Of a stretch of DNA of 64,000 bases, positions 1 through 64,000 are shown piece by piece (position 1 is the first letter of the stretch; each line of letters begins with the position of its first letter). Source of the DNA: Gemmatimonadaceae bacterium. GTDB taxonomy: Bacteria > Gemmatimonadota > Gemmatimonadetes > Gemmatimonadales > Gemmatimonadaceae. The position numbers and the translations under genes are program-made. The notes under the pieces were generated by a model. The model saw only the letters and a list, made by a program, of their open reading frames with translations, was not told the DNA's origin and did not search any database. The stretch is taken from the NCBI GenBank assembly GCA_040882285.1, contig JBBEBQ010000011.1, positions 1 to 64,000 of the forward strand, given 5' to 3'.

Positions 1-54
1 GACTAGTGACTAGTGACTAGTGACTAGTGACTAGTGACTAGTGACTAGTGACTA
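1..54. repeat. 7-bp tandem repeat (GACTAGT)n
   Basis: Seven consecutive perfect copies of GACTAGT are followed by a partial eighth, and the array may continue beyond the left edge. It lies just downstream of the atpB stop, inside what should be the atpB-atpE interval of an ATP synthase operon. Each unit contains the self-complementary CTAG. Because 7 is not a multiple of 3, the array puts TAG stops in all three frames of both strands. The same heptamer word makes up the palindrome at 20087-20112. Confidence 0.95.
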
Positions 55-63
55 GGAACAACT

Positions 64-1047
64 CTAGTGTGCTGCTTCTCTGATCTGGCCGATAAAGACG
101 GCCGAAAGCAGGGCGAAGATGAAAGCCTGTAAAAAGGCCACGAACAGCTCGAGCAGCATGATCGCGACCACCATGATGAACGGGAACACCGCCAAGCCGA
201 TGAACGTCGCGCCGAACGTAAAGATCATTCCGATCAACGCCAGCACCATCACGTGACCGGCCGTCATGTTCGCGAACAACCGGATGGCGAGCGCGATGGG
301 CTTGGTGAATTTTCCAAACAGCTCGACCGGCGTCATGATGAACGTCATCGGGAGCTTGAGGGCGAGCGGCATGTCGTGCGGCCAAAACACGATCGTGTTG
401 ATGTACTTCTTGCCGAGTGCGCGCATTCCCGCGACTTCGACCACGATGAACGTGATGAACGCCAAGACCGCCGTGACGTTGATGTTGCCGGTGGCCGTCG
501 ACCCGTACGGCAGCATCCCCAACAGGTTCACGAAGAGGATGAAGAAAAAGAGCGTCAGCACGAACGGCACGTAGCGATCCCCGTGCGGTCCGACGTTTGG
601 AAGGACGACTTCGTTGCGCAGGTACAGGACGACCGCCTCGATCACGTTCGAAAAGCCGCGCGGGGACTCGTCCGGCTTCGATCCACCGTGCGCGCGCGCG
701 CCGCCGATCAGCACGACGAGGCAGAGCACCGCGGCTATCCAGAGAAAGACCACGTGCTTGGTCGGCGAGAGGTCGAGTGTCAGGCCGCCGATGTGAATCG
801 GCTTCCATCGTGGCAGCTCGTAGTGGCACGCCCAGCCGGGCTCGAAGCACGGCATCTCGAGTGAATGCGAGTCCGTGATGTGCGGCGTGATGATGTCCAC
901 GCGCTCGGGGACGTTCGTCGCATGCTGGACCGCCTCGTCCTGCGTGAGGGCGGCAGGCGGGGCCGCGTGGTCCTGCGCGGCCGCAGCGGGCGCGAACAGA
1001 GCGCCGAGCATCGCCGTGGCCGCGAGAAGAAAGCGTCGCCGCATCAT
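64..1047 (-). CDS. atpB: F-type ATP synthase subunit a (F0)
   Basis: This is the membrane subunit a of F1F0-ATP synthase, which forms the proton half-channels against the c-ring. The 327-residue protein begins with a Sec-type signal (MMRRRFLLAATAMLGALF...) and a periplasmic stretch of about 90 residues that includes two Cys. Several membrane helices follow. The family signature IALAIRLFANMTAGH carries the essential stator arginine, here R256, equivalent to E. coli aR210. Its ATG overlaps the atpI stop by four bases (ATGA), which indicates translational coupling. Subunit c should lie beyond the left edge. The cleavable-looking signal peptide is absent from the E. coli protein but occurs in other diderm phyla. 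Confidence 0.97.
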   Translation of the reverse strand: MMRRRFLLAATAMLGALFAPAAAAQDHAAPPAALTQDEAVQHATNVPERVDIITPHITDSHSLEMPCFEPGWACHYELPRWKPIHIGGLTLDLSPTKHVVFLWIAAVLCLVVLIGGARAHGGSKPDESPRGFSNVIEAVVLYLRNEVVLPNVGPHGDRYVPFVLTLFFFILFVNLLGMLPYGSTATGNINVTAVLAFITFIVVEVAGMRALGKKYINTIVFWPHDMPLALKLPMTFIMTPVELFGKFTKPIALAIRLFANMTAGHVMVLALIGMIFTFGATFIGLAVFPFIMVVAIMLLELFVAFLQAFIFALLSAVFIGQIREAAH

Positions 1048-1403
1048 CGCTCCAGCATAACCGGTTCGAGGATGCTTGTGGCGAACAGAAACGCAGCCAG
1101 GCTGAAGAGCGCGGCCGCGAGCGGGAGGCCGAGCGTCCCCGCGGCGAGGAAGCCGTAGGTGATGAGCGCCGCGAACCGAAGGAGCGAGCCGAGTCCCCAG
1201 CCGATCATCACGCCCTGCCCGCGCATCGCGTGCAGGATCAGGAACGACGCGAGCTGAACGGCCAGCGCCAGCGCGGCGCTGATCGCTATCGCGCGCATGT
1301 TCTCGGCGCCCGGAAAAACCAGCAGCATGACGAGCGCGATGAGTGCGATCAGCCCGGTCGCCGCGGCTAGGAACCGGAGGGACCGCTTCAGAACGGGCGA
1401 CAT
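1044..1403 (-). CDS. atpI: ATP synthase subunit I (AtpI-like) membrane protein
   Basis: A 119-residue protein with four predicted hydrophobic helices and almost no soluble part. It has the size and topology of AtpI, the accessory protein encoded at the head of many F-ATPase operons and implicated in c-ring assembly or Mg2+ uptake. It ends in a four-base overlap with atpB and starts 58 bases after atpZ. Sequence conservation in this family is weak, so the call rests mainly on position, length and topology. Confidence 0.8.
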   Translation of the reverse strand: MSPVLKRSLRFLAAATGLIALIALVMLLVFPGAENMRAIAISAALALAVQLASFLILHAMRGQGVMIGWGLGSLLRFAALITYGFLAAGTLGLPLAAALFSLAAFLFATSILEPVMLER

Positions 1404-1461
1404 TTTACGCTGGCGAGCATCGTGATTGCGACGCAGGTGGAGGTGTCGTGGACGGTGCGGC

Positions 1462-1722
1462 TCATCTCTTTTCGGGCTTCTTGCCGTGGGGCGCCATCAA
1501 TTTCCGGTACATGCCGTAGAACGCTGCGGCACCGCCGCCGAACACGCCCAGCAGGAGGAACAGGGGCCCTGTTCCGAACCTGTCGTCGAGCCAGTCGCCG
1601 CCCAGCGCGAACAGGATGAGCGCGACCGCAAACTGAAGTCCCGCAGCAGCATAGCCGCTGGTTGCCGGAGCTTCCTTTTCCTCACCTAATCGATCGTCGC
1701 CGCCGGGCATTTTCGCGCTCAC
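1462..1722 (-). CDS. atpZ: AtpZ/AtpI family protein (F0F1-ATPase accessory subunit)
   Basis: An 86-residue protein with a polar N-terminus and two hydrophobic helices (about residues 24-42 and 52-70). The glycines in ALGGDWLDDRFGTGPLFLLLG are typical of the short AtpZ proteins that open bacterial F-ATPase operons. It is the first gene of the atpZ-I-B run. Residue 5 is an alternative methionine (MPGGDDRLG). A promoter-like sequence lies 40-70 bases upstream. Confidence 0.8.
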   Translation of the reverse strand: MSAKMPGGDDRLGEEKEAPATSGYAAAGLQFAVALILFALGGDWLDDRFGTGPLFLLLGVFGGGAAAFYGMYRKLMAPHGKKPEKR

Positions 1723-1765
1723 GCTCCCCTCAGCAAATGCGACGCATTGGTGTTTCCGCGAGGTG

Positions 1766-1793
1766 AATTTATCGCTTGTGAAATTTTTCTCAA
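1766..1793 (-). promoter_or_regulatory. candidate sigma-70 promoter of the atp operon
   Basis: On the minus strand TTGAGA (one mismatch to TTGACA) is followed after 16 bases by TAAATT (four of six bases of TATAAT). The site lies in an AT-richer gap about 45 bases upstream of atpZ. No other good pair was found between atpZ and the divergent lipoprotein gene. Confidence 0.4.
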
Positions 1794-1974
1794 GCTACAG
1801 GACATTTTGACCGCCCAATGTTGGTAGTCACAAAGATGATTTTCCAAGTCGATGCAGCACAGGGATTTAGATGTAGCATTTTCTATTGCGCGTCGTCCTT
1901 TCTGTAGATAAGTTCGCCCGCTCACAGAAACGTGAGCAGCAAGTCGGCCGCGGCGTTTACATCGGGTCTGTATC

Positions 1975-2430
1975 GTGGATATCAAGCTCGTCATTCCAAT
2001 CGCAGCAGCAGCGACTCTCGCGTTCGCATGCGGACCGTGGAGTCAGACGCAAGCCGATTCACGAGTGTCGCGCCAACACATCACCGCTGGAAAACCGCTG
2101 GGCAGCGTGCTGGAAGTTCGCGCGGGTGGAGAGATCGATCTCGCGTTGCGCGTGACGAACAACAGCAAGCGCACGCTGGAGCTGCTCTTCGCCGACGGAT
2201 TCACGCACGACTTCTTCGTGCTCGATTCCGAAGGACACGAAGTGTGGCGGTGGAGCGAGGGGCGGATGTTCACCTCCGCGCTGCAGACCCGCCTGCTCCG
2301 CTCGACCGGCAGCGTGACGTACCACAACAAGGCGAAGCGGCAGTTGCCGAAGGGCGAGTACACGGCGGTCGCGGTGCTGCGGAGCAACAATCATCCGATG
2401 GAGACCAGGGTCGCGTTCGTGCAGCAATAG
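1975..2430 (+). CDS. BsuPI-type (intracellular proteinase inhibitor-like) lipoprotein
   Basis: A 151-residue protein with a GTG start. A hydrophobic leader ends in a lipobox (LAFAC), so it is probably an outer-membrane or periplasmic lipoprotein. The remainder matches the BsuPI beta-sandwich pattern: a polar strand ending LALRVTNNSKRTLELLF, then HDFFVLDSEGHEVWRWSEG with the hallmark WRWS, then a strand with a GEYTAVAVL motif. BsuPI was named after a Bacillus serine protease inhibitor, but most family members are exported and of unknown role. The gene diverges from the atp operon and ends 33 bases before a strong terminator. Confidence 0.8.
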   Translation: MDIKLVIPIAAAATLAFACGPWSQTQADSRVSRQHITAGKPLGSVLEVRAGGEIDLALRVTNNSKRTLELLFADGFTHDFFVLDSEGHEVWRWSEGRMFTSALQTRLLRSTGSVTYHNKAKRQLPKGEYTAVAVLRSNNHPMETRVAFVQQ

Positions 2431-2463
2431 CACGACTTGCGTTTTTCCCTGCCAGGCAAACAG

Positions 2464-2487
2464 ACTCCGCCTCGAGCGGAGTTTTTT
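2464..2487 (+). terminator. Rho-independent terminator
   Basis: A perfect 7-bp stem ACTCCGC/GCGGAGT with a 5-base loop is followed immediately by a run of six T. It sits 33 bases after the BsuPI-type gene and separates it from the AAA/TPR regulator gene. Confidence 0.9.
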
Positions 2488-2604
2488 GTGGCCTCGCCCG
2501 GGCTGGAGCGTCCCTCGGCTTGCGGTCAGGGCCTCCAAACGCCAATGTGACGCCAGACTGACGGACTCCAGTAGCGTCCAGGCGGCATCCGCGGCGGAGC
2601 AGGA

Positions 2605-5600
2605 ATGGTTCGTCTCAAGGCACTAGGACAGAGCGCAATCGAGGTAGGTGATACCCGGATCGGGCCGGAGCAGCCCTACCTGTTCGCTATCGCCCTGTAC
2701 ATGATCGTCGAGCGCGGCAAGAGAATTCCGCGGCAGGCGCTAGTCGATCTCATCTGGCCGAACGTCCGGGACGAGAAGCGCGCGCGGCAGCGCTTCCGCC
2801 AGGCGCTGTTGCGGCTGCGCGAATGCGGGCTGCCGATCACCGGCGAGAACGGTACGCTGCTGCTCGACAGGGCGGCGGCACATACGGACTTCGACACGCT
2901 TGCGTCGCCCGACACGATTCGCATCGGGCAGAGTCTGGAATTCCTGCCGCATTACGCGCCCCGAATCTCCGACCGCTTTCTCGACTGGGTCGAGACGCAC
3001 CGCTCCCGGGTACACGCCACGGTGCAGCGGCACTTTCTCGCGCGGATGCAGCAGGCCCGCAGTCGCGGCGACTGGGCTGAGATAGACGAGCTGGCGACCG
3101 AATGTCTGCGGCTCGATCCGTACAACGAGGAAGCCGTGATGGCGCACGCCGAATGCGCGGTGATGCGCGGCTCGAAGCGCGAGGCTCTCTCCATTCTCGA
3201 CAGCTACATGGAGGCGCTCGGCACCCAGGTCGGCACGATCGGCCTCCCCGCGAAGATCCTGCGCACCCGGATCGCCGAGCGCTTGACCGACCAGCGGTAC
3301 GCCATGATCAGCGAGGAGCATTTCATCGGGCGTACGGCGAGCATGGAGCTGCTGCTCGGGCTGTTGCGCGAGGCAAAGCGCGGCGCCGGCTCCGCCGCGC
3401 TGATCTGGGGTGAGCCGGGAATCGGCAAGTCGCGGCTGGTGCAGGAGCTGACGCAGGTGGCTGGCTTGGACGATGCGCAGATCGTGTCGACCAAGTGCCA
3501 TCCCACGGATGCCGGCCGGCCGCTGTCCGCTTTCGCCGACTTTGTGCCGATGCTGAAAACGCTGCCGGGCGCGCTCGGCTGTTCCGCGCAGACTCTATCG
3601 CTGCTGCAACGCCTGACGGATCGAAACAAGGGCGACTCGTTTCCGCCGCAGGAGGCCGGTGACGCCGCGTTTCTTGCGGCGACCATTCGGCGCGCGGTTT
3701 TCGACCTGGTAGACGCCGTCGCCGACGAAGGGATGCTCGTGATGGTGATCGAGGACGTGCATTGGTTGGACGAACCGTCCTGGGCTATTCTGAGCGCGAT
3801 GGTCGAGTGGAGCACGACGCGGACGCTGCTGATTCTCATGACGTCGCGCACCGCTCACGCGACGGAGACTAAGGTCGCGCATCCGGATCGCGGCTTTCAC
3901 GCACATCACCTGTTGCCGCTTGCTGACGTCGACTCCGTTACGCTAATCGACAAGCTTGCAGCCGACGATGCCAATCCGCTGCCGGACGGCGTTCGAGAAT
4001 GGTCCGTGGCCGCGGCCGAGGGAAATCCGTTCTACCTCCGCGAGCTGGTGCGGCACTGGGTCGAGACGCAGCAGGTCTTCGGGGTGCCGCGCTCTTTGGC
4101 CGAGCTGATCGAAGCGAGGCTAAACAGACTCAGTTCGCTCGCGCTGCGGGTGTTACAGCTGTGCGCGGCCTTCGGAAAGCATTCCAGCTTCGCGCGGCTG
4201 GAGAAGGCCACGGGTTATCAGAACCACGTGCTACTCGATGCGATCGAGGAGCTCTCCAGTGCAGCGATGCTCGCATCGGACAAGCCAGGCGTCGCTGTCA
4301 AACATGACCTCCTAGCGACTGCAGCCCTCACGCGTCTCGGCGGCGCGACGTTGAAGTTGGTCCACCGGCAGGTCGCGACCGTACTCGAGGCGGAAATAAA
4401 CGAAAAGCATACAGCGGCGTTGATGTGGGACTGCGCGGAGCATTGGCAGTGCGCAGGGGAAACGGAGTACGCACTCGCAACGGTACGCTTATGCGCTAAT
4501 CATCTCCATTCGGTAGGGCAATCAGATCAATCAATTGAGCTATACGAAAAGGCCTTGGCTATATGCGTAACGGTTGAGGAACGTTTGCAGACAATGCAAG
4601 AACTTGCCGCCAGTCTACGAACGGCTGGTAAATGGTCCCGGCTTAAGGAGCAACTTCGCGATTTCGTAACGCTTCTCACCAAGGAACACCACCCTGATTC
4701 TCTCCGTGACTATGTGGACTTGCTCCGAGTGGAAGTTGACTGGCGCCTACGTATTCGGGAGGAGCAAGGTCTTGAATGGCTGGTTAGCTTCGCCAGTGAT
4801 CAATCGAAGCTTCCAGAGTACCGGTTAGGAGCAGTTCGCATTGGTATGATCCGATGCTCTGAGCAAGGGCGCAGAGACCACGCTCAAGCGTTTTATCGGA
4901 TTGTGGAAGAACTCGAAGCTGCCGACCGTCAGGAGGCTCTGGTCGCGCACATTCGGATGATCTATCATGCCGATTTCGGAAACGGCGACTTAGCGCTGAA
5001 ACACGCGAAGGATTTGCTGGCGCTTGAAGGCAAGATTGGGGAGCCAGCCTCGCTAACTCGCGCGCGGTGCAATGTCACAATGTGCTATCAACGCTTCGGC
5101 CTTATTGAAGAATCCAAACTCCTCTGCAAACAGAACCTTGCTTTCGCTATAGAGCACCGGATGGACAACGTCGCTGCCTTCGCATCACTTCAGTTGGGTC
5201 TGATAGCTCTGCAAGAAGAAGACTTCGCAGGAGCAGAACGTTGGCATGCGCAGGCGACAAACTATGTGAACGCCCGCGACGAAAGGATTGTAACGGACCA
5301 CTTTTCCTACATCGCCGCGCGGATCGGATTACATCGCGAAGAGACCGAGGCAGTCGAACATTTTCTCTCTATCTGGTCCGACGTCTCACATTGCATCAAT
5401 TTCCGGACACGGCAAACCGTCGCCTCCATTCGATGCTTGGCACAGATAACCTCGAAAAGGTGCGTGGAGCGCGATCTAGTCGAGGCGCTACATCGAGACT
5501 TCGAACAGTATTGTGACCTGGGTCAGCAAGACTTCTGCGCCCTCGCGACTTACCAAGGCCTGCGGGCGATCGGAGAGCAGGTAAGCGCCGTACGGATGCT

Positions 5601-5688
5601 CACGCAATATGTTACGTACAAGAGAAGAGAGCGCGGGCCTCTTCCACCATCTCTAGCGCACGAAGTCGAGCTATTGAATCTGGCCTAG
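2605..5688 (+). CDS. BTAD-like/AAA/TPR transcriptional regulator
   Basis: A 1027-residue cytoplasmic regulator. Residues 1-85 look like a winged-helix DNA-binding region (LVDLIWPNVRDEKRARQRFRQALLRLR). Residues 110-225 are a BTAD-like TPR helper domain. A FIGRTASME box precedes the ATPase with Walker A GEPGIGKS at 269-276 and a Walker B-like MVIEDVHW near 380. The C-terminal half is TPR-like helical repeats. This is the SARP/MalT-style layout of signal-responsive STAND ATPases, and its ligand is unknown. Codons up to about residue 590 are GC-rich, while the rest is clearly AT-richer, as if the repeat region had been replaced. It ends tail to tail with the HD-GYP gene, the two stops sharing one CTAG. 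Confidence 0.85.
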   Translation: MVRLKALGQSAIEVGDTRIGPEQPYLFAIALYMIVERGKRIPRQALVDLIWPNVRDEKRARQRFRQALLRLRECGLPITGENGTLLLDRAAAHTDFDTLASPDTIRIGQSLEFLPHYAPRISDRFLDWVETHRSRVHATVQRHFLARMQQARSRGDWAEIDELATECLRLDPYNEEAVMAHAECAVMRGSKREALSILDSYMEALGTQVGTIGLPAKILRTRIAERLTDQRYAMISEEHFIGRTASMELLLGLLREAKRGAGSAALIWGEPGIGKSRLVQELTQVAGLDDAQIVSTKCHPTDAGRPLSAFADFVPMLKTLPGALGCSAQTLSLLQRLTDRNKGDSFPPQEAGDAAFLAATIRRAVFDLVDAVADEGMLVMVIEDVHWLDEPSWAILSAMVEWSTTRTLLILMTSRTAHATETKVAHPDRGFHAHHLLPLADVDSVTLIDKLAADDANPLPDGVREWSVAAAEGNPFYLRELVRHWVETQQVFGVPRSLAELIEARLNRLSSLALRVLQLCAAFGKHSSFARLEKATGYQNHVLLDAIEELSSAAMLASDKPGVAVKHDLLATAALTRLGGATLKLVHRQVATVLEAEINEKHTAALMWDCAEHWQCAGETEYALATVRLCANHLHSVGQSDQSIELYEKALAICVTVEERLQTMQELAASLRTAGKWSRLKEQLRDFVTLLTKEHHPDSLRDYVDLLRVEVDWRLRIREEQGLEWLVSFASDQSKLPEYRLGAVRIGMIRCSEQGRRDHAQAFYRIVEELEAADRQEALVAHIRMIYHADFGNGDLALKHAKDLLALEGKIGEPASLTRARCNVTMCYQRFGLIEESKLLCKQNLAFAIEHRMDNVAAFASLQLGLIALQEEDFAGAERWHAQATNYVNARDERIVTDHFSYIAARIGLHREETEAVEHFLSIWSDVSHCINFRTRQTVASIRCLAQITSKRCVERDLVEALHRDFEQYCDLGQQDFCALATYQGLRAIGEQVSAVRMLTQYVTYKRRERGPLPPSLAHEVELLNLA

Positions 5689-7001
5689 ACCGCTAATGAC
5701 ACCGGGCGCGCGGGAGTAGCGCGACCCGCTACTTTGGACACCTCTCGCGGCGGAGCGTTGACGAATAGCTGGTCGAACGCCGGGCTTTCGAGCAGGATCT
5801 CGCAAACGTAAGGATCGAACTGCTTGCCCTTGAGCCGCATGAACTCTGCTCGGACTTGCGCGGGTGACAGGGCAGCTCGATACGGCCTATCCGACATCAT
5901 GGCATCGGCGGTATCCGCGAACATTATGATTCGCGACCAGAGCGGGATTCGCTCCCCCGCGATGCCGTGGGGGTAGCCTGTGCCATCCCAATTTTCATGA
6001 TGGTGCAGCACCGGCAACACGCAATCTTGTAGATCTGTGAGCCGCTGAATGAGTTCTGCACCGAGGCCAGAATGGGTTTTCATAACTGCAAACTCATCTG
6101 CCGTAAGCTTGCCGGGCTTGCTCAAGATCGGACCGAAGACTTCGTGAATCTTCCCAACATCGTGTAGAAGAGCGGCGACATAAATCCGCTCAACCTCCTT
6201 TCTACCCAGCCCCAACATTTCGGCTATCACACGCGTGTTCGCCGCGACTCGCCTTGAATGTCCTGACGTATACGGATCCCGGGCTTCGATCGCGGCTACC
6301 ATCATGTCGAGTAGCTCGCGGTTCGTGCGCTGCAATTGCATGTTAGTCTTGTACAACTCTCGCACGCCGAACAGCGGGATCGCCAGCATACCCACGCCAG
6401 CAGGACCGAACTGAGTATAGAACCAAGCAAATACGAATACGAAAGGAAGCGCGAGTAAGTCGTAAAGAATTTCAGTCGGATTGTGCGCCGCAATAAGGGT
6501 CCAGAACGATGTACCCGTGCTGAGTGAAACTGCCCCGTATAGCGCTACCGTGTTAACGATGAGGAATACGGGGAGTGCTACGGCCACAGCGAGGACCGAC
6601 GCAGACGCATCGGTCAGGAGGGAGACCCCACCGAGAGCTTGGTAGACCAACACTGAAATCGCCGCCGAAAGGATCGACTGCGAAATGTTAAAAATGGCCT
6701 TAATGGGGCTCCGTCGAACGAAAAGCTCGCACAAGGCCATTCCCGCACCGATCGCGGCCAATGTCGCCCAATTCGGGCTGAGAACGATCGCAGCAAGAAG
6801 CGGAAGAAACGCTATCGAGCCGACGGCGCCTTTTGCTGGTTTGCGATATCCAACCAGCTGAAAGACTACGCCTAGCACCGCAAAACTTATCGCTGCTTGG
6901 ATCGTGTCCGGCCTGGCAACCGGACCCAGCTGATACACAAGCGCAGCGAACATCGCGCCCAACGCGGCGACGGCGGATACGTAAACGTTGATACGCTTCA
7001 T
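5685..7001 (-). CDS. membrane-anchored HD-GYP domain protein (putative cyclic-di-GMP phosphodiesterase)
   Basis: A 438-residue protein. Residues 1-215 contain about seven hydrophobic segments forming a membrane sensor region that I do not recognise. A short linker leads to an HD-GYP domain (about 232-405) with HD at 280-281 in LLHDVGK, the HHHENWDGTGYP block near 333-344 and the downstream FADTADAM helix. Proteins with these residues hydrolyse c-di-GMP, and all motif positions visible are intact. It shares the lower GC content of the 3' half of the convergent regulator gene. The roughly 295 bases upstream of its start contain no gene that I can support. Confidence 0.9.
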   Translation of the reverse strand: MKRINVYVSAVAALGAMFAALVYQLGPVARPDTIQAAISFAVLGVVFQLVGYRKPAKGAVGSIAFLPLLAAIVLSPNWATLAAIGAGMALCELFVRRSPIKAIFNISQSILSAAISVLVYQALGGVSLLTDASASVLAVAVALPVFLIVNTVALYGAVSLSTGTSFWTLIAAHNPTEILYDLLALPFVFVFAWFYTQFGPAGVGMLAIPLFGVRELYKTNMQLQRTNRELLDMMVAAIEARDPYTSGHSRRVAANTRVIAEMLGLGRKEVERIYVAALLHDVGKIHEVFGPILSKPGKLTADEFAVMKTHSGLGAELIQRLTDLQDCVLPVLHHHENWDGTGYPHGIAGERIPLWSRIIMFADTADAMMSDRPYRAALSPAQVRAEFMRLKGKQFDPYVCEILLESPAFDQLFVNAPPREVSKVAGRATPARPVSLAV

Positions 7002-7296
7002 AAACGGTGAAGAACCCCCGCCCCGATCAGCCCCAAACCATGAAATCTCGAAAAGCTGCGGCGAAAAACCCGCCTATAAGCTCAGCCAGAAAACTCACTT
7101 CGCGTCACCTCCCAAAGGGTAGTCATACGCAGCGCTCGCTGTCGTATGCTGTCTCGGTTGGCTCCGCTCTTAACGCTTGGCCTCGCCTCGCTCGTACTCC
7201 GCTCGTACCGGGGTCGGGGGTTCCTTTTTCCTCTAGTCGTCTCGACTCTTGAAGGTCACGGGCTCACACCGCCGAGCCCACACGTTATCCAAAGCT

Positions 7297-8004
7297 CTAC
7301 CTCTGATATTCCAGCCAACGGTTCGTCGCGTCCAGGACCGCCAGAACGCTCGCTGTCTCCGCGCTCTCCCTAACCTCGCAAGTCCCCGTCAATATCCTGT
7401 TATCCCGGCCCACATGCGCCGTTACACCCGCCACCACGATCGTCCGCTCGAAGATGTCGATGATCTTCACACCCTCGAACACCAGCTTCTTGTCGCCGTA
7501 GGCCCGCGAGATCGCCAGCAACGTCGCCCGCGCGGCCAGCTCGACCCGCGACCGCTCGCTCTCGACCCCCTCGGCCTCCCCCACAAAAGCGTCCGTACCC
7601 TTCCGCAAAGTCACCCGGCAGGTCGTACCCTTCGCCCGGGACCCGCGAACCTCCACGTCCTCGAAGTAAATATGCCGCCAGGCCGAAATCCGGCTAGGGA
7701 TTTCTTGTGTTTCTGTCACCTTGGAGACAGATGATTCCGGCCGGCCGGTCTCGCTCGTGATCGCCACCGACACCTTCCGGTGGTCCACCCGCATCCCCAG
7801 ATGCGCGATCAGCGCGCTTTCGATGTTCCGCACGGTCTGCTTGGCCGGATACTCGGCCGTCGTCAGCACGTGGATCTCGTTGACGGCGCCGGTGTCCCCG
7901 GCGACGATCCGCGCGGAAATCACCCCCGGAAGCGTCGAGATTAGATCCTCGGCCCGCTTCAAAGGCAGTACACTGCCGGCGATCGGTGACTGTGGAGAGG
8001 TCAA
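7297..8004 (-). CDS. conserved-looking two-part protein of unknown function
   Basis: A 235-residue soluble protein with no signal peptide that I do not recognise. Residues about 15-80 look like a small alpha/beta domain (DLISTLPGVISARIV ... EIHVLTTAEYPAKQTVRNIESAL). Residues about 108-235 form a second domain containing VESERSRVELAARATLLAIS and a late beta-rich stretch. A low-complexity Ser/Thr linker separates the two. Codon usage matches neighbouring real genes. It lies on the same strand as, and downstream of, the sigma-54 activator, with about 146 bases between them. Confidence 0.7.
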   Translation of the reverse strand: MTSPQSPIAGSVLPLKRAEDLISTLPGVISARIVAGDTGAVNEIHVLTTAEYPAKQTVRNIESALIAHLGMRVDHRKVSVAITSETGRPESSVSKVTETQEIPSRISAWRHIYFEDVEVRGSRAKGTTCRVTLRKGTDAFVGEAEGVESERSRVELAARATLLAISRAYGDKKLVFEGVKIIDIFERTIVVAGVTAHVGRDNRILTGTCEVRESAETASVLAVLDATNRWLEYQR

Positions 8005-8150
8005 GAAACTCGTCGTAACGGGATCACCCGCAGGTGGAGAAAGGCCTCACAAAAAAGCGCGCCGCAAAGTTCTTTTCGCGCACGCGCAACCGCAACCCAA
8101 TATGCGGTTCCACTGGCTGTAGTGCAAGAAAAATCCGGCCCGAAACCGCC

Positions 8151-9692
8151 TCAGCTCAGCTCGGATTCGACGGCGACGAGACCGTAATCTCGCAGTTTGC
8201 GATACATCGTCCGCTCGCCGATGCCGAGCATCTGCGCCGCCCGCCGGCGGTTGCCGCGAGTCTCCTTGAGAGCCGCCTCGATCGCCGCCCGCTCGATCTC
8301 GGCCATGGTCATCCCCGGCTCGATCGTCACGGCGTTGGGCGGCGGAGGCTGGTCCTGCGGCTCGATGGCGCTCGCGATCCGGTGAAAGCGCTCCGGCCCG
8401 GCGATCTCGCGCAGCCCGCCGTCGCCCTGGTCGTCCACCCGCCGGCGCAGCTCCTCCATCTGGAGCTTGAGCTCGACCAGGCTCCGCAGGATGAACTCGA
8501 GCTCCCGACCGTGCGCCGCCTCGGTATCGCGCATGACCGGACCCACGTGGACCGGCAGGAACCGGGCGACGCCGCCCTCCCGGATCTGCCGGGGGATGTC
8601 CTGCGGTCCGACCTCCCGGCCGGGAGCCAGCACCACCATGCTCTCGATCAGGTTCCGCAGCTCCCGCACGTTCCCGGGCCACGGATACTCGACCAGCAGC
8701 TGCATCGCCTCCGCCGAGATGCCGTGGAACGGCCGGTCGTGCCGCTCGGAGAACTCGCGGATGAACCGCCTGACCAACAGCACGACGTCCTCCCGCCGCT
8801 CCCGCAGCGGAGGCAGGTAGATGCTCAGCACGTTCAGCCGGTAATAGAGGTCCGGGCGGAACAGCCCCTCCTCCACCCGCTGCCGCAGCGGCTGGTTGGT
8901 GGCGCTCACGACGCGCACGTTGACGGGAATCGTCGCGGTCCCGCCGAGCCGGGTGATCTCGCGCTCCTCCAGCACGCGGAGAAGCTTGACCTGCGTGGCG
9001 ACGGGCATGTCGCCGATCTCGTCCAGGAACAGCGTCCCGGTGTTCGCCAGCTCGAACCGGCCGATCCTGCGCTCGGCGGCGCCGGTGAACGCGCCCTTCT
9101 CGTGACCGAACAGCTCGCTCTCGAGCAGAGTCTCCGGGAGCGCGCTCACGTTGACGGCGATAAACGGCTTGGACCGGCGCGGGCTCAGCCGGTGAATGGC
9201 GCGCGCGACGAGCTCCTTCCCGGTGCCGCTCTCGCCCTCGATCAGGACCGTGCTCGTGACCGGCGCCATCTGCTCGACCTTCACCAGCACTTCGCGGATC
9301 GCCTCGGACTCGCCGTACAGCCCGGTCTCGCTCGCGAGCCGCACCCGGTCGAGGTGCCGGCGCACGACGCCGAACAGCTCGTCGGGGGAGATGGGCTTGG
9401 TGTACACGGCCGAGAAGCCGGCGGCGCGGAGGCGGTTCTCCAGGTTGCGGTCGGCGATGTCGGCGAGGCCGATCACGGCGACGCCGCTCCAGAGCTGCTC
9501 CTTGGCGATGTGCAGGTTCATGGGCTCGGCGAGCCCGCCCGTGAACACGATGAGGTCGGGCTTTTCCCGCTCTATCTCCCTCGCCATGTCGTCCATCGGC
9601 GACACCAGCGCGGTCTCGACGTCGCTCTCTTCCAGCAGCGCGTTCAGGCGGACTGCGGTTTCCACGTCCGCGAGAGTTATGAGGACCTTCAT
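8151..9692 (-). CDS. sigma-54-dependent transcriptional activator with degenerate receiver domain
   Basis: A 513-residue bacterial enhancer-binding protein. The central AAA+ domain has Walker A GESGTGKE (153-160), the sigma-54 contact loop GAFTGA (200-205), LFLDEIG and an R-finger region. The C-terminus is a Fis-type helix-turn-helix (NRRRAAQMLGIGERTMYRKL). Residues 1-115 have the fold pattern of a response-regulator receiver, with a late lysine in YTKP, but the acidic pair and the phospho-accepting Asp are missing: the site reads LIVFTGG (about 47-53). It therefore probably responds to something other than phosphorylation. It is followed on the same strand by the unrecognised protein gene and preceded by a long palindrome. 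Confidence 0.92.
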   Translation of the reverse strand: MKVLITLADVETAVRLNALLEESDVETALVSPMDDMAREIEREKPDLIVFTGGLAEPMNLHIAKEQLWSGVAVIGLADIADRNLENRLRAAGFSAVYTKPISPDELFGVVRRHLDRVRLASETGLYGESEAIREVLVKVEQMAPVTSTVLIEGESGTGKELVARAIHRLSPRRSKPFIAVNVSALPETLLESELFGHEKGAFTGAAERRIGRFELANTGTLFLDEIGDMPVATQVKLLRVLEEREITRLGGTATIPVNVRVVSATNQPLRQRVEEGLFRPDLYYRLNVLSIYLPPLRERREDVVLLVRRFIREFSERHDRPFHGISAEAMQLLVEYPWPGNVRELRNLIESMVVLAPGREVGPQDIPRQIREGGVARFLPVHVGPVMRDTEAAHGRELEFILRSLVELKLQMEELRRRVDDQGDGGLREIAGPERFHRIASAIEPQDQPPPPNAVTIEPGMTMAEIERAAIEAALKETRGNRRRAAQMLGIGERTMYRKLRDYGLVAVESELS

Positions 9693-9750
9693 CGTCGCGC
9701 GCAGGCTGCGGGTCGGTGTGTCGCCAAGTGAGCCCTACGCGAGCAAACCC

Positions 9751-9843
9751 GGGAAACGTGTCGGGATGTCCTCCAGTGGTCGCTACGCGAGCAAACTACG
9801 CTCGCTAAGACGCGACCTTGGAGGACATCCCGACACGTTTCCC
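9751..9843. repeat. long nested palindrome (element A) with shared core
   Basis: Two perfect 25-bp arms (9751-9775 and 9819-9843) enclose a second inverted repeat (GGTCGC/GCGACC) and an inner GCGAGC/GCTCGC hairpin, so nearly the whole 93 bases can fold. The innermost 31 bases (9781-9811), read on the minus strand, almost match the core of the palindrome at 47171-47262, although the outer arms differ. A partial core copy (TACGCGAGCAAAC) also lies at 9736-9748. The element fills the gap between the MogA/MoaB gene and the sigma-54 activator gene. Confidence 0.9.
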
Positions 9844-9864
9844 TCCCCTCCCAAACGGCGGTCA

Positions 9865-10350
9865 TCAGGAACGGTCGTGGACGGCGGAACCGCGGAGGAC
9901 GTCGCACGCGTGGACGACGATCGGGTCGAGCGCGGACAGCGCATCGCGGACACCGTTGGGCGAGCCCGGGAGATTCACGATCAAAGTCCTGTTGCGCGCG
10001 CCTGACAGACCCCGGGAGAGTGCCGCACGTGGGAAATTCTCGAGTGACAGTGATCGGATGCGCTCGGCGATGCCGGGCGCTTCGCGCTCGATCACCACGC
10101 GTGTCGCTTCCGGCGTTACGTCCGTGGGGCTGAGGCCGGTGCCGCCGGTCGTGAGAATCAGGTCGGCGCTGTCGGAGTCGCACCACTCCACGAGACGGGC
10201 GATGATCGCCGCGCCGTCGTCGGACACGAGCTCGCGCGCGGCGAGCGTGTGCTTGCCGGCGTTGATCCAGTCGACGATGGCGTCGCCGGAAGTGTCGGCG
10301 CCGGTGCCCGCGGCGCGGGAGGTGGAGATCGTGAGGACGGCGACGCGCAC
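9865..10350 (-). CDS. MogA/MoaB family molybdopterin adenylyltransferase
   Basis: A 161-residue cytoplasmic protein of the MogA/MoaB/MoeA-C fold, which binds molybdopterin and, in MogA, adenylates it with ATP before metal insertion. The family blocks are clear: AVLTISTS at the start, the LTTGGTGLSPTDVTPEAT loop that holds pterin, and LSRGLSG...TLIVNLPGSPNGVRDAL near the end. MogA and MoaB cannot be separated by eye. The gene starts 10 bases downstream of gcvT and is probably co-transcribed with it, although the two functions are unrelated. Confidence 0.92.
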   Translation of the reverse strand: MRVAVLTISTSRAAGTGADTSGDAIVDWINAGKHTLAARELVSDDGAAIIARLVEWCDSDSADLILTTGGTGLSPTDVTPEATRVVIEREAPGIAERIRSLSLENFPRAALSRGLSGARNRTLIVNLPGSPNGVRDALSALDPIVVHACDVLRGSAVHDRS

Positions 10351-10360
10351 GACCGGAGCG

Positions 10361-11533
<1,173 letters not shown>

Positions 11534-11636
11534 TAGTCCAAATATCCCCCACGTAACCCCGTGGGTCTAGGCCATTTCTGCCATTTCGGCGGGGACTATG
11601 CCGATCCGGGCTGTGGAATTCGTCCCGGTGATCGTG

Positions 11637-12672
11637 CTAGGGGCGTAGCTGCCAGAGCTTGGCCGAGCCGTCCTCGCTGCTGGTCGCGAGCCATCGGCCG
11701 TCGGGGCTGAAGGCGACGGAAAAGACATCATCCGCATGCCCGGTGAGCACCTGCAGCAGCTTTCCATCGCGCATGCGCCAGAGACGCACGGTTCTTCCGC
11801 GCGGAGACCGGCGTGGACCGATGAGCTGCTTCCAGAGCGTGGCGAGCGCTCCCTGTCCGCGCCCCGCGCTCGCAAGCCACCGCCCATCGGGACTGAAGGC
11901 GACGGAATAGACGTGGTCGGTCCCACCGGTGAGCGTGCGCACGAGCTGCCCGGTATCGAGCCGCCAAAGCTTGATCGATGCGTCATCGCTTCCGGTGGCG
12001 AGCCATCTTCCGTCCGCGCTCACCGCAATGCCGACCACAGCTTGTGTGTGTCCGATCAGAGCACGACGGGCGGTCCCGGTGGTGACGTCCCACAGGCGTA
12101 CCGAGTGATCGAAGCTGCCCGACGCGAGCGTGCGGCCGTCGGGCGTGAATGCGACCGACCACACGTTGCGCTGATGTCCGCGCAGCACGCGCTCGATCGT
12201 GCCGTCCGCGACACGCCAGATGCGGATGACCGAGTCCTCGCCGGCGCTGGCGATCCGGCTTCCGTCGCGCGTGACGGCGACGGTCCACGCCGTTCCGCGA
12301 TGACCGATGAGCGTTCGACTCAGTGTACCGTCGGCAATACGCCAGATGCGCACGTTCCCGTCGTATGCGCTGGTGATGACGGATCTGTTGTCCGGGCTGA
12401 AAACAGCCGCGGTGACCGGGCCTGGATGGTTCAGCGTAGCGGCCAGGGATCCCTCAGGGATCCGCCAGAGCTTGACGGTGCCGTCGACACTCGTCGTGGC
12501 GAGCAGTCGGCCGTCCGGGCTGAATGCGATCCTTCGCCCCGGCCCGGAGTGGGCGAGAGTCCTGTACTCGGCTGCGTGCACCGTATCCGCGGTGCGCGCC
12601 GGTTGCGCGGTGCTCGACACGGGACTGAAAGACAGCGCAGCCGCCAGGACACATTTTTGGAAGAGTGGCATG
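11637..12672 (-). CDS. exported WD40 repeat protein
   Basis: A protein of about 344 residues starting at MPLFQKCVLAAALSF, which gives a Sec signal peptide. The reading frame is open 26 codons further upstream, but that would bury the signal. Seven WD40 units follow, each with a VAFSPDGRWLAT-like strand, a GH or GS dipeptide and a closing W/LWR, predicting a seven-bladed propeller that is presumably periplasmic. One blade (about residues 255-300 from this start) carries an insert LATLWKQLIGPRRSPRGRTV. Such propellers are usually interaction platforms and no enzyme motif is present. A short CCCACG/CGTGGG hairpin separates it from gcvT downstream. Confidence 0.88.
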
Positions 12673-12770
12673 CTCGCCGTACGTGCGCTGGCGCGAGTGG
12701 TTTCGCCGATGCGACGTCCCGTTTTCGAATCGGAGATGCGAATTTTCACGCCCCAGCCGCCGCGCGCAGG

Positions 12771-13271
12771 CTATGGCAGCTCGGCCAGCGCGGTCTCGAT
12801 CTCCTCCGCGTGCCCCCGCGGCTTTACGTCGTGGAAGATCTTCGCGATCAGCCCGTCGCGGTCGATGATGAACGTCGTGCGCTTCACGCCGAGGAACTCA
12901 CGGCCCGCGAACTTCTTGGGCTTCCACACGCCGTATCGCTCTGCGATGTGGTGGCCCTTGTCCACGATCAGCGTGAAGGGCAGGTCGTACTTCTGCTTGA
13001 ACTTCTGGTGCGACGCGGCGGAGTCCGGACTGATGCCGAGCACTACGGCGTCGGCCGCGGTGATGCTCGGATGCGCGTCGCGCAGCTCGCACGACTCGAT
13101 GGTGCAACCGGGCGTGTCGTCCTTGGGATAGAAATACAGGACCACGCGCTTCCCCCGGAGCGTGTTCAGCTCCAACGGCACTCCTTCGTCCGTGTCCGCC
13201 GTGAAGTCCGGCGCCTCGTCGCCTTCCTTTAGCGCGTCCGCCGGCGGCGGATTCTCCCTGGGCTCCGTCAT
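12771..13271 (-). CDS. bcp: thioredoxin-dependent peroxiredoxin (BCP/PrxQ family)
   Basis: A 166-residue thiol peroxidase that reduces H2O2 and organic hydroperoxides. The peroxidatic and resolving cysteines are C56 and C61 in PGCTIESCELRD, the five-residue spacing of atypical two-Cys BCP enzymes. The fold begins with GDEAPDFTADTDEG and continues with VVLYFYPKDDTPGC. The start MTEPRE is chosen because it overlaps the argF stop by four bases (ATGA). The frame is open further upstream, but only in antisense-like sequence inside argF. Confidence 0.95.
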   Translation of the reverse strand: MTEPRENPPPADALKEGDEAPDFTADTDEGVPLELNTLRGKRVVLYFYPKDDTPGCTIESCELRDAHPSITAADAVVLGISPDSAASHQKFKQKYDLPFTLIVDKGHHIAERYGVWKPKKFAGREFLGVKRTTFIIDRDGLIAKIFHDVKPRGHAEEIETALAELP

Positions 13272-14185
13272 ATCAGCTGCTCTCCTCCCATCAGCACGGC
13301 CATGATCGCCTTCTGCGCGTGCAGCCGGTTCTCGGCTTCGTCCCAGACGCGCGACTGCGGCCCGTCTATTACCTCCGCCGCGACTTCCTCGCCGCGGTGC
13401 GCGGGGAGGCAATGCAGGAAAATCGCTTCCTTGTCGGCGCGCTGCATCAGAGCGGAATCGACCTTGTAGCCCGCGAACGCCTTCTCGCGCTCCGCCTGCT
13501 CCTCTTCCTGTCCCATGGACGCCCACACGTCGGTGTTCACGACGTGCGCGCCGCTGGCAGCCTCGGCGGGATCGCGCACCACGCGCGCGTGCTCGCCCGC
13601 GGCCGCGAGAATCGCCGGGTCCGGGTCATAGCCCTCCGGGCACGCAAGCACGAGCGCGAAGCCGAGCACGCCCGCGGCCTCGATCCACGAGTTGGCCATG
13701 TTGTTGCCGTCGCCGATCCACGCGACCTTCTTCCCCGCGATGTCGCCGAAGTGCTGCCGCACCGTGAGAATGTCCGCCAGGATCTGGCACGGATGCGACA
13801 GGTCGGTGAGGCCGTTGATCACCGGCACGTCGGCGAACTTCGCCAGCTCCTCGACCTCCGCGTGCGCGAACGTGCGGATCATTATCCCGTCCACATAGCG
13901 CGACAGCACGCGCGCGGTGTCCGCGATCGGCTCGCCTCTGCCGAGCTGTACGTCGCGCGGCGAGAGAAAGAGCCCGTGCCCGCCGAGCTGCCAGGTGCCG
14001 ACCTCGAACGACACGCGCGTGCGCGTGGAGGCCTTCATGAAGATCATAGCGAGCGACTTTCCGCTCAGCGGCTTCTCGCGGTAGTGGCCCGCGCGCATCC
14101 GGTCGGCGAGCGCGAACAGCTGCGCCAGCTCGGCGGCGGAGAAGTCGGTAATGGCGAGGAAGTCGCGGTGGATGCGCTCGGTCAC
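13268..14185 (-). CDS. argF: ornithine carbamoyltransferase
   Basis: A 305-residue enzyme that makes citrulline from ornithine and carbamoyl phosphate in arginine synthesis. The carbamoyl-phosphate loop STRTR is at 53-57, HPCQ (SHPCQILADILT) near 130, and the ornithine-site HCLPAHRGEEV near 265. It overlaps hslU by four bases upstream and bcp by four bases downstream, so hslV-hslU-argF-bcp looks like one transcript. No other arginine gene is in the window, and this placement next to hslVU is uncommon. Confidence 0.95.
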   Translation of the reverse strand: MTERIHRDFLAITDFSAAELAQLFALADRMRAGHYREKPLSGKSLAMIFMKASTRTRVSFEVGTWQLGGHGLFLSPRDVQLGRGEPIADTARVLSRYVDGIMIRTFAHAEVEELAKFADVPVINGLTDLSHPCQILADILTVRQHFGDIAGKKVAWIGDGNNMANSWIEAAGVLGFALVLACPEGYDPDPAILAAAGEHARVVRDPAEAASGAHVVNTDVWASMGQEEEQAEREKAFAGYKVDSALMQRADKEAIFLHCLPAHRGEEVAAEVIDGPQSRVWDEAENRLHAQKAIMAVLMGGEQLI

Positions 14186-15630
14186 AGGATGTATCTCCGC
14201 AAGTCTTCGTCCTCGACGATTGTCTTCAGCCGCTCGCGCACCGCGGCGGCGTCGATCTTCACCGGCGCGTCGCCGCGGTCAGGCAGCTCGTACAGCACGT
14301 CCTCGAGCAACGTCGTCATGATCGTGTGCAGCCGCCGCGCGCCGATGTTCTCCATCCGCTCGTTCACGTGCGCCGCGGTGCGCGCGACTTCCGCGATCCC
14401 GTCCTCGGTGAACTCGAGCGAGGCGCCGTCGGCGGCGATCAGCGCCGCGTACTGCTTGGTGAGCGCGTTCTCGGGCTCGGTCATGATGCGCACGAAATCC
14501 GCTTCGGTGAGCGGCTTGAGCTCGACGCGGATCGGGAACCGGCCCTGCAGCTCCGGAATCAGATCGCTCGGCTTCGACACGTGGAACGCGCCGGCCGCGA
14601 CGAACAGCACGTGGTCGGTCTTCACCATGCCGTAGCGCGTCTGCACGTTGGAGCCCTCCACGATCGGAAGGAGATCGCGCTGCACGCCCTCGCGGGAGAC
14701 GTCGGGGCCGCCCTGCGCGCCGCGCTGCCCGGCGATCTTGTCGATCTCGTCGAGGAAGATGATCCCCATGGACTCGACGCGCTCGAGCGCGTCGGCGGTG
14801 AGATCGTCGCTGTCGATCAGCTTCTCCAGCTCCTGCTCCAGCAGAATCCGCCGCGCCTCGGACACCTTCACCGTGCGGTTCTTCTTCTTCTTGGGGAGCA
14901 TGTCCTGCAACATCTCGGAGAAGTTGCCCATCCCCTCCGGCGCGCCCTGCGGCACCATCACGTCGAACATCACCGGCGACTGCTGCGTGACTTCGACGGT
15001 CACCTCGCGGTCCTCCATCTTTCCCTCGCGCAGCAGGTTGCGGAGCTTCTCGCGCGTGCGCGCGTGCCGCTCCTGCGACGGGTCCAGCTCCTGCGCGGCC
15101 TCGCCCTGGGTCGACACCAGAAATACGTGCGGCCCGTTCTCGGCCTTCTGCTCGGCGGCGGTCTTGGAGATCGAAGGCGGGGGCGGAAGCAGCAGATCGA
15201 GGATCCGCTCCTCCGCCCGCTCCTGCGCCAGGTCCGCGACTTCCTCCTCACGCTCGGCGCGGACCATCGCGATCGCGCTCTCGACGAGATCGCGCACCAT
15301 GGACTCGACGTCGCGGCCGACGTAACCGACCTCGGTGAACTTGGAGGCCTCTACCTTTATGAAAGGCGCGCCCGCGAGCTTGGCCAGCCGCCGCGCGATC
15401 TCGGTCTTGCCCACGCCCGTGGGTCCGACGAGGATGATGTTGTTGGGCGAGATCTCCTCGCGGATCGCGTCGGGCGCGCGCTGCCGGCGCCAGCGATTGC
15501 GCAGCGCGATCGCCACGGACTTCTTGGCTTCGTCCTGCCCCACGATGTACCGGTCGAGTTCGGCGACGATCAGCTTGGGCGTCAGATCGGCCAGGCGCGC
15601 GAGCGCCTGAAGCGTGCGGGGAGACGCCAT
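14182..15630 (-). CDS. hslU: HslU, ATPase subunit of the HslVU protease
   Basis: A 482-residue AAA+ unfoldase that forms hexameric caps on HslV. Walker A is GPTGVGKT at 69-76. The pore motif GYVGRD follows ASKFTEV, Walker B is IIFLDEIDKI, and the C-terminal tail ends in RRYIL, which docks into HslV pockets. The intermediate I-domain is acidic and lysine-rich with a KKKKNRTVKV run. The start MASPRT overlaps the last base of the hslV stop (TGATG). Confidence 0.97.
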   Translation of the reverse strand: MASPRTLQALARLADLTPKLIVAELDRYIVGQDEAKKSVAIALRNRWRRQRAPDAIREEISPNNIILVGPTGVGKTEIARRLAKLAGAPFIKVEASKFTEVGYVGRDVESMVRDLVESAIAMVRAEREEEVADLAQERAEERILDLLLPPPPSISKTAAEQKAENGPHVFLVSTQGEAAQELDPSQERHARTREKLRNLLREGKMEDREVTVEVTQQSPVMFDVMVPQGAPEGMGNFSEMLQDMLPKKKKNRTVKVSEARRILLEQELEKLIDSDDLTADALERVESMGIIFLDEIDKIAGQRGAQGGPDVSREGVQRDLLPIVEGSNVQTRYGMVKTDHVLFVAAGAFHVSKPSDLIPELQGRFPIRVELKPLTEADFVRIMTEPENALTKQYAALIAADGASLEFTEDGIAEVARTAAHVNERMENIGARRLHTIMTTLLEDVLYELPDRGDAPVKIDAAAVRERLKTIVEDEDLRRYIL

Positions 15631-16178
15631 CAGGTGGGCTCGAGGACCGTGATGTTCGTGTTGCTGAAGATGCAGATCTCGCCGGAGATCTCCAGCGCCT
15701 TGCGCACGATCTCGCGCGCGGGGAGATCGGTGTGCGCCACCAGCGCGCGCGCCGCGGCGAGCGCGAACGGCCCGCCCGAGCCGATCGCGAGAATGCCGTC
15801 GTCCGGCTCGATGATGTCGCCGGTGCCGGAGATGATGAAGCCGTGGTCCGCGTCCGCCACGGCGAGCAGCGCCTCGAGCCGGCGCAGCACGCGGTCGCTG
15901 CGCCAATCCTTGGCCAGCTCGACCGCCGCGCGCTGGAGGTTGGTAGGATACCGCTCGAGCTTCTCCTCGAACTTCTCGAACAGCGTGAACGCGTCGGCCG
16001 CGGCGCCCGCGAACCCGGCCACGAGCTTGCCGCCGCGCAGGAGCCGCACCTTCTGCGCGTTCGACTTCATGACCGTCTCGCCGATTGTGACCTGCCCGTC
16101 GCCGCCCACGGCGACTTCGCCGTTGCGGCGGACGCAGAGAATCGTGGTGGCGCGGATGACCGGGAGTGTGTGGGGCAT
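15630..16178 (-). CDS. hslV: HslV, proteolytic subunit of the HslVU protease
   Basis: A 182-residue proteasome-beta-like threonine peptidase. The expected mature N-terminus [21 protein letters not shown] starts at T11, so a 10-residue propeptide ([10 protein letters not shown]) must be removed to free the catalytic threonine; many homologues remove only a methionine or a few residues. The [14 protein letters not shown] block and the C-terminal [14 protein letters not shown] strand are family hallmarks. It is the promoter-proximal gene of the hslVU-argF-bcp set and is divergent from the small membrane protein gene. Confidence 0.97.
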
Positions 16179-16238
16179 CCGGGAATAATATCACTCCGGC
16201 AGCCCGGCCCTTCGGCGGGAGCGCGCCGCTAGCTTCAG

Positions 16239-16625
16239 ATGATGCGCCTCGAGTACGTCCCGATAATCCTGGGAGCCCTGGTCCTGCTGGCCGCGGCCGC
16301 CGTGGTCTACGACGCCTTCGTTCCCGCTGGGCTGCACCGGTTCCGCGAGCGCCGGCGGAGAGCGAGGGCCGACCGGAGCCGGAACGGGCAGGCGCTGATC
16401 GGAGCCGGGATGGCCGCCATGTCGGCCGCGCTGATCGGCAGCGACATGTGGCGGTTCGGCACGGTGGCCGTGTTGCTCGGGGCGGTGCTGCTGGCGGCCG
16501 GCGGATTCATGAACCGCGCGTACCTGAAGGAGACGCTGCTGAACCGCGGGGCCGCGCGCCGGCGGGATCCGGACGAGCAGCCGCCCGAGAGCCCTCCGCC
16601 TTCGGGGAGTTACCGGATCAGATAG
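16239..16625 (+). CDS. small membrane protein of unknown function
   Basis: A 128-residue protein not recognised as any family. It has one hydrophobic helix at about 7-27, a strongly basic loop (FRERRRRARADRSRNGQ), two more apolar segments at about 52-65 and 73-90, and a proline-rich polar tail. Methionine 2 is an equally good start. It lies on the opposite strand, inserted between hslV and xerC, which are neighbours in Bacillus. Its codon usage resembles its neighbours. Confidence 0.6.
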   Translation: MMRLEYVPIILGALVLLAAAAVVYDAFVPAGLHRFRERRRRARADRSRNGQALIGAGMAAMSAALIGSDMWRFGTVAVLLGAVLLAAGGFMNRAYLKETLLNRGAARRRDPDEQPPESPPPSGSYRIR

Positions 16626-16631
16626 GACAAC

Positions 16632-17573
16632 CTATCCGCGGGGATGCGCCTTCTGATGCACTTGCTTGAGCCGCTCGACGCTGGTGTGGGTGTAGATCTG
16701 GGTGGTCGAGATGGACGCGTGGCCGAGCAGCTCCTGCACCGCGCGAAGATCGGCGCCCGCGTCCAGCATGTGCGTGGCGAACGTGTGCCGCAGCGAGTGC
16801 GTCGAGAGTCCCGCGCTCTCGTTGACGCGGTCGAGGAGCTTCTTCACCGCGTTCTGGATCGTGCGCACGCTCATGCGCTTGCCACGCGCGCTCAGGAAAA
16901 ACGCTTCCCTGTCCGCGCCGCTCACACCGACTGCGCGCGCCAGCACGTCGCGCTTCGATTCGTAGTTCCGGAGCGCCACCGCCGCGTGATCGCCGAGCGG
17001 GATGATGCGCTCCTTCCTTCCTTTGCCGCGCACCTTCACCTGCTGTGACAGCAGGTCGAGATCCGACCGGTTGATTCCGCGCAGCTCCGACAGACGCATC
17101 CCGGTCGAGTAGAACAGCTCGAGAATCGCGAAGTCGCGCACGTCGCCGAACCTGCCCTCCCGCGCCCGCAGCTCGGCCGACGCGAACACGATCTCGGTCT
17201 GCGTGCGGTCGAGGTAGCCCGGGAGATATTTGCCGAGCTTGGGCGAGCTGACGCCGCGGGCCGGGTTGGCTTCGACGTTCTCGTTGCGGTGCAGGAACTT
17301 GTAGAACGTGCGCACCGCCGACAGCGCGCGCGCGATCGACCGGCGGTTGAGGTCGCGGCGTGTGAGGTGGGAGAGGAAGCCACGGATCGCCAGCCGGTCG
17401 ATCCCGTCCCACGTCCATTTTTGCCCGCCGTAATAGTCGCCCAAATACTCCACGAACTCGTTGAGATCGCGGCGATAGGCGACGAGCGTGTTGGGCGAGA
17501 CGTCGCGCTCCTTCTCGAGATGAGTCAGAAAATCTTCCAGCAGATTCGCCCGCGCCCGCCCGCGCCTGGTCAC
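16632..17573 (-). CDS. xerC: site-specific tyrosine recombinase XerC (CodV-like)
   Basis: A 313-residue recombinase with a GTG start that overlaps the trmFO stop (GTGA). The N-terminal SAM-like core-binding domain spans about 8-100. The catalytic domain carries R160 (STGMRLSELRG), Lys in GKGRKER (184-187), H259 and R262 (HSLRHTFATHML), H285 (LLGHASISTTQIYTH) and the nucleophile Y294, so it is complete. Xer enzymes resolve chromosome dimers at dif. XerC is preferred over XerD because topA-trmFO-xerC-hslV-hslU is the order known in Bacillus. The frame is open far upstream inside trmFO, but those codons are antisense-like. Confidence 0.93.
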   Translation of the reverse strand: MTRRGRARANLLEDFLTHLEKERDVSPNTLVAYRRDLNEFVEYLGDYYGGQKWTWDGIDRLAIRGFLSHLTRRDLNRRSIARALSAVRTFYKFLHRNENVEANPARGVSSPKLGKYLPGYLDRTQTEIVFASAELRAREGRFGDVRDFAILELFYSTGMRLSELRGINRSDLDLLSQQVKVRGKGRKERIIPLGDHAAVALRNYESKRDVLARAVGVSGADREAFFLSARGKRMSVRTIQNAVKKLLDRVNESAGLSTHSLRHTFATHMLDAGADLRAVQELLGHASISTTQIYTHTSVERLKQVHQKAHPRG

Positions 17574-18940
17574 GCGCGCACCGCCGGCTCGGGCGCGAGG
17601 GCGACGCCGGTCTCCGCGATCCAGACGCGAAGGTCGGACAGGGCCCGGACCGAGATCAGCTCGCGCTTCCTTTTCTTGTCGCGGACCTTCGCCGGCAGAT
17701 CGTCCACCAGACCGAAGTTTGCATTCATCGGCGCGAAGTGCGCCGGATCCGCTTCGCGCATGTAGCGGTACAGCGCGCCGAGCATCGTCGTCGGCGGCGG
17801 AACCACGGGCGCGTCGCCTTCCAGCATCCGCGCCATGTTCAGGCCGGCGAGCAGACCGGTGGCCGAGCTTTCGGTGTAGCCCTCGACGCCGGTGATCTGC
17901 CCGGCGAACAGCACGCGGTCGTCGTCGCGCGCGGAGAGGTGCGGCGTGAGCGCGCCCGGCGCGTTGACGTACGAGTTGCGGTGGATCGAGCCGTAGCGGA
18001 GAAACTCCGCGTTCTCCAGGCCGGGGATCGAGCGAAACACGCGCTGCTGCTCGGGGATGCGCAGACGGGTCTGGAAGCCGACGATGTTCCACATGCGACC
18101 CGCGCGGTCTTCCTGGCGAAGCTGCACCACCGCGTACGGGCGCTCGTTCGTGCGCGGATCGCGGAGGCCGACCGGCTTGAGCGGGCCGAAGCGGAGCGTC
18201 TCGCGCCCGCGTTTCGCCATCTCCTCGACAGGCATGCATCCCTCGAAGTACGGCACCGCGTCGAACTCGTGGCCGTGGAACTGGTCAGCGGCGGTGAGCG
18301 CGTCGAGGAACCGCTCGTACTCCTCGCGCGTCATCGGGCAGTTCAGGTACGCGCCCTCGTCGTCGGCGCCCGATTCCATCGTTTCCTTGCCGTAGCGCGA
18401 CGCGCGAAACGCCACGCTCGCGTCGATCGACTCAAAGGAAACGATCGGCGCGATCGAGTCGTAGAACGCGAGCGAGTCCGCGCCGAGGCGCGCGCGAATC
18501 ACCGCCGCCAGCGCGTCCGAGGTCAGCGGGCCCGTCGCCACGATGCACGGCGAGGTCATCGTCGTCGCCTCTTCACGCACGACTTCTATCAATGGATGGC
18601 TCGTGACGCGCTCGGTCACGGCGGCCGCGAACACGTCGCGATCGACGCCCAGCGCGGAGCCGGCGGGGACGCGGGCGATGTCCGCGCACTCGAGAATAAT
18701 CGAGCCCAGCTCGCGCATCTCGGCCTTGAGCAGGCCGTGCGCCGACGACAGCTCCGTGCTCTTGAACGTGTTGGAGCAGACCAGCTCGGCGAGCCGGTCG
18801 GTCTTGTGGGCCGGGGTGTGGCGCACCGGCCGCATCTCGTGCAGCCGGACCGGCTGACCGCGGGAGGCGAGCTGCCAGGCAGCCTCGGACCCCGCCAGGC
18901 CGCCGCCGATCACGTGTACAGGGGGTCGGGAGCTCGTCAC
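17570..18940 (-). CDS. trmFO: methylenetetrahydrofolate-tRNA-(uracil-54-C5)-methyltransferase
   Basis: A 456-residue FAD- and folate-dependent enzyme that makes ribothymidine at tRNA position 54. The FAD dinucleotide fold is VIGGGLAGSEAAW at residues 9-21. The two conserved cysteines lie in ELVCSNTFKS (about 54) and FEGCMPVEEMA. The family tail is visible as GQITGVEGYTESSATGLLAGLNMAR, then MNANFGLVDDLP. It is co-directional and overlapping with xerC. A plus-strand lipoprotein gene separates it from topA. Confidence 0.96.
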   Translation of the reverse strand: MTSSRPPVHVIGGGLAGSEAAWQLASRGQPVRLHEMRPVRHTPAHKTDRLAELVCSNTFKSTELSSAHGLLKAEMRELGSIILECADIARVPAGSALGVDRDVFAAAVTERVTSHPLIEVVREEATTMTSPCIVATGPLTSDALAAVIRARLGADSLAFYDSIAPIVSFESIDASVAFRASRYGKETMESGADDEGAYLNCPMTREEYERFLDALTAADQFHGHEFDAVPYFEGCMPVEEMAKRGRETLRFGPLKPVGLRDPRTNERPYAVVQLRQEDRAGRMWNIVGFQTRLRIPEQQRVFRSIPGLENAEFLRYGSIHRNSYVNAPGALTPHLSARDDDRVLFAGQITGVEGYTESSATGLLAGLNMARMLEGDAPVVPPPTTMLGALYRYMREADPAHFAPMNANFGLVDDLPAKVRDKKRKRELISVRALSDLRVWIAETGVALAPEPAVRA

Positions 18941-19034
18941 GTCTCAAAGTTATCGAAAATCGCGCGGGCGATTCAGGGAACCAGGGATAATATTGCCTAT
19001 AGGCCGAAAGAGTTCTTAGCTGCAGGAGGCAAAC

Positions 19035-20057
19035 GTGCGCCCGTTCTTTTTACTCGCCGCGATCCCCTTCGCTCTCGGATGCGCCCAGCAGTCGGCAATG
19101 CACGTCCCCACTCTGCCCACGGATGAGCCACTGCACGTGCGGCTGTTCGCCCCCACGGGCGGTGCGCTCAACTACGAGCTGAGCGAGCCGGCGTATGTCG
19201 CGATCTTCGCAGTCCGCCGCGGCGAGGGAATCAGCATGATTTACCCGCACTTCCGGAGTCAGATCGACTTTCGGAGCAAGGCGGGCTTCAACCAGCAAAC
19301 AATTCACCGCCTCAACGCACCGTGGTCGTACTCGGTGAGCGCCGGGTATGACTCCAGGGTACTGCTCGGACAAGCGGACGCGTATTTCGTGATCGCGTCG
19401 AAATATCCTCTCCCCGTGGAAGGAATCCTGGAGTCACCGTGGGCGCTCCGCAGTCTCGTGGGCGCGGACCTGTTCCGCGCGACGAACCTGAGCGACACGT
19501 GGTATGCGCTCGAAGAGATGCTGGTCGAAGGGCTGCCCGATGACGCGTGGGCGTCGGACGTGTATCTCAACTGGCGCGACCCCTTCCTCACGTTTGTCTC
19601 CGATCCGCGACGATTTCTGCAGGACTGCGGCGATGGACGCAGTTACATGGCTCTGTCACTCCTGAACACCAGCCGGTGCTACACTGACCGGCGCGAGGTG
19701 ACCACGACGCCGGTGGTCCCAGTCGTCGAAGTCAAGCGGCGCAACCCGCCGAAGAAGCCGTTCGACCGCGACCCGAGCGTGCCGCTGCCACCCGACGTCG
19801 TCGTGCAGGCGTCCCGCGGCGGAAGCCAAGTCGTTCGTCGTGAGCGGTCCCGGACTGAAACAGTGTCGAAGCGGGAAGACACCGGCCGGGAGTCCGCGCG
19901 ACGGCCGATCGAGTCCGCGCGAGCGCCCGCCCGTGATGTCGGCTCCAGCCGGCAGCATTCGCCGGCTTCTGCTCCGTCCCGGCCGGCGGAATCACGGCCG
20001 CAGCCGCAATCCTCGCGCTCCGAGGGGAAGCGGCCCGCCCCGAAGCCGGATAACTAG
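19035..20057 (+). CDS. lipoprotein with DUF4384-like domain and disordered basic tail
   Basis: A 340-residue protein with a GTG start five bases after a perfect AGGAGG. The leader ends in a lipobox (FALGC), so it is probably membrane-anchored. Residues about 35-210 form a folded region of alternating strands (NYELSEPAYVAIFAVRRGEG...) that resembles the DUF4384 beta-sandwich; this is a weak call. Residues 230-340 are Arg/Pro/Ser-rich and look disordered. It lies between topA and trmFO on the opposite strand, with a perfect palindrome at its 3' end. Confidence 0.65.
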   Translation: MRPFFLLAAIPFALGCAQQSAMHVPTLPTDEPLHVRLFAPTGGALNYELSEPAYVAIFAVRRGEGISMIYPHFRSQIDFRSKAGFNQQTIHRLNAPWSYSVSAGYDSRVLLGQADAYFVIASKYPLPVEGILESPWALRSLVGADLFRATNLSDTWYALEEMLVEGLPDDAWASDVYLNWRDPFLTFVSDPRRFLQDCGDGRSYMALSLLNTSRCYTDRREVTTTPVVPVVEVKRRNPPKKPFDRDPSVPLPPDVVVQASRGGSQVVRRERSRTETVSKREDTGRESARRPIESARAPARDVGSSRQHSPASAPSRPAESRPQPQSSRSEGKRPAPKPDN

Positions 20058-20086
20058 AAGCGCGGCAGGCATCGCCGACGGGCTGG

Positions 20087-20112
20087 GTGACTAGTGACTA
20101 GTCACTAGTCAC
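20087..20112. repeat. perfect 26-bp palindrome built from GTGACTA units
   Basis: The sequence reads identically on both strands: two GTGACTA units meet their two reverse complements at the centre. It lies exactly between the convergent lipoprotein and topA genes, three bases from the topA stop. The word is the same as in the tandem array at 1-54. It could act as a bidirectional termination or stop element, but there is no T-run. Confidence 0.9.
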
Positions 20113-20115
20113 GTC

Positions 20116-22632
20116 TTATGCCGGTATCGCCTCGAGCGGCTGCGACTCCACGTCCCACTCGTTCGCGCAGTTGATGCACTTCCGGTACTCGCCGCGCGTC
20201 TTGTTGAATTTCTGCTCCGCGCCGAGGTAGCCGCACTCCGCGCACTTCTCCGCGACGGGCTTGTCCCATAGCACGAAGTCGCACTTCGGGTAATTGGCGC
20301 AGCCGTAAAACGCCTTGCCTCGCTTCTTCGAGCGGCGCACCGCGATGTCGCCGCCGTCCTTGGGACACTTCACGCCCGTCGGCATCGAGCGCGTGCCGCG
20401 GCACCTGGGGAACTTGCTGCAGCCGAGGAACTCGCCGGTCCGTCCGGTGCGGATGACCATCGGCGCGCCGCACTCGTGACAGATTTCGTCGGACATCCGC
20501 GCGGGCTTCCTGTCGCCGCGCAGCGGCCGCGTGAACTTGCACTCCTTGGGATGGTTCTCGCACGCGACGAACGGGCCGAAGAATCCGCCGCGCGCGACCA
20601 GCTTCCCGCCGCACTGCGGGCAGCGCTCGGTGGCCAGCGCCGACAGATCGTGCGCTTCCGCGATCAGCGACTCGGTGTCCTCGACCTTGAGCGTGGCGGC
20701 GAACGGCCCGTAGAAATCGCCGACCATCTCGTGCCAGTCCACGTCGCCCTCCTCGACGCGGTCGAGGTCGGTCTCCATGTGCGACGTGAACGCGACGTTA
20801 AACACGTCGGGAAATTTCTTCACCATGACGCGCTCGACCTGATTGCCGAGGTCGCTCGGGTGGAAGCGGCGCTGCTCCAGGTTCACGTAGTGCCGGTCGA
20901 GCAGAGTCGAGATGATGGACGCGTACGTTGACGGCCGGCCGATCCCGAGCCGCTCGAGCTCCTTCACGAGACTCGCCTCGGAGTAGCGCGGCGGCGGCTC
21001 GGTGAAGTGTTGCGACGGCGTGATCGACTTCACCGGGATCTTCTCGCCGGCCGCGATCGCGGGGAGCGCCTGCTCGTCCTCGAGCGCGCGTCCTTCGCCT
21101 TCCTCACGCGTCTCCTTGTACAGCGCGAGGAAGCCCTGGAACTTGATCACGCTCCCGGTGGACCTGAACAAGTATTGGTCGAGCTCGAAATCCACGGTGG
21201 TGGTGTCGAATACCGCGGGCGCCATCTGCGACGCCATGAACCGCTCCCAGATGAGCTGGTACAGCCGCAGGCGGTCGCGGCCCTTCTCGTCCTTGAAGAA
21301 GCGCGCGATGCGGTCGGGCCTGCGCTCGGGATCCGTCGGGCGCACGGCTTCGTGCGCGTCCTGCGCTCTCACCTTTCCTTCCTTGGCGGGCGCCTTCTCT
21401 CCGTCGCGCGTCTTGCCCCCGCGGTACAGCTGAGGGCCGGCCGCGAGAAACTCCTTGCCGAACAGCGTGCGCAGGTAATCGCGCGCGTGCGCGGCGGCGG
21501 TCTCCGATACCCGCGTGGAGTCGGTGCGCATGTACGTGATGAGTCCGACGGCACCTTCCTCGCCGAGCTCGATTCCCTCGTACAGGTCCTGCGCCAGGCG
21601 CATCGTTTTCTTGGAGCCGAAACCGAGCTTCTTGGCGGCCTCCTGCTGCAGCGTGCTCGTCGTGAACGGCGCCGCGGGATTCTTTCTCCGCTCGCGCCGC
21701 TTGACGTCGCTGACCGGAAACTCCTTCCACTTCTTCAGGTCGCCGAGGATTCTGCTCGCGGTCGCCTCGTCCGGGATGTGCGGCTTGTTCCCGTCCACGT
21801 GGTGCAGCTTGGCGGTGAAATCCTGATCGCCTTTCCGGAGCTGCGCTTCGACGCTCCAGTACTCGACGGCGTTGAACGCCTTGATGTCGCGCTCGCGCTC
21901 GACGATGAGCCGGAGCGCGACGGTCTGCACGCGGCCCGCGGAGATCCCTTTCTTCACAGTCTTCCACAGCACGGGGCTCGCCTTGTATCCGACGAGCCGG
22001 TCGAGCACGCGGCGCGCCTGCTGCGCGTTCACCTTGTTCTCGTCTATGTCCCCGGCGTTGGCGATCGCTTCCTGCACGGCGTCCTTGGTGATCTCGTTGA
22101 AGAGCACGCGCCGGATGGGCGCGCCGTTCTTCCCCTTGATCTGGCCGGCCACGTGCCACGCGATGGCTTCGCCCTCGCGGTCGGGGTCGGTCGCGAGGAA
22201 TATCTCGCGCGACGACTTCGCCGCCGCCTTCAGCTCGGCGAGGGTTTTCTCCTTCCCGGGGATCGTGACGTACTCGGGCTTGAAGTCGTTCTCGATCTCG
22301 ATGCCGAGCTTCTTCTCCGGGAGATCGCGCAGGTGGCCGATGGTCGCGCGCACGCGGTAGCCGCGGCCGAGGTACTTGCCGATCGTCTTCGCCTTGGCGG
22401 GCGACTCGACGATCACCAGCGACGTGGTTCCGCCCTGTGCGCTCGGATCGCCGTCGTCATCGGCGACCGCCGGCTTGCGCCGGCGCGCGGTGGTTGCCTT
22501 GAGCGACTTCGCCGGCGCGGCACTCTTCCGCCTGCCCACCGGCTTGCGCGGCGCCGCCGTGCGGGCGGCCGTCTTCTTCGCGGCGGGCGCTTTCTTCTTC
22601 ACCGTGGACCTGCTGGTCTTTTTCGCGGCCAT
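20116..22632 (-). CDS. topA: DNA topoisomerase I
   Basis: An 838-residue type IA topoisomerase that relaxes negative supercoils. The Toprim domain starts at LVIVESPAKAKTIGKYLG (about 72) with the acidic DPDREGE motif. The active-site tyrosine is in GLITYMRTDSTRVS. The C-terminus has four Cys-rich ribbons (CPQCGG...C, CHECGA...C, CPKDGG...C, CAECGY...C), the second and third with the GRTGEFLGC/GKAFYGC pattern. The first 70 residues are an unusual Lys/Ala/Arg-rich histone H1-like tail. It is the last gene of the long pil-aro run and follows the Smg-like gene by three bases. Confidence 0.97.
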   Translation of the reverse strand: MAAKKTSRSTVKKKAPAAKKTAARTAAPRKPVGRRKSAAPAKSLKATTARRRKPAVADDDGDPSAQGGTTSLVIVESPAKAKTIGKYLGRGYRVRATIGHLRDLPEKKLGIEIENDFKPEYVTIPGKEKTLAELKAAAKSSREIFLATDPDREGEAIAWHVAGQIKGKNGAPIRRVLFNEITKDAVQEAIANAGDIDENKVNAQQARRVLDRLVGYKASPVLWKTVKKGISAGRVQTVALRLIVERERDIKAFNAVEYWSVEAQLRKGDQDFTAKLHHVDGNKPHIPDEATASRILGDLKKWKEFPVSDVKRRERRKNPAAPFTTSTLQQEAAKKLGFGSKKTMRLAQDLYEGIELGEEGAVGLITYMRTDSTRVSETAAAHARDYLRTLFGKEFLAAGPQLYRGGKTRDGEKAPAKEGKVRAQDAHEAVRPTDPERRPDRIARFFKDEKGRDRLRLYQLIWERFMASQMAPAVFDTTTVDFELDQYLFRSTGSVIKFQGFLALYKETREEGEGRALEDEQALPAIAAGEKIPVKSITPSQHFTEPPPRYSEASLVKELERLGIGRPSTYASIISTLLDRHYVNLEQRRFHPSDLGNQVERVMVKKFPDVFNVAFTSHMETDLDRVEEGDVDWHEMVGDFYGPFAATLKVEDTESLIAEAHDLSALATERCPQCGGKLVARGGFFGPFVACENHPKECKFTRPLRGDRKPARMSDEICHECGAPMVIRTGRTGEFLGCSKFPRCRGTRSMPTGVKCPKDGGDIAVRRSKKRGKAFYGCANYPKCDFVLWDKPVAEKCAECGYLGAEQKFNKTRGEYRKCINCANEWDVESQPLEAIPA

Positions 22633-22635
22633 CGC

Positions 22636-22896
22636 TCAGTGCACCGTCGGGTTGTCGCCGGGAGCACCGACATCGTCGAGCCCGGTGCCCTCGAGCAGGT
22701 TGCGCAGGTCGTCCAGCGCGATCCGTCCCTCGAATTGCACCAGGGCGCGCTCGATGATGTGCTCGAGCTCGGCGGGGTTTATTGCGCCGGATCCACTGAG
22801 CGCGAGCAGATGGCCCCACGCTTCGGGGGCGAAGCGTCCGCGCTCGTGTGGTCCCAGGACCCTGAAAGGCATAGCGATTGGCAGCTGTTCGTCCAT
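22636..22896 (-). CDS. Smg/DUF494-like small protein
   Basis: An 86-residue acidic protein. The middle (LLALSGSGAINPAELEHIIERALVQ...IALDDLRNLL) resembles the C-terminal part of Smg (DUF494), a protein of unknown function encoded beside dprA and topA in Proteobacteria. It is shorter than Smg, which has about 150 residues. It is tightly packed between aroK and topA (gaps of 7 and 3 bases), and the position next to topA supports the assignment. Confidence 0.6.
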   Translation of the reverse strand: MDEQLPIAMPFRVLGPHERGRFAPEAWGHLLALSGSGAINPAELEHIIERALVQFEGRIALDDLRNLLEGTGLDDVGAPGDNPTVH

Positions 22897-22903
22897 AATC
22901 CTC

Positions 22904-23422
22904 TTATTCCCGCCGGTGTTGCAGAAACGCCGAGGCGAGCTCGGCGGTCCGTTGAACTACCTGATCGAATGGGTCCTGTTCCGTGTCGACGATCGCGTCC
23001 GCCGACTCGTAGAGTTTTCCTCGGACCGTCAGAAGCCGTTCCAGCTCCCGGAGCGGGTCGCCGGCCAGCAGCGGCCGGTCCGCGGCGGCCGTCCCGAGTC
23101 GCAGGGCGGCTGTCCGAGGCTCTACTCTAAGGTATATGGTAGGGCCGGCACGAGGCACAAGTACCCTGACCGCCTCGTTCGAGATCCACCCGGCGCCAGG
23201 AGCAACTATAGCGGAGGTGCGCGGCAAGCGCTCGGTCGCCTCGAATTCCAGGGCCCGGAAAGCCGGTTCGCCGCCTTCCGCGAAAATGCTCGATATCGAT
23301 TTCCCGGCGGCCTTTTCAATCTCGCGGTCGAGATCCACAAAAGGTATGTGGAGCTCCGTCGCCACCGCATTTCCTACCGATGATTTGCCGGCGCCGGGGA
23401 GGCCGATGAGGAAAACGGGCAT
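22904..23422 (-). CDS. aroK: shikimate kinase
   Basis: A 172-residue P-loop kinase that phosphorylates shikimate at the 3-hydroxyl. Walker A is GLPGAGKS at 7-14, the Asp pair is FVDLD at 28-32, the shikimate-binding Arg is R56 in AFRALE, and the lid Arg is in DRPLL. The glycine triplet that normally follows (GGG) reads GAG here (76-78, VAPGAGW), a conservative change at a substrate-contact loop. It lies 27 bases after aroC. Its neighbour aroC catalyses a later step of the same pathway. Confidence 0.93.
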   Translation of the reverse strand: MPVFLIGLPGAGKSSVGNAVATELHIPFVDLDREIEKAAGKSISSIFAEGGEPAFRALEFEATERLPRTSAIVAPGAGWISNEAVRVLVPRAGPTIYLRVEPRTAALRLGTAAADRPLLAGDPLRELERLLTVRGKLYESADAIVDTEQDPFDQVVQRTAELASAFLQHRRE

Positions 23423-23449
23423 TAAGAGCGGCGGAAAATGCGGAGCAGT

Positions 23450-24637
23450 TCACTTCCCCCGCTCGTTGATCCGCGCGATGTAAGAATCGTAGTTCCGCCG
23501 CGTCTCGCCGAGCGAATCCCCCCCGAACTTCTCCAGAAACGCCTGCGCGATCACGAATGCAACCATCGCCTCCGCTATCACCCCCATAGCCGGCACGGCC
23601 GTCACGTCGCTTCGCTCCGCGACGGCGGCCGCCGCCTCTCCTGTCTCGGTATCGATGGTCGCGAGCGGCTTCATCAGCGTGCTGATCGGCTTCATCGCGA
23701 CGCGAAGCACGAGCGGCTCGCCCGTCGTCATCCCGCCCTCCAGCCCGCCCGCGCGGTTGCTGCGGCGGTGCACTCCGCCGGCGCGAGTCGCCTGCGACTC
23801 CGCGTCGATCTCGTCGTGCACGCGCGAGCCCGGCATTCGCGCCGCCTCGAACCCCAATCCCAGCTCCACACCTTTCACCGCCGGGATCGACATGATCGCG
23901 GCCGCGAGGCGGCCGTCGAGCTTGCGGTCCCACGACACGTACGATCCGAGCCCTACCGGCAGGCCGGTGCACACGACTTCGCAGATCCCGCCGAGCGTGT
24001 CACCGTCGCGCTTGGCTTCGTCGATCCGCGCGATCATCCGCTGCTCCGCGTCCTTGTCGAGCGTGCGGAGCGGAGAGTCGCCGACCGCGGCGTTGACGTC
24101 TTCGGGCAGCGCGTCCGGCGGCGCGGCGTCGATGCCGCCGAGGTGCACGACGTGGCTGCCCACCCTGACGGAGAACTCGGAGAGGAAGCGGCGGCAAACC
24201 GCGGCGGCCGCGACGCGAGCGGTGGTCTCGCGGGCCGACGCCCGCTCGAGCACGTCGCGCGCGTCGGCGCGGTCGTACTTGAGCATGCCGGAAAGGTCGG
24301 CGTGTCCGGGGCGCGGGCGCGTGACAGCGCGCTTGCGCTTGTCGGGGTCGGCCCCGCTCCGCGCCGGATCCATTATCTCCGACCAGTTCTTCCAGTCGCG
24401 GTTCCGGATGAGCAGCGCGATGGGCGATCCGATCGTCTCCCCCGCGCGCACACCGGCCAGCAGCTCGACGCTGTCGGATTCGATCTGCATCCGCCGGCCG
24501 CGGCCGTAGCCGTGCTGGCGGCGCGCGAGCTCGGCGTCGATGTCGCCGGCTGAGAGCGGCACGCCCGCGACCATGCCCTCCAAGATGCATACGAGGGCCT
24601 GGCCGTGAGATTCCCCGGCCGTCGTGAATCGGAGCAT
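23450..24637 (-). CDS. aroC: chorismate synthase
   Basis: An enzyme of about 395 residues that converts EPSP to chorismate with reduced FMN, the last step of the shikimate pathway. The start MLRFTTAGESHG matches the invariant N-terminus; six upstream in-frame codons are not conserved. The GRGRRMQIESDSVE and RPRPGHAD blocks, the RSSARETTARVA-type motif (here RASARETTARVA) and RSNRAGGLEGGMTTGEPL are all present. The start codon lies about 11 bases beyond a long palindrome that separates it from the lipoprotein gene. No strong ribosome-binding site is visible. Confidence 0.96.
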   Translation of the reverse strand: MLRFTTAGESHGQALVCILEGMVAGVPLSAGDIDAELARRQHGYGRGRRMQIESDSVELLAGVRAGETIGSPIALLIRNRDWKNWSEIMDPARSGADPDKRKRAVTRPRPGHADLSGMLKYDRADARDVLERASARETTARVAAAAVCRRFLSEFSVRVGSHVVHLGGIDAAPPDALPEDVNAAVGDSPLRTLDKDAEQRMIARIDEAKRDGDTLGGICEVVCTGLPVGLGSYVSWDRKLDGRLAAAIMSIPAVKGVELGLGFEAARMPGSRVHDEIDAESQATRAGGVHRRSNRAGGLEGGMTTGEPLVLRVAMKPISTLMKPLATIDTETGEAAAAVAERSDVTAVPAMGVIAEAMVAFVIAQAFLEKFGGDSLGETRRNYDSYIARINERGK

Positions 24638-24653
24638 GGCAAAAGATACTGCC

Positions 24654-24781
24654 AACTACCACCTAGAACTGCCAAGCTACGCGCTACCAGCAAAAAACGC
24701 CGCCAGCTACGAGCAAACTCAAGCTCGTAGCTGGCGGCTTCTAGCTGGTGGCCCGCAGCTTGGCAGTTCTAGGTGGCAGTT
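24654..24781. repeat. long double palindrome (element C)
   Basis: Outer arms of 38 bases (24654-24691 and 24744-24781) are imperfect inverted repeats containing CCACCTAGAACTGCCAAGCT. Inside, a perfect 16-bp stem (24699-24714 with 24723-24738) closes an 8-base loop AAACTCAA. The GAGCAAACT at the loop edge is also present in the core of the palindrome at 9751-9843. It occupies most of the gap between the lipoprotein stop and the aroC start, in the middle of a same-strand gene run, so it could act as an attenuator. There is no T-run after the stem on the minus strand. Confidence 0.9.
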
Positions 24782-24789
24782 ATCACCAG

Positions 24790-27150
24790 CTATGGACAGC
24801 CGCTCACGAAGTTGCTCGGCAGCGTCACGATCACTACGCCCCGCACGGTCGCGCCCACCAACACTATCTCGCCGTTGGGACGCAGCGCCGACTTGATCGG
24901 TCCGATAATCGGGTCGCGAACGGGGACAACGTTCACGCGCGCGTAGCTGCGATTCTCGTAGATCTCGATCACCGGCTCCGTAGACGCCGCGAAGGAGTAG
25001 CAGCTCGACCGCGGAATGCTGGTGCCGTTGCCGCTGTTGTTCGGATGGAAGTCGAAGCCGGGGTTCCCGCCCGACGTCTGGAAGAGCCCCTGCAGGCGCA
25101 GTGTCGCGTCTATCAGGTAAGTGGAGTCTCCGCGGATAGCGGCGAGCTCGCCGTCGAAGTTGATGGCCGCGCCTTTGACCCGCGAGAACGTGTTGGCGAT
25201 GTAGTCCGTCACGTCCGCCGCGCGCGACACGCCGAGGTCGACCGCCTGGAGCGGATGGACCTCCATTCCCCTCGTCACGTCGTACATGAGGGCGCGGCTG
25301 CCGAGGGCGGGACCGCCCTCGCCTATCACCGCTCTGCGGAAGTTGCCGGAATTGCGGACGTAGGTCGTGTCCCTGAAGCCGAGCTGGTCGATCACGACCA
25401 CGATCGCCCTGTCAACCGACACGAGAACCTCGTCCGCGCCGAAGCCAGCCGACGCGTACCGCTCCACTTCCAGCGTATCGGCACGTGACGCGCTCTGGCC
25501 GACGGCCTGCTCGAAGAAGAAGTGCGACGTACGCGTTGTCAGGTTCTCCCAGCGGACGGACCCCTTGTTGGGGAACGGAACCGACTGCCCGCCCGTCGGG
25601 CTGGTGGAGTACACCAGGATGACGTCGCCGCACGGCGTTCCGGGCGTGGCGCTGCCGCGGCACGTGGCGGCGAGGAACTGCGGCCGGTCGCTGAAATCGT
25701 ATTTGGTACGCTGCCTGATCATGAGACCCGGCACCGTTGCCGACTCGGTGGACGTCACGCTGTAGGCGATGATGTTCGGGAGCGCATACGCCGAAACGTC
25801 GCGGCCGGACGGCGACAGCGGGCCTGTGGCATTGAGATCGACGTACGAGATCGACGTACCACCGGAATTGGCGACGAGGAGCGTGTCGCCCATCGTTCCG
25901 TTCCGGTCCCGCGGCCATGCCGCTACACCCCACGGGCGCGACCCGACGCTGATCGACGGCTTGAAGCTGGAGTCCGCGAACGCGAACACCTCGAGCCTGT
26001 TGCGCTCGATGTTCGTCAGATACAGCCTGTCCTTGACCGGGTGATACAGGGCGTCGGCAACCGCCCCGCCGGACGGTAGCGGGCGCGTCGCGCCGGCCAC
26101 GACCGTAACCGTGTCGGTGCGGATCGCGCCGCCCGCGAGCAAGGCGTACGAGCGCGTGCCGTTCGCGTTGGTCGCGAACGCGCGGACGAAGATCGTCTGC
26201 GGGAATGTCGTATACGGCAACCGCATGTTGAACGTGCGGAAGAGCGACGTGATCTGGCCGGTCGAGACGAGCGAGTCCGCTGCTTCGACTGCGCCGGTCG
26301 GCGAGCTCCTTACCTCATAGCCGAGCGTAGCGATCCCAGCCTGGTCACTGGCGCTGACGTGGATCGTGTCGGTCACCTCGACGCGCGGCGTGATGCCGAA
26401 CGTCACCACCGGCGTCGACGTGGTGGAAGCCAGCGTCTGAACCGTGAGGATGATCGATGGCCCGACCGAGCGCTGTCCCAGGGAATCGTACACGAACGGG
26501 GTGACGGTGAGCTGGCCCACCGGCGTTCCCTCCGGTATCAGGAGCGTATCGCTGATGGAAAGAGAGTCGCGCAGCGGCGTAGTGAACACGGTCGAATCGG
26601 CGACGGTCAGAACCCCGCTCGTGCTGAAGCCGAGCGAGCTGACGCGCTGTCCGCTCCTTCCCATGATCGCCAGCACCACCGACTTGCCCACCACCGCTAC
26701 GGTCCCGCTTAGCGGGCTGATGATTCGCGCGTCGGGCGGCACTACGTTGCCGACGGCCAGCCGGAGCGTATCGGTCGGAGACCGGTTACCCGAGCCGTCG
26801 GTCGCGAAGCCCACGACCGTCACCGCCGTGCCCAACGGCACGCTGCGCGGAACGCTCAGCGAGAACGGGATGGTCGTTTCCAGGACGGTCGAGGTGAACG
26901 TAGTGTCGAAGGTGAACGCTACGCCTCCGGACACGCTCACGTGAATCGTCTTGAGGCCGAGGTTGTCCCGCGCGTCCGCCGAGAAGGAGAGCACCGTGTC
27001 GGCGGAGGCGGTGGTACCCGCAAGGTCCAGCGCGGGCGGGTTTGCGTCGCCCGTGGTGCCTTCCGTCAGGGAGTCCCCGCAAGCCGCGATGCCGGTGAAA
27101 GCGGCGGCACATATGAGAGCGAGCGAGCGGCGCATTCGACTAGTGCCCAT
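24790..27150 (-). CDS. large lipoprotein with Ig-like repeats and beta-propeller-like region
   Basis: A 786-residue exported protein. The leader ends in a lipobox (GIAAC), so it is likely lipid-anchored. Residues about 30-330 contain three Ig-like/cadherin-like modules (repeated DTLRLAV, DTLLIPEGTPVG and DTIHVSASDQAG patterns). From about 345 the sequence becomes propeller-like, with YHPVKDRLYLTNIERNRLEVF recalling YVTN repeats. I do not recognise the whole protein. It starts three bases after the pilQ stop and is followed by aroC, so it is transcribed with the pilus genes and may be a pilus- or secretin-associated surface protein. Confidence 0.8.
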   Translation of the reverse strand: MGTSRMRRSLALICAAAFTGIAACGDSLTEGTTGDANPPALDLAGTTASADTVLSFSADARDNLGLKTIHVSVSGGVAFTFDTTFTSTVLETTIPFSLSVPRSVPLGTAVTVVGFATDGSGNRSPTDTLRLAVGNVVPPDARIISPLSGTVAVVGKSVVLAIMGRSGQRVSSLGFSTSGVLTVADSTVFTTPLRDSLSISDTLLIPEGTPVGQLTVTPFVYDSLGQRSVGPSIILTVQTLASTTSTPVVTFGITPRVEVTDTIHVSASDQAGIATLGYEVRSSPTGAVEAADSLVSTGQITSLFRTFNMRLPYTTFPQTIFVRAFATNANGTRSYALLAGGAIRTDTVTVVAGATRPLPSGGAVADALYHPVKDRLYLTNIERNRLEVFAFADSSFKPSISVGSRPWGVAAWPRDRNGTMGDTLLVANSGGTSISYVDLNATGPLSPSGRDVSAYALPNIIAYSVTSTESATVPGLMIRQRTKYDFSDRPQFLAATCRGSATPGTPCGDVILVYSTSPTGGQSVPFPNKGSVRWENLTTRTSHFFFEQAVGQSASRADTLEVERYASAGFGADEVLVSVDRAIVVVIDQLGFRDTTYVRNSGNFRRAVIGEGGPALGSRALMYDVTRGMEVHPLQAVDLGVSRAADVTDYIANTFSRVKGAAINFDGELAAIRGDSTYLIDATLRLQGLFQTSGGNPGFDFHPNNSGNGTSIPRSSCYSFAASTEPVIEIYENRSYARVNVVPVRDPIIGPIKSALRPNGEIVLVGATVRGVVIVTLPSNFVSGCP

Positions 27151-27153
27151 GAA

Positions 27154-29058
27154 TCATCGACCCCCGCCGGGAGCGCGCAGCTGCTGCATCTGCTCGCCCT
27201 CGTCGACGATGTGCGGAGTGATCAGTATCAACAGGTCCCGCTTCTCCTCGGCGGTGCGGGTCTGCCCGAACAACCGGCCGATCATCGGCAGGTTGACCAG
27301 GAACGGGATTCCCGACTTCGACTGCGTTACCTCGGTAACCGTCAGGCCGCCGATGACCGCGGTCTCGCCGTCGTTCACCAGCAGCTGGTTGTCGGCGCGC
27401 TGGCGGTTGAAGATGAACCCGACGTCGGACGACGCGAGCTGCGCGTTGGAGTTCTCGGCGTGCACGGTGAGCAGGATCTGCCGGTTGTTGGTGACCTGCG
27501 GCGTGACGCCCAGAATGATGCCGACTTCCTTGAGCTGAACCGTGGCGCGCGGGACACCGCCGCCCTCGGCGCCTGCGCCCCCTTGTGCGGTACCGGCGTC
27601 GAGCACGCGGATCGGGATCTCCTGCCCGACCGCGATCTCCGCCTTCCTGTTGTTGAGCGTCACGATGCTCGGCTCGGCCTGCAGGTCCGCCAGACGCACT
27701 TCCTGCAGCGCGTCGAGGAAGGCCGTGAGCGAAAACTTCCCGAGCGCGGTGGAGAAGACGAGCGACAGCGCGGGATTGGTGACCCGCGAGTTGGCGTTGG
27801 CGATGGCGGAGAGCGTGTTTCCACCGAGCAGGATGCGGTCGCCCGTCACCGGGCTGCCGCCGCCGAGCGCGTCGGGAACCCCGTCACCGTCGGTGTCCAC
27901 CGGAACCAGCGTAGTCGGATCGGTACGGCTGACCAGCTGCGTGAAGAACTGGTCGCGCGTGCCGATGTCGTACGACAGACCGAGGTCCTCGATGTCCGAG
28001 CGGTTGACGAAGATGATCTTCGCCTTGATCGCGACCTGCGGCGTGCGGATGTCGAGATTCCTGAGATAATCCAGGATTCCGCCCATGCGCGACGCGGACT
28101 CCGTGATCAGCAGCGAGTTGGTGAACGTGTCGGCGACGACGGCGCCGCGCGCGACGCAGCTGGTCTGCATGTTCTGCCCCGCGGCCTGCGGCACCGCGCT
28201 GCCCGGCTGGCAATCCCGCGCCAGCATCTGGCGCAGGGTGTTGGCCAGTCCGGCCGCGTTGGCGTAGTTCACGGGCACCATGCGGGTGACCATCGGCTCG
28301 ACCGACTGCTTGTTCTGAATGTTCTGGTAGCTGTCGACGGTGATGATTCCGGTGACCGGATCCTCGGCCGCGGCGAGCCCCTGGCCCTCGAGGATCGCCC
28401 GCAGCGCCACGTCCCAGGGCTGATTGCGAATCTCGGCCGTGACCGTGCCCGAGACGTCCTTGCCGACGACGATGGTGCGGCCGGCGAAGGTCGCGAACGC
28501 GGCGATGACGTCGCGGATGTCCGCGTCCTGATACGTCACGGTGATGCGCGGCTGCGTGGACTGCTGCGCGACCGGCGTCATGCGCATCTCCGGCTCCGGC
28601 TCGGCCTCGCGCGCGACCTCGCGCTCCGCCGCGGCGCCGGACGAATACCACGCCTCGAACGCGGAAGTGCCGCCGTCCACGGCCACGCGGACTTCGTTGG
28701 CCGTTCGCCTGACCTGATACGGATGCTGGCCGTCGAGCTCTATCACCACCCGAACGACGTTGGAATTGAACTGCGAGTAGCGGACGTTGGTGATTCCGCC
28801 GCGGGCGACGCGATCGTAGCTGCCGGTCATGTCGAGCACGGCGCCGTCGAGATCGATCACGAGCCGGTACGGAGACGACAGGACGAAGTCCCTGGCCGAG
28901 ATCTCGGACGTGACCCCGATCACGACTTCCGCCCGCCCAGTCGCGGGCACGACGCTCAGCGAAGTCACGCCGATCGGATCGGCGGTGTGGCCTCCGGCGG
29001 TCCAACCCGCCAGGGCCAATATCAAAGCGGGCGCAAAAATCCGGCGGACCGCGCTCAT
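27154..29058 (-). CDS. pilQ: type IV pilus secretin PilQ
   Basis: A 634-residue outer-membrane secretin. After a signal peptide comes one AMIN domain (about 30-130, peptidoglycan binding), then an N0/STN domain (ITVTYQDADIRDVIAAFATFAGRTIVVG), a NolW-type domain (VPVNYANAAGLANTLRQML) and the C-terminal beta-barrel gate with the VxVGQEIP and GETAVIGGL motifs and LLILITPHIVDE. A DTDGDGVPDALGG stretch (about 395-410) looks like a calcium-binding insertion in the barrel. It overlaps pilP by four bases. Confidence 0.96.
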   Translation of the reverse strand: MSAVRRIFAPALILALAGWTAGGHTADPIGVTSLSVVPATGRAEVVIGVTSEISARDFVLSSPYRLVIDLDGAVLDMTGSYDRVARGGITNVRYSQFNSNVVRVVIELDGQHPYQVRRTANEVRVAVDGGTSAFEAWYSSGAAAEREVAREAEPEPEMRMTPVAQQSTQPRITVTYQDADIRDVIAAFATFAGRTIVVGKDVSGTVTAEIRNQPWDVALRAILEGQGLAAAEDPVTGIITVDSYQNIQNKQSVEPMVTRMVPVNYANAAGLANTLRQMLARDCQPGSAVPQAAGQNMQTSCVARGAVVADTFTNSLLITESASRMGGILDYLRNLDIRTPQVAIKAKIIFVNRSDIEDLGLSYDIGTRDQFFTQLVSRTDPTTLVPVDTDGDGVPDALGGGSPVTGDRILLGGNTLSAIANANSRVTNPALSLVFSTALGKFSLTAFLDALQEVRLADLQAEPSIVTLNNRKAEIAVGQEIPIRVLDAGTAQGGAGAEGGGVPRATVQLKEVGIILGVTPQVTNNRQILLTVHAENSNAQLASSDVGFIFNRQRADNQLLVNDGETAVIGGLTVTEVTQSKSGIPFLVNLPMIGRLFGQTRTAEEKRDLLILITPHIVDEGEQMQQLRAPGGGR

Positions 29059-29477
29059 GGCGTCCTCACTCGTGTGCTGTCGTCCATTGTAAGTGTCTCC
29101 TGACGGCTCAACCCGAATTCCTGTATGGTGAACGTCACGGATCTCGGCTGGATGGCCGCGACACGCATGCGTCCCAGAGTTTGTCCTACTTTCACGCGGT
29201 ACTGTTCCTTGGACGTGAGATCGCGCAGAACCGCAACAGAATTCCTTCCGTTGGGATCGTACGCGATCGCCGTGAGCCGCAGATCGATCAGCAACGGCCG
29301 GAGATCCGACGTTGCCAGCAGCGACGCGAACGGATCGCGCCGACCGGCGGCGTCGTACTCGAACACCTCGCGGTAGATCATGTGCTCCTCCGGCGCGGGC
29401 GCTGGCGGGGTCGTGCGCGTGGACTGCGCCGCCGCCGTCGACGACACCAGCAGCACGCAGAGCAAAGTCAGTCTCAT
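29055..29477 (-). CDS. pilP: PilP-like pilus assembly protein
   Basis: A 140-residue exported protein with a signal peptide (MRLTLLCVLLVSSTAAAQS). The conserved feature is a DPFASLL segment (about 48-54) followed by a beta-rich HR-like domain (LRLTAIAYDPNGRNSVAVLRD...YRVKVGQTLGRMRV), as in PilP, the link between PilN/PilO and the secretin. The usual lipobox cysteine is missing, so it is predicted to be periplasmic rather than lipidated. It overlaps pilO and pilQ by four bases each. Confidence 0.85.
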   Translation of the reverse strand: MRLTLLCVLLVSSTAAAQSTRTTPPAPAPEEHMIYREVFEYDAAGRRDPFASLLATSDLRPLLIDLRLTAIAYDPNGRNSVAVLRDLTSKEQYRVKVGQTLGRMRVAAIQPRSVTFTIQEFGLSRQETLTMDDSTRVRTP

Positions 29478-30118
29478 TGGGCCGCTACCTCTTCATCACC
29501 GGCGCGCGTGGCCAGCGGATCGTCCGGACGCACCTTGGCCACGTACGTCTGGATCTGGAAATTCGAGTCGAGCATCGATTTGCCCGGCGCGGCCCGCCGC
29601 GTCGCTCCCCGTCCCGACGACACGAACGGCTTCATCTCGAGCGCCACCGGCGCCACGATCCGCTGCAGCGAGCCGACGTTGCTCAGGAACCTGCCCAGCT
29701 CGTGGTACCCGCCGATCACCGAGATCTTGTACCGGTGCGTGTCAAAGTCGTCGCCGGGGATGACCGGCATCGGCTCCACCGACGCCAGGTCGAGTCCCAC
29801 TCTGCGCGCCGCGGTCGAGACGTCCTCGAGCAGACCCGGAACTTCGTTCTTCGTGGGGACGAGCCGCGTCATGACCTTGAGAGCCTCTCTGTCCCGCGCC
29901 ACGGAAGCGCGCAGCGAATCGACGCTCCCGCGCGCGAGGTCGGTGCGGGCCTGCTGGTTGGCCGCCTCCAGCGAGTCGACGCGCAGCTCCATAGCGCTCA
30001 GAGTCTTCGACTTCGGTGAATACATGAGGTACCAGAACGCGCCGAGCAGCGCGAACGAGAGCAGCGCGATCCCGATCAGCGTTTGCTCGCGCTTGGTGAA
30101 GTTTTCGCCGATGGCCAT
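29474..30118 (-). CDS. pilO: PilO pilus alignment protein
   Basis: A 214-residue inner-membrane protein with one N-terminal helix (about 12-32), a coiled coil (about 40-75) and a ferredoxin-like periplasmic domain with HRYKISVIGGYHELGRFLSNVGSL, the PilO signature. It pairs with PilN in the periplasmic clamp between the PilM ring and PilP/PilQ. It starts two bases after pilN ends and has a polar, acidic C-terminal extension. Confidence 0.93.
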   Translation of the reverse strand: MAIGENFTKREQTLIGIALLSFALLGAFWYLMYSPKSKTLSAMELRVDSLEAANQQARTDLARGSVDSLRASVARDREALKVMTRLVPTKNEVPGLLEDVSTAARRVGLDLASVEPMPVIPGDDFDTHRYKISVIGGYHELGRFLSNVGSLQRIVAPVALEMKPFVSSGRGATRRAAPGKSMLDSNFQIQTYVAKVRPDDPLATRAGDEEVAAQ

Positions 30119-30120
30119 GG

Positions 30121-30891
30121 CTACTGAACCCTCACGGATAGCGGCAGCGTCCGAATCTCCGTCGGCGGGGGACGCTCGGATGCAGCGTCCAGCTGGAATT
30201 CGGTGACCTCTTTGCCGTCGCTGGTCACGAGGTCGGACCGCGCGAGGTTGACGTTCTGAATGAAGGGCGACGACTCCAGGTCACGCATGAACCGGGTCAG
30301 CGCTTGTATGTCGACTGTGTGTCCTATGATGCGGAACTGAGTGGCACGCCTGCCGATCGCCACGGCCTTCTCCCGCCGCGCCTTCTCCAGGCGGGCCCTT
30401 CCGGCCGGGGTAGTGGCCTCGCGCTGCAGCGCCACGATCTCGGAATCTGGAGCGGCCGCGCTCGGCGGAGCGCTCGTCTGCGCGATCGAAACGAGCCAGG
30501 TGTACTGCGGTACCACGCGGCTGATCTCTTCCAGAATGTGCGACCACATGAAGCGCGTATCGTCGATCGACTGGATCACGGCCAGCTGCCGCAGCACGAG
30601 GTCCCGCTCCGTCTCCGCCGCGACACGCGCCCGCAGAACGGTCGCGAAACGCGCCGAGTCCTGCAGCGCCGTCCGTTCCCGCTCGGCGAGCTCGCCACTG
30701 GCCTGCGCCTGACGCGTGAACATGAACGCGCCGAGTGCGACGGCGACGATCACCGCGATCACCGCGCCGACGAGGTACTTGTCCTTGACGCGGTCTCCGA
30801 GGGAGCCGAGCAGCTCCTTGGGACTGAAACCGCCCCCGCCGCCCCCGGCCGTCCGGCGCCTGGCGCCGGGTAACAGATTGATGTGAATCAT
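30121..30891 (-). CDS. pilN: PilN pilus assembly protein
   Basis: A 256-residue bitopic membrane protein. The extreme N-terminus MIHINLLPG is the conserved cytoplasmic peptide that binds PilM. A glycine-rich spacer, a helix at about 41-60 and a coiled-coil plus ferredoxin-like periplasmic domain follow. The spacer between INLLPG and the membrane helix (GGGGGG...KELLGSLGDRVKDK) is longer than in Pseudomonas. It lies 13 bases after pilM. Confidence 0.93.
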   Translation of the reverse strand: MIHINLLPGARRRTAGGGGGGFSPKELLGSLGDRVKDKYLVGAVIAVIVAVALGAFMFTRQAQASGELAERERTALQDSARFATVLRARVAAETERDLVLRQLAVIQSIDDTRFMWSHILEEISRVVPQYTWLVSIAQTSAPPSAAAPDSEIVALQREATTPAGRARLEKARREKAVAIGRRATQFRIIGHTVDIQALTRFMRDLESSPFIQNVNLARSDLVTSDGKEVTEFQLDAASERPPPTEIRTLPLSVRVQ

Positions 30892-30904
30892 GGTGTCTTC
30901 GCCC

Positions 30905-31951
30905 TCACCGGTTCCGGAGGGCGAGACCGACCGGAAGCATCAGCAGCGGCGCGACTTCATCCATCACCAGCGACTCCAGCGCGCCCGAGCGCATCTGCAG
31001 ATTCGCTAGCGGGTTGGCCAGCTCTACCGGGACACGCATACGCTTTCCGAGCACGTCATTGAGTCCCGGGGTGCGGGCGCCGCCGCCGCAGATGTACACC
31101 GAGCGGAGCGCCGCGCCGGCCTTCGCGGTCGAGAGCAGAAAGGCCACCGCGCGCTCGACGCCCACGGCGAGCTCCTCGACGCGCGCGTCCAGCACCGCGT
31201 CCACGTGCGCGGAGCGGTCGTACCCCGTGATGAGGGCGTTCGCGTCCTCGGCCGTGAGGCCGCGCTCGCGCTGCAGGTCCTCGCGCAGCCGCCGCGTCCC
31301 CACCGCGAGGTCGCGGGTCAGGACGGGAATGCCCGAGTCGAGAACGTTGATGTTGGTCACTTCGTGGCCGATGTTCATCAGCGCGACGATGCCGCTCATC
31401 GCCCCGGGATAATTCAGCTCGAACGCGTTGTGCAGGGCGAAGGCATCGACGTCCACGATCGACGGGGACAGCCCGGCCTCGCTCAGAAGCCGCAGCTTCG
31501 CCTCGACCAGGTCCCGCTTGGCCGCGACGAGCAGCACACTCATCTGGCTGTTGCCCTCGTCGTCAGGATCGAGAACCTGGAAGTCGAGCTCGACCGCGTC
31601 CATGTCATCGAACGGGACGTGCTGCTGCGCCTCCCAGCGCATCACCTCGCGCGCCTCCCGCTCGCCCACGCGCTCCGCCTGGATCTTCTTGACGATCACG
31701 TCGCGGCCGCCGACGGCGGTCACGACTTCCTTCGTCTTCACCTCGGCCATCGCCAGACACTCGCGGATCGCGTCGGCGACGATACCCGGATCCATGACCT
31801 CGCCCTCCACGATGGCATCCGTGGAAAGGGGGGCAATACCGACCTTGACCAGCTCCGGGGCACCCTTGGAGTGGTCGATCACTACTGCCTTGATCAGTCC
31901 GGAACCTATGTCTAGGCCAACGGTCGGCTTACGACGGCCGAGAAGCGCCAT
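30905..31951 (-). CDS. pilM: PilM actin-like pilus assembly ATPase
   Basis: A protein of about 348 residues starting at MALLGRRKPTVGLDIGSG; an upstream in-frame methionine would add 18 non-conserved residues. Actin-like phosphate loops are seen in GLDIGSGLIKAVVID and in MNIGHEVTNINVLDSGIPVLTRDL, and the adenosine loop in CGGGARTPGL. It forms the cytoplasmic ring that receives the PilN N-terminus. A TTGACA-type promoter lies just upstream. It is the first gene of pilMNOPQ. Confidence 0.95.
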   Translation of the reverse strand: MALLGRRKPTVGLDIGSGLIKAVVIDHSKGAPELVKVGIAPLSTDAIVEGEVMDPGIVADAIRECLAMAEVKTKEVVTAVGGRDVIVKKIQAERVGEREAREVMRWEAQQHVPFDDMDAVELDFQVLDPDDEGNSQMSVLLVAAKRDLVEAKLRLLSEAGLSPSIVDVDAFALHNAFELNYPGAMSGIVALMNIGHEVTNINVLDSGIPVLTRDLAVGTRRLREDLQRERGLTAEDANALITGYDRSAHVDAVLDARVEELAVGVERAVAFLLSTAKAGAALRSVYICGGGARTPGLNDVLGKRMRVPVELANPLANLQMRSGALESLVMDEVAPLLMLPVGLALRNR

Positions 31952-31973
31952 GCTGTCCTGGTGGAGGTTCGCT

Positions 31974-32002
31974 AAAGTCTGGCGCCCTGCCACCTTTGTC
32001 AA
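31974..32002 (-). promoter_or_regulatory. candidate promoter of the pilMNOPQ run
   Basis: On the minus strand a perfect TTGACA (31997-32002) is followed after 17 bases by GACTTT (31974-31979), a poor -10 match. The ATG of pilM is 23 bases further on. The surrounding 100 bases are AT-richer than the genes. Confidence 0.35.
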
Positions 32003-32177
32003 CAAAAACTTTAAGTGGCGCGCCTTAAACGATGCTCTTGCTTCTGCTTGTGCGGAGCGGGCCGGTTGATTTTCGGCCCCGACTCACGGCTTCCTTACAA
32101 CCAGCAAAACGATTCGGGCGGTCGGAGGTAACACTTCTCTCGCAAAATGCCCTTCCCCGGGCGCGGGCGCGGTTCGG

Positions 32178-32603
32178 TCAGTGGAGCTCGACCCACGAGC
32201 GTCTCACCGCACGCACATGCGTTCCGGTCGAATCCGTCAGCGCCAGCACATTTACGCCGGTGCGCCTGCGGGCTTCACCCACGGTGGCTTCCGCCACGAG
32301 CCAATACATCTGTTCATTGAGGCGAGTGGTCGTGAGAATCGCGCTGTCGCCCCCCGCGCGAATGATTTTCACCGTCGCGCTCCCCTCCGGCAAACCCGGG
32401 CTCGAAGCGTCCCACGCGGCCACCGCCCCCCACAGCGCGTACTCGCTCATGGCAAAGGCGCGCTGCCTGGCGATCCGTGAAGCCGCCATCCTGTGCTCCA
32501 GAGTAACCGCGACGTGTGTGGCGACAATGAGCGCACCCGCGACCACCACGGCCAGGATGGCCAGCACGAGCGCGAATCCGCCGCGGCCGGTGCGGTCAGT
32601 CAC
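32178..32603 (-). CDS. PilX/GspK-like minor pilin
   Basis: A 141-residue protein with a GTG start. The N-terminus VTDRTGRGGFALVLAILAVVVAG has a prepilin-like Gly-Phe junction and an unbroken hydrophobic helix, but no Glu at mature position 5, as in GspK/PilX-type tip pilins. The following AASRIARQRAFAMSEYALWGA resembles PilX. The start overlaps the preceding gene by eight bases. Part of a V-W-X type minor pilin set, which normally primes pilus assembly. A longer open frame upstream is antisense-like. Confidence 0.75.
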   Translation of the reverse strand: MTDRTGRGGFALVLAILAVVVAGALIVATHVAVTLEHRMAASRIARQRAFAMSEYALWGAVAAWDASSPGLPEGSATVKIIRAGGDSAILTTTRLNEQMYWLVAEATVGEARRRTGVNVLALTDSTGTHVRAVRRSWVELH

Positions 32604-33519
32604 GATTGCGCAGCGCGACCGAGAGCGACGTGGAATCGATGTACGCGGCGGACCGCGCGCCGCCGGGCCGCACCGGGATCGGCGTGCGGGTACGGACGAT
32701 GACCTCGACCAGCGCCACGCGCGTCGTCCCCCCCGACGACCAAACGGGCAGCGCAGCCCCATCGAAGTACCGCAGTCCGATCCCGCTCTGCCCGCCCGAC
32801 CCGGCGTACGCCATGTACGGTCCGCTCACCGGCTGGATTGCCCCACATGCCGGCGCGCCGAGCGGGCTGCAGCGGCGCTGACCGAGGTACCAGCGCGAGT
32901 CCGACGCGCGATACAGGCTGTAGCGCGTGCGCCGCAAAATGCGGACGGGGGCGCCCCGCCCGATAGCGCCGCTCACCGCGCCGCTCAGCGTGATGACGTA
33001 CGCCGGTGTGTTTACGTCAGCCGCGGAGGTGAAGCCGGTCGAGGGCGGACACACCGTCGTCGACGGCGCCGACGAGACGGCTGCGACCGCATGCCGCTCC
33101 CAGCGCGGCTCGCCCGCCGTCGCCGCGCTGTCGTGGTTGAACACCAGCAGGACGTCCCCGCTGTCGGGCGAAGCGAGCAGCGTCGTAAGCCGGATGCCAC
33201 TCCGAAGCTTCTCCGGCGGCATCGCGATTTGGTACTCCGGCGCCGAATCACAGCTGACCGAAGCGCCGATCAGGCTGTAGAACTCGACCGCCGAGTCGAG
33301 CGCGAGCGGAAGCGTGTCGAGGGGTGAGGCGGCGGACAGGTCGGCCACGAGCACTTCGGCAGCGTCATGCGCGTCTCCCCGAACCGATGTCAGCAACGCG
33401 ATCGAGCGAAACACCTGCTGCTGCCGGCGAAGGCCCTCGGAAATCGCGCCGCCAACGATCGCGAGCAGGAGGACGGAGATCAGCAGCTCCGGTAGCGCGA
33501 AGCCGCGGCGCGCGGTCAT
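32596..33519 (-). CDS. PilW-like minor pilin (prepilin)
   Basis: A 307-residue prepilin starting MTARRGFALPELLISVLLLAIVGG. The peptidase site is G|F with Glu at mature position 5. The long C-terminal region with four Cys (CDSAPEY, TVCPPS, RRCSPLG, PACG) and a beta-rich pattern fits PilW/GspJ-type minor pilins. It overlaps the upstream pilin gene by four bases and the downstream one by eight. Confidence 0.8.
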   Translation of the reverse strand: MTARRGFALPELLISVLLLAIVGGAISEGLRRQQQVFRSIALLTSVRGDAHDAAEVLVADLSAASPLDTLPLALDSAVEFYSLIGASVSCDSAPEYQIAMPPEKLRSGIRLTTLLASPDSGDVLLVFNHDSAATAGEPRWERHAVAAVSSAPSTTVCPPSTGFTSAADVNTPAYVITLSGAVSGAIGRGAPVRILRRTRYSLYRASDSRWYLGQRRCSPLGAPACGAIQPVSGPYMAYAGSGGQSGIGLRYFDGAALPVWSSGGTTRVALVEVIVRTRTPIPVRPGGARSAAYIDSTSLSVALRNRD

Positions 33520-33875
33520 TCGGAGCAGTTGATCATCGCGCGATAGGTGTCCGTGCGCAGCCGTCCGTCGAGCGCGTACACGACGGTCTGCGACACGGCC
33601 CAAACGGACGGGAGCGGGGTCGCCTCGATCGTCCAGCTGGAGGCGACGCCGCGAATGTCTTCGTTGCCGCTCGCGAGCGCGGTACAGCGCGCGGCTGCCA
33701 GTGCCTCCAGGCGGGACCGCGCCACCGCGGCCGCGAGCGAGAGATCGGCGGACCGCCGCAGGCGCCGGAGCGACGAGGCGGCGGTGGCTTCGAGCGCGAG
33801 GACGCCCACGGCGAAGATGAACGCCGCGATGACGAGCTCGATGAGCGTGAAGCCGGAGCGAGAACCGACGCGCAT
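33516..33875 (-). CDS. PilV/GspI-like minor pilin (prepilin)
   Basis: A 119-residue prepilin starting MRVGSRSGFTLIELVIAAFIF with a canonical G|F cleavage site and Glu5. The GVLALEATAASSLRRLRRS helix is typical of PilV/GspI. An upstream in-frame Met 20 codons earlier is possible but makes an unusually long leader. First gene of the three-gene minor-pilin run, divergent from the glycosyltransferase cluster. There is no FimT/GspH homologue in this set. Confidence 0.82.
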   Translation of the reverse strand: MRVGSRSGFTLIELVIAAFIFAVGVLALEATAASSLRRLRRSADLSLAAAVARSRLEALAAARCTALASGNEDIRGVASSWTIEATPLPSVWAVSQTVVYALDGRLRTDTYRAMINCSE

Positions 33876-34030
33876 GCCGGATCGTGGCGCCGTATCCCGC
33901 CGGAAGCGACATCGGTCGATTGCGCGTGAAAGCAACGTGAAGGTTGCCCCGGAATGCGACGCGTCGTCACCCGGCCGTACATTTACTCAGCGAAACAATC
34001 CGGCCGCGGGAAGCACCCTACGAAAAGACT

Positions 34031-34852
34031 ATGCTCCTGAGCGTCATCGTACCGTGTTACAACGAGTCGTCGACCATTTCCGCCACGATCGACGCCCTGG
34101 AGATGCTCCCCCCGCGCCTGGAGAGCGCGGACATGGCGCTGGAGATCGTCGCCGTGGACGACGGATCCACCGACGACACGCTCGCGCAGCTGCGCCAGCG
34201 CGCGATCGGCACGCCGCATCTGGTGGTGCACGCGCACGAAGCCAACAGCGGCAAGGGCTCCACGATCCTCACGGCGGCGCGGCTCGTGAAGGGAGACATC
34301 GTTCTCATCCAGGACGCCGACCTCGAGTACGATCCGCAGGACATTCCAGCGCTGATCGCGCCGATCGTGGACGGATACGCCGACGCGGTCATCGGCACGA
34401 GGTTCGGTGGAGCGGGGGCGCACCGGGTGCTGTACTTCTGGCACCGTGTCGGCAACGGCATGCTGACGCTCCTGTCCAACATGCTCACCGACCTCAACGT
34501 CACCGACATGGAGTCGGGCTACAAGGCGTTCTCCCGGGACGCGTTCCTCACGATGCGGCTGACGAGCCGGCGGTTCGGAATCGAGCCCGAGATCCTCGCG
34601 CGCCTGTCGCAGATGGGCGCGCGGATATACGAGGTCCCGATCAACTACTACGGGCGGACGTACGCCGAGGGAAAGAAGATCACCTGGCGTGACGGGGTGG
34701 CGGCGATCGGTCACATCTTCCGGGCGCAGCTGACGGCCCGGTCGCAGCCCCGACTGCCGGCTCGGCGGCGCGGCGCCCGGAGCCTCACGCCCCGTAGCAT
34801 CAGGCTGCTGGGGCAGCCGCTGCCCGACAGGAAAGTATCGAGCACATCGTGA
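34031..34852 (+). CDS. family 2 glycosyltransferase (DPM1/polyprenyl-phosphate type)
   Basis: A 273-residue GT-A enzyme starting at MLLSVIVPCYNESSTI. The nucleotide-sugar motifs are VAVDDGSTDDT, the DXD-like IQDADLEYDP and the acceptor-side GTRFGG and MESGYKAF blocks. This subgroup often moves a sugar onto polyprenyl phosphate for later GT-C enzymes, which fits the two membrane proteins directly downstream. No C-terminal membrane helices are present. It ends in a GTGA overlap with the next gene. Confidence 0.9.
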   Translation: MLLSVIVPCYNESSTISATIDALEMLPPRLESADMALEIVAVDDGSTDDTLAQLRQRAIGTPHLVVHAHEANSGKGSTILTAARLVKGDIVLIQDADLEYDPQDIPALIAPIVDGYADAVIGTRFGGAGAHRVLYFWHRVGNGMLTLLSNMLTDLNVTDMESGYKAFSRDAFLTMRLTSRRFGIEPEILARLSQMGARIYEVPINYYGRTYAEGKKITWRDGVAAIGHIFRAQLTARSQPRLPARRRGARSLTPRSIRLLGQPLPDRKVSSTS

Positions 34853-36900
34853 GCGTATTCCGCCGCGTCTGCGGCGCGGGGCTCGTTGTCCTGGTGGCGT
34901 TCCCCGTCTACCGGCTGCTGTACGGCCGGGAGATCGGCGTCATCGGGAACGACGTACTGCTCTTCACCGAGCAGGATCAGTCGCTGCTGATGATCGGCGC
35001 GCCCATCGCGCTGGTGCTCGGGCTCATTCTCGCGCGGGCGATCGGCTGGGAGCGGGTCGAGAGCGCGGCGTCGCGCGCGGGCCGGGCTTTGACGAGCGTG
35101 CCCATTCACTGGTTCGCGCTCGCGGCCGCGGCGCTCGCCGTCGTCTACACGACCGCGTTCTCGCTCTGGATTCTCGACGGCAAGCCGAACCTGATCGACG
35201 CAATGGCGCAGCTGCTGCACGCGCGGTTCCTGGCCGCGGGCAGCATGGCTGGGCCGGTCGACGGGTGGAACGAGTTCTGGCACGTACAGAATTCGCTGCT
35301 GACGCCGCACGGCTGGGTGTCGCAGTATCCGCCGGGCCACGTCGTCCTCCTAGCAGCGGGCTTCCGCATGGGCGCGGTATGGGCGGTCGGTCCGATTCTG
35401 TGCGGCGTCGCGGTTTTCTTCGCGGCGCTCGCCGCGGAGCGGCTGCTCCCTGATGATCGGGCAATCGCTCGCCTTGGCGCCCTGTTCGCCGCGGCGAGCC
35501 CGTTCTTCGTCGCGCACGCCGGCGCGTACATGAACCACGTGTCCGCGGCGGCCATGGGCGCGGCGGCCGTGTACTGCGGCGTGCGCGCGCGCGACGACGC
35601 GAGGTTCGGCTGGGCGCTCCTGGCCGGAGTCGCCGCCGGGGCGGGTCTTACGATCAGGCCGCTCGCCGCGGTCGTGACGGCGGCGACGGTCGCGGCGATA
35701 TTCGCGAGCGCTGGAAGGAGGGAGCGACCCTCGCTGGCCGGGTGGTCGCGATACTCGCTCGCCGCCGCCGCGGGAGCGCTGCCCTTCGTCGTCGCGCTCG
35801 GCGCGTATAACGCGCACTTCTTCGGCAGTCCTTTGCGCTTCGGCTACACCGCCGCGCAGGGTCCGGCCATGGGATTGGGATTTCATCGTGACCCGTGGGG
35901 CAACATGTACGGTGTCGTCGAGGCGATCGGGTTCACGTCCTCCGATCTCACGGCGCTGAGCCTCCATCTCCTGGGAACTCCGATTCCCGTGGTGGTCGTG
36001 GCCGGACTGTTTCTGCTTGCCGCTCCCAGGTTGAAGCCGGGCGAGCGATTGATCGCGCTCTGGGCGCTGCTTCCGGTGGCCGCGAACGCGCTGTACTGGC
36101 ATCATGGGATGTTCATGGGGCCGCGCATGCTCAACGAATCGGCGCCGGCGTGGGCGATCCTGGCGGTAGTGTCCGCGGCTGGAGTCGTGCGCAGCGTGCC
36201 GCGAGCTTGGGAGCCCGCCGGGTACTCGATACGCGCCGGTCTAGCCTGCGCCTTCGCTCTCGCTGCGGCGGCGGGAGTCTTTTACCTCGGTCCCGACCGG
36301 CTGCTGCAATACCGGGGCTGGATGGCGAGCACGAGAATCGACGTTCCGCATGTCGCGCAGCCTTCGACGATGTTCGTTCACGGAGGGTGGACCAGTCGAA
36401 TAGCGATGCGCCTGGCTGCACGCGGAATGAGGCTGGACTCGCTCGAGATGGCGTTGACGCACAATCCCACCTGCGCTGTACACCAGTTCGCCGAGCGCTA
36501 TCCGAGTCCGTCGGCGCGGGACGTCAATGCGCGGCCGTTGGACTTCGCGCTTCGAAGCGGCGAGCTGCCCCGCGTTCAGATCTCCCGGGGAAACTGGATC
36601 CGGCTGAGCGAAGGCGAGCGCCTCACGCCCGACTGCTTCCGGGAGGCGGCATCCGACACGCTGGGCATCGTCGACGTCGCGCCGCTCCTGTGGCAGAGCG
36701 ATCTGCCGGGCGCGTCGCGGGATGGTGTGATGATCGTACGCGACATGGGTCCCGCGGCAAACGCCGCCTTCATGGCCGCCCACCCCGGCCGGGTCCCGAT
36801 GATGTTCATGCGCCGTTCCGACGATGAGCCGCCGGTACTGTTGCCGTACTCGACTGGAGTTTCCATGCTATGGGGGATCCCGCTGCCACCACGCGGCTGA
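34849..36900 (+). CDS. multi-pass membrane protein, GT-C glycosyltransferase-like
   Basis: A 683-residue protein with a GTG start and about 11 hydrophobic helices up to residue 480, followed by a periplasmic domain of about 200 residues. WHVQNSLLTPHGWVSQYPPGHVVLLAAG is reminiscent of the first large loop of GT39-type mannosyl/arabinosyl transferases, which take sugar from a polyprenyl carrier. A catalytic acidic motif is not obvious, so the enzyme class is inferred from topology and neighbours. It overlaps the next gene by 31 bases. Confidence 0.7.
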   Translation: MSVFRRVCGAGLVVLVAFPVYRLLYGREIGVIGNDVLLFTEQDQSLLMIGAPIALVLGLILARAIGWERVESAASRAGRALTSVPIHWFALAAAALAVVYTTAFSLWILDGKPNLIDAMAQLLHARFLAAGSMAGPVDGWNEFWHVQNSLLTPHGWVSQYPPGHVVLLAAGFRMGAVWAVGPILCGVAVFFAALAAERLLPDDRAIARLGALFAAASPFFVAHAGAYMNHVSAAAMGAAAVYCGVRARDDARFGWALLAGVAAGAGLTIRPLAAVVTAATVAAIFASAGRRERPSLAGWSRYSLAAAAGALPFVVALGAYNAHFFGSPLRFGYTAAQGPAMGLGFHRDPWGNMYGVVEAIGFTSSDLTALSLHLLGTPIPVVVVAGLFLLAAPRLKPGERLIALWALLPVAANALYWHHGMFMGPRMLNESAPAWAILAVVSAAGVVRSVPRAWEPAGYSIRAGLACAFALAAAAGVFYLGPDRLLQYRGWMASTRIDVPHVAQPSTMFVHGGWTSRIAMRLAARGMRLDSLEMALTHNPTCAVHQFAERYPSPSARDVNARPLDFALRSGELPRVQISRGNWIRLSEGERLTPDCFREAASDTLGIVDVAPLLWQSDLPGASRDGVMIVRDMGPAANAAFMAAHPGRVPMMFMRRSDDEPPVLLPYSTGVSMLWGIPLPPRG

Positions 36901-38801
36901 GACAGGTGCGGCACGGGCCAGCCGGCTTGATCTCCTTCTCGAATCGTCGGGCTCCCTGGTGGGCAATGCTCGGCGTCGCGCTCATGGCGTCCTCCTTACT
37001 GCTGGCGGGGTACTGGGACCGCGGGTGGATCCCGCACGACGAGGGCACGCTCGCGCACGCCGCCGAGCGCGTGCTGCAGGGCGAGATTCCCCACAGGGAT
37101 TTTGATGATCCCTACAGTGGCGGCCTCAGCGCGCTCAATGCTCTGGCCTTCCGCGCGTTCGGGGTAAACCTCGCGGCGATGCGGATCGTACTGCTGGCCG
37201 TCGCGGTTGCTTGTGTGCCGGCGATTTTTTACATCGCTTCACGTTTTACCGGGTACGTCGGGGCGGCGGCGGTGTCTTTCACGGCCATGGTCTGGAGTGT
37301 CGCCAATTATCCGGCGGCGCTACCATCCTGGTACAATCTGTACTTCGCGCTTTTTGGTACCGCCGCGCTCGTGCGCCACATCGAGACGGGACGCGCGCGG
37401 TGGCTCGTGATCGCCGGAGTGCTCGGCGGTATTTCGATAAGCTTCAAGACGTCCGGTTTGTATTACGTGGCCGCGGCGCTACTGCTGTTCGTCTTTCTGG
37501 AACAGGAAACCGCTGGGGGGATTCGCGGACGACGCGAAATATGGGGCGTCGCGTTTTCAGCTGCCGTCGTCACCGCGCTAGCAGCCTTCGTCGCGTCGCT
37601 ACTGGTCGCCGTCAGCGCCAGCCCGGGGCCGGCTCAGCTGTTCCAGTTCGTCCTCCCGGGTACGGCGCTCGCCGTCATGCTCGCCGTGCGTGAATCCCGC
37701 TGCCGCGGGTCCGGCGCGGATCGGGTGAAAAATTGGTCGAGGTTGGCGCTTCCATTTCTTTGCGGAGTCGCACTGGTAATCGGGCCGTGGCTTGGCATGT
37801 ACGCGTGGATGGGCGCGCTGCACTTGTTGCTCGACGGGCTGTTCGTCCTGCCGCTGTTGCGGCTGTCATTCGCTTCAGTCGGTCCCGTGCCGATTACTGC
37901 GGTGTTCGCCGTTCTCCCTCTCGTGCTGCTGGCTGCCTGCTCACCGTATGCGCGAAGGCGGTCGGACCTTGTAGATGGCGCCGTCCTGGCGGCGGTCGCG
38001 ACGTGGGTGCTATGGATGGCGGGAACGGGGCCGCGCACTTACCGCTTTCTCTGGTATTCGCTGCTCACGCTGATCCCTGTAATGGTCGTTGGCGGCTCCG
38101 CATTGTTGGCGCGCGCGGCACGGCCTGCCATCCCCCCCGGGGACGGGGGGGCCGAAACGGCGGCCCGGGCCCGGCGGCAAATACTGATGTTGCTGCTCGC
38201 GATGAGCGCCACGGTGAGCCTGGTCCAGTTCCCGTTTACCGCGCCGGTTTATTTCTGTTATGTAGCGCCGTTCGCCTTGCTCGCGGCGCTGGCGCTCAGC
38301 AGCGAGCTGCCGCGCGTGCCGCGAATGATTCCGGCCGTCCTGTTGGCTTTGTATGCCGGCGTCGGGCTGTTGTACGTGAACCCCGGAGTCATCTACACGA
38401 CCAGATTCACGCGCATTGCCGGCGCCAGGTTCGAGCCGCTGGAGCTGGAGCGCGGCGGGATCAGGGTGCCGCCCCCTGACAACGCGGAGTACCGCGAGCT
38501 GGTTGCGGTAGTGCGGTCGCACGCGTCGAGCGGCTATGTGTACGCCGCGCCCGACAGTCCGGAGGTATACTTTCTGAGCGGCCTGCGAAATCCGACGCGG
38601 ACGCTGTTTGATTTTTTCGAGACGCGGGAAGCCCGCGTTCCGCGAACCCTCGCAGCCATCGACCGCCATGCCGTCTCCGTCATCGCGATCAATCGGCGCC
38701 CCGCATTCTCGGGCCCGCTTCCCGGCCGGCTCACATGGGAATTACGACAGCGATTTCCGCATTCGGCGTCGGTGGGCCGGTTCGAGGTGAGGTGGCGATG
38801 A
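36870..38801 (+). CDS. GT39/PMT-type membrane glycosyltransferase
   Basis: A 643-residue protein with about 12 membrane helices. The first external loop reads WIPHDEGTLAHAAERVLQGEIPHRDFDDPYSGG, a good match to the GT-C acidic motif (DEG...A..vl.G..P..df) of the PMT_2 family. The C-terminal 130 residues form a periplasmic domain. The likely role is transfer of a sugar from a polyprenyl phosphate carrier to a surface glycan or protein. It ends in an ATGA overlap with the methyltransferase. Confidence 0.8.
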   Translation: MGDPAATTRLRQVRHGPAGLISFSNRRAPWWAMLGVALMASSLLLAGYWDRGWIPHDEGTLAHAAERVLQGEIPHRDFDDPYSGGLSALNALAFRAFGVNLAAMRIVLLAVAVACVPAIFYIASRFTGYVGAAAVSFTAMVWSVANYPAALPSWYNLYFALFGTAALVRHIETGRARWLVIAGVLGGISISFKTSGLYYVAAALLLFVFLEQETAGGIRGRREIWGVAFSAAVVTALAAFVASLLVAVSASPGPAQLFQFVLPGTALAVMLAVRESRCRGSGADRVKNWSRLALPFLCGVALVIGPWLGMYAWMGALHLLLDGLFVLPLLRLSFASVGPVPITAVFAVLPLVLLAACSPYARRRSDLVDGAVLAAVATWVLWMAGTGPRTYRFLWYSLLTLIPVMVVGGSALLARAARPAIPPGDGGAETAARARRQILMLLLAMSATVSLVQFPFTAPVYFCYVAPFALLAALALSSELPRVPRMIPAVLLALYAGVGLLYVNPGVIYTTRFTRIAGARFEPLELERGGIRVPPPDNAEYRELVAVVRSHASSGYVYAAPDSPEVYFLSGLRNPTRTLFDFFETREARVPRTLAAIDRHAVSVIAINRRPAFSGPLPGRLTWELRQRFPHSASVGRFEVRWR

Positions 38802-39400
38802 GCTTCGCCGATTCCCTGCTCGAGCAGGCGGCAGTGTACCGCCTCTGGCAGACTCCGTTCGCGAAGCGCAAGCTTGCCCCCATCGACGAGAGTGGAGACA
38901 TCGCACGCGCGAGACGCGTGCTCGACATCGCGTGCGGCCCCGGAACGAATGCCGCTCGTTTTTCGCATACCGACTACGTCGGAGTGGATATCAACGACAA
39001 GTACGTCGCCGCCGCGCGGAGGCGTCACCGGGGGCGGTTCATCGCGACCGATGTCACGGCTCCGATGCAAGAGGACCTTGGCAAGTTTGACTTCATCCTG
39101 ATGAACAGCTTCCTGCATCACCTTAGCGCGGCCGAGGCGATGCGGGTCCTCGTTGCCAGCAGGTCACTGCTCGCGCCCGGCGGTCACATTCATGTCTTGG
39201 ACCTGGTGCTGCCGCAACGCGCCTCGGTCGCGAGGTATCTGGCGTTGGCCGATCGGGGGCGATTCCCGCGGCCGGTCGACGAATGGCGCGTAATGTTCGC
39301 CGGTGTGTTCGAGACCGTTTCTTTCGCGCGGTATGATCTGTCCGCGTTCGGGGTGCCACTTTGGGAGATGATTTATTTCAAGGGCGCTTCCGCCTTATGA
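38798..39400 (+). CDS. class I SAM-dependent methyltransferase
   Basis: A 200-residue enzyme starting MSFADSLLEQAAVY, chosen because the ATG overlaps the previous stop by four bases. The SAM-binding motif I is VLDIACGPGTNAARF, an acidic motif II is GVDINDKYV, and FDFILMNSFLHHL marks motif IV. The substrate is unknown. Neighbouring glycosyltransferases suggest a sugar or lipid-linked glycan. Confidence 0.88.
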   Translation: MSFADSLLEQAAVYRLWQTPFAKRKLAPIDESGDIARARRVLDIACGPGTNAARFSHTDYVGVDINDKYVAAARRRHRGRFIATDVTAPMQEDLGKFDFILMNSFLHHLSAAEAMRVLVASRSLLAPGGHIHVLDLVLPQRASVARYLALADRGRFPRPVDEWRVMFAGVFETVSFARYDLSAFGVPLWEMIYFKGASAL

Positions 39401-40344
39401 GCGCGCCATTCAAGCTCGACGTAGCGATCCCGCTGTACAACGAAGAAAACGTCATTCCAGAGCTGCTGCGACGAGTCCGGGCGGTGCTTGACGGCATCCC
39501 GGGCGGACCTCATCGCATCGTCGTGGTGGACGACGGAAGCAGCGATCGGAGCTGGCAGATTCTGGAAGCGGCGGCCGCCACCGATGATCGGATTCTCGGC
39601 GTAGCGCTGTCGCGCAATTTCGGACACCAGGCGGCTTTGACTGCCGCGCTTGATCATGCCGACGGCGATGCCGTCGTGGTGATGGACGGTGACCTGCAGG
39701 ACGCGCCCGAGGCCATACCGGCGCTGCTGGAGCGGTATCACGAAGGGCACGACGTCGTGTACGCTCAGCGAACCAAGCGGAAGGAAGCATGGCCGCTGCG
39801 TCTCAGCTATTTCCTCTTCTACCGGCTGTTCGCGCGCCTGGCCGAACGACAGCTGCCGCTCGACGCCGGTGATTTCGCCGTCCTCTCCGCCCGCGTCGTA
39901 CGCGAGTTGAGGAAGATGCCCGAGCACCATCGATACCTCCGGGGCCTGCGCGGATGGGTCGGCTTCCGGCAGACCGGTGTGGTCGTGGAGCGGAGCGAAA
40001 GGTTCGCGGGGCAAAGCAAATATGGGCCGATCAAATTGCTGAAGCTTGCGTTCGACGGGATCTTCGCATTCTCGATCGTTCCGCTCCGCGCCGCCGCCGC
40101 CCTGGGCGTAAGCACCGTCGCGATGGCCGGTGCATTCACGCTATACGCCCTTTATAGGAAAATCATGCTGGACGAGTCGCCACGCGGCTTCACCGCGCTG
40201 CTCACGCTGGGAACGTTTCTCGCCGGCATGAATCTCTTTTTTCTGGGCGTAATCGGCGAGTACATCGGCCGGATCTACGAAGAGGTGAAGAGACGGCCGC
40301 TGTACGTGATCTCCAAGACCACCGGGGGCGGGAGCGATGGATGA
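39397..40344 (+). CDS. family 2 glycosyltransferase with C-terminal membrane helices (GtrB/ArnC-like)
   Basis: A 315-residue enzyme starting MSAPFKLDVAIPLYNEENVI (ATGA overlap with the previous gene). GT-A motifs are VVVDDGSSDRSW, VVMDGDLQDAPE and the GQSKYGPIKL block near 215. Two C-terminal helices (about 235-260 and 270-295) are typical of undecaprenyl-phosphate glucosyl/arabinosyl transferases such as GtrB and ArnC. It may supply carrier-linked sugar to the GT-C proteins of this cluster. Confidence 0.92.
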   Translation: MSAPFKLDVAIPLYNEENVIPELLRRVRAVLDGIPGGPHRIVVVDDGSSDRSWQILEAAAATDDRILGVALSRNFGHQAALTAALDHADGDAVVVMDGDLQDAPEAIPALLERYHEGHDVVYAQRTKRKEAWPLRLSYFLFYRLFARLAERQLPLDAGDFAVLSARVVRELRKMPEHHRYLRGLRGWVGFRQTGVVVERSERFAGQSKYGPIKLLKLAFDGIFAFSIVPLRAAAALGVSTVAMAGAFTLYALYRKIMLDESPRGFTALLTLGTFLAGMNLFFLGVIGEYIGRIYEEVKRRPLYVISKTTGGGSDG

Positions 40345-41056
40345 GCGATACATCACGCAGTACCGCCATCTGTACGAGCGGCACTGGTGGTGGCGGGCGC
40401 GCGAGAGGCTCCTTCTTCACGCCATCCGGCGGCTCGTGCCAAATGGAGTCCGAGCGCGCATCCTCGACGTGGGTTGCGGAGACGGATTTTTTTTTGATCG
40501 CCTGACCGCTTTTGGCGAGGTCGAGGGAGTGGATCCGGCCGCCAGTGGAAGCGGACCGTGGGCTGATAGAATTCACGTGGCCCCGTTTGACCACTCATTC
40601 CAACCCGGGCGTCGTTATTCGCTGATTCTGTTTCTAGACGTGCTGGAGCATCTCGACCGCCCCGAAGAAGCTCTTTGCACGGCTGCAATGCTGCTCGATG
40701 AGGGAGGCAGCGTGTTGGTCACTGTTCCGGCGTTCCCGCAACTCTGGACCCGGCACGACGACCTCAATCGACATCGCGCGCGCTACACGAGTCGAACGCT
40801 CACCGAAATGCTGACCCGCGCTGGATTCGTCGTTTCCGAAGCGCGCTACTTCTTTCATTGGCTCGCGGCAGCGAAAGTGGTGGTGCGGACGTGGGAGCGC
40901 ATCATGCCGGGTGGTGCCGCTCTGCCGACTGTGCCGCCATCTGCGATCAATCGCGCTCTCGAGTTCGGATCCCTATGGGAGTCTAGACTCCTCGCCCCTC
41001 TTCACCTTCCGTTCGGCAGCTCGTTACTGGCCGTCGCGCGCCCGCGACGCCATTAG
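40337..41056 (+). CDS. class I SAM-dependent methyltransferase
   Basis: A 239-residue enzyme with the N-terminal YRHLYERHWWWRARERLL helix common in methyltransferases of polysaccharide clusters, then motif I ILDVGCGDGFFFDRL and LILFLDVLEHLDRPEEAL. The late aromatic/hydrophobic region (FFHWLAAAKVVVR) may contact membrane or lipid. It overlaps the glycosyltransferase by eight bases and is the last gene of the glycan cluster, convergent with the pilin genes. Confidence 0.9.
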   Translation: MDERYITQYRHLYERHWWWRARERLLLHAIRRLVPNGVRARILDVGCGDGFFFDRLTAFGEVEGVDPAASGSGPWADRIHVAPFDHSFQPGRRYSLILFLDVLEHLDRPEEALCTAAMLLDEGGSVLVTVPAFPQLWTRHDDLNRHRARYTSRTLTEMLTRAGFVVSEARYFFHWLAAAKVVVRTWERIMPGGAALPTVPPSAINRALEFGSLWESRLLAPLHLPFGSSLLAVARPRRH

Positions 41057-41070
41057 CTGACGTCCTGGTT

Positions 41071-41499
41071 TTAGGGGGCGCACTTCGGCTCGCCGGTGTT
41101 GGTGGCGGGATTAGGCGGACCGGGAGGCACCGGGGGGTCATCGTTGCTGATGAACATCCCGCAGATCTTGGTGGTACCAGGCGCGGGCATCGAGGCGATT
41201 GCCTCCCATCCCATGAGTGATGCAGTGACCACCATCGTGACGCCGGTCGACGGCGCATAGGTGATCCCCGGAAGCGAGGCGGGGCCGGTGGTCGTTCCGC
41301 TGGCGTACATGCCGTTGTTGTCGGCCGCGTACCCCTCCTGCGCGGTGGCCAGGTTCCGAAGGTCGCCCTTCATTGTCGCGAAGTACGCCTTCTCCTTCGT
41401 GCTGGCGAACTTGGGAATCGCCATGACAGCCAGGATGCCGATGATTACGACGACTATCAGCAGCTCTATCAGGGTAAAAGCCGCTCGTTGATTGGGCAT
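41071..41499 (-). CDS. type IV pilin (PilA-like), non-canonical cleavage residue
   Basis: A 142-residue prepilin starting MPNQRAAFTLIELL. The mature N-terminus FTLIELLIVVVIIGILAVMAIPKF is a textbook N-methylated pilin helix with Glu5, but the residue before the cut is Ala rather than the usual Gly. KGDLRNLATAQEGYAADN and two C-terminal Cys (ICGMF, EPKC) match the pilin gene upstream, so this is a tandem paralogue. It is proline-rich near the end. A hairpin lies between the two genes. Confidence 0.9.
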   Translation of the reverse strand: MPNQRAAFTLIELLIVVVIIGILAVMAIPKFASTKEKAYFATMKGDLRNLATAQEGYAADNNGMYASGTTTGPASLPGITYAPSTGVTMVVTASLMGWEAIASMPAPGTTKICGMFISNDDPPVPPGPPNPATNTGEPKCAP

Positions 41500-41553
41500 G
41501 ATTGTCGTCGGTTGCTGACCGTGGCGGATAGGCACTCCCGCCGCGCCGGTGGA

Positions 41554-41582
41554 GCCCGCCCGGCTGAAGCGCCGGGACGGGC
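41554..41582 (-). other. strong hairpin between the two pilin genes
   Basis: An 11-bp GC-rich stem (GCCCGCCCGGC with its complement, one bulged A) closes a six-base loop. There is no T-run on the minus strand, so it may be an mRNA 3'-stabilising hairpin after the first pilin gene rather than an intrinsic terminator. Confidence 0.6.
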
Positions 41583-41605
41583 CCTACCATTGTCAGGTCA
41601 AGAGA

Positions 41606-42031
41606 CTAGTTGCACTTGGGCTCGCCGGAGGCCGTGGCTATGGTCACTCCCCCTGGCACGCCGATGACAGCGGAAATGAACATCTCACACAGCTCGCCGG
41701 TCGGCAGCGCCGGGTGCGTCGCCACTGCGTACCAGCCGTTCGCATGGAGCGTCGCGGTCACAGTCACGTTGGTCGAGGGCGCGTAACTCGTCCCGCCGGT
41801 GATCTCGTTCGGGCCAATCGCGGTACCGGAGAAATAATTGCCGGCGTTATCGGCCGCATAGCCTTCCTCGGCCGTCGCCAGGTTCCGCAGGTCGCCCTTC
41901 ATCGTTGCCTTGTACGCCTTGCCCTTCGTGTTCGCGAACTTCGGGATCGCGATCGCGGCCAGAATGCCGATGATCACGACGACGATCAGAAGTTCGATGA
42001 GCGTGAAGCCTTTCCGTTTCCTGTTCTGCAT
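41606..42031 (-). CDS. type IV pilin (PilA-like major pilin candidate)
   Basis: A 141-residue prepilin starting MQNRKRKGFTLIELL with a canonical basic leader, G|F site and Glu5. KGDLRNLATAEEGYAADNAGNYF and two C-terminal Cys (ELCEMF, EPKC) may form the D-loop disulfide. A GGAGAG ribosome site lies close upstream and a sigma-54 promoter candidate about 65 bases upstream. Promoter, leader and position make this the best candidate for the major pilin. PilS/PilR are encoded nearby on the same strand. Confidence 0.92.
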   Translation of the reverse strand: MQNRKRKGFTLIELLIVVVIIGILAAIAIPKFANTKGKAYKATMKGDLRNLATAEEGYAADNAGNYFSGTAIGPNEITGGTSYAPSTNVTVTATLHANGWYAVATHPALPTGELCEMFISAVIGVPGGVTIATASGEPKCN

Positions 42032-42097
42032 GAGAGCTCTCCAATGGGAGGATGCGGCAGCCACTGAGATCAGGCGTGCCGGTCGCCCACTGGTAAG

Positions 42098-42112
42098 GCA
42101 ACGCCAAGGCCA
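42098..42112 (-). promoter_or_regulatory. candidate sigma-54 promoter for the pilin gene
   Basis: The minus strand reads TGGCCTTGGCGTTGC, keeping TGGC, a 7-base spacer and TTGC, the -24/-12 arrangement of sigma-54 promoters. The -12 element is about 67 bases upstream of the pilin ATG. PilR, a sigma-54 activator of pilin genes in other bacteria, is encoded nearby. Confidence 0.5.
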
Positions 42113-42236
42113 CTCATGCCAATGCTGGCTAAGTGCTACGCGGGAAACGAGTTATCGAAAAGTTTCCTGGCATCCGCCTCAGGCGTTTGTGCCGTATTGC
42201 GCGAACATCTTTGCAAAATGCGGCGGAAACAGCCGG

Positions 42237-42794
42237 CTACAGCAGGCCCTCGAAGAACGCTGGAAGGGACAGGACGAACGGCTGAGGGGCACCGGCCGGA
42301 TGCCACTGCAACGCGTCCGTAACTATCTCAGGCCGATCCTCGCTGCGAACCCAACGCTCGACCACGCGGGCGTCGGTGTCCACGATCCAATACTCCGCCA
42401 CGCCGAACCGCTGATACAGCAGACGCTTGAGCTGGCGATCCAATCTCGCGGTACTCGGCGAGAGCACTTCGACCGCCAGCAGAAGCCCTCCTGCCTCCTT
42501 GACGCTCCGGGGCTTGCGACCGTCCACGAGCGGAAGTACGAGGAGATCCGGCTGCACCATGCTCTCGGGCTCGAACTCAACGTCGGTCGGCGCGAACAAC
42601 ACCATTCCGACCGGATGCTCGCGCAGATACAGCGACATGGCGAAATGGAGCGTGCCGAGCGCTTCCTGGTGCCGGAACGACGGCGCGGGCGTCACGTACA
42701 GCTCGCCCTCGATGACCTCATAGCGGTTGCGGTCGGCCGGCAACGCGCGGACATCGTCCGCGGTCCACCGCTTGGCAGTGGCTGGCATACCCAT
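42237..42794 (-). CDS. Uma2 family (DUF820) putative restriction-type endonuclease
   Basis: A 185-residue protein of the Uma2 family, abundant in cyanobacteria and related to PD-(D/E)XK nucleases. The visible core is YEVIEGELYVTPAPS, then VQPDLLVLP and LLLAVEVLSPSTARLDRQLKRLLYQ, giving Asp, Glu-Val and a late Lys, followed by GVAEYWIVD. No target or partner gene is visible. It lies between pilR and the pilin promoter and may be a passenger gene. Codon usage is like its neighbours. Confidence 0.9.
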   Translation of the reverse strand: MGMPATAKRWTADDVRALPADRNRYEVIEGELYVTPAPSFRHQEALGTLHFAMSLYLREHPVGMVLFAPTDVEFEPESMVQPDLLVLPLVDGRKPRSVKEAGGLLLAVEVLSPSTARLDRQLKRLLYQRFGVAEYWIVDTDARVVERWVRSEDRPEIVTDALQWHPAGAPQPFVLSLPAFFEGLL

Positions 42795-42906
42795 ACTATG
42801 CCCTCCTCATGGGGCGCCGAACAAGGGACCACACCTGAACTTTGACCGCGCCTCGCCGCGGAGCGCCGCCATTTTCATCCGCGCGAAGCCAAACCCCCGC
42901 CGCGCC

Positions 42907-44289
42907 CTACTGCGGTCCCACATCCTCCGCACTTCCCCCGTAGCGCGCGAGCTTCCGGTACAGCGTCGACGGATCGATGCCTAGGGCTTCCGACGCGCGC
43001 GTCTTGTTCCCGCCTTCCTGCTGCAGCACCCAGGTGATGTAGGCCCGCTCGATCACCTCGAGGGTGGGGTTGACCGCCTGGCGGTCGGCGACCAGCGGCT
43101 CGGAGCGCCGCTCCACGATCCGCTCCGGCAGCGCCCGCACTTCTATGATGTCGCCCTTGGTCAGCAGCGCGGCGCGCTCCAGCGCGTTCTCCAGCTCGCG
43201 CACGTTACCAGGCCACTGGTAGGACTGGAGGACTTCGACCGCGTCGGCGTCCAGCGTCTTCTGCGGTTCGCCGTTGGCCTCCGCGGTCCGCCGCAGGAAC
43301 AGCTCGGCCAGCACGGGAATGTCCTCCCGCCGCTGGCGCAACGGCGGCAGGTGGATCGCTATCACGTTCAGGCGATAGAACAGATCCGTGCGGAATGTCC
43401 CGCGCCGGATCTCTTCTTCCAGATCGCGATTCGTCGCCGCGATCAGCCGGGTGTTGATCGGAACGGCTTCCGTCGCGCCCACGGGTATGACTTCCCGGTG
43501 CTGCAGCACGCGCAGCAGCTTCACCTGCGTGGCGGGCGTCGTCTCGCCGATCTCGTCGAGGAAGAACGTTCCCGCGCCGGCGGCCGTGAAGAGGCCCTGC
43601 TTGTCGCGGACCGCGCCGGTGAACGAGCCCCGCACGTGACCGAATAGCTCGCTCTCGAGAAGGCTCTCCGGCAGCGCGCCGCAGTTGATCGACAGGAAGG
43701 GGCCGTGCGCCCGGGCGGAAAGCTCGTGCAGATAGCGCGCGACCACTTCCTTACCCGTGCCGGATTCCCCCTGGAGCAGCACGGTCGATTCGGTGGGCGC
43801 CACCGTCTCGGCGACCTTCAGCACCTCGAGCCAGGCCGAGCTGGTGCCGGCGGGACGGCCGGTGTGCTCGCGCCGCCGGATCTCCGCCTTGAGCGTTCGA
43901 TTCTCCGCGCGCAGCCGCCGGTGCTCCGACGCGCGCCGCACTATCGCCAGCAGCTGCTCGTTCGGGAACGGCTTCTCCAGGAAATAGAACGCGCCGTCGT
44001 TCACGGCCTGCACCGCCGCCGGCACCGTGGCTTGCGCCGTCATCAGGATCACGGGCATCTCCGTGTCCAGGCTGCGCGCGGCCGTGAGCACGTCGAGCCC
44101 GCTCATCGTAGGCATGCGGATGTCGCTGATGACTATGTCGGGACGCAGCGCAGCCATGCGGCTGATGCCCTCGTTGCCGTCGGTGGCGGTGTGAGCCGCG
44201 TACCCTTCCTTGCGGAGAAGGATCTCCATCGTCTCGACGATCGCGGGCTCGTCGTCGATTACGAGGACCGAGATCGGGTTCTCAGACAT
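42907..44289 (-). CDS. pilR: sigma-54-dependent response regulator (PilR/NtrC type)
   Basis: A 460-residue two-component activator. The receiver has D12/D13, phospho-acceptor D56 (VISDIRMP) and K106. The AAA+ domain has Walker A GESGTGK (174-180), FFLDEIGE and the sigma-54 loop GSFTGA (221-226, Ser in place of the common Ala). A Fis-type helix-turn-helix ends the protein (NKTRASEALGIDPSTLYRKL). It overlaps pilS by eight bases. Pairing with pilS and proximity to pilin genes support PilR, although other NtrC-type roles are possible. Confidence 0.92.
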   Translation of the reverse strand: MSENPISVLVIDDEPAIVETMEILLRKEGYAAHTATDGNEGISRMAALRPDIVISDIRMPTMSGLDVLTAARSLDTEMPVILMTAQATVPAAVQAVNDGAFYFLEKPFPNEQLLAIVRRASEHRRLRAENRTLKAEIRRREHTGRPAGTSSAWLEVLKVAETVAPTESTVLLQGESGTGKEVVARYLHELSARAHGPFLSINCGALPESLLESELFGHVRGSFTGAVRDKQGLFTAAGAGTFFLDEIGETTPATQVKLLRVLQHREVIPVGATEAVPINTRLIAATNRDLEEEIRRGTFRTDLFYRLNVIAIHLPPLRQRREDIPVLAELFLRRTAEANGEPQKTLDADAVEVLQSYQWPGNVRELENALERAALLTKGDIIEVRALPERIVERRSEPLVADRQAVNPTLEVIERAYITWVLQQEGGNKTRASEALGIDPSTLYRKLARYGGSAEDVGPQ

Positions 44290-45625
44290 TGCTGACTCCG
44301 TTGGGACTCTTGGTGGATCGCGGAAGGAGAACGGTGAAGCGCGAGCCGCGGGCGGTGCTGTCGACGAGCACGAGACCCTTGTGCGCGGTCACCGCGCGCT
44401 GGACCACGGCGAGGCCGAGGCCGGTTCCGCCCCGCTTGGTGCTGACGAAGGGATCGAACATCCGCTTGCGGATGTCCTCCGGAACCCCTCCGCCTTCGTC
44501 GCTGATGCGGATCGCGAGTCCGCCGGCCAGAAAAGGCGCGCCGTCTATCGGTGTCTGGCGCGGGGACAGCTCCGCCGCCTCCACGAAGATGTTCCCGCCC
44601 GGCGGCGACGCCTGAATCGCGTTCAGCAGCAGGTTGAACAGCGCGCGATGCAACAGATCGGAATCGCCCTCGATCATCACGGGAGTGCGCGGAAGATTCC
44701 GGGTGATGCGGACGTCGGCCGGCTTGTCGGGATGGTTCTCCGCCAGCGCGATCGCACCCCCGGTGATTTCGATCGCGTCGATCGGCGCCCAGCGCGCGGC
44801 GTCGAGCCGCGCGAAATCGATGAAGTCGGAGAGGAGGCGCGAGAGCCGGTCCGACTCGCGCTGCACCAGCGCGCTGAGCGCCCGCTCGTCGGCGCTGGCG
44901 CGGGGCGAATCGCTCAGCTGTTCGACCGCGCTGCGAATGGCCGAGAGCGGATTCCTGATCTCGTGCGCCAGCGACGCGCTCAGCTCCGCCACGGCCTCGA
45001 GCCTCCGCGCGCGCGTCCGAAGCTCGTCGAGATCCGCCTTCTGCAGGCGGAACTCGGCGAGCTCGGCCGCGAGCGCTTCCTGCCCGCTGCTCTGCTCGCG
45101 CAGCTTCGCGCTGACGTAGCCGCAGCCCGCCGCGACGGCGGCGAACACGCCCACGCGCAGCCAGAATCTCAGATCGCGCTCACCGCCCGGCGTCATGACC
45201 GCGAGGGCGACGTATATCGCGATGCCGAGAGCCGCGATGAGAACGACTCCGCGAGCGTTCAGGAGGAGGGCCGCTTCCGCGGTGACCAGGATGTACAGGG
45301 CCGCGAAGCCGGAGCCGATTCCGCCGGTCACATGCACGACCGCCGTGACCAGCGCGACGTCGAACAGCGCCTGCAGGTAGAGGAATGTCCGCCCGGCTGG
45401 CCGCTTGTAGACCTCGGTGTAAATCAGCGAGACGGCCGTGAAGGTCATGGCGGTCACGAGCGCCAGCGACGAGAGGAGCGTGGAGGACCCTTCGGTCGTG
45501 AGCCACACGAACACGGCCGCGAGGTAGATCGCGGCAGCCAGCGACAGGCGCGCCACATGGACGCCCCGGAGGATGCGGCGCGCGTTCAGCGGTGCTGCGA
45601 AAGGCTCACGGACTACCGTTTGCAC
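44282..45625 (-). CDS. pilS: sensor histidine kinase (PilS-like)
   Basis: A 447-residue membrane kinase. Six hydrophobic helices occupy about residues 22-175, matching the six-helix sensor of PilS. A coiled linker follows, then the dimerisation box with H221 in SLAHEIRNPLSAIRS. The ATPase domain has N-box NLLLNAIQASP, G1 ISDEGGGVPE and G2 GGTGLGLAVVQR. No PAS domain is evident, whereas Pseudomonas PilS has one. It is co-transcribed with pilR. Confidence 0.92.
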   Translation of the reverse strand: MQTVVREPFAAPLNARRILRGVHVARLSLAAAIYLAAVFVWLTTEGSSTLLSSLALVTAMTFTAVSLIYTEVYKRPAGRTFLYLQALFDVALVTAVVHVTGGIGSGFAALYILVTAEAALLLNARGVVLIAALGIAIYVALAVMTPGGERDLRFWLRVGVFAAVAAGCGYVSAKLREQSSGQEALAAELAEFRLQKADLDELRTRARRLEAVAELSASLAHEIRNPLSAIRSAVEQLSDSPRASADERALSALVQRESDRLSRLLSDFIDFARLDAARWAPIDAIEITGGAIALAENHPDKPADVRITRNLPRTPVMIEGDSDLLHRALFNLLLNAIQASPPGGNIFVEAAELSPRQTPIDGAPFLAGGLAIRISDEGGGVPEDIRKRMFDPFVSTKRGGTGLGLAVVQRAVTAHKGLVLVDSTARGSRFTVLLPRSTKSPNGVSNV

Positions 45626-45765
45626 CGGTCGCTCTGGATGTGAGACAATGGGTTGTGGGCGTGTTTGTGACTGTTGGGCACGATTCAGCGGTCGAAAAGC
45701 GCTCCGTCCCTTGCAAAATGCAAGACCGTGGGAGCCCCGTCAAATGCCCTCCGGGCCTTAGATTT

Positions 45766-45781
45766 GGGCACGGCGGGTGCG
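45766..45781 (+). promoter_or_regulatory. candidate sigma-54 promoter
   Basis: The plus strand reads GGGCACGGCGGGTGCG: GGCACG, four bases, GTGC, close to TGGCACG-N4-TTGC with correct GG-N10-GC spacing. It lies about 55 bases upstream of the CNNM/CorC-type gene. A CTTGCA/TGCAAG hairpin is found 42 bases before it. GC-rich sequence makes chance matches likely. Confidence 0.3.
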
Positions 45782-45835
45782 TCTTGCACGGTTTTTTGCT
45801 CGAACATCCCCGCTCTTTCCGACGAAGGAGTCTTG

Positions 45836-47170
45836 GTGGAGTCACTACAAGTCAGTGGCGGCGATGTAGCGCTGCGGCTGATCGCTGTCATACTGCTGGT
45901 TTTTGCCAACGCTTTTTTTGTCGCGGCCGAGTTCGCTCTGGTCGCTGCCAGGCGCAGCCGCATCGATCAGATGGCTGCCGGGGGCGACTCGGCGGCGAAG
46001 GTGGTGCAGAAGGCCCTGACCCACCTGGACCGGTACATCTCCGGGACCCAGCTCGGGATCACCATGGCCTCGCTCGGGCTCGGCTGGATCGGCGAGCCGG
46101 CGATGGCGCTGCTGTTCGCCTGGGTCCTCGGCTTCTTCGGGTACGTCGCATCGCCGGCCGCGCTGCACGGCACCGCGATGTTCTTCACCGCCTTCTTCAT
46201 CATCACCTTTCTGCACGTGGTGCTCGGGGAGCTGGCGCCGAAGTCCATCGCGCTCACGATGCCGGAGAAGGTGGCCAAGGTCGTCACCGCTCCGCTGGTG
46301 CTGTTCTCCCGGCTGATGATGCCGCTGATCTACGTGTTCAACGGGGCCGCCAACCTGGTCCTGAAGCTGTTCGGCGTCACGCCCGTGTCGGAGCTGCATT
46401 CGATCCACTCGCCGGAAGAGCTGCGGCTGCTGGTCATTCAGTCGCACGCGCACGGCGTGCTGGACGAATCCGACCGCGCGATGCTCGCGGGCGTGTTCGA
46501 CTTTCATAACAAGGCCGCGGTGGACGTGATGCGGCCGCGGACCGAGATCGTGGCGCTCGACATCACGGCTACCACCGAGGAGGTCCGGGAGACTATCCGC
46601 ACCGAGCGGTACTCGCGCTACCCGGTGTACCGCGAGTCGCTGGACGACGTGGTGGGAGTCTTCCTGGCCAAGGACCTCTGGCTGCATCCGCCCGGCGAGG
46701 AGTTCTCGCTGGAAGCGTCGCTGCGGGAAGCGTTGTACATCCCCGACAGCCGCCCGGCGGAGCGCGTGCTGGAGGACCTGCGCCGGACGCGGGCGCACAT
46801 GGCGGTCGTGCTCGACGAGTACGGCGGCACCGCCGGAATCGTCACGATGGAGGACCTGATCGAGGAGGTCATCGGCGACATCTCCGACGAGTACGACCTG
46901 GCCGCGCGCGACTCGTTCGAGGAGGGCGGCGTGCTCGAGCTGGCGGGCTCGTTGTCGCTCATCGACGTGCGCTCGGACCACAAGCTCGACATTCCCGAGG
47001 GCGAGTACTCCACGCTGGGCGGGTACGCGTTCGCGAAGCTCGGCCGCCTCCCGCGCGTCGGCGATCGCGTGGCTTTCCCGGAGGGAGAGCTGGAGATCGT
47101 GGCGATGGACGGCAGGCGCGTGGCGGGGTTGCGAGTGCACCGAGGGGGGCAGCTAGCAGCTAGCAGCTAG
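45836..47170 (+). CDS. CNNM/CorC-type transporter (DUF21, CBS pair, CorC_HlyC)
   Basis: A 444-residue hemolysin-C/CorC family membrane protein, usually linked to Mg2+ or Co2+ efflux. The DUF21 membrane domain (about 1-190) contains ANAFFVAAEFALVAARRSRI and VVLGELAPKSIAL. A CBS pair (about 205-335) includes VMRPRTEIVALD and MAVVLDEYGGTAGIVTMEDLIEE, and the C-terminus is a CorC_HlyC domain. The GTG start is chosen because AAGGAG lies five bases upstream; the frame is open farther 5' but not protein-like. The last six residues and the stop codon are encoded by a CAGCTAG heptamer repeat. Confidence 0.93.
   Translation: MESLQVSGGDVALRLIAVILLVFANAFFVAAEFALVAARRSRIDQMAAGGDSAAKVVQKALTHLDRYISGTQLGITMASLGLGWIGEPAMALLFAWVLGFFGYVASPAALHGTAMFFTAFFIITFLHVVLGELAPKSIALTMPEKVAKVVTAPLVLFSRLMMPLIYVFNGAANLVLKLFGVTPVSELHSIHSPEELRLLVIQSHAHGVLDESDRAMLAGVFDFHNKAAVDVMRPRTEIVALDITATTEEVRETIRTERYSRYPVYRESLDDVVGVFLAKDLWLHPPGEEFSLEASLREALYIPDSRPAERVLEDLRRTRAHMAVVLDEYGGTAGIVTMEDLIEEVIGDISDEYDLAARDSFEEGGVLELAGSLSLIDVRSDHKLDIPEGEYSTLGGYAFAKLGRLPRVGDRVAFPEGELEIVAMDGRRVAGLRVHRGGQLAASS
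47150..47170. repeat. CAGCTAG heptamer repeat overlapping a gene's 3' end
   Basis: Three perfect CAGCTAG units followed by CAGC. The third unit supplies the TAG stop of the CNNM/CorC-type gene. As with the array at 1-54, every unit contains CTAG, so all six frames are closed over 21 bases. It abuts the palindrome that follows. Confidence 0.9.
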
Positions 47171-47262
47171 CAGCGGGACCTGGTGTCTCACGCAGGCGCG
47201 TCTTAGCGAGCGCAGTTGCTCGCGTAGCGCCGAAGTGAGATACCGGGTTCCGCTGCCCGCTG
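47171..47262. repeat. long palindrome (element B) with shared core
   Basis: Imperfect 21-base arms (47171-47191 and 47235-47255; 18 of 21 pair) enclose a core at 47200-47229 with GTCTTAGCGAGCG and GCTCGCGTAGCG. The core differs from the minus-strand core at 9781-9811 by one substitution and one missing base, while the outer arms are unrelated in sequence. The element lies between the CNNM/CorC-type gene and the second pilus locus, where it could separate the two transcripts. Confidence 0.88.
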
Positions 47263-47350
47263 GGGGCGGCCCTTTCTATAGAGCAAAATTCTTGTTGCGC
47301 ATCGCGGCTCTACGCCGTTTCTTTGACAGCGCAATCACTCCCGAGCCGCC

Positions 47351-49012
47351 ATGGCGCCACGCGCGCGGATAGGTGAGCGGCTGATCGAAGCCGGCCTCAT
47401 CAACAAACAACAACTCGAGAAGGGCCTGCAGGTCCACGCTGCCACCGGTGAGACGCTGGGCAAGACGCTGGTCAAGCTCGGCTATCTGGACGACGATTCG
47501 CTCGTGCGCACGCTGTGCGCGGACGCGGGCATCCCGTACGTCACGATGCAGGATGTCACGCTGGATCCGGCGGCCGTCGCGTCGCTGCCCGGCAACATCG
47601 CGACCAAGTACGCCGCCCTCCCGCTGCGGGACGACAACGGCCGGCTGCTCGTCGCCATGGCGGATCCGTTTCAGATCGAGGCGGTCACCGCCGTCGAGCG
47701 CGCCGCGCGGCGTCCCATCCGTGTCGTGGCCGCGCGGCGCGACAGCATCACCGCGATGATCGCGCGCGCGTACGACGGCAAGCCGATCGTCGCGCCGCCG
47801 CCGGCAGCGCGGCCGCAGCAGCCGGCATACGCCCCCGCGCCGATCCAGGTCATCGAGCAGGACGTGGGTGGCGACACGGTGAACGCAGCGGCGCTCGCGG
47901 AAGGGATCATCAAGCGTGGCGTCGAGCTGGGCGCGACCGACGTGCACATCGAGCCCATCGAGCACGAAACCCGGATCCGCTACCGGGTGGACGGGCTGCT
48001 GCAGGACGCGGGCGCGTACCCCAAGAACGTGCAGGCCCCGCTGCTGAGCCGGATCAAGATCATGGCGGGAGTGGACATCGCCGAGACGCGGCTGCCGCAG
48101 GACGGCCGGATCCGCACGACCGTGGGCTCGACCGACGTGGACATCCGCGTGTCCACGTATCCGACCATCTACGGCGAAGACGTGGTGCTCCGCATCCTGG
48201 ACCGCGGGCGCACGGCGCTCAAGCTGGAGGCGCTCGGCATCGCGCCCGACGATCTCGCGCTTTTGCGCCAGGTCATGCAGCGGCCGAACGGCTTGATCCC
48301 GGTCACCGGTCCTACCGGATCGGGAAAGACGACCACGCTGTACTCGGTGCTGTCCGAGCTGAATACGAACGAGCGGTGCATCATCACTCTCGAGGATCCC
48401 GTGGAGTACGAGCTGGCGACGGTACGGCAGTCGCAGATCAACGTGCGCGCGGGACTCACGTTCTCCTCCGGCCTGCGCTCCATCCTGCGGCACGATCCGG
48501 ACATCATTCTCGTCGGCGAGATCCGCGACAAGGACACGCTGCAGATAGCGCTCAGTGCCGCGCTCACCGGCCACCTCGTGCTCACCACCTTGCACACGAC
48601 GACCGCCGCGGGGGCCATCCCGCGGCTGATCGACATGGGGGCGGAGCCGTTCGTGCTGGCGTCCTCGATGCAGCTCGTGATCTCCCAGCGGCTCGTGCGC
48701 GTGCTGTGCGACAAGTGCAAGACGGTGATCGAAGTGCCCGAGGTGGTTCGCCAGCGGCACGGGCTGGACGACGAGCCGCTCTGGGGACCGAAGGGATGCG
48801 TCAACTGCCGGCAGACCGGCTATCGCGGCCGGATCGGCATCTTCGAGTTCCTGCCGGTGGACGACAACCTCTCGAGCGTGATCTACGAGCGCAGGCCCGC
48901 GGAAGAGATCCACCGCGTGTCGGGCCGCCCGACGATGTTCGACGACGGAATCGCCAAGGTCAAAGCCGGCGTGACCAGTCTGGACGAGCTGATCCGCGTG
49001 ATCGCGGCCTAG
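47351..49012 (+). CDS. pilus extension ATPase (PilB/GspE/MshE family)
   Basis: A 553-residue secretion ATPase that powers pilin polymerisation. The N-terminal T2SSE domain (about 1-135) starts RIGERLIEAGLINKQQLEKGL. The ATPase domain has Walker A GPTGSGKT (320-327), the Asp box and HDPDIILVGEIRD, plus a His box with TTLHTTTAAGAIPRL. A tetracysteine zinc motif (CDKC...CVNC, about 453-482) is intact. It heads the second pilus locus, corresponding to MshE. No retraction ATPase (PilT) is found in the window. Confidence 0.95.
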   Translation: MAPRARIGERLIEAGLINKQQLEKGLQVHAATGETLGKTLVKLGYLDDDSLVRTLCADAGIPYVTMQDVTLDPAAVASLPGNIATKYAALPLRDDNGRLLVAMADPFQIEAVTAVERAARRPIRVVAARRDSITAMIARAYDGKPIVAPPPAARPQQPAYAPAPIQVIEQDVGGDTVNAAALAEGIIKRGVELGATDVHIEPIEHETRIRYRVDGLLQDAGAYPKNVQAPLLSRIKIMAGVDIAETRLPQDGRIRTTVGSTDVDIRVSTYPTIYGEDVVLRILDRGRTALKLEALGIAPDDLALLRQVMQRPNGLIPVTGPTGSGKTTTLYSVLSELNTNERCIITLEDPVEYELATVRQSQINVRAGLTFSSGLRSILRHDPDIILVGEIRDKDTLQIALSAALTGHLVLTTLHTTTAAGAIPRLIDMGAEPFVLASSMQLVISQRLVRVLCDKCKTVIEVPEVVRQRHGLDDEPLWGPKGCVNCRQTGYRGRIGIFEFLPVDDNLSSVIYERRPAEEIHRVSGRPTMFDDGIAKVKAGVTSLDELIRVIAA

Positions 49013-49022
49013 GGAACCGACG

Positions 49023-50233
49023 TTGCCGCATTTCTGGTACGAAGCCCTGACCTCGACCGGCCAGGTCGAGAAGGCAACGATGGCGGCGACGAGCGAGGAG
49101 GATCTCGCCGAGCGCCTCCGGGAGAACGGCGCGTATCTCGTGCGCAGCCGTCCCGCGGAAAAGCCGGCGCCGGCCAGGAAGGCGGACGGCAAGGTGCCGC
49201 GCAAGCAGCTGCTCGCGCTCATCGAGTACATGGCCGGATCCGCGCAAGTCGGCTTGCCGATCATGACGACGCTGACCGACGTCGAGCCCCGGCTGGAATC
49301 CAAGCTGTTGCGGAAGATCGTCGCGGAGATGCGCGACACGATGTCGCTCGAGGGAAAGAGCCTCTCGGAGGCGATGCGCGAGCACCCGAAGGCCTTCGAT
49401 TCGTTCTACGTGAGCACCGTCGAGGCGGGCGAGGCGAGCGGACAGCTCGACTTCGTCCTGGAACAGCTCGTGAAGCACCTGGACTGGCAGGAAGCCCTCG
49501 GATCGCAGATCCGGCAAGCCGTCACGTATCCGATCATCATCGTGGTGGCGATCATCGGCCTGCTGCTCGTGCTCGTGGGATTCGTCTTTCCGCGTCTGAT
49601 TCCGATTCTTACCTCGCGAGCCGTGGAGCTTCCGCTCGCTACGAGGCTCGTCATCGGCGCGTCCGAGGTCATCCGCGACTTCTGGCTGGTCGGAGTGGCG
49701 GCGGCGGTCGGCGCGGCGCTGCTTCTCGCGGTCGCGCGCCGGCAGGAGGACATCGCGACCGCGATCGACGCGGCGGTGCTGCGCGTGCCTCTCTTCGGCG
49801 AGCTCATCCTCCAGATCAACATGGCCCGGCTCGTCACGTACCTCTCGCTCTTTTACAGGACCGGATTAGACATCATCCTGTCGCTCAAGCTGACCGCCAA
49901 TATGGTGCGGAACCGGGCTATCGCGCGCGCGATCGACGGCGTGCGCGAGGGAGTCACCGGCGGCGAGTCCCTCGGCATCGCGTTCGGAGCGTCGCCGCTG
50001 TTCCCACCCATAGTGCTGCGGAGCATCACGCTCGGGGAGGTCACCGGCCACCTGGACGACGCCCTCCAGCGCACGTCTGTCTACTACGAGCGTGAAGTAC
50101 CCGCCGCGGTGAAGCGGATGGTCACGGGATTGCAGCCGCTGCTCATCGTGTTCATGGGGGGGGGGTTCTGCTCGTTGCGCTCGCGATCATCCTCCCCATC
50201 CTCGGCATCTACGATTCCATCGGCCGGCGATGA
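49023..50233 (+). CDS. pilus inner-membrane platform protein (PilC/GspF/MshG), frameshifted at poly-G
   Basis: A GspF-family platform protein of about 403 residues with a TTG start, 10 bases after the ATPase gene. Two T2SSF domains are clear (LLALIEYMAGSAQVGLPIMTTL... and MARLVTYLSLFYRTGLDIILSL). At 50156-50165 a run of ten G after LLIVFM puts the sequence out of frame. With 8 or 11 G the frame continues VLLVALAIILPILGIYDSIGRR, the expected last membrane helix, and stops at TGA 50231-50233, which overlaps the next start codon as ATGA. As written, translation instead runs in a meaningless frame to 50420. Confidence 0.88.
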
Positions 50234-51738
50234 ACAAGCCTTCCGCGCGGCGGTTCGGAGCGCTGATAGGTCCCGATCGCGTGTACGTGATCGAGTATGT
50301 GCGGCAGGCCGCCGGCGTCGAGATCATGAACCACATGAGCGTCGCGCGCAGCATGCCGAGCGTCGAGGAAGCGAGCGATGCCCTCGTGGAGCTGATCCGG
50401 CCGGCGGCGGGACGGGATAAAGCTCAGGTCACCGCGGCCATTCGTGGATTCGGCATTTCCTACCAGCTCTTGACGCTGCCGCCCGCGGGCGCTGACGTGC
50501 TCGCGCCGATCATCGATCGCGAGATGCGGAGAATGTTTCCCGACATCGAGGACCCGCTCGTCGGCTTCGCGCTGGGCGGTAGCATCGATCGCCGCACGGG
50601 ACGGCCCGCGCCGGCGGCAGCGAAGAAGGGGATGCCTGAGCGGCGCAGCACCGCCACCGGCGAGAGTCTCCCGCTTGCGATATTCGCGGCCGCGGCGCCG
50701 CGGCATGTCGTGAGCACCGTCGCCGCGACGCTCGAACGCGCGGGGATCCGGCTGGAGCACCTGACCGTCGTGCCGCAGGCGATGGCGCGGCTGTGTCGAG
50801 AGGTTAACGGCTCGCCGCAGCCGGCCGCGCTGGCGATCATGCTGCAGGGGTCGCCGGTCATCGGAGTGTTTCAGGGCGGCGACGTGCGGTTCATATCAGA
50901 GCCGCCGACCTTCGAGGAGGGTCTGTCCTCAGTCGACGTTCAGACCGTGATCGACCAGGTAGGCCGTGCCCGCATGTACATGCGACAACACTTCCGGGGC
51001 GCGGACATCGGCAGGATCTTCGTCGCGGCCGATCCCGCCGACCACTCGCACGTGGACGCGGTGCTCAACGCCGCCCTGAACATGGAGGTTGTGCCGTTGG
51101 CGCCAGCCGTGGGGCCGGCGGCGGCGATCGCCGCGCTGGGCAGCATCCTCAATGCGGAATCGAATCCCGAGATGGTCTTTTACCCGTCGCCCGGGGACGT
51201 CAGCCGGGATGCGGCCAGGCGGCGAGCCCGCAGCCTGACGATGGCCGCGGGCGCGGTGTGCGCGCTCGCGATCATGACGGCGGCGTTCTCGTCGGTGGCG
51301 GCCACGCGGGCCGCGGGCGAGCTGCGGACGGAGCGCGCCGCCGCCGACGCGCGGATGGCGAGCATCGCGCCGGCCATGGACGTGATCGCCGAGCGGCGCG
51401 CGAACATGGAACGCATTGCCGCGACTCAGGAGCACTATGCCAGCCGACAGCAACTCGCGCGGCTGATCAACGGCATCCGCCTGGCTCAGCCGTTGAACGT
51501 CGGCCTGAGCAGCGCGAGCTTGACGCGCACGAGCGAAGGCTGGAGGGTGGACCTCGCCGGAACCGCCGTGGGATCTACCGGCGCGGACGTGCTGGAGGGC
51601 GTCGCCGACTTCTCGCGTGAGCTACCGGCGAGAATCCCGCTCCAGTCCTTCAACATGAGCGCGTTCGAGTACGGTTCCGGCGAGGGCGAGATGTCCGGCA
51701 GCTTTCGAATCAGCTTCACCGTGGCGGCCGTTCCATGA
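50230..51738 (+). CDS. MshI-like protein (PilM-like plus PilN-like fusion)
   Basis: A 502-residue bitopic protein. Residues about 10-325 have an actin-like (PilM/GspL) pattern (FGALIGPDRVYVIEYVRQ, then RIFVAADPADHSHVDAVL). One membrane helix lies near 338-360. A coiled coil and a ferredoxin-like periplasmic domain (SRQQLARLINGIRLAQPLNVGL) resemble PilN. This combination is characteristic of MshI and GspL. The actin glycine loops are poorly conserved, so ATP binding is doubtful. It begins at an ATGA shared with the platform gene's restored stop. Confidence 0.85.
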   Translation: MNKPSARRFGALIGPDRVYVIEYVRQAAGVEIMNHMSVARSMPSVEEASDALVELIRPAAGRDKAQVTAAIRGFGISYQLLTLPPAGADVLAPIIDREMRRMFPDIEDPLVGFALGGSIDRRTGRPAPAAAKKGMPERRSTATGESLPLAIFAAAAPRHVVSTVAATLERAGIRLEHLTVVPQAMARLCREVNGSPQPAALAIMLQGSPVIGVFQGGDVRFISEPPTFEEGLSSVDVQTVIDQVGRARMYMRQHFRGADIGRIFVAADPADHSHVDAVLNAALNMEVVPLAPAVGPAAAIAALGSILNAESNPEMVFYPSPGDVSRDAARRRARSLTMAAGAVCALAIMTAAFSSVAATRAAGELRTERAAADARMASIAPAMDVIAERRANMERIAATQEHYASRQQLARLINGIRLAQPLNVGLSSASLTRTSEGWRVDLAGTAVGSTGADVLEGVADFSRELPARIPLQSFNMSAFEYGSGEGEMSGSFRISFTVAAVP

Positions 51739-52331
51739 AAGACCTGAAGCTCGCGGACGTGGGCGCGTACCTCTCCAGAAATCGCCACGCGGCCAGGCTG
51801 CTCGGCGTGACCACACTCGTCGTGGCGATGTCCGCGTGGACGTCGTGTTCCGCGCTGCGCACGACCAAGGAGGCGCGCGCAGCGACTTGGGAGGCCGCCG
51901 CCATCGGTGAAACGGCGACACGGTTTTCCCGACAGTTCGTCCCCGCGACCATCGGAGAAACCGAGGAATGGGCGCGCACGACCGAGGAAGCCGCCGCTTT
52001 CGGAGCGCCGGAAGCCACGAAGGTGTCGCTGGCGCAGACCGTATCGCGCATCGCGGAAGTCGCCGGCATGTCAACGGTGAAGGCGAGCTTCATTCCGCCC
52101 GACTCCGTCGGCCTGGCCGATACCCGCAGGATGGGCGATCTCACGTTCGAGCCGGGCACGTTCGGCCTGCGGCTCGAGGCCAACGGGACGGTGCCGGCCC
52201 TGGCGCGCGTGATACTGCGGCTTCCGCCGGCAACGGAGATCACATCGCTTTCCATTTCCGGCCACACCGACCAACTGAAGGCAACTTTTCATCTCGCGGT
52301 GTATCACCCTGCCGGAGGGCCGCAAAATTAA
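51735..52331 (+). CDS. PilO/MshJ-like pilus assembly protein
   Basis: A 198-residue bitopic protein with one hydrophobic helix at about 22-38, a helical stalk and a C-terminal ferredoxin-like domain (FGLRLEANGTVPALARVILRLPPATEITSLSISG), the arrangement of PilO, GspM and MshJ. The sequence itself is divergent, so size, topology and position between the MshI-like and PilP-like genes carry the assignment. It overlaps the previous gene by four bases. Confidence 0.75.
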   Translation: MKDLKLADVGAYLSRNRHAARLLGVTTLVVAMSAWTSCSALRTTKEARAATWEAAAIGETATRFSRQFVPATIGETEEWARTTEEAAAFGAPEATKVSLAQTVSRIAEVAGMSTVKASFIPPDSVGLADTRRMGDLTFEPGTFGLRLEANGTVPALARVILRLPPATEITSLSISGHTDQLKATFHLAVYHPAGGPQN

Positions 52332-52815
52332 GGGCGACAGTTCGGACCATTCCAATTACATTTGGCTCGCCATCGCGGCGGGGGTGATCGTTGCGTTCGG
52401 GGTGGCCTGGCGCACAAACGCCGCGGCTGCCGCGGTCGTACGCGCGCCGAAGAGCTACATCGCTCCGTCCGCGCTCGATTCGCTGGGGCGGTACCTGCGG
52501 CCGATCGCGCTCACGCCGGCGCGCGGGCAGGGCCAGGCCGCCGAGCTGTTCGTGCGGGACGACTACTACGCGCAGCCCGCGCCGCGGGAGCGGAATTCCG
52601 GCGGGTCGTCCGCGCCGGCGGGTCCGGCACGGCCGCGATGGGTTGTGAGCGCGATTCTGCTGACGGACGCTCAGCGCATGGCGGTGGTCAACGATTCTGT
52701 CGTGGTCGTGGGCTCCACGCTGCCGGGCGGCGCGCGGATCTTGGAGATCCAATCGGATCGGGTGGTGTTGCAGGAGTCTGGTGGTGTTCGGAGAGTCATC
52801 TCCTTGAATAGGTGA
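52327..52815 (+). CDS. PilP/MshK-like protein with probable ATT start
   Basis: A protein of about 162 residues: a short cytoplasmic segment, one membrane helix (NYIWLAIAAGVIVAFGVAW), a linker and a small beta domain (WVVSAILLTDAQRMAVVNDSVVVVG...ILEIQSDRVVLQES) of the PilP/GspC/MshK kind. There is no ATG, GTG or TTG before the helix: the frame is closed by TGA at 52276. GTG at 52384 would cut the helix in half. ATT at 52327 has GGAGGG seven bases upstream and overlaps the previous stop (ATTAA), so it is the best start. Confidence 0.72.
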   Translation: MKGDSSDHSNYIWLAIAAGVIVAFGVAWRTNAAAAAVVRAPKSYIAPSALDSLGRYLRPIALTPARGQGQAAELFVRDDYYAQPAPRERNSGGSSAPAGPARPRWVVSAILLTDAQRMAVVNDSVVVVGSTLPGGARILEIQSDRVVLQESGGVRRVISLNR

Positions 52816-52819
52816 GGCA

Positions 52820-54511
52820 GTGATGCTTGGGATCAGCTCGACCGGAACGGAACGAGCGTTGAGGTTCTCGATCGCGTTCGCGGCGATCGTTCTGGCGGCG
52901 AACGCGTGTGCCAGCGCGCCGCGCGCGACGGAGGGCACGCGCACCGCCGCAGACGTCGCCGACGTTGCCGGCGCGAACGACCGGGTCGACGCCTTGCCCG
53001 CGCTCCCCGTTGCGCAGGTCGCGGAGGGCGGCCGGTCCGCGCCCCGGATCCAGCGGTTCGATGCCGTGGAGCAGGATCTTCGCACGGCGCTTCGCGGACT
53101 GGCGCAGAGCTTCGGCCTCGGTCTCGAGATCGACCCCGACGTGCACGGGCTGGTGAACACGCGGCTGGAAAACGTCACGCTCGACGAAGCGCTGGCGAGT
53201 CTCCTCGCGCGGCATTCGTACGCGTATCAGATCCAGGGCGGAGTGCTGCGTGTCACAGGTTCGCGCATGCAGTCGAAGACCTTTTCGCTGGACTACGTGT
53301 CGCTGAGCCGGATCTCCGCCACGCAGACGGTGGTGACCAGCGGACTCAGCACGGGCGGAGTCGGCGGCCAGCAACTTGGCGGCCAGCAACTTGGCGGGCA
53401 GCAGCTCGGGGGACAGCAGGTCGGCGGAGGTGGAGGCGGCTCGCAGATCTCCAGCACCACCGCGGCGAATCTTTGGCAGGACGTCCGCATCGCGTTGGAA
53501 GCGCTCGTGTTTTATGACATCACGTCCGACAGTGCGCGCCAGATCGTGTCGGCGGCGACGGCCGAAGGCACGACCGGGATCGCTCCGATAAATGCGGCGA
53601 GCTCAGTGCTCGGTATCGCCGCCGGCGCGCCGGGCGCGACGGCAAAGACGTCGGGCGATGGCCGCCGGCTCATCATCAATCCGCTCGCGGGTAGCATCTT
53701 CGTCACGGCCCCACCCTCCACTCTCGATCTGGTCGAGTCGTACATCGCCTCATTCCAGGCGTCGGTCCAGCGACAGGTCCTCGTCGAGGCGAAGATCGTT
53801 CGCGTATCGCTGAACAGGGAGTTCCGGTTCGGCATCAACTGGCAGCTCTTGACGAGCAAGGCCCGGCTCAACATCGGCGCGCCGGTCTCGCAGACGAACA
53901 CGTTTTCCATCACTCTCGGTGGCGGAACGTCGCAGGTCAGCATCGCCCTCGAAGCGCTCGAGAGTCAGGGTGAAGTGGCGGTGCTCTCGAGCCCCATGAT
54001 CACCGCGCTGAACAACCAGATGGCTGTCTTCGATGCCACCAGTGCGGAAGTCTTCTTCGCAGTGACACAAACACCGGTAGTAGGCACCGGCGGCTCGGTA
54101 GTGCTCACTTCTCAGGTGCAGCCGCAGCAAGTATCGGTCGGGATCGTATTGAACGTGCTGGCCCAGATAGGAGCCGACAACGTCATCACGATGCAGATTC
54201 GTCCGCAGCTCAGCGAAGTGTCACGCGTAGAAGAGTTCATCACGCCGGAGGGCGGGAGGATCACCGCGCCCGTCATTACGCGGCGCGAAACCGACACGAT
54301 GGCGCGAGTGCGCGGCGGCGAGACGATAGTGATCGGCGGGTTGACCCAGACGAGACGCGACCGCACGCGGACCGGCGTTCCCGGGCTCAGCCGCGTCCCC
54401 GGCATAGGCGGGCTGTTCGGCGGGCGGTCGGACGTCGAGGAGAAGGACGAGCTCGTGATCTTCCTTACCCCCACGATCATCGTGGGAGCCCAGCAAACCG
54501 CCGGCCGATAG
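52820..54511 (+). CDS. MshL/GspD-type secretin
   Basis: A 563-residue outer-membrane secretin with a leader that may be lipidated (AANACAS). The N0/STN domain is IQRFDAVEQDLRTALRGLAQSFGLGLEIDPDV (about 76-110). The barrel domain runs from about 290 to 555 with VEAKIVRVSLN, the VASLSSP-type block (here VAVLSSPMITALNN), GGETIVIGGL and ELVIFLTPTII. A low-complexity insert of LGGQQ repeats and polyglycine separates N0 from the barrel. Lack of AMIN domains and the context favour MshL over PilQ. The start may be GTG or the next codon, ATG. Confidence 0.93.
   Translation: MMLGISSTGTERALRFSIAFAAIVLAANACASAPRATEGTRTAADVADVAGANDRVDALPALPVAQVAEGGRSAPRIQRFDAVEQDLRTALRGLAQSFGLGLEIDPDVHGLVNTRLENVTLDEALASLLARHSYAYQIQGGVLRVTGSRMQSKTFSLDYVSLSRISATQTVVTSGLSTGGVGGQQLGGQQLGGQQLGGQQVGGGGGGSQISSTTAANLWQDVRIALEALVFYDITSDSARQIVSAATAEGTTGIAPINAASSVLGIAAGAPGATAKTSGDGRRLIINPLAGSIFVTAPPSTLDLVESYIASFQASVQRQVLVEAKIVRVSLNREFRFGINWQLLTSKARLNIGAPVSQTNTFSITLGGGTSQVSIALEALESQGEVAVLSSPMITALNNQMAVFDATSAEVFFAVTQTPVVGTGGSVVLTSQVQPQQVSVGIVLNVLAQIGADNVITMQIRPQLSEVSRVEEFITPEGGRITAPVITRRETDTMARVRGGETIVIGGLTQTRRDRTRTGVPGLSRVPGIGGLFGGRSDVEEKDELVIFLTPTIIVGAQQTAGR
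53363..53422 (+). repeat. 15-bp tandem repeat encoding LGGQQ units in the secretin
   Basis: Four 15-base units; the first two are identical (GGCGGCCAGCAACTT) and the next two diverge at a few positions. They encode successive GGQQL/V pentapeptides and are followed by a polyglycine run. Being in frame, copy-number change would alter linker length without breaking the protein. Confidence 0.92.
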
Positions 54512-54514
54512 AGG

Positions 54515-55477
54515 ATGTACGAGCAGTTCTATGGTCTCACCGAGCGCCCGTTCTCACTCACGCCGAGCCCGCGGTACGTCTTCTATTCGGACCGATACAG
54601 AACGGCGCTGGACGAGCTCACCTACGGCATAGACCGCAAAGAGGGGTTCATGCTCCTCACCGGCCTGCCCGGGACCGGCAAGACCACGCTGTCGCGCGAC
54701 CTGCTGGAGAAGCTGGACCCCGACAAGCACCGCTCGGCGCTGATCTTCAACCCGTTCCTGAACGGGCCCGAGATGCTGCAGGCGCTGCTCACCGAGTTCG
54801 GCGTCGAGTACCAGGATAACGCGCCGCGCAACGAGCTGTTGAGCAGGCTCAACAAGTTCTTCCTCGAGCAGCTGGCCGCGGGCCGGACGTGCGTGGCGAT
54901 CTTCGACGAAGCGCAGCACCTCTCTTCGGAATTCCTCGAGCAGATCCGCGTCCTGTCGAATCTCGAGACCGCCGATGAGAAGCTCATCCAGATAGTGCTC
55001 GTAGGCCAGCCCGAGCTGAGCCAGCGGCTCAAGATGCCGGGGATGGCGCAGCTCAGCCAGCGAGTTTCCGTGCGCTCGGCGCTCACGTTCCTCAACCTCG
55101 ACGAGACGAAGCGGTACATCTATCACCGGCTCAACGTCGCCGGCGCGCGCGGCCGCCTCGAGTTCACCGGGCCCGCGATCAGCGCGATCTACAAGGCGGC
55201 GCACGGCATTCCGCGCAGGATCAACGCCATATGCGATCAGGCGCTGCTCGCCGGGTTCGTCTCGCAGACGCAGAAGATCGGCGTCCCCGAGGTGAAGCAG
55301 GCCGTCGCGTCGCTGCGCGGCGACGAGGCTGATCCCACTCCCGAGAGAAGGCAGCGGCGGATGAAGCTGATGTTCATCGCCGGGCTGGTGCTGTTTCTGC
55401 TCGCCCTGATCGCGGTGTCGCTGCTGGCGCTGCATGGCGCGGGGTTGATCGTCGTGCCGGGGCTGCCACCCATATGA
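54515..55477 (+). CDS. ExeA/MshM-like AAA ATPase
   Basis: A 320-residue ATPase with the family N-terminus YEQFYGLTERPFSLTPSPRYVF, Walker A GLPGTGKT at 50-57, Walker B CVAIFDEAQHLS and the GHGIPRRINAICDQALL-type sensor 2 (here AHGIPRRINAICDQALL). One C-terminal membrane helix (about 288-310) anchors it, as in ExeA, which places secretins in the peptidoglycan; MshM is the MSHA homologue. It ends in an ATGA overlap with the TPR protein. Confidence 0.93.
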   Translation: MYEQFYGLTERPFSLTPSPRYVFYSDRYRTALDELTYGIDRKEGFMLLTGLPGTGKTTLSRDLLEKLDPDKHRSALIFNPFLNGPEMLQALLTEFGVEYQDNAPRNELLSRLNKFFLEQLAAGRTCVAIFDEAQHLSSEFLEQIRVLSNLETADEKLIQIVLVGQPELSQRLKMPGMAQLSQRVSVRSALTFLNLDETKRYIYHRLNVAGARGRLEFTGPAISAIYKAAHGIPRRINAICDQALLAGFVSQTQKIGVPEVKQAVASLRGDEADPTPERRQRRMKLMFIAGLVLFLLALIAVSLLALHGAGLIVVPGLPPI

Positions 55478-56598
55478 GCCTCATAGCCGATGCCCTCAAG
55501 GCCGCGCAAAAGGAGAAGGCGCGGCGCGTCACGCCGCCGGCGCGCGCCCAGCAGCAGCAGGGATATTTCCCGTTCCGCTTTCCAACCCGCGGCTCGGGCG
55601 AGCCGATCGTATCGCCGCTCGCCATCGGGCTTGGTGTGGCGACGGCGGCGATCGCGCTGACCGCGCTGGTGGTGATGTTCAGCTCGTCGCGCCGGCCCGA
55701 CACGCGGTCGCCCGCGCTCGCGCAGTTCCCCGATTCGGCTCCGGCCACGCTGGTGCTCGAGACGCCCGGCGATCCGGGCGGGCTCGCGCTGCTGGACACG
55801 ACTGCTGAAGATCTCGCGGTGCCGGACGATCTCGAAGAATACGCGGACGAGCCGCCGGCGCGGACGGCCTCGCGCGCTCCCGCGCGCAGAGTGCCGGCGC
55901 CGCAGCCGCGGGACGACCTGGGAGACACGGACGACCCGCTGCCGGCGATCGCGGCCAATTCCCCCGTCCGGTCGGGAAGCAGCTCTGGCGGGCGACTGCA
56001 GATCACCGTGGACCGCCCGATCCAGGGATCTCAGGGCGGCGGCTTGTTCGAGCAGGGACTCGCGGCGCAACGGCGCGGCGATTACGAGACCGCGAAGAAC
56101 CGATATCTGCAGGCGACGTACGAGCAGCCGCGCAGTCTCGAGCTGTGGAACAATCTCGGAACGGTTTACCGCTCCCTCAATGACCTGTCGGGCGCCGAGG
56201 GAGCATTTCGCACCGCGACCGAAATAGACCGGAGCTTCGCTCCCGCCTGGAACAACCTCGGGCTCGTGCTCGCCCAGCAGGGCCGGGCTCAGGATGCGAT
56301 GATCGCGCTCCACGAAGCGGTTCGGCTCGATCCTGCCAACTCCGGCGCGAAGGTCAACCTGGCGATCGAGCTGCACAAAGCCGGTGCCGTTGCCGACGCG
56401 CGCACGCTGCTGGAGGAAGCCGTTCGCGCGGAGCCGGCGATGGCCGAAGCGCACTACGAGCTTGGCAGGGTGCTGGAGAAGCAGAACGATCGCGGCGCAG
56501 CCGCCCGCGAGTACCGGCTCTTTCTCGCTACCGCGGGTGGCCGCTTCCCCGCGCTGGAGCAGGCAGTGCGCAACAGGCTCGCGCGGATGGGGCAGTGA
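55474..56598 (+). CDS. MshN-like TPR protein
   Basis: A 374-residue bitopic protein. The N-terminus MSLIADALKAAQKEK matches the short cytoplasmic motif of GspB/MshN proteins. A membrane helix lies at about 50-70, then a proline/acidic disordered linker, then at least four TPR units (about 195-370, e.g. ELWNNLGTVYRSLNDLSGAEGAF). Its place directly after the ExeA-type ATPase is that of MshN. The start overlaps the preceding gene and the stop overlaps the next GTG. Confidence 0.85.
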   Translation: MSLIADALKAAQKEKARRVTPPARAQQQQGYFPFRFPTRGSGEPIVSPLAIGLGVATAAIALTALVVMFSSSRRPDTRSPALAQFPDSAPATLVLETPGDPGGLALLDTTAEDLAVPDDLEEYADEPPARTASRAPARRVPAPQPRDDLGDTDDPLPAIAANSPVRSGSSSGGRLQITVDRPIQGSQGGGLFEQGLAAQRRGDYETAKNRYLQATYEQPRSLELWNNLGTVYRSLNDLSGAEGAFRTATEIDRSFAPAWNNLGLVLAQQGRAQDAMIALHEAVRLDPANSGAKVNLAIELHKAGAVADARTLLEEAVRAEPAMAEAHYELGRVLEKQNDRGAAAREYRLFLATAGGRFPALEQAVRNRLARMGQ

Positions 56599-57101
56599 GG
56601 GCTCTCGCCGCGGCGTCGGCTCTGGTAGCCCTGGCCTGCGCGCCGACCATCACGCCGCTACCGCGCCCGGGCGCGGAACTGCCGCCGCTGCCGGTCGAGG
56701 AGGTGAGCATCATCACCGCTCCCCCGGCGGTCGGCGAACCCGCCGGCGCGCAACCTCGAGTGACGCTCAACGCGTCGCGCGCGGACGTTCGGGTGCTGAT
56801 TCCGGCGCTGGCGGAGATCGCGGGCTTGAGCGTCGTGATGGACAGCACTGTGCGGGGAACTGTGGCGGTGCGGTTCGAGAATCTGCCGGCTGTGGAGGCC
56901 CTACTCGCCGTGATCGACGCGGCCGGGCTGGCGGTGGAGACCGGCATCGAGAAGCCGTGGCCGGAGTCCGTGTTCCATCAGCCGCCGGTGAACGTCAACA
57001 CCGCTCCCGCCGCGGTGATCAGCGCGCGTTTCGGCGTGAGCGCGAAACTGGCCGAGTGGATCGTGAAGTCGAAGCCGGTGCTGTTCGTCACCGATCCCTG
57101 A
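56595..57101 (+). CDS. STN (secretin N0) domain lipoprotein with helix-hairpin-helix-like tail
   Basis: A 168-residue protein with a GTG start (GTGA overlap with the TPR gene). The leader ends in ALAC, a plausible lipobox. Residues about 55-115 (VTLNASRADVRVLIPALAEIAG...GTVAVRFENLPAVEALLAVI) form a secretin/TonB short N-terminal domain. The tail NVNTAPAAVISARFGVSAKLAEWIV resembles the HhH motif of ComEA and GspK. I know of no named family with this pairing. It may bind the secretin or pilins. It converges on the O-antigen-ligase-type gene with a 14-base overlap. Confidence 0.7.
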   Translation: MRALAAASALVALACAPTITPLPRPGAELPPLPVEEVSIITAPPAVGEPAGAQPRVTLNASRADVRVLIPALAEIAGLSVVMDSTVRGTVAVRFENLPAVEALLAVIDAAGLAVETGIEKPWPESVFHQPPVNVNTAPAAVISARFGVSAKLAEWIVKSKPVLFVTDP

Positions 57102-59421
57102 TCCACCGGATCGGACCGCAGTCGGTACCCTCACCTTGCAATGCAGGCGCCGAAGTGAGGGGTGCCAGCCTGGTCAGCGGTGGAAGCGGAGCGCACGCCG
57201 CACCGGAGGCGGCTGACAGTGCGGCGGCTTCCGGTCGGTGCGCCGCGTCCAGCGCCCGCTGGGTCAGCGCGATGACTTCGCGGTCGTTTCGCAAGCGTTC
57301 GATCTGTGGGCGGCTGACGTGCCAGAGAAAGAACGGACCATGGCGTCTGTACAAGTACGCCGTGCCAAGCTCGGCGGCGGGCTCGTGGTATCCCCACCGG
57401 AGCGTTGTCCCGAGGACCTCGGCGATTAGCTCGGGACGCGGCTCGAAGCCGCGCTCCGACGCGCTCTTGAGCCACGCGGCTGCGTCGACGTAGCGCCCGA
57501 GCGCGAAGTAGGCCTCACCGATGTACGCGTGAGTCTGGCCGAGCGGCGGATATGCCGCATATGCCCCTTCGAACTCTCGCAGCGCAAGCTGCGGGTACCC
57601 GCCGACGAGCAGGACGTTGCCAAGCACGAGTCGAGGCTGCACGCGCCGCGGCGCAAGCTCGACAGCCCGCTGGAAGCTCTCGAGCGCCGGGACGGAATAG
57701 CGAGCGTCCCTGTAGTACGAGGCGGCGAGCAACGCGATGCGCCCTTTCTGGATCGCAAGGCGTTCGTTCAGCGGATCGCGTTTGATCTCCTGCTCGACCG
57801 CGCGGAACGCCAGCGCGAGTGAGCTGTCCATCGCGGCGGCGGTGCGCGGGTCGGACCGTATGTCGTCGAAATGCGGCTGGAGCCAGCGGAGATAGCTCGA
57901 GTACTGCAGGTAAGCGTGATAGGTCGCCGGAGCGGGCGAGCTGAAGACCGCCTGAAAATCCCGGAGTGCCAACCGGACGGGTCGATCGCGTTCCTCCGCA
58001 TGATGCAAAACGCGGAGGGTGCGGAGTGTTTCGAACGCATGGATGTAGAGCGCGGCCGCAAGCACGAGCCCGCCGGCGCCGAGCACGACGTTGGTCTGCC
58101 AGCGCGGCTCGCGGCGCGTCCCGAATTGAAGCAGATGGCTGGATCCTGCGGCGCCGGTGACGAACGCCGCCAGCGCCAGCCAGAGAAAGGTCGAATTGAG
58201 ATCGAAAAACCAGAAGAAAAGGAAGAACGCGTACGCGGCGAAGAAACCGGCGGCGATCGCCGCGTCACCCGGGTCGAGCTCGTGCCCGGTCCTGCGCTTC
58301 GTGACTGCGCGAAAGAGCAGGAGCCAGATGGCGACGAGCGCCGCGAAGCCGAGGACGCCGGCGGACGTGAAGGCATCGAGGTAAGCGTTGTGGGCCCGGT
58401 CCCAGCGATCGTCGCTGCCCAGGACGCCGTACATCTCCGGCTGGAAATTCTCGCTCCAGACGAGGTGGTAGTTCTCGGGGCCGTAGCCGAACAGCGGCCG
58501 CTGTCGGATTCCGCCGAGCGCGGCCTGCCATTGCGTGACGCGGCTCGGGTCGCCGGTCGCGCTCGTGCCGGCCAGCCTGCTCAGGACAGGGACGCTGGCC
58601 GCAGCGGCGCGAGCCGGGGAAGTGCGCGCCAGGAGGGGGAGCATCGCCACGACGAACACGAACGCTCCGGCTGCTGCGGCGCGCATGGGCGTGAGACGGG
58701 AAGTCAGCCGCCAGTACACCAGAAAGCCGAAGGCCACTCCCGCCAAGCCGCCAACGAGCGAGCTGCGGTTCGCCGAGAGAACGATGGTAGCTACGAAGAG
58801 CGGGACGAGGGCGAAGTACCCGAGCCGGGCGATGCCATGCGAGCGGCGCGCGAGCAACAGCGCCACGGCGACGGTACCCAGCAGGTAAGCCGCGAGGAAG
58901 CCCGGGTTCCCCAGTGTCGCGCCCGCGTCCGCACCTTTGAATCCGAGACCGAGGACATCGCCGCGGTACTGGATCAGGGCGAGCAGGGACACGACGGCGC
59001 CGACGACGACGACGTTCCGGAAATAGCGCACCCACTCCGTGGAATCGAAGAAGGTGCGCAGCGCGACGTAGTACGCGAGGAAGTGGAGCCAGCTCCATAC
59101 GCCCCCCATCCTCTCGAAATCTCCGAACACGCTGCGGAGCGGCGACGGGCCGACGATCGCGGCGAGCGTGTTCGCGCCGAGGAAGGCGACGAGTGCCCAG
59201 AATATCCAGTCGCGCCGGTCAAGCTTGGTCTCGTGCCGAAGAAGCAGAACTACGAGGACGGCGGTAGCGAGCTCGACGAGAACCCGGAAGTAAACGGCCC
59301 GGGTGGTGACGAACGCGAAGTAAAAGCCTGGAATGAGAATCAACGGGACCAGCACGGTGGCATGCAACAACCACCGCGCGACCGCCACCAATCGTAAACT
59401 CCTAGCGGACGTTATCGGCAC
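57088..59421 (-). CDS. O-antigen ligase/oligosaccharyltransferase-like membrane protein with TPR-like tail
   Basis: A 777-residue protein. About 12 membrane helices span residues 10-470, with the long periplasmic loop and ligase motifs (SANRSSLVGG, then RQRPLFGYGPENY and RAHNAYLDAFTSAGVLGF) of the Wzy_C family. The C-terminal 280 residues are helical TPR-like repeats (LESFQRAVELAPRRVQPRL). This family includes the LPS ligase WaaL and the pilin oligosaccharyltransferases PglL/TfpO. Adjacency to three pilin genes favours glycoprotein transfer, but this is inference. The last 40 residues look unstructured. Confidence 0.85.
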   Translation of the reverse strand: MPITSARSLRLVAVARWLLHATVLVPLILIPGFYFAFVTTRAVYFRVLVELATAVLVVLLLRHETKLDRRDWIFWALVAFLGANTLAAIVGPSPLRSVFGDFERMGGVWSWLHFLAYYVALRTFFDSTEWVRYFRNVVVVGAVVSLLALIQYRGDVLGLGFKGADAGATLGNPGFLAAYLLGTVAVALLLARRSHGIARLGYFALVPLFVATIVLSANRSSLVGGLAGVAFGFLVYWRLTSRLTPMRAAAAGAFVFVVAMLPLLARTSPARAAAASVPVLSRLAGTSATGDPSRVTQWQAALGGIRQRPLFGYGPENYHLVWSENFQPEMYGVLGSDDRWDRAHNAYLDAFTSAGVLGFAALVAIWLLLFRAVTKRRTGHELDPGDAAIAAGFFAAYAFFLFFWFFDLNSTFLWLALAAFVTGAAGSSHLLQFGTRREPRWQTNVVLGAGGLVLAAALYIHAFETLRTLRVLHHAEERDRPVRLALRDFQAVFSSPAPATYHAYLQYSSYLRWLQPHFDDIRSDPRTAAAMDSSLALAFRAVEQEIKRDPLNERLAIQKGRIALLAASYYRDARYSVPALESFQRAVELAPRRVQPRLVLGNVLLVGGYPQLALREFEGAYAAYPPLGQTHAYIGEAYFALGRYVDAAAWLKSASERGFEPRPELIAEVLGTTLRWGYHEPAAELGTAYLYRRHGPFFLWHVSRPQIERLRNDREVIALTQRALDAAHRPEAAALSAASGAACAPLPPLTRLAPLTSAPALQGEGTDCGPIRWIRDR
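57091..57114. terminator. hairpin between convergent genes
   Basis: A perfect 7-bp stem CCGATCC/GGATCGG with a 10-base loop lies where the STN lipoprotein gene and the ligase gene meet, with no T-run on either side. It might help bidirectional termination. Confidence 0.4.
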
Positions 59422-59439
59422 TCATGAGGCCGGCTAATG

Positions 59440-59470
59440 AAAAAAACGGCCGCCGGACAACCCGGCGGCC
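59440..59470 (-). terminator. Rho-independent terminator after the GspG-like pilin gene
   Basis: On the minus strand a perfect 9-bp stem GGCCGCCGG/CCGGCGGCC with a five-base loop is followed by G and seven T. It lies about 25 bases after the pilin stop and separates the pilin transcript from the ligase gene. Confidence 0.95.
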
Positions 59471-59493
59471 GCTCTTCAAAACTCAAGCGGAGC

Positions 59494-60108
59494 TTAGTTG
59501 ATCGGAACCGCGTAATAAACTGCCTGGGTAGCCGCGCTTCCCTCCCGGAACTTGCCGGTAGTGCTGGGGGCCAATTCGCCTTCCCCGTCGATCAGGTCGT
59601 TGATCGCCGCGAACTTCGCGGCATCAAGCCCGTTGATGACCACGGAGACGAAGCCGCCAATGCCCGTTTGCTGATCGAGGGTGCACGCGCTCGTGGCGGC
59701 GAAGCACCGGCGAAGTTTCGCATTGATAGTCGCGCCGAAGGCTGTCGGTATCGCGGTCGAATCGACCTGAGTGTTCTTCTCAATGATGGACGCATCGATG
59801 TACGGGCCCTTCCAAGCGGTATTCGAGCTGAAGGATCCGCCACCGAAAGCCGAGTCTCCGCTCGTGGCTGGCGCATACGCGAGATCCTCCAGGTCACCCG
59901 GGAACTGCGGCCGCATGTTAATACGGAACAGGTTGATGCCCGTCTTGATATTCGTCAGATCGGCCGCGACCCGAACCGGATCCTCCTTGCCCAACTGCCC
60001 GATCACGCCCGGCGCGAGAATCGCGACCAGGATCGACAGGATCAGCAAGGTCACCAAAATTTCAATAAGCGTGAAGCCCTTCCGCACCATCTTCGCGACC
60101 TTCTTCAT
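59494..60108 (-). CDS. GspG-like type IV pilin/pseudopilin
   Basis: A 204-residue prepilin with leader MKKVAKMVRKG, G|F site and Glu5 (FTLIEILVTLLILSILVAILAP). The AWKGPYID segment (about 98-105) is the KGPY hallmark of major pseudopilins, and two Cys (RRCFA, SACT) may pair. A strong GGAGGAAGG ribosome site lies just upstream. The C-terminus (STTGKFREGS...YYAVPIN) is shared with the two upstream pilin genes, so the three are paralogues. It is followed by a strong terminator. Confidence 0.92.
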   Translation of the reverse strand: MKKVAKMVRKGFTLIEILVTLLILSILVAILAPGVIGQLGKEDPVRVAADLTNIKTGINLFRINMRPQFPGDLEDLAYAPATSGDSAFGGGSFSSNTAWKGPYIDASIIEKNTQVDSTAIPTAFGATINAKLRRCFAATSACTLDQQTGIGGFVSVVINGLDAAKFAAINDLIDGEGELAPSTTGKFREGSAATQAVYYAVPIN

Positions 60109-60518
60109 CCTTCCTCCTCGTAGTCCAATTACGTGTCGCGCTCACCTGAAGCGGTGAAGGCGCGGATGCGAACGGTCTGAGAAATCAGACGGCGTTCGCT
60201 GAGTGCAGGCGGATGGTAGTGCGGGCCCGTTACATCGGTGTCAGCAGCGGACGCCGTGCTGTTACGCGAAGCGTCCAGGTCCAGCCATCCCCAACGAGTG
60301 ACGATCTTTACCACGCCAAGTTTCGGTTGGTAATACCCGTTGTGTGAGTCAGAGAGCCGTTTCCGGGCCGACGGAGTGCTCCCGAAAGGTCTTTATCCGG
60401 TCGAATTGACCGCATCTTTTGACCGTCTATTGGCCTTGGAGCGAGCCGGTCACGCCGCACCGACAAGAAAGGCCGCTCGCGCGGCCCCCTTGAAACAACC
60501 ACCCGGATGGAAGCCGGG
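60109..60518. other. gene-poor 410-base gap between pilin genes
   Basis: No full gene is seen. It holds the ribosome site of the downstream pilin, a terminator after the upstream one, and on the minus strand an open stretch ending at 60129. This stretch encodes about 61 residues from a possible GTG (VVKIVTRWGWLDLDAS ... RRLISQTVRIRAF) and continues open upstream without a start codon. Its composition is protein-like, and it could be a remnant of a lost gene or a very small protein. Confidence 0.4.
60464..60486 (-). terminator. probable terminator after the second GspG-like pilin gene
   Basis: On the minus strand GGCCGC-GCGA-GCGGCC forms a 6-bp stem with a tetraloop, followed by TTTCTTG. The T-run is interrupted, so termination may be partial. 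It lies 33 bases after the pilin stop. Confidence 0.65.
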
Positions 60519-61064
60519 TTACTGGATCGGTACGGCCCGATAGAGCGCGTCCGCCCCGCTCAGCACGAACCGGCCCGTGGTGGAGCTGGCGATTTCATCT
60601 ACGATCCGGTCAACATCGTCGAAGGCCTCGGTATTGAGGTTTTTAACCTGGATCGTGACATACTCTATGCCGTTATAGTTGCTCTTCACTAACGGACCCT
60701 GGATCGTGCCGCCCGACCCGGTACGAAGACTGTCACCCGGAGAGAACGGTTCCTTCGTGATGTACGGCCCCTTCCACTGGCTCGCGAGTCCGGCCGTATA
60801 TGCGACGACGTTGATGTCGAAGTCGGAATTGGTGACCGCCGTCACCAGGTGGCCGACGCTGCTCGGGTATCGCTTCACGTCCGACGCAAACGTGCTGATC
60901 CCGGTCTGCAGCGCCACCAGATCGTTAGCAGTCCGGGTGGCGTCCCCCTTGGAGATCTGCCCCATCAGCGCCGGCAGCAGCACCGCAGCCAAAGTGGCCA
61001 GGATGGCGATCGTTACGAGAACTTCCGCGAGCGTGAAGCCGCCGCGCGTCTGCCTGGATTTCAT
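60519..61064 (-). CDS. GspG-like type IV pilin/pseudopilin
   Basis: A 181-residue prepilin with leader MKSRQTRGG, G|F site and Glu5 (FTLAEVLVTIAILATLAAVLLPAL). It has the WKGPYI motif and a C-terminus (STTGRF...YRAVPIQ) shared with its two neighbours. It has no Cys. An AGGAGC ribosome site lies upstream and only 26 bases separate it from the preceding pilin gene, so these two share a transcript. Confidence 0.92.
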   Translation of the reverse strand: MKSRQTRGGFTLAEVLVTIAILATLAAVLLPALMGQISKGDATRTANDLVALQTGISTFASDVKRYPSSVGHLVTAVTNSDFDINVVAYTAGLASQWKGPYITKEPFSPGDSLRTGSGGTIQGPLVKSNYNGIEYVTIQVKNLNTEAFDDVDRIVDEIASSTTGRFVLSGADALYRAVPIQ

Positions 61065-61090
61065 TGTCTGCTCCTGGATAAGCTGTATGG

Positions 61091-61630
61091 TTACTGAATC
61101 GGGATGGCGAAAAACTGCGCCACGCTGGATACCGCGTTGTACTGCAGTTGCCCCGTACTCGAGCTCACTGTCTCGTCGATTATCTCGTCCAGTCGATTGA
61201 AGTCCGTGGGAGTGATCGGCGAGACGTCAACCCTGACGTACTGAATTCCGTTGTACAAGCCTGGAACGAACGGACCCAGGATGTTCGCCCCGAACCCGGT
61301 CGACAGCTCACCGCCGGTCGTCAGCGCCTTCGCCAGGTACGGACCCTTCCACCGATTGGCCAGCCCGACCGAATACGTGTTCCCGTTGATGTCGATCAAG
61401 CCGGTGATCGGCGAAGCCAGCTGCGTGAGCGACGCGGGATACCGCCGAACGTCCGTCACGAACGTGTTGATCGCGGTCTGCACCGCCAGCAGGTCCGTTG
61501 ATCCCCGGGTTGCCTCACCCTTCGAGAGCTGGCTGTTCAACGCCGGCAACAGCACCGCCGCCAGCGTCGCGATGATCGCGATCGTCACGAGAACCTCGGC
61601 CAGCGTGAATCCCTTGCGCCGCGACTTCAT
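61091..61630 (-). CDS. GspG-like type IV pilin/pseudopilin
   Basis: A prepilin of about 179 residues starting MKSRRKGFTLAEVLVT; an in-frame ATG two codons earlier (MTMKSRR) is equally possible. It has the G|F site, Glu5, WKGPYL and the SSTGQLQ...FFAIPIQ ending. The first 60 residues are nearly identical in pattern to the downstream paralogue, while the globular parts differ. It is the first gene of the pilin run, divergent from the AAA regulator at the right edge. Confidence 0.92.
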   Translation of the reverse strand: MKSRRKGFTLAEVLVTIAIIATLAAVLLPALNSQLSKGEATRGSTDLLAVQTAINTFVTDVRRYPASLTQLASPITGLIDINGNTYSVGLANRWKGPYLAKALTTGGELSTGFGANILGPFVPGLYNGIQYVRVDVSPITPTDFNRLDEIIDETVSSSTGQLQYNAVSSVAQFFAIPIQ

Positions 61631-61792
61631 TGTCATCCATCCCGGAGTGTGAGCGGTTGTCAACATGCTTCGGTGCGCACTATACACGCCCGCCGTCACC
61701 AGGCCATTACAACCGGACCCCCGCACATGACAACGGCACCTACGGTCGGTCGCTGGCCGTAGCGACACGAAAGTAGGGCGGATTCGCCAAAG

Positions 61793-61824
61793 CCGCAATA
61801 ACAAACTCATTGGTGCTATTGCGG
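61793..61824. promoter_or_regulatory. inverted repeat, candidate operator between divergent genes
   Basis: CCGCAATA and TATTGCGG form a perfect 8-bp inverted repeat separated by 16 bases. It lies in the 265-base gap between the pilin run and the divergently transcribed AAA regulator gene. The spacing of about two DNA turns suits a dimeric regulator. Confidence 0.4.
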
Positions 61825-61901
61825 TTGCGGCACGGTGCGACAGCGTCGTGACCGGAACGTTATATTAGCCGAACGCCAATGTCACACCAGAGAGCGCTCG
61901 C

Positions 61902-64000
61902 GTGACCCCATCCCGGAAGCTTTTTCTTCTCGGGGCTCCTTCGTTACAGGACGACGATGGCCGCCCGGTACCGGGGATGGGGCCAGGCAAGCCGCTGGCC
62001 ATGCTCGCTTATGTGGTCATCACCGGCTCGGCTACTCGCGAGGAGCTGGTAGCGCTGTTCTGGCCAGAGACTCCGGACGACAAGGCTCGCAACGCCTTCC
62101 GCCAGACCCTGCACAGATTGCGAGGAGCACTGGGCTCGGATTCCCTGGCGTCGGACCGGGACCGGATCAAGATCGATCCCGCCGGCGCGGTCTGGTGCGA
62201 CGCCCTCGAGTTCGGCGCAACGGTCGCATCCGATCCGGAGCGGGCCATCGCACTCTACCGCGGGCCTTTCCTCGACGGACTCGATGTCGCTTCGAGCGAT
62301 TTCCAGCACTGGGCGGACTCGCGTCGGGAACGATTCGAGGCGCAGTTCCGCAGCGCGCTCGCTATCGCGGCCAACCGCGCGCTCGAATCCGGGGACACCG
62401 CGCTGGCGGCAGCGCACGCAGCGAGGCTCTCGCGCACAGCGCCGCTCGATCCGGACTCGGCACTCCTGGAAGCGAAAATTCTGGCGGGGGCCGGGCGAAA
62501 ACCCGAAGCGATTTCGGTTCTCACGCAGCACTCCACGCGGCTCGAATCGGAGCTGGGCGAGAAACCTTCCGCCGGCGTGCGCGCAATGTTGACCCGGTTG
62601 CTCAACGAAGCGCCGGCCACCGTGGCCAGACCCGGTGAAACCGCGGACCAGCTCGTGGAGACCGAATTCGTCGGACGCGACAAGGAGCTCGGCAAGCTGC
62701 TGGCCTTCTGGCGCGGCGTGGAGCGGAGCGGCGCGACCGTAGTGGTCACCGGGCCGCCCGGAATCGGCAGGACGAGGTTGATCGCGGAGCTCGCGCAGCG
62801 CATTCAGGCGTTCGGGCCGGCACTCATCCTGTGGGGGCAGGAGCGGCACGGGAACCGCGCAATCCCATACGCCGCCCTGGCAGACGCCTTGCGCCCGGCG
62901 GTCACCGCCCCCGGCATAGCCGGCGCCAGCCGGCATCTGCTCGCGGAGGCCGCGCGACTCCTGCCGGAGATTCGCGACCAGTTCGACCTGCCTGAAGCGA
63001 CCGCAATTGATGACGAAGCTGCCCGCGTTCGATTCTACGACGGCGTGGCCGCGCTGATCGATGCCGTCGCGTACGAGCAGCCCGTGTGTCTCATCCTGGA
63101 GGATCTCCACCACTCCTCGCGGTCCAGCGCGGAGCTGCTGCATTTCCTCACGGGCCGGCTCGCCGCATCACCCGTCCTGTTCGTGCTCAGCTGCCGGCCC
63201 GCCGAGGCCCCCCCGCACGTGACGGAGCGCTTTTCGCCGGCTCAGGTCGCCGGCGCGCGTGGCCCTGCGCCGGCACAAGCTGCTCGCGAGAGCATCGAGC
63301 TCGAGCCGCTGACGCAAAACGCGGTGGAACGGCTGCTGGCCTCCGTCGCCACGGGCGGGGACCCGGACGCGGACACGCTGGCGACGATCACCCGAATGGC
63401 GGAGGGCAATCCGTTCCGCGCGCTCGATCTGCTGCGGCGCGCCAGGCGCGGCGAGCCACTGGCCAACCTGCCCACTGAGCTGGCGGCCGCGCTGTGGGCT
63501 CGATTGCAGGGCTGCTCGCCACCGGAGCAAAGACTTTTTCTGGCGTGCGCTCTCCTGGAGCGGCCGGCGCCGCTGCGACTCCTGTCCGCGGCCACCCATC
63601 TGCCCGAACCGGATGCGTTCGACGCGGCCGTCACGCTCGAGCAGCGCGGTCTGGTGGTGCAGCGGCGCGGAGGAATCGCCCCGGCGCACGACGTGCTCGC
63701 CGGTCTCGCGCTGGACAGCACGGGCTCGGCAGGGCGCGCGTTGCTCGCGGGGTGGACGGCCGACGCCGTCGCGTCGGAACCGGGCGCGTCGCACGCCGAG
63801 CTGGCGCGACTGTATGCGACGGCCGGCCAGCCCTCCGCCGCGCACAAGCACGCGCGCGCCGCGATCCACGATGCCGCTGCATCCGGCGCGCACGACGAAC
63901 TCGCGGAGCTGTTGACCCTCGCCGCGGAGACCGCGTTCAACAACCAGGACCGGAGCGCCGTCGAATCGCTTCGCACCGCGTTCGGCCGCGGCCGCCGACG
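61902..64000 (+). CDS. BTAD-like/AAA transcriptional regulator (partial, runs off right edge)
   Basis: At least 699 residues from a GTG start. Residues 1-75 look like a winged-helix region (ATREELVALFWPETPDDKARNAFRQTLHRLRGAL) and about 90-235 are BTAD-like helical repeats. FVGRDKELGKL precedes a STAND ATPase whose P-loop reads GPPGIGRT at 284-291, with Arg where the catalytic Lys should be. A Walker B-like VCLILEDLHH follows. Architecture is that of the regulator at 2605-5688, with little sequence identity. It diverges from the GspG-like pilin genes, which it may control. Confidence 0.88.
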   Translation, partial: MTPSRKLFLLGAPSLQDDDGRPVPGMGPGKPLAMLAYVVITGSATREELVALFWPETPDDKARNAFRQTLHRLRGALGSDSLASDRDRIKIDPAGAVWCDALEFGATVASDPERAIALYRGPFLDGLDVASSDFQHWADSRRERFEAQFRSALAIAANRALESGDTALAAAHAARLSRTAPLDPDSALLEAKILAGAGRKPEAISVLTQHSTRLESELGEKPSAGVRAMLTRLLNEAPATVARPGETADQLVETEFVGRDKELGKLLAFWRGVERSGATVVVTGPPGIGRTRLIAELAQRIQAFGPALILWGQERHGNRAIPYAALADALRPAVTAPGIAGASRHLLAEAARLLPEIRDQFDLPEATAIDDEAARVRFYDGVAALIDAVAYEQPVCLILEDLHHSSRSSAELLHFLTGRLAASPVLFVLSCRPAEAPPHVTERFSPAQVAGARGPAPAQAARESIELEPLTQNAVERLLASVATGGDPDADTLATITRMAEGNPFRALDLLRRARRGEPLANLPTELAAALWARLQGCSPPEQRLFLACALLERPAPLRLLSAATHLPEPDAFDAAVTLEQRGLVVQRRGGIAPAHDVLAGLALDSTGSAGRALLAGWTADAVASEPGASHAELARLYATAGQPSAAHKHARAAIHDAAASGAHDELAELLTLAAETAFNNQDRSAVESLRTAFGRGRR

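Follow-up and report, generated by a model that had tools for sequence, protein, structure and literature searches.

In this study, we report that two palindromes, here called elements A and B, in a 64,000-nucleotide stretch of a Gemmatimonadaceae contig (the window) are members of a previously undescribed family of gene-boundary hairpins, present at about 70 copies per genome in one genus of soil bacteria of the Gemmatimonadaceae. With a probability of about 0.7, they are REP-like hairpin copies with a fixed core and arms required mainly to pair, in which selection acts on the folded core strand and a putative trans-acting factor serves as reader. The features located in the window are listed in Table 1.

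Table 1. Features of elements A and B and related sites in the window
Feature	Position	Strand	Remarks
Element A, whole hairpin	9751-9843	minus (core strand)	perfect 25-bp arms; covariance-model match 9760-9833, 80.2 bits
Element A, 5' arm, locus-specific	9819-9843	minus	pairs with 9751-9775
Element A, 3' arm, locus-specific	9751-9775	minus	pairs with 9819-9843
Element A, core GTCTTAGCGAGCGTAGTTTGCTCGCGTAG (GTCTTA, GCGAGC, GTAGTTT, GCTCGC, GTAG in order)	9783-9811	minus	exact match of the genome-wide pattern
Extra right half-core GTTTGCTCGCGTAGGGC	9732-9748	minus	just outside element A, same direction
Element-free site	14175-14197		orthologous sites in G001 (L196) and G002 (L249) each hold an element
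Element B, whole hairpin	47172-47254	plus (core strand)	covariance-model match 47178-47249, 72.8 bits
Element B, 5' arm	47172-47191	plus	starts 2 nt past the stop codon of the upstream gene (gene end 47170)
Element B, core GTCTTAGCGAGCGCAGTTGCTCGCGTAG	47200-47227	plus	exact pattern match; loop one T shorter
Element B, 3' arm	47235-47254	plus	with G.U pairs; from RNA fold

The first-pass annotation had described palindromes on the minus (A) and plus (B) strands sharing a core with one substitution and one gap, and both the coordinates and the differences (one T/C substitution and one missing T) were reproduced. The arms of element A are complementary at 25/25 positions, and those of element B form 20 bp when G.U pairs are counted. 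RNA folding of the core strand gave z-scores of -9.6 for A and -7.1 for B; the fold energy of element A was -81.7 kcal/mol, and that of element B was -91.1 kcal/mol on the core strand vs -69.6 kcal/mol on the other strand. Element A lies beside genes for a sigma-54 activator and a molybdopterin-binding protein, and element B beside genes for a CNNM/CorC protein and a type II/IV secretion ATPase. A half-core similar to that outside element A was also seen 3' of the arm in its G001 ortholog (L072), and a short tandem run of AGCTAGC units is found at about 47150-47172, immediately 5' of element B.

The genome containing the window (G000; 2.89 Mb, 27 contigs) was searched for the core, which was found at 10 places with the exact pattern and in 41 forward and reverse matches with up to 2 mismatches, the controls giving 0 in both cases. 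A covariance model of the element was then built, with 58 copies aligned without gaps, and it detected 77 copies in G000, 64 in G001, 82 in G002 and 72 in G003, these being all four genomes of the genus, three of which are fragmented MAGs. The concern raised in the annotation that the core might exist at these two places only, or be chimeric, is thus removed by 64-82 copies in each of four separately assembled genomes, and orthologous copies across the four assemblies rule out an assembly chimera. In nearly all copies examined, the same core is held within arms of about 35 bp that are complementary at each locus and unrelated among loci.

A scan of 298 genomes of the phylum matched nine, namely the four of the genus and others with weak single or few matches. 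The weak match in G090 (L170) is laid out like the element, though its tip is altered, and those at L167, L169 and L174 were chance-like and partly in coding-like sequence. One of the weakly matching genomes, G057, from another family of the order, carries a second multi-copy hairpin family with near-perfect, locus-specific complementary arms (L260-L269). Like the genus element, it has a conserved centre, with GCGCAGTTTGC, enclosed by long arms that are complementary and vary from site to site; unlike it, the centre is longer and different, and about 10 copies were found by the pattern used. Homology of the two is suggested, although not proved. No match to the element was found in the viral contigs searched. 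Rfam covariance models gave 0 matches in the window at the gathering score and only sub-threshold, chance-like matches at L215, L217 and L222, so that no known Rfam family fits, and the literature searched contained nothing relevant on Gemmatimonadota repeats or structured RNAs. The family extends the palindromic repeats without a known transposase by one more phylum and, it seems, by a second related family.

The element is an intergenic long-stem hairpin of about 110 nt whose internal loops and apical loop are conserved. Read along the core strand, the order is a foot (GATGCC-like ... GCGCACC-like, seen in a minority of copies), an outer stem of variable sequence with one preferred G.U position, an A/G-rich internal loop (e.g. 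GCA/GAA), a 5-6 bp inner stem, an asymmetric internal loop (5' GUCUUA, 3' GUA), a 6-bp apical stem and the apical loop GYAGUUU. Measured from the core, the stem has a median reach of 35.5 nt, and paired versions of the inner stem include GGCCGC/GCGGCC, GGCGGC/GCCGCC and GCCTCC/GGAGGC. Apical stem versions were GCGAGC/GCTCGC (57), GCGAGC/GCGAGC (44), GCGCGC/GCGCGC (40) and GCTCGC/GCGAGC (10); GCTCGC/GCTCGC was never seen among these copies. The 44 GCGAGC/GCGAGC self-pairings may form tandem G.A mismatches. Sheared tandem G.A pairs from this combination would be stable on the core strand only.

Placement was analysed over about 1.05 Mb of stretches containing 195 matches, 192 of which were used, with genes called by a home-made gene finder. 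The copies avoid genes and divergent promoters: only 2 of the 184 placed copies were inside predicted ORFs at a coding density of 84%, and intergenic regions 120 nt or longer were occupied in 30/48 convergent, 84/209 tandem and 12/87 divergent cases, figures of which only the class-to-class contrast is meaningful as the stretches were chosen around elements. Close pairs were outward in 44/44 cases, the 5' sides of the cores facing each other, and some of these pairs have gaps of 34-49 nt between the 73-nt models. Single copies between tandem genes ran with the gene direction in 25 cases and against it in 24, with median model scores of 75.0 vs 71.3 bits. The neighbours sampled were ordinary or housekeeping genes, and a catabolic, pyrimidine-degradation-like operon carries outward pairs in several of its gaps. 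There was no T run 3' of the stem (mean T fraction 0.07-0.17 in 8-nt windows), which ruled out an intrinsic terminator.

The core is constrained in sequence and the arms mainly to pair, loci diverging by compensatory substitutions. In the covariation analysis (A1), both sides had changed in 20/25 pairs, with a score of 0.500 vs 0.158 for shuffled data (0/500 shuffles) and 0.085-0.197 for slid partners. Across 112 ortholog comparisons, 373 double changes kept Watson-Crick pairs vs about 27 expected if the sides were independent. The 318 one-sided arm changes yielded, on the core strand, G.T in 148 cases vs A.C in 49. These comparisons share branches, and the count was redone on two phylogenetically separate paths, giving 44 double changes vs 2.5 expected and a G.T:A.C ratio of 20:3 (P=0.0002) for G000-G001, and 78 vs 6.8 expected with a ratio of 24:9 (P=0.007) for G002-G003; for G000-G003 alone, the ratio of 23:13 was not significant (P=0.066). 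Differences in the flanks (C/T 214, A/G 244) were without a mutational bias matching the G.T excess. Strand-symmetric copying would give equal G.T and A.C, and the G.T excess therefore indicates selection on the folded core strand. Selection sees this strand folded on itself whichever way the neighbouring genes run, the ratio being 50:16 in sense and 59:21 in antisense context; in convergent context it was not large (11:8). Isolated mismatches at arm positions 14-16 were G-T in 61/73 cases.

As the annotation had proposed, the arms are self-complementary within each element and differ between sites, the outer-arm identity of paralogs being close to chance (mean 0.54, sd 0.055), with one pair of 4,402 at about 0.80. 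Most copies occupy orthologous sites in the same orientation, and the arms of orthologs match each other as well as, or better than, nearby flanks do (medians of identity; some elements mis-parsed), by which hypervariable arms were ruled out. Shape is separated from sequence unusually cleanly, at dozens of sites with a fixed tip and arms that mainly need to pair, a combination that points to a putative factor reading the folded shape at dozens of places in the genome.

The core itself differs between species at column 3, which is C in 54/54 copies of G002, G in 33/34 copies of G001, and either of the two in G000 (49 C, 7 G) and G003 (28 C, 15 G). In the closest pair, G000 and G001, 17/20 orthologous cores differ at this column, and most other core columns hardly change. 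C at column 3 requires T at column 4 (131:1), while G accepts any base (22 T, 33 other; Fisher 7e-21). We infer that almost all cores of G001 moved from GTCT to GTGN as the requirement of one trans-acting factor changed; such a genome-wide switch of dialect implies a trans-acting reader. Whole-core gene conversion is an unlikely cause because column 4 differs from locus to locus, and parallel selection by a common putative reader would explain the switch better. The odds are even that a putative factor reads the folded tip of 60-80 hairpins per genome and that a shift of its specificity in one species retuned nearly all sites while the arms kept drifting. If this were true, the genus would offer a natural experiment in the coevolution of a hairpin reader with its genome-wide sites. 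Through the GTCT to GTGN switch, the joint change of a trans-acting reader and scores of dispersed sites can be studied.

Where absences could be polarised, they were mostly losses in one lineage, for example with the element present in three genomes and the site empty in one. Aligned empty sites were whole-element deletions or kept short basal remnants of both arms; none held one intact arm in the flank, and no target-site duplication was apparent in them. Two core-less sites, L205 and L225 (near 6924-6994), retain a small basal palindrome. One element of G002 (L235:2540) has no counterpart in G000, G001 or G003, which either a gain or an ancestral loss could explain. We saw no recent transposition, and a single paralog pair has arms about 80% identical.

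Among known systems, the closest are REPs and REPINs with their RAYTs, whose GTAG super-family consists of dispersed intergenic hairpins of 20-40 bp (PMC3733652, PMC3116915). The present family resembles them in its dispersed intergenic hairpins, convergent and tandem borders, inverted doublets, compensatory changes and preference for a single-strand form (PMC3733652, PMC3116915). It differs in its length (about 110 nt vs 20-40 bp), in its conserved tip with long arms of free sequence, and in its GTAG, which lies 3' of the apical stem with the last G paired in the inner stem, so that there is no unpaired end tag. The intergenic, convergent or tandem location and the inverted doublets of REPs are thus found; absent are the terminal tag on a short palindrome and the RAYT: a search for Y1_Tnp (PF01797, RAYT-type) gave 0 matches in the element-bearing genomes G000-G003, with 14/41 searched genomes matching and positive controls detected. 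A RAYT was accordingly rejected as partner, and a reverse transcriptase was also rejected as inconsistent, only G003 of the four genomes having one. CGTC-tagged REPs have stems of 8-9 bp whose first two positions are A/T pairs, loops of 4-5 nt and a CCA-like tail, and no dedicated transposase (PMC3733652). The element shares with them this lack of a dedicated transposase and, in most copies, an invariant C and GTC 5' of the apical stem, so that the CGTC letters are there; the stem (GC), loop (7 nt) and tail differ, and 33/34 G001 copies have GTG and not GTC. The view that a conserved centre is odd for a REP or a MITE was a fair contrast. MITEs have conserved terminal inverted repeats and a target-site duplication; in the element the termini are the variable part, and no target duplication is apparent at aligned empty sites.

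In integron attC sites, the folded shape of one strand is read and the stem sequence can vary; such sites lie between cassettes, in one direction, and have their conserved part at the foot. The element is similar in the proposed reading of one strand's fold and in its variable stem, and different in its conserved tip and in the outward pairs that its copies form around housekeeping genes. We interpret the family as a REP-like variant that would work as a REP does, as an intergenic hairpin read single-stranded and folded, and that would share REP-like mobility. A single trans-acting factor would recognise the folded tip, and there is perhaps one chance in two that the form recognised is single-stranded DNA, as a hairpin or cruciform in the manner of REP and attC hairpins, and that the element is now almost immobile and vertically inherited.

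Copies opposed in direction to both neighbours are similarly constrained, which favours DNA as the form recognised, and the preferred wobble position favours RNA. An RNA element, whose core strand would be transcribed into a hairpin for a protein to bind or cut, serving mRNA stability, processing or the blocking of antisense read-through, is a serious but somewhat less probable explanation. It would account for the covariation, the G.T tolerance with its fixed position (61/73), and the enrichment both at 3' ends and in a catabolic operon. Against it, single copies between tandem genes run equally with and against them under similar constraint, so that half would need antisense transcription, the gaps of 34-49 nt in some outward pairs are too short, or nearly so, for a promoter, no U tract follows the hairpin, and Rfam gave no match.

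That the mobile unit is the core of about 29 nt alone, inserted in the loops of target palindromes already present, agrees with the unrelated arms of paralogs, with the basal palindromes kept at L205 and L225, and with reports of REP families inside palindromes (PMC3733652). It is nevertheless improbable, as the arms have fixed features (median stem of 35.5, wobble position, A/G loop, minority GATG/GCACC-like foot), and at L205 the more distant G003 carries the element, which makes a deletion more economical. The annotation had suggested the copying of one flank into an inverted arm during insertion or repair, which would suit locus-specific and complementary arms. This model was abandoned as very improbable: orthologous arms of sister species are recognisably the same, being inherited and drifting by paired changes, the strand-asymmetric wobble (G.T far above A.C) is not predicted by arm-to-arm copying, and an intact single arm was absent from the flanks of aligned empty sites. 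The reading as REP-like hairpins with a fixed core and pairing arms is retained.

Some related structures were also observed. The window contains another long palindrome at 24637-24798, with 60-bp arms that are 77% complementary and the minus-strand centre GCTACGAGCTTGAGTTTGCTCGTAGC; it has AGTTTGCTCG in common with the element core and is single-copy in the genus. At L210:7768-7867, L217:7539-7638, L179:8722-8823 and similar loci, an extra inserted hairpin, e.g. GGGTGCCCGCTCGCGAAGCGAGTGGGCGGGATA, replaces the normal apical stem. A subgroup including L215:13168-13305 and L245:182-253 and their flanks has an CCCCCGAAGGGGCAGTT-like end after the 3' arm and an GGTGCCGTTGCTGG-like start, which suggests a second type of element foot.

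Follow-up and report, generated by a model that had tools for sequence, protein, structure and literature searches.

Free-standing secretin N0 domains carried on lipoproteins are known from type IV secretion systems (T4SS). In the Legionella Dot/Icm T4BSS, DotD is an outer-membrane lipoprotein with a disordered N-terminal stretch and an N0-like domain, and it serves DotH, whose outer-membrane targeting requires both the presence of DotD and its beta-strand lid, according to the available part of the report (PMC2951367). Xanthomonas (Xac) VirB7 is a VirB9-binding T4SS component and an oligomerising lipoprotein with a C-terminal, self-associating N0; the portion of its report that was available mentions no HhH (PMC3093366). 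TcpQ, BfpG and LngC are small secretin helpers encoded in type IV pilus operons (type IVb pili) and are required for their secretins or pili; for TcpQ and BfpG this concerns secretin stability, location or multimer formation, and BfpG was proposed not to be a lipoprotein, as stated in the accessible sections of PMC4971541. Helix-hairpin-helix (HhH) domains are found in ComEA, as a tandem (HhH)2, and in the minor pseudopilin GspK (T2SSK), whose HhH is of the NVNTAP type. In Vibrio ComEA, DNA binding was lost when one or the other HhH was missing, and K63, one of the K62/K63 lysine pair after the hairpin, was of major importance, as far as the available part of that report goes (PMC3879209). PilQ and MshL secretins, too, have an N0 domain.

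In a 64,000-nucleotide stretch of a Gemmatimonadaceae bacterium (the window; contig JBBEBQ010000011.1, genome completeness 96.6%), we have identified a gene of 168 codons encoding a predicted lipoprotein that joins an N0 domain to an HhH tail. Its open reading frame lies where a preliminary description had placed it and ends with a stop codon at 57099-57101, and it is the last plus-strand gene of the following run.

47351-49012 (+): MshE/GspE-like ATPase, with T2SSE and MshEN matches in Pfam
49023-50420 (+): MshG/GspF-like platform protein, with T2SSF and GspF matches
50230-51738 (+): PilM/PilN-like fused protein, named from its position and a weak Amuc_1101 match (E 0.019)
51735-52331 (+): PilO-like protein, named from position only
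52384-52815 (+): PilP/GspC/MshK-like protein, with T2SSB (2.6e-4) and T2SSC (6.6e-4) matches, both under cut-off
52820-54511 (+): MshL-like secretin with its own N0; TIGR02519 1.1e-63, 214.9 bits (cut-off 250.2), and Secretin 7.7e-40
54515-55477 (+): MshM/ExeA-like ATPase; AAA_22 8e-26 and TIGR03015 1e-82, under cut-off
55474-56598 (+): MshN-like TPR protein, with TPR matches, named by position
56595-57101 (+): N0-HhH lipoprotein gene, with nine homologues aligned with it and dN < dS in all five pairs compared

The mandatory MSHA set consists of mshA, mshE, mshG, mshL and mshM, according to the available part of PMC6668835. Relatives of E, G, L and M are present in the operon, MshL being under the curated cut-off and the G protein being named from its T2SSF/GspF matches, while mshA was not identified and T2SSG-like pilins lie nearby; the MshE-, GspF-, MshL- and MshM-like neighbours agree with the earlier view of the operon as MSHA-like. 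The PilM/PilN-like protein gave no Pfam match and was matched in those relatives whose locus extends to it, and the PilO-like protein gave no family match in Pfam or NCBIfam. The GspF-like ORF continues after its homology stops, near residue 380, and into the gene that follows, and the tblastn match to this protein in a related genome (G061) likewise breaks at residue 381. Since the ORF is longer than its homology, there is doubt about its end and its C-terminal part, and a frameshift or a wrong end is possible.

The GTG start of the N0-HhH gene shares four bases with the TGA stop of the mshN-like gene, an overlap that suggests translational coupling, and the mshN-like start in turn shares bases with the stop of mshM (ATGA). 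A scan of 56500-57300 turned up neither a promoter-like nor a terminator-like site. A convergent gene follows, with a Wzy_C/O-antigen-ligase-like product. Past it, on the minus strand, lie three prepilin-like genes with N_methyl motifs (59494-60108, 60519-61064 and 61091-61810), two of the three with weak T2SSG matches, which are possibly pilins of the MSHA-like machine. A second cluster, of the T4aP type, is found at 27154-32005 (-), comprising a PilQ-like secretin (27154-29058) and PilO-, PilN- and PilM-like ORFs, named from the look of their sequences and from position.

The 168-residue protein can be divided into four parts.

56595-56639 (+): predicted signal peptide with a lipobox-like Cys15
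56640-56753 (+): Pro-rich linker, residues 16-53, with a short beta strand at residues 37-42 in the AF2 model
56754-56951 (+): secretin N0 domain of the PilQ type, residues 54-119, by profile and structure comparison
56970-57074 (+): HhH tail, residues 126-160, with helices 139-146 and 150-158, by AF2 and profile comparison

The lipobox-like Cys follows a hydrophobic stretch and is invariant in all ten members of the family described below, with Ala or Gly at position -1 and never Asp at +2, in agreement with the small lipoprotein that had been proposed. Outer-membrane sorting of lipoproteins is commonly judged by the E. coli Lol rule, under which a Cys followed by no Asp points to the outer membrane; the protein is thus predicted, from its sequence, to be lipidated and located there.

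The assignment of residues 54-119 to a PilQ-type secretin N0 is secure by sequence profile and agrees with the modelled fold. Scanned as a single sequence, the protein stayed under the Pfam cut-offs, with GspD_N0 at E=2.2e-5 (24.7 bits, cut-off 27) and STN at 0.067 (13.5 bits, cut-off 28.4), and an NCBIfam PilQ match over residues 55-115 (2.7e-6) was far under the cut-off of its model; when the members of the nine-member alignment were scanned singly at E<=1, STN was matched in eight of the nine and GspD_N0 in six. The family profile, in contrast to the single sequence, was significant against the PDB, reaching 5.5e-10 to 5.6e-6 with PilQ chains, and 5.5e-4 or weaker with GspD. Modelling with AF2 gave the N0 fold both for the window protein (mean pLDDT 72.5, pTM 0.46) and for a member from genus group g14 (68.0, 0.37), although the two models are not independent, as their alignments (9 and 10 rows) draw on one set of sequences. 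The structure Z scores of the window and g14 models were 6.6 and 7.4 with the PilQ N0, 6.3 and 7.5 with the XcpQ N0 and 6.4 and 6.2 with DotD. For the g14 model, an anti-sigma factor (Z 6.7) and phage-tail-like baseplate proteins (6.3 for that of a diffocin), all of the N0 fold, came near the DotD values; as the scores are middling (below 8) and other kinds of protein score alike, DotD does not stand out by fold. Foldseek returned no PDB match at E<=0.001. Strand 37-42, a candidate counterpart of the DotD lid, is present in the window model and absent from the g14 model, and the DotD alignment begins at residue 37 with the first and not with the second. A Secretin, N1 or AMIN domain was not matched in the protein by Pfam, so that it shares the N0 of PilQ and MshL and differs from them in having no match to N1, AMIN or the secretin barrel.

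The tail is securely an HhH by profile comparison. Here too the single-sequence Pfam matches lay under the cut-offs, for HHH_3 (E 0.011; 16.2 bits, cut-off 27) and for T2SSK (0.011; 16.6 bits, cut-off 24.2, at model positions 1-16 of 63), and the nine aligned members scanned singly at E<=1 gave HHH_3 in five (best 6.6e-4) and T2SSK in four. The profile of ten tails matched 23 ComEA-type domains of the phylum, to which some proteins contributed two domains each, over 33 columns with a score of 43.9, for which E is 1.3e-9 in a single comparison; 100 column shuffles did not exceed 19.9. It matched eight Tex domains at 38.3 (shuffle maximum 15.0) and six Gemmatimonadota GspK at 33.7 (maximum 16.0), again with 100 shuffles. 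Fifteen of 27 T2SSK loci were taken, giving the six GspK domains and adding five to Tex; the other four were left out as ComEA-like, unclear or misread. An earlier comparison with 26 HhH domains, three of them Tex (38 HhH matches, 30 with loci, minus four without sequence at contig ends), had scored 45.3, with no more than 16.6 in 200 shuffles. The pairing of STN/N0 with HhH claimed in the preliminary description, for which a profile search of both halves had been proposed as the check, was therefore confirmed with family profiles. The likeness of the tail to ComEA and GspK held in that both exceed the shuffles for the ten-member profile; the ComEA match spans 33-34 columns and covers only the first HhH of the ComEA-type (HhH)2.

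By eye, the 200 bases past the stop codon (some 140 in G042, where the contig ends) showed no second HhH in any of the three forward frames in the ten members; the short tail is thus not the frameshift of one genome, and a frameshifted longer HhH domain was rejected. In the AF2 models the tail helices lie in blocks with pLDDT 78-85 (window) and at residues 158-165 and 169-179 (g14). The window-model tail gave retroviral integrase N-terminal domains on top (Z 2.9-3.1), then RadA (2.5) and the ComEA-related 2duy (2.4), Z being little informative at such a size.

A profile search of 395 Gemmatimonadota genomes with the nine-member alignment, in which the best nine candidates per genome were scored, found ten full-length members from four genera and two families; the other 12 matches listed were N0-only and fell within 649- to 831-aa frames. 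The MshM protein, our chosen marker of the operon, was found at 58% identity or more in the same ten genomes (best five candidates per genome scored), the next match being at 44% in G342, and the 58% line was set after seeing this value. As few candidates were scored per genome, distant members may be missed. G342 was rejected as an eleventh operon genome, since no recognised pilus gene was found in the 3.4 kb around its MshM-like ATPase. This locus (L088 237-1250, 1243-2508 and 2503-3393) shows, by eye, an ExeA/XrtA-type ATPase beside glycosyltransferase-like and secreted-looking ORFs, and is perhaps of a polysaccharide or exosortase type.

The N0-HhH gene follows mshN in nine of the ten genomes, the window included, so that the proposed check of relatives for the gene after mshN came out as expected in all but G158, where the gene is still in the operon, flanked by the PilO-like gene and pilin-like ORFs and upstream of the PilP-like, MshL, MshM and MshN genes. 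Several prepilin-like ORFs on both strands occupy the interval between it and the PilP-like gene in that genome (L065 13267-15867). Contig ends cut three of the loci (G006, G039 and G079) at mshL, and that of G061 begins inside mshE. A scan of named genomes gave one locus, L034, whose protein is identical to that of G061 and was therefore counted once; a relative at 81% protein identity is a Gemmatimonadaceae MAG, and tblastn against plasmids gave one partial match (residues 22-108). In each of the pairs compared dN was below dS, as between the window and G061 over residues 15-160 (0.098 vs 0.995, with dS near saturation). The tail is the best-conserved part, with a mean between-genus identity of 52% against 34% for the N0 and 9 of 35 invariant columns against 3 of 66. 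By computation, then, the N0-HhH proteins are a real family under purifying selection, and their gene is tied to one kind of Gemmatimonadota pilus operon within the genomes searched.

In our opinion, the best reading of the N0-HhH protein is a role at the secretin. Most likely, by analogy with DotD and TcpQ, it would be a helper of MshL in which the HhH serves as a protein-docking module, the partner being suggested by the gene neighbourhood and the fold. To its fuller form, an outer-membrane lipoprotein facing the periplasm and dedicated to assisting the MshL-like secretin in an MSHA-like pilus machine, we give about an even chance. In this scheme the lipidated Cys15 would be the anchor in the outer membrane, and the flexible Pro-rich linker would position the N0 beside the ring of secretin N0s; there it might pack side by side with them, as proposed for DotD and Xanthomonas VirB7. 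The protein may thereby help in targeting, assembling or stabilising the secretin, and its tail may dock a protein, most likely on the pilus side (a minor pilin or the tip) or among MshN/PilP-like inner-membrane parts. That no other part is as constrained as the tail argues for an obligate contact.

The analogies have their limits. DotD is without an HhH tail and works in a T4BSS, whereas the neighbours of the N0-HhH gene are MSHA/T2SS-like and not T4BSS core, and Pfam lists no DotD family model for these proteins at E<=1. A TcpQ family model is likewise absent from the Pfam matches at E<=1, where filters drop weak matches, and chain R of the BfpBG complex, taken as BfpG, shows a weak likeness in fold (Z 4.0); BfpG is not mentioned in the available part of PMC12114550. 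As the MshL secretin already has its own N0, a further one is not obviously needed, which speaks against the helper reading. Against protein docking stands the fact that the best sequence match of the tail, for the whole family, is ComEA, which is of the DNA-binding type. TcpQ, BfpG and LngC are not known to carry an HhH.

An alternative we consider unlikely is that the tail is a GspK-like tip-contact module, by which the lipoprotein would receive the growing pilus tip, or replace the missing GspK-type HhH of the machine, at the secretin entrance. The score with the six GspK is well above its shuffles, and group g1 alone scores higher with GspK (36.6) than with ComEA (33.6). The tail of the g14 model fits GspK XcpX, from the XcpVWX complex, to 1.4 A across 35 residues at 31% identity (Z 3.1, its top tail row, RAD51 and SAM-domain rows following at 2.2-2.8), a PDB profile match to type II GspK was obtained at 0.059, and T2SSK does not reach its cut-off in seven of the ten gene-bearing genomes (g1, g5 and G158). 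However, ComEA outscores GspK with the ten-member profile and with each of g14, g5 and G158 alone, and Tex also stands above GspK. The four genus groups alone score 28.7 to 33.6 with ComEA, above the shuffles, whereas with GspK g5 reaches 26.3, g14 20.3 and G158 only 13.6, within the shuffles, all of these being column shuffles drawn from the ten-member alignment and not from the genus groups. T2SSK does exceed its cut-off at other loci in the three g14 genomes, in part within 760-830 aa frames which probably encode Tex. GspK is, moreover, a minor pseudopilin, while the N0-HhH protein is a predicted lipoprotein with an N0 and a lipobox-type signal, no N_methyl match and no prepilin leader.

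The preliminary description had also suggested a link between the pilus and DNA uptake. In this case the tail would bind DNA at the secretin mouth, copies arranged in a ring would offset the missing second HhH, and the pilus would be linked to DNA import or adhesion, which we regard as rather improbable. ComEA HhH1 is the best match of the ten-member profile, an Arg or Lys at residue 160, aligned by our count with Vibrio ComEA R71, is kept in all ten members, and the net charge of the tail is 0 to +4. Yet that charge falls to 0 or +1 in the G158 and g14 members, and the protein differs from ComEA in having an N0 and a lipobox and in lacking a second HhH. The position of Vibrio ComEA K63 is in our alignment Leu, Ile, Val or Thr in ten of ten, although this is a weak test of DNA binding, as Leu also stands there in 22 of 26 HhH domains of the phylum. 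A ComEA-like gene is encoded elsewhere in the genome, with its (HhH)2 domain at G000:C11:100872-101054, about 44 kb past the tail gene on the same contig. With one HhH absent and no Lys at the K63 position, DNA is the weaker candidate, and we infer that docking of a protein is favoured; the proposed link to DNA uptake is not supported.

Perhaps the protein is a natural fusion that combines an N0 and a GspK-type HhH in a single lipidated polypeptide, copies of which would ring the mouth of the secretin and carry an HhH crown that would dock the pilus tip (or capture DNA) and couple its arrival to the opening of the channel. Such an arrangement, which we find quite unlikely, would if true be a new kind of secretin-gate component. 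Gating of the secretin by the N0-HhH protein, the other suggestion in the preliminary description, could be a candidate role.

The N0 is more similar to that of the T4aP-type PilQ of the same genome (39% identity, E 6.8e-8) than to the N0 of the MshL in its own operon (33%, 5.3e-5), and it could therefore serve PilQ while being merely encoded with the MSHA-like operon, a point against the MshL-helper reading. We hold this very unlikely to be its role, however, as the full-length gene was found in no more than 10 of 395 genomes, namely the ones that have the MSHA-like operon, whereas large ORFs with an N0-only match occur widely within the family. Finally, a relic or truncated secretin, in which the N0 runs into the decayed start of an N1 in a gene that is not functional, has next to no chance of being correct and was rejected: the N0 is secretin-like and the junction VFYQ, as we assume, loosely resembles the start of N1, but the full MshL profile (8 sequences) scored 11.6 with the tail, no better than noise, where the HhH profile reached 45.3 in that run, the reversed tail scored 9.9 with ComEA, these low scores showing that the tail is not a decayed N1, AF2 shows two helices, and purifying selection and similar length hold across the ten genomes.

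In the open-licence literature searched, where absence is weak evidence, we have found no report of an N0 paired with an HhH, nor in that literature any report on an MSHA secretin of Gemmatimonadetes or on an STN-domain lipoprotein of type IV pili. Each of the components, whether N0 lipoproteins, HhH domains or MSHA operons, is familiar by itself; what appears new, within the open-licence literature and the Gemmatimonadota genomes searched, is their combination. We regard the way in which the tip of a pilus or pseudopilus meets the secretin as poorly resolved. As both domains of the N0-HhH protein are known from parts on the two sides of the secretin entrance, it offers a small, testable handle on this meeting. 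With a helper role at the MshL-like secretin, the idea of free-standing N0 lipoproteins in T4SS and of small secretin helpers in type IVb pili would extend to the MSHA-like machines of Gemmatimonadota, with an HhH module added.
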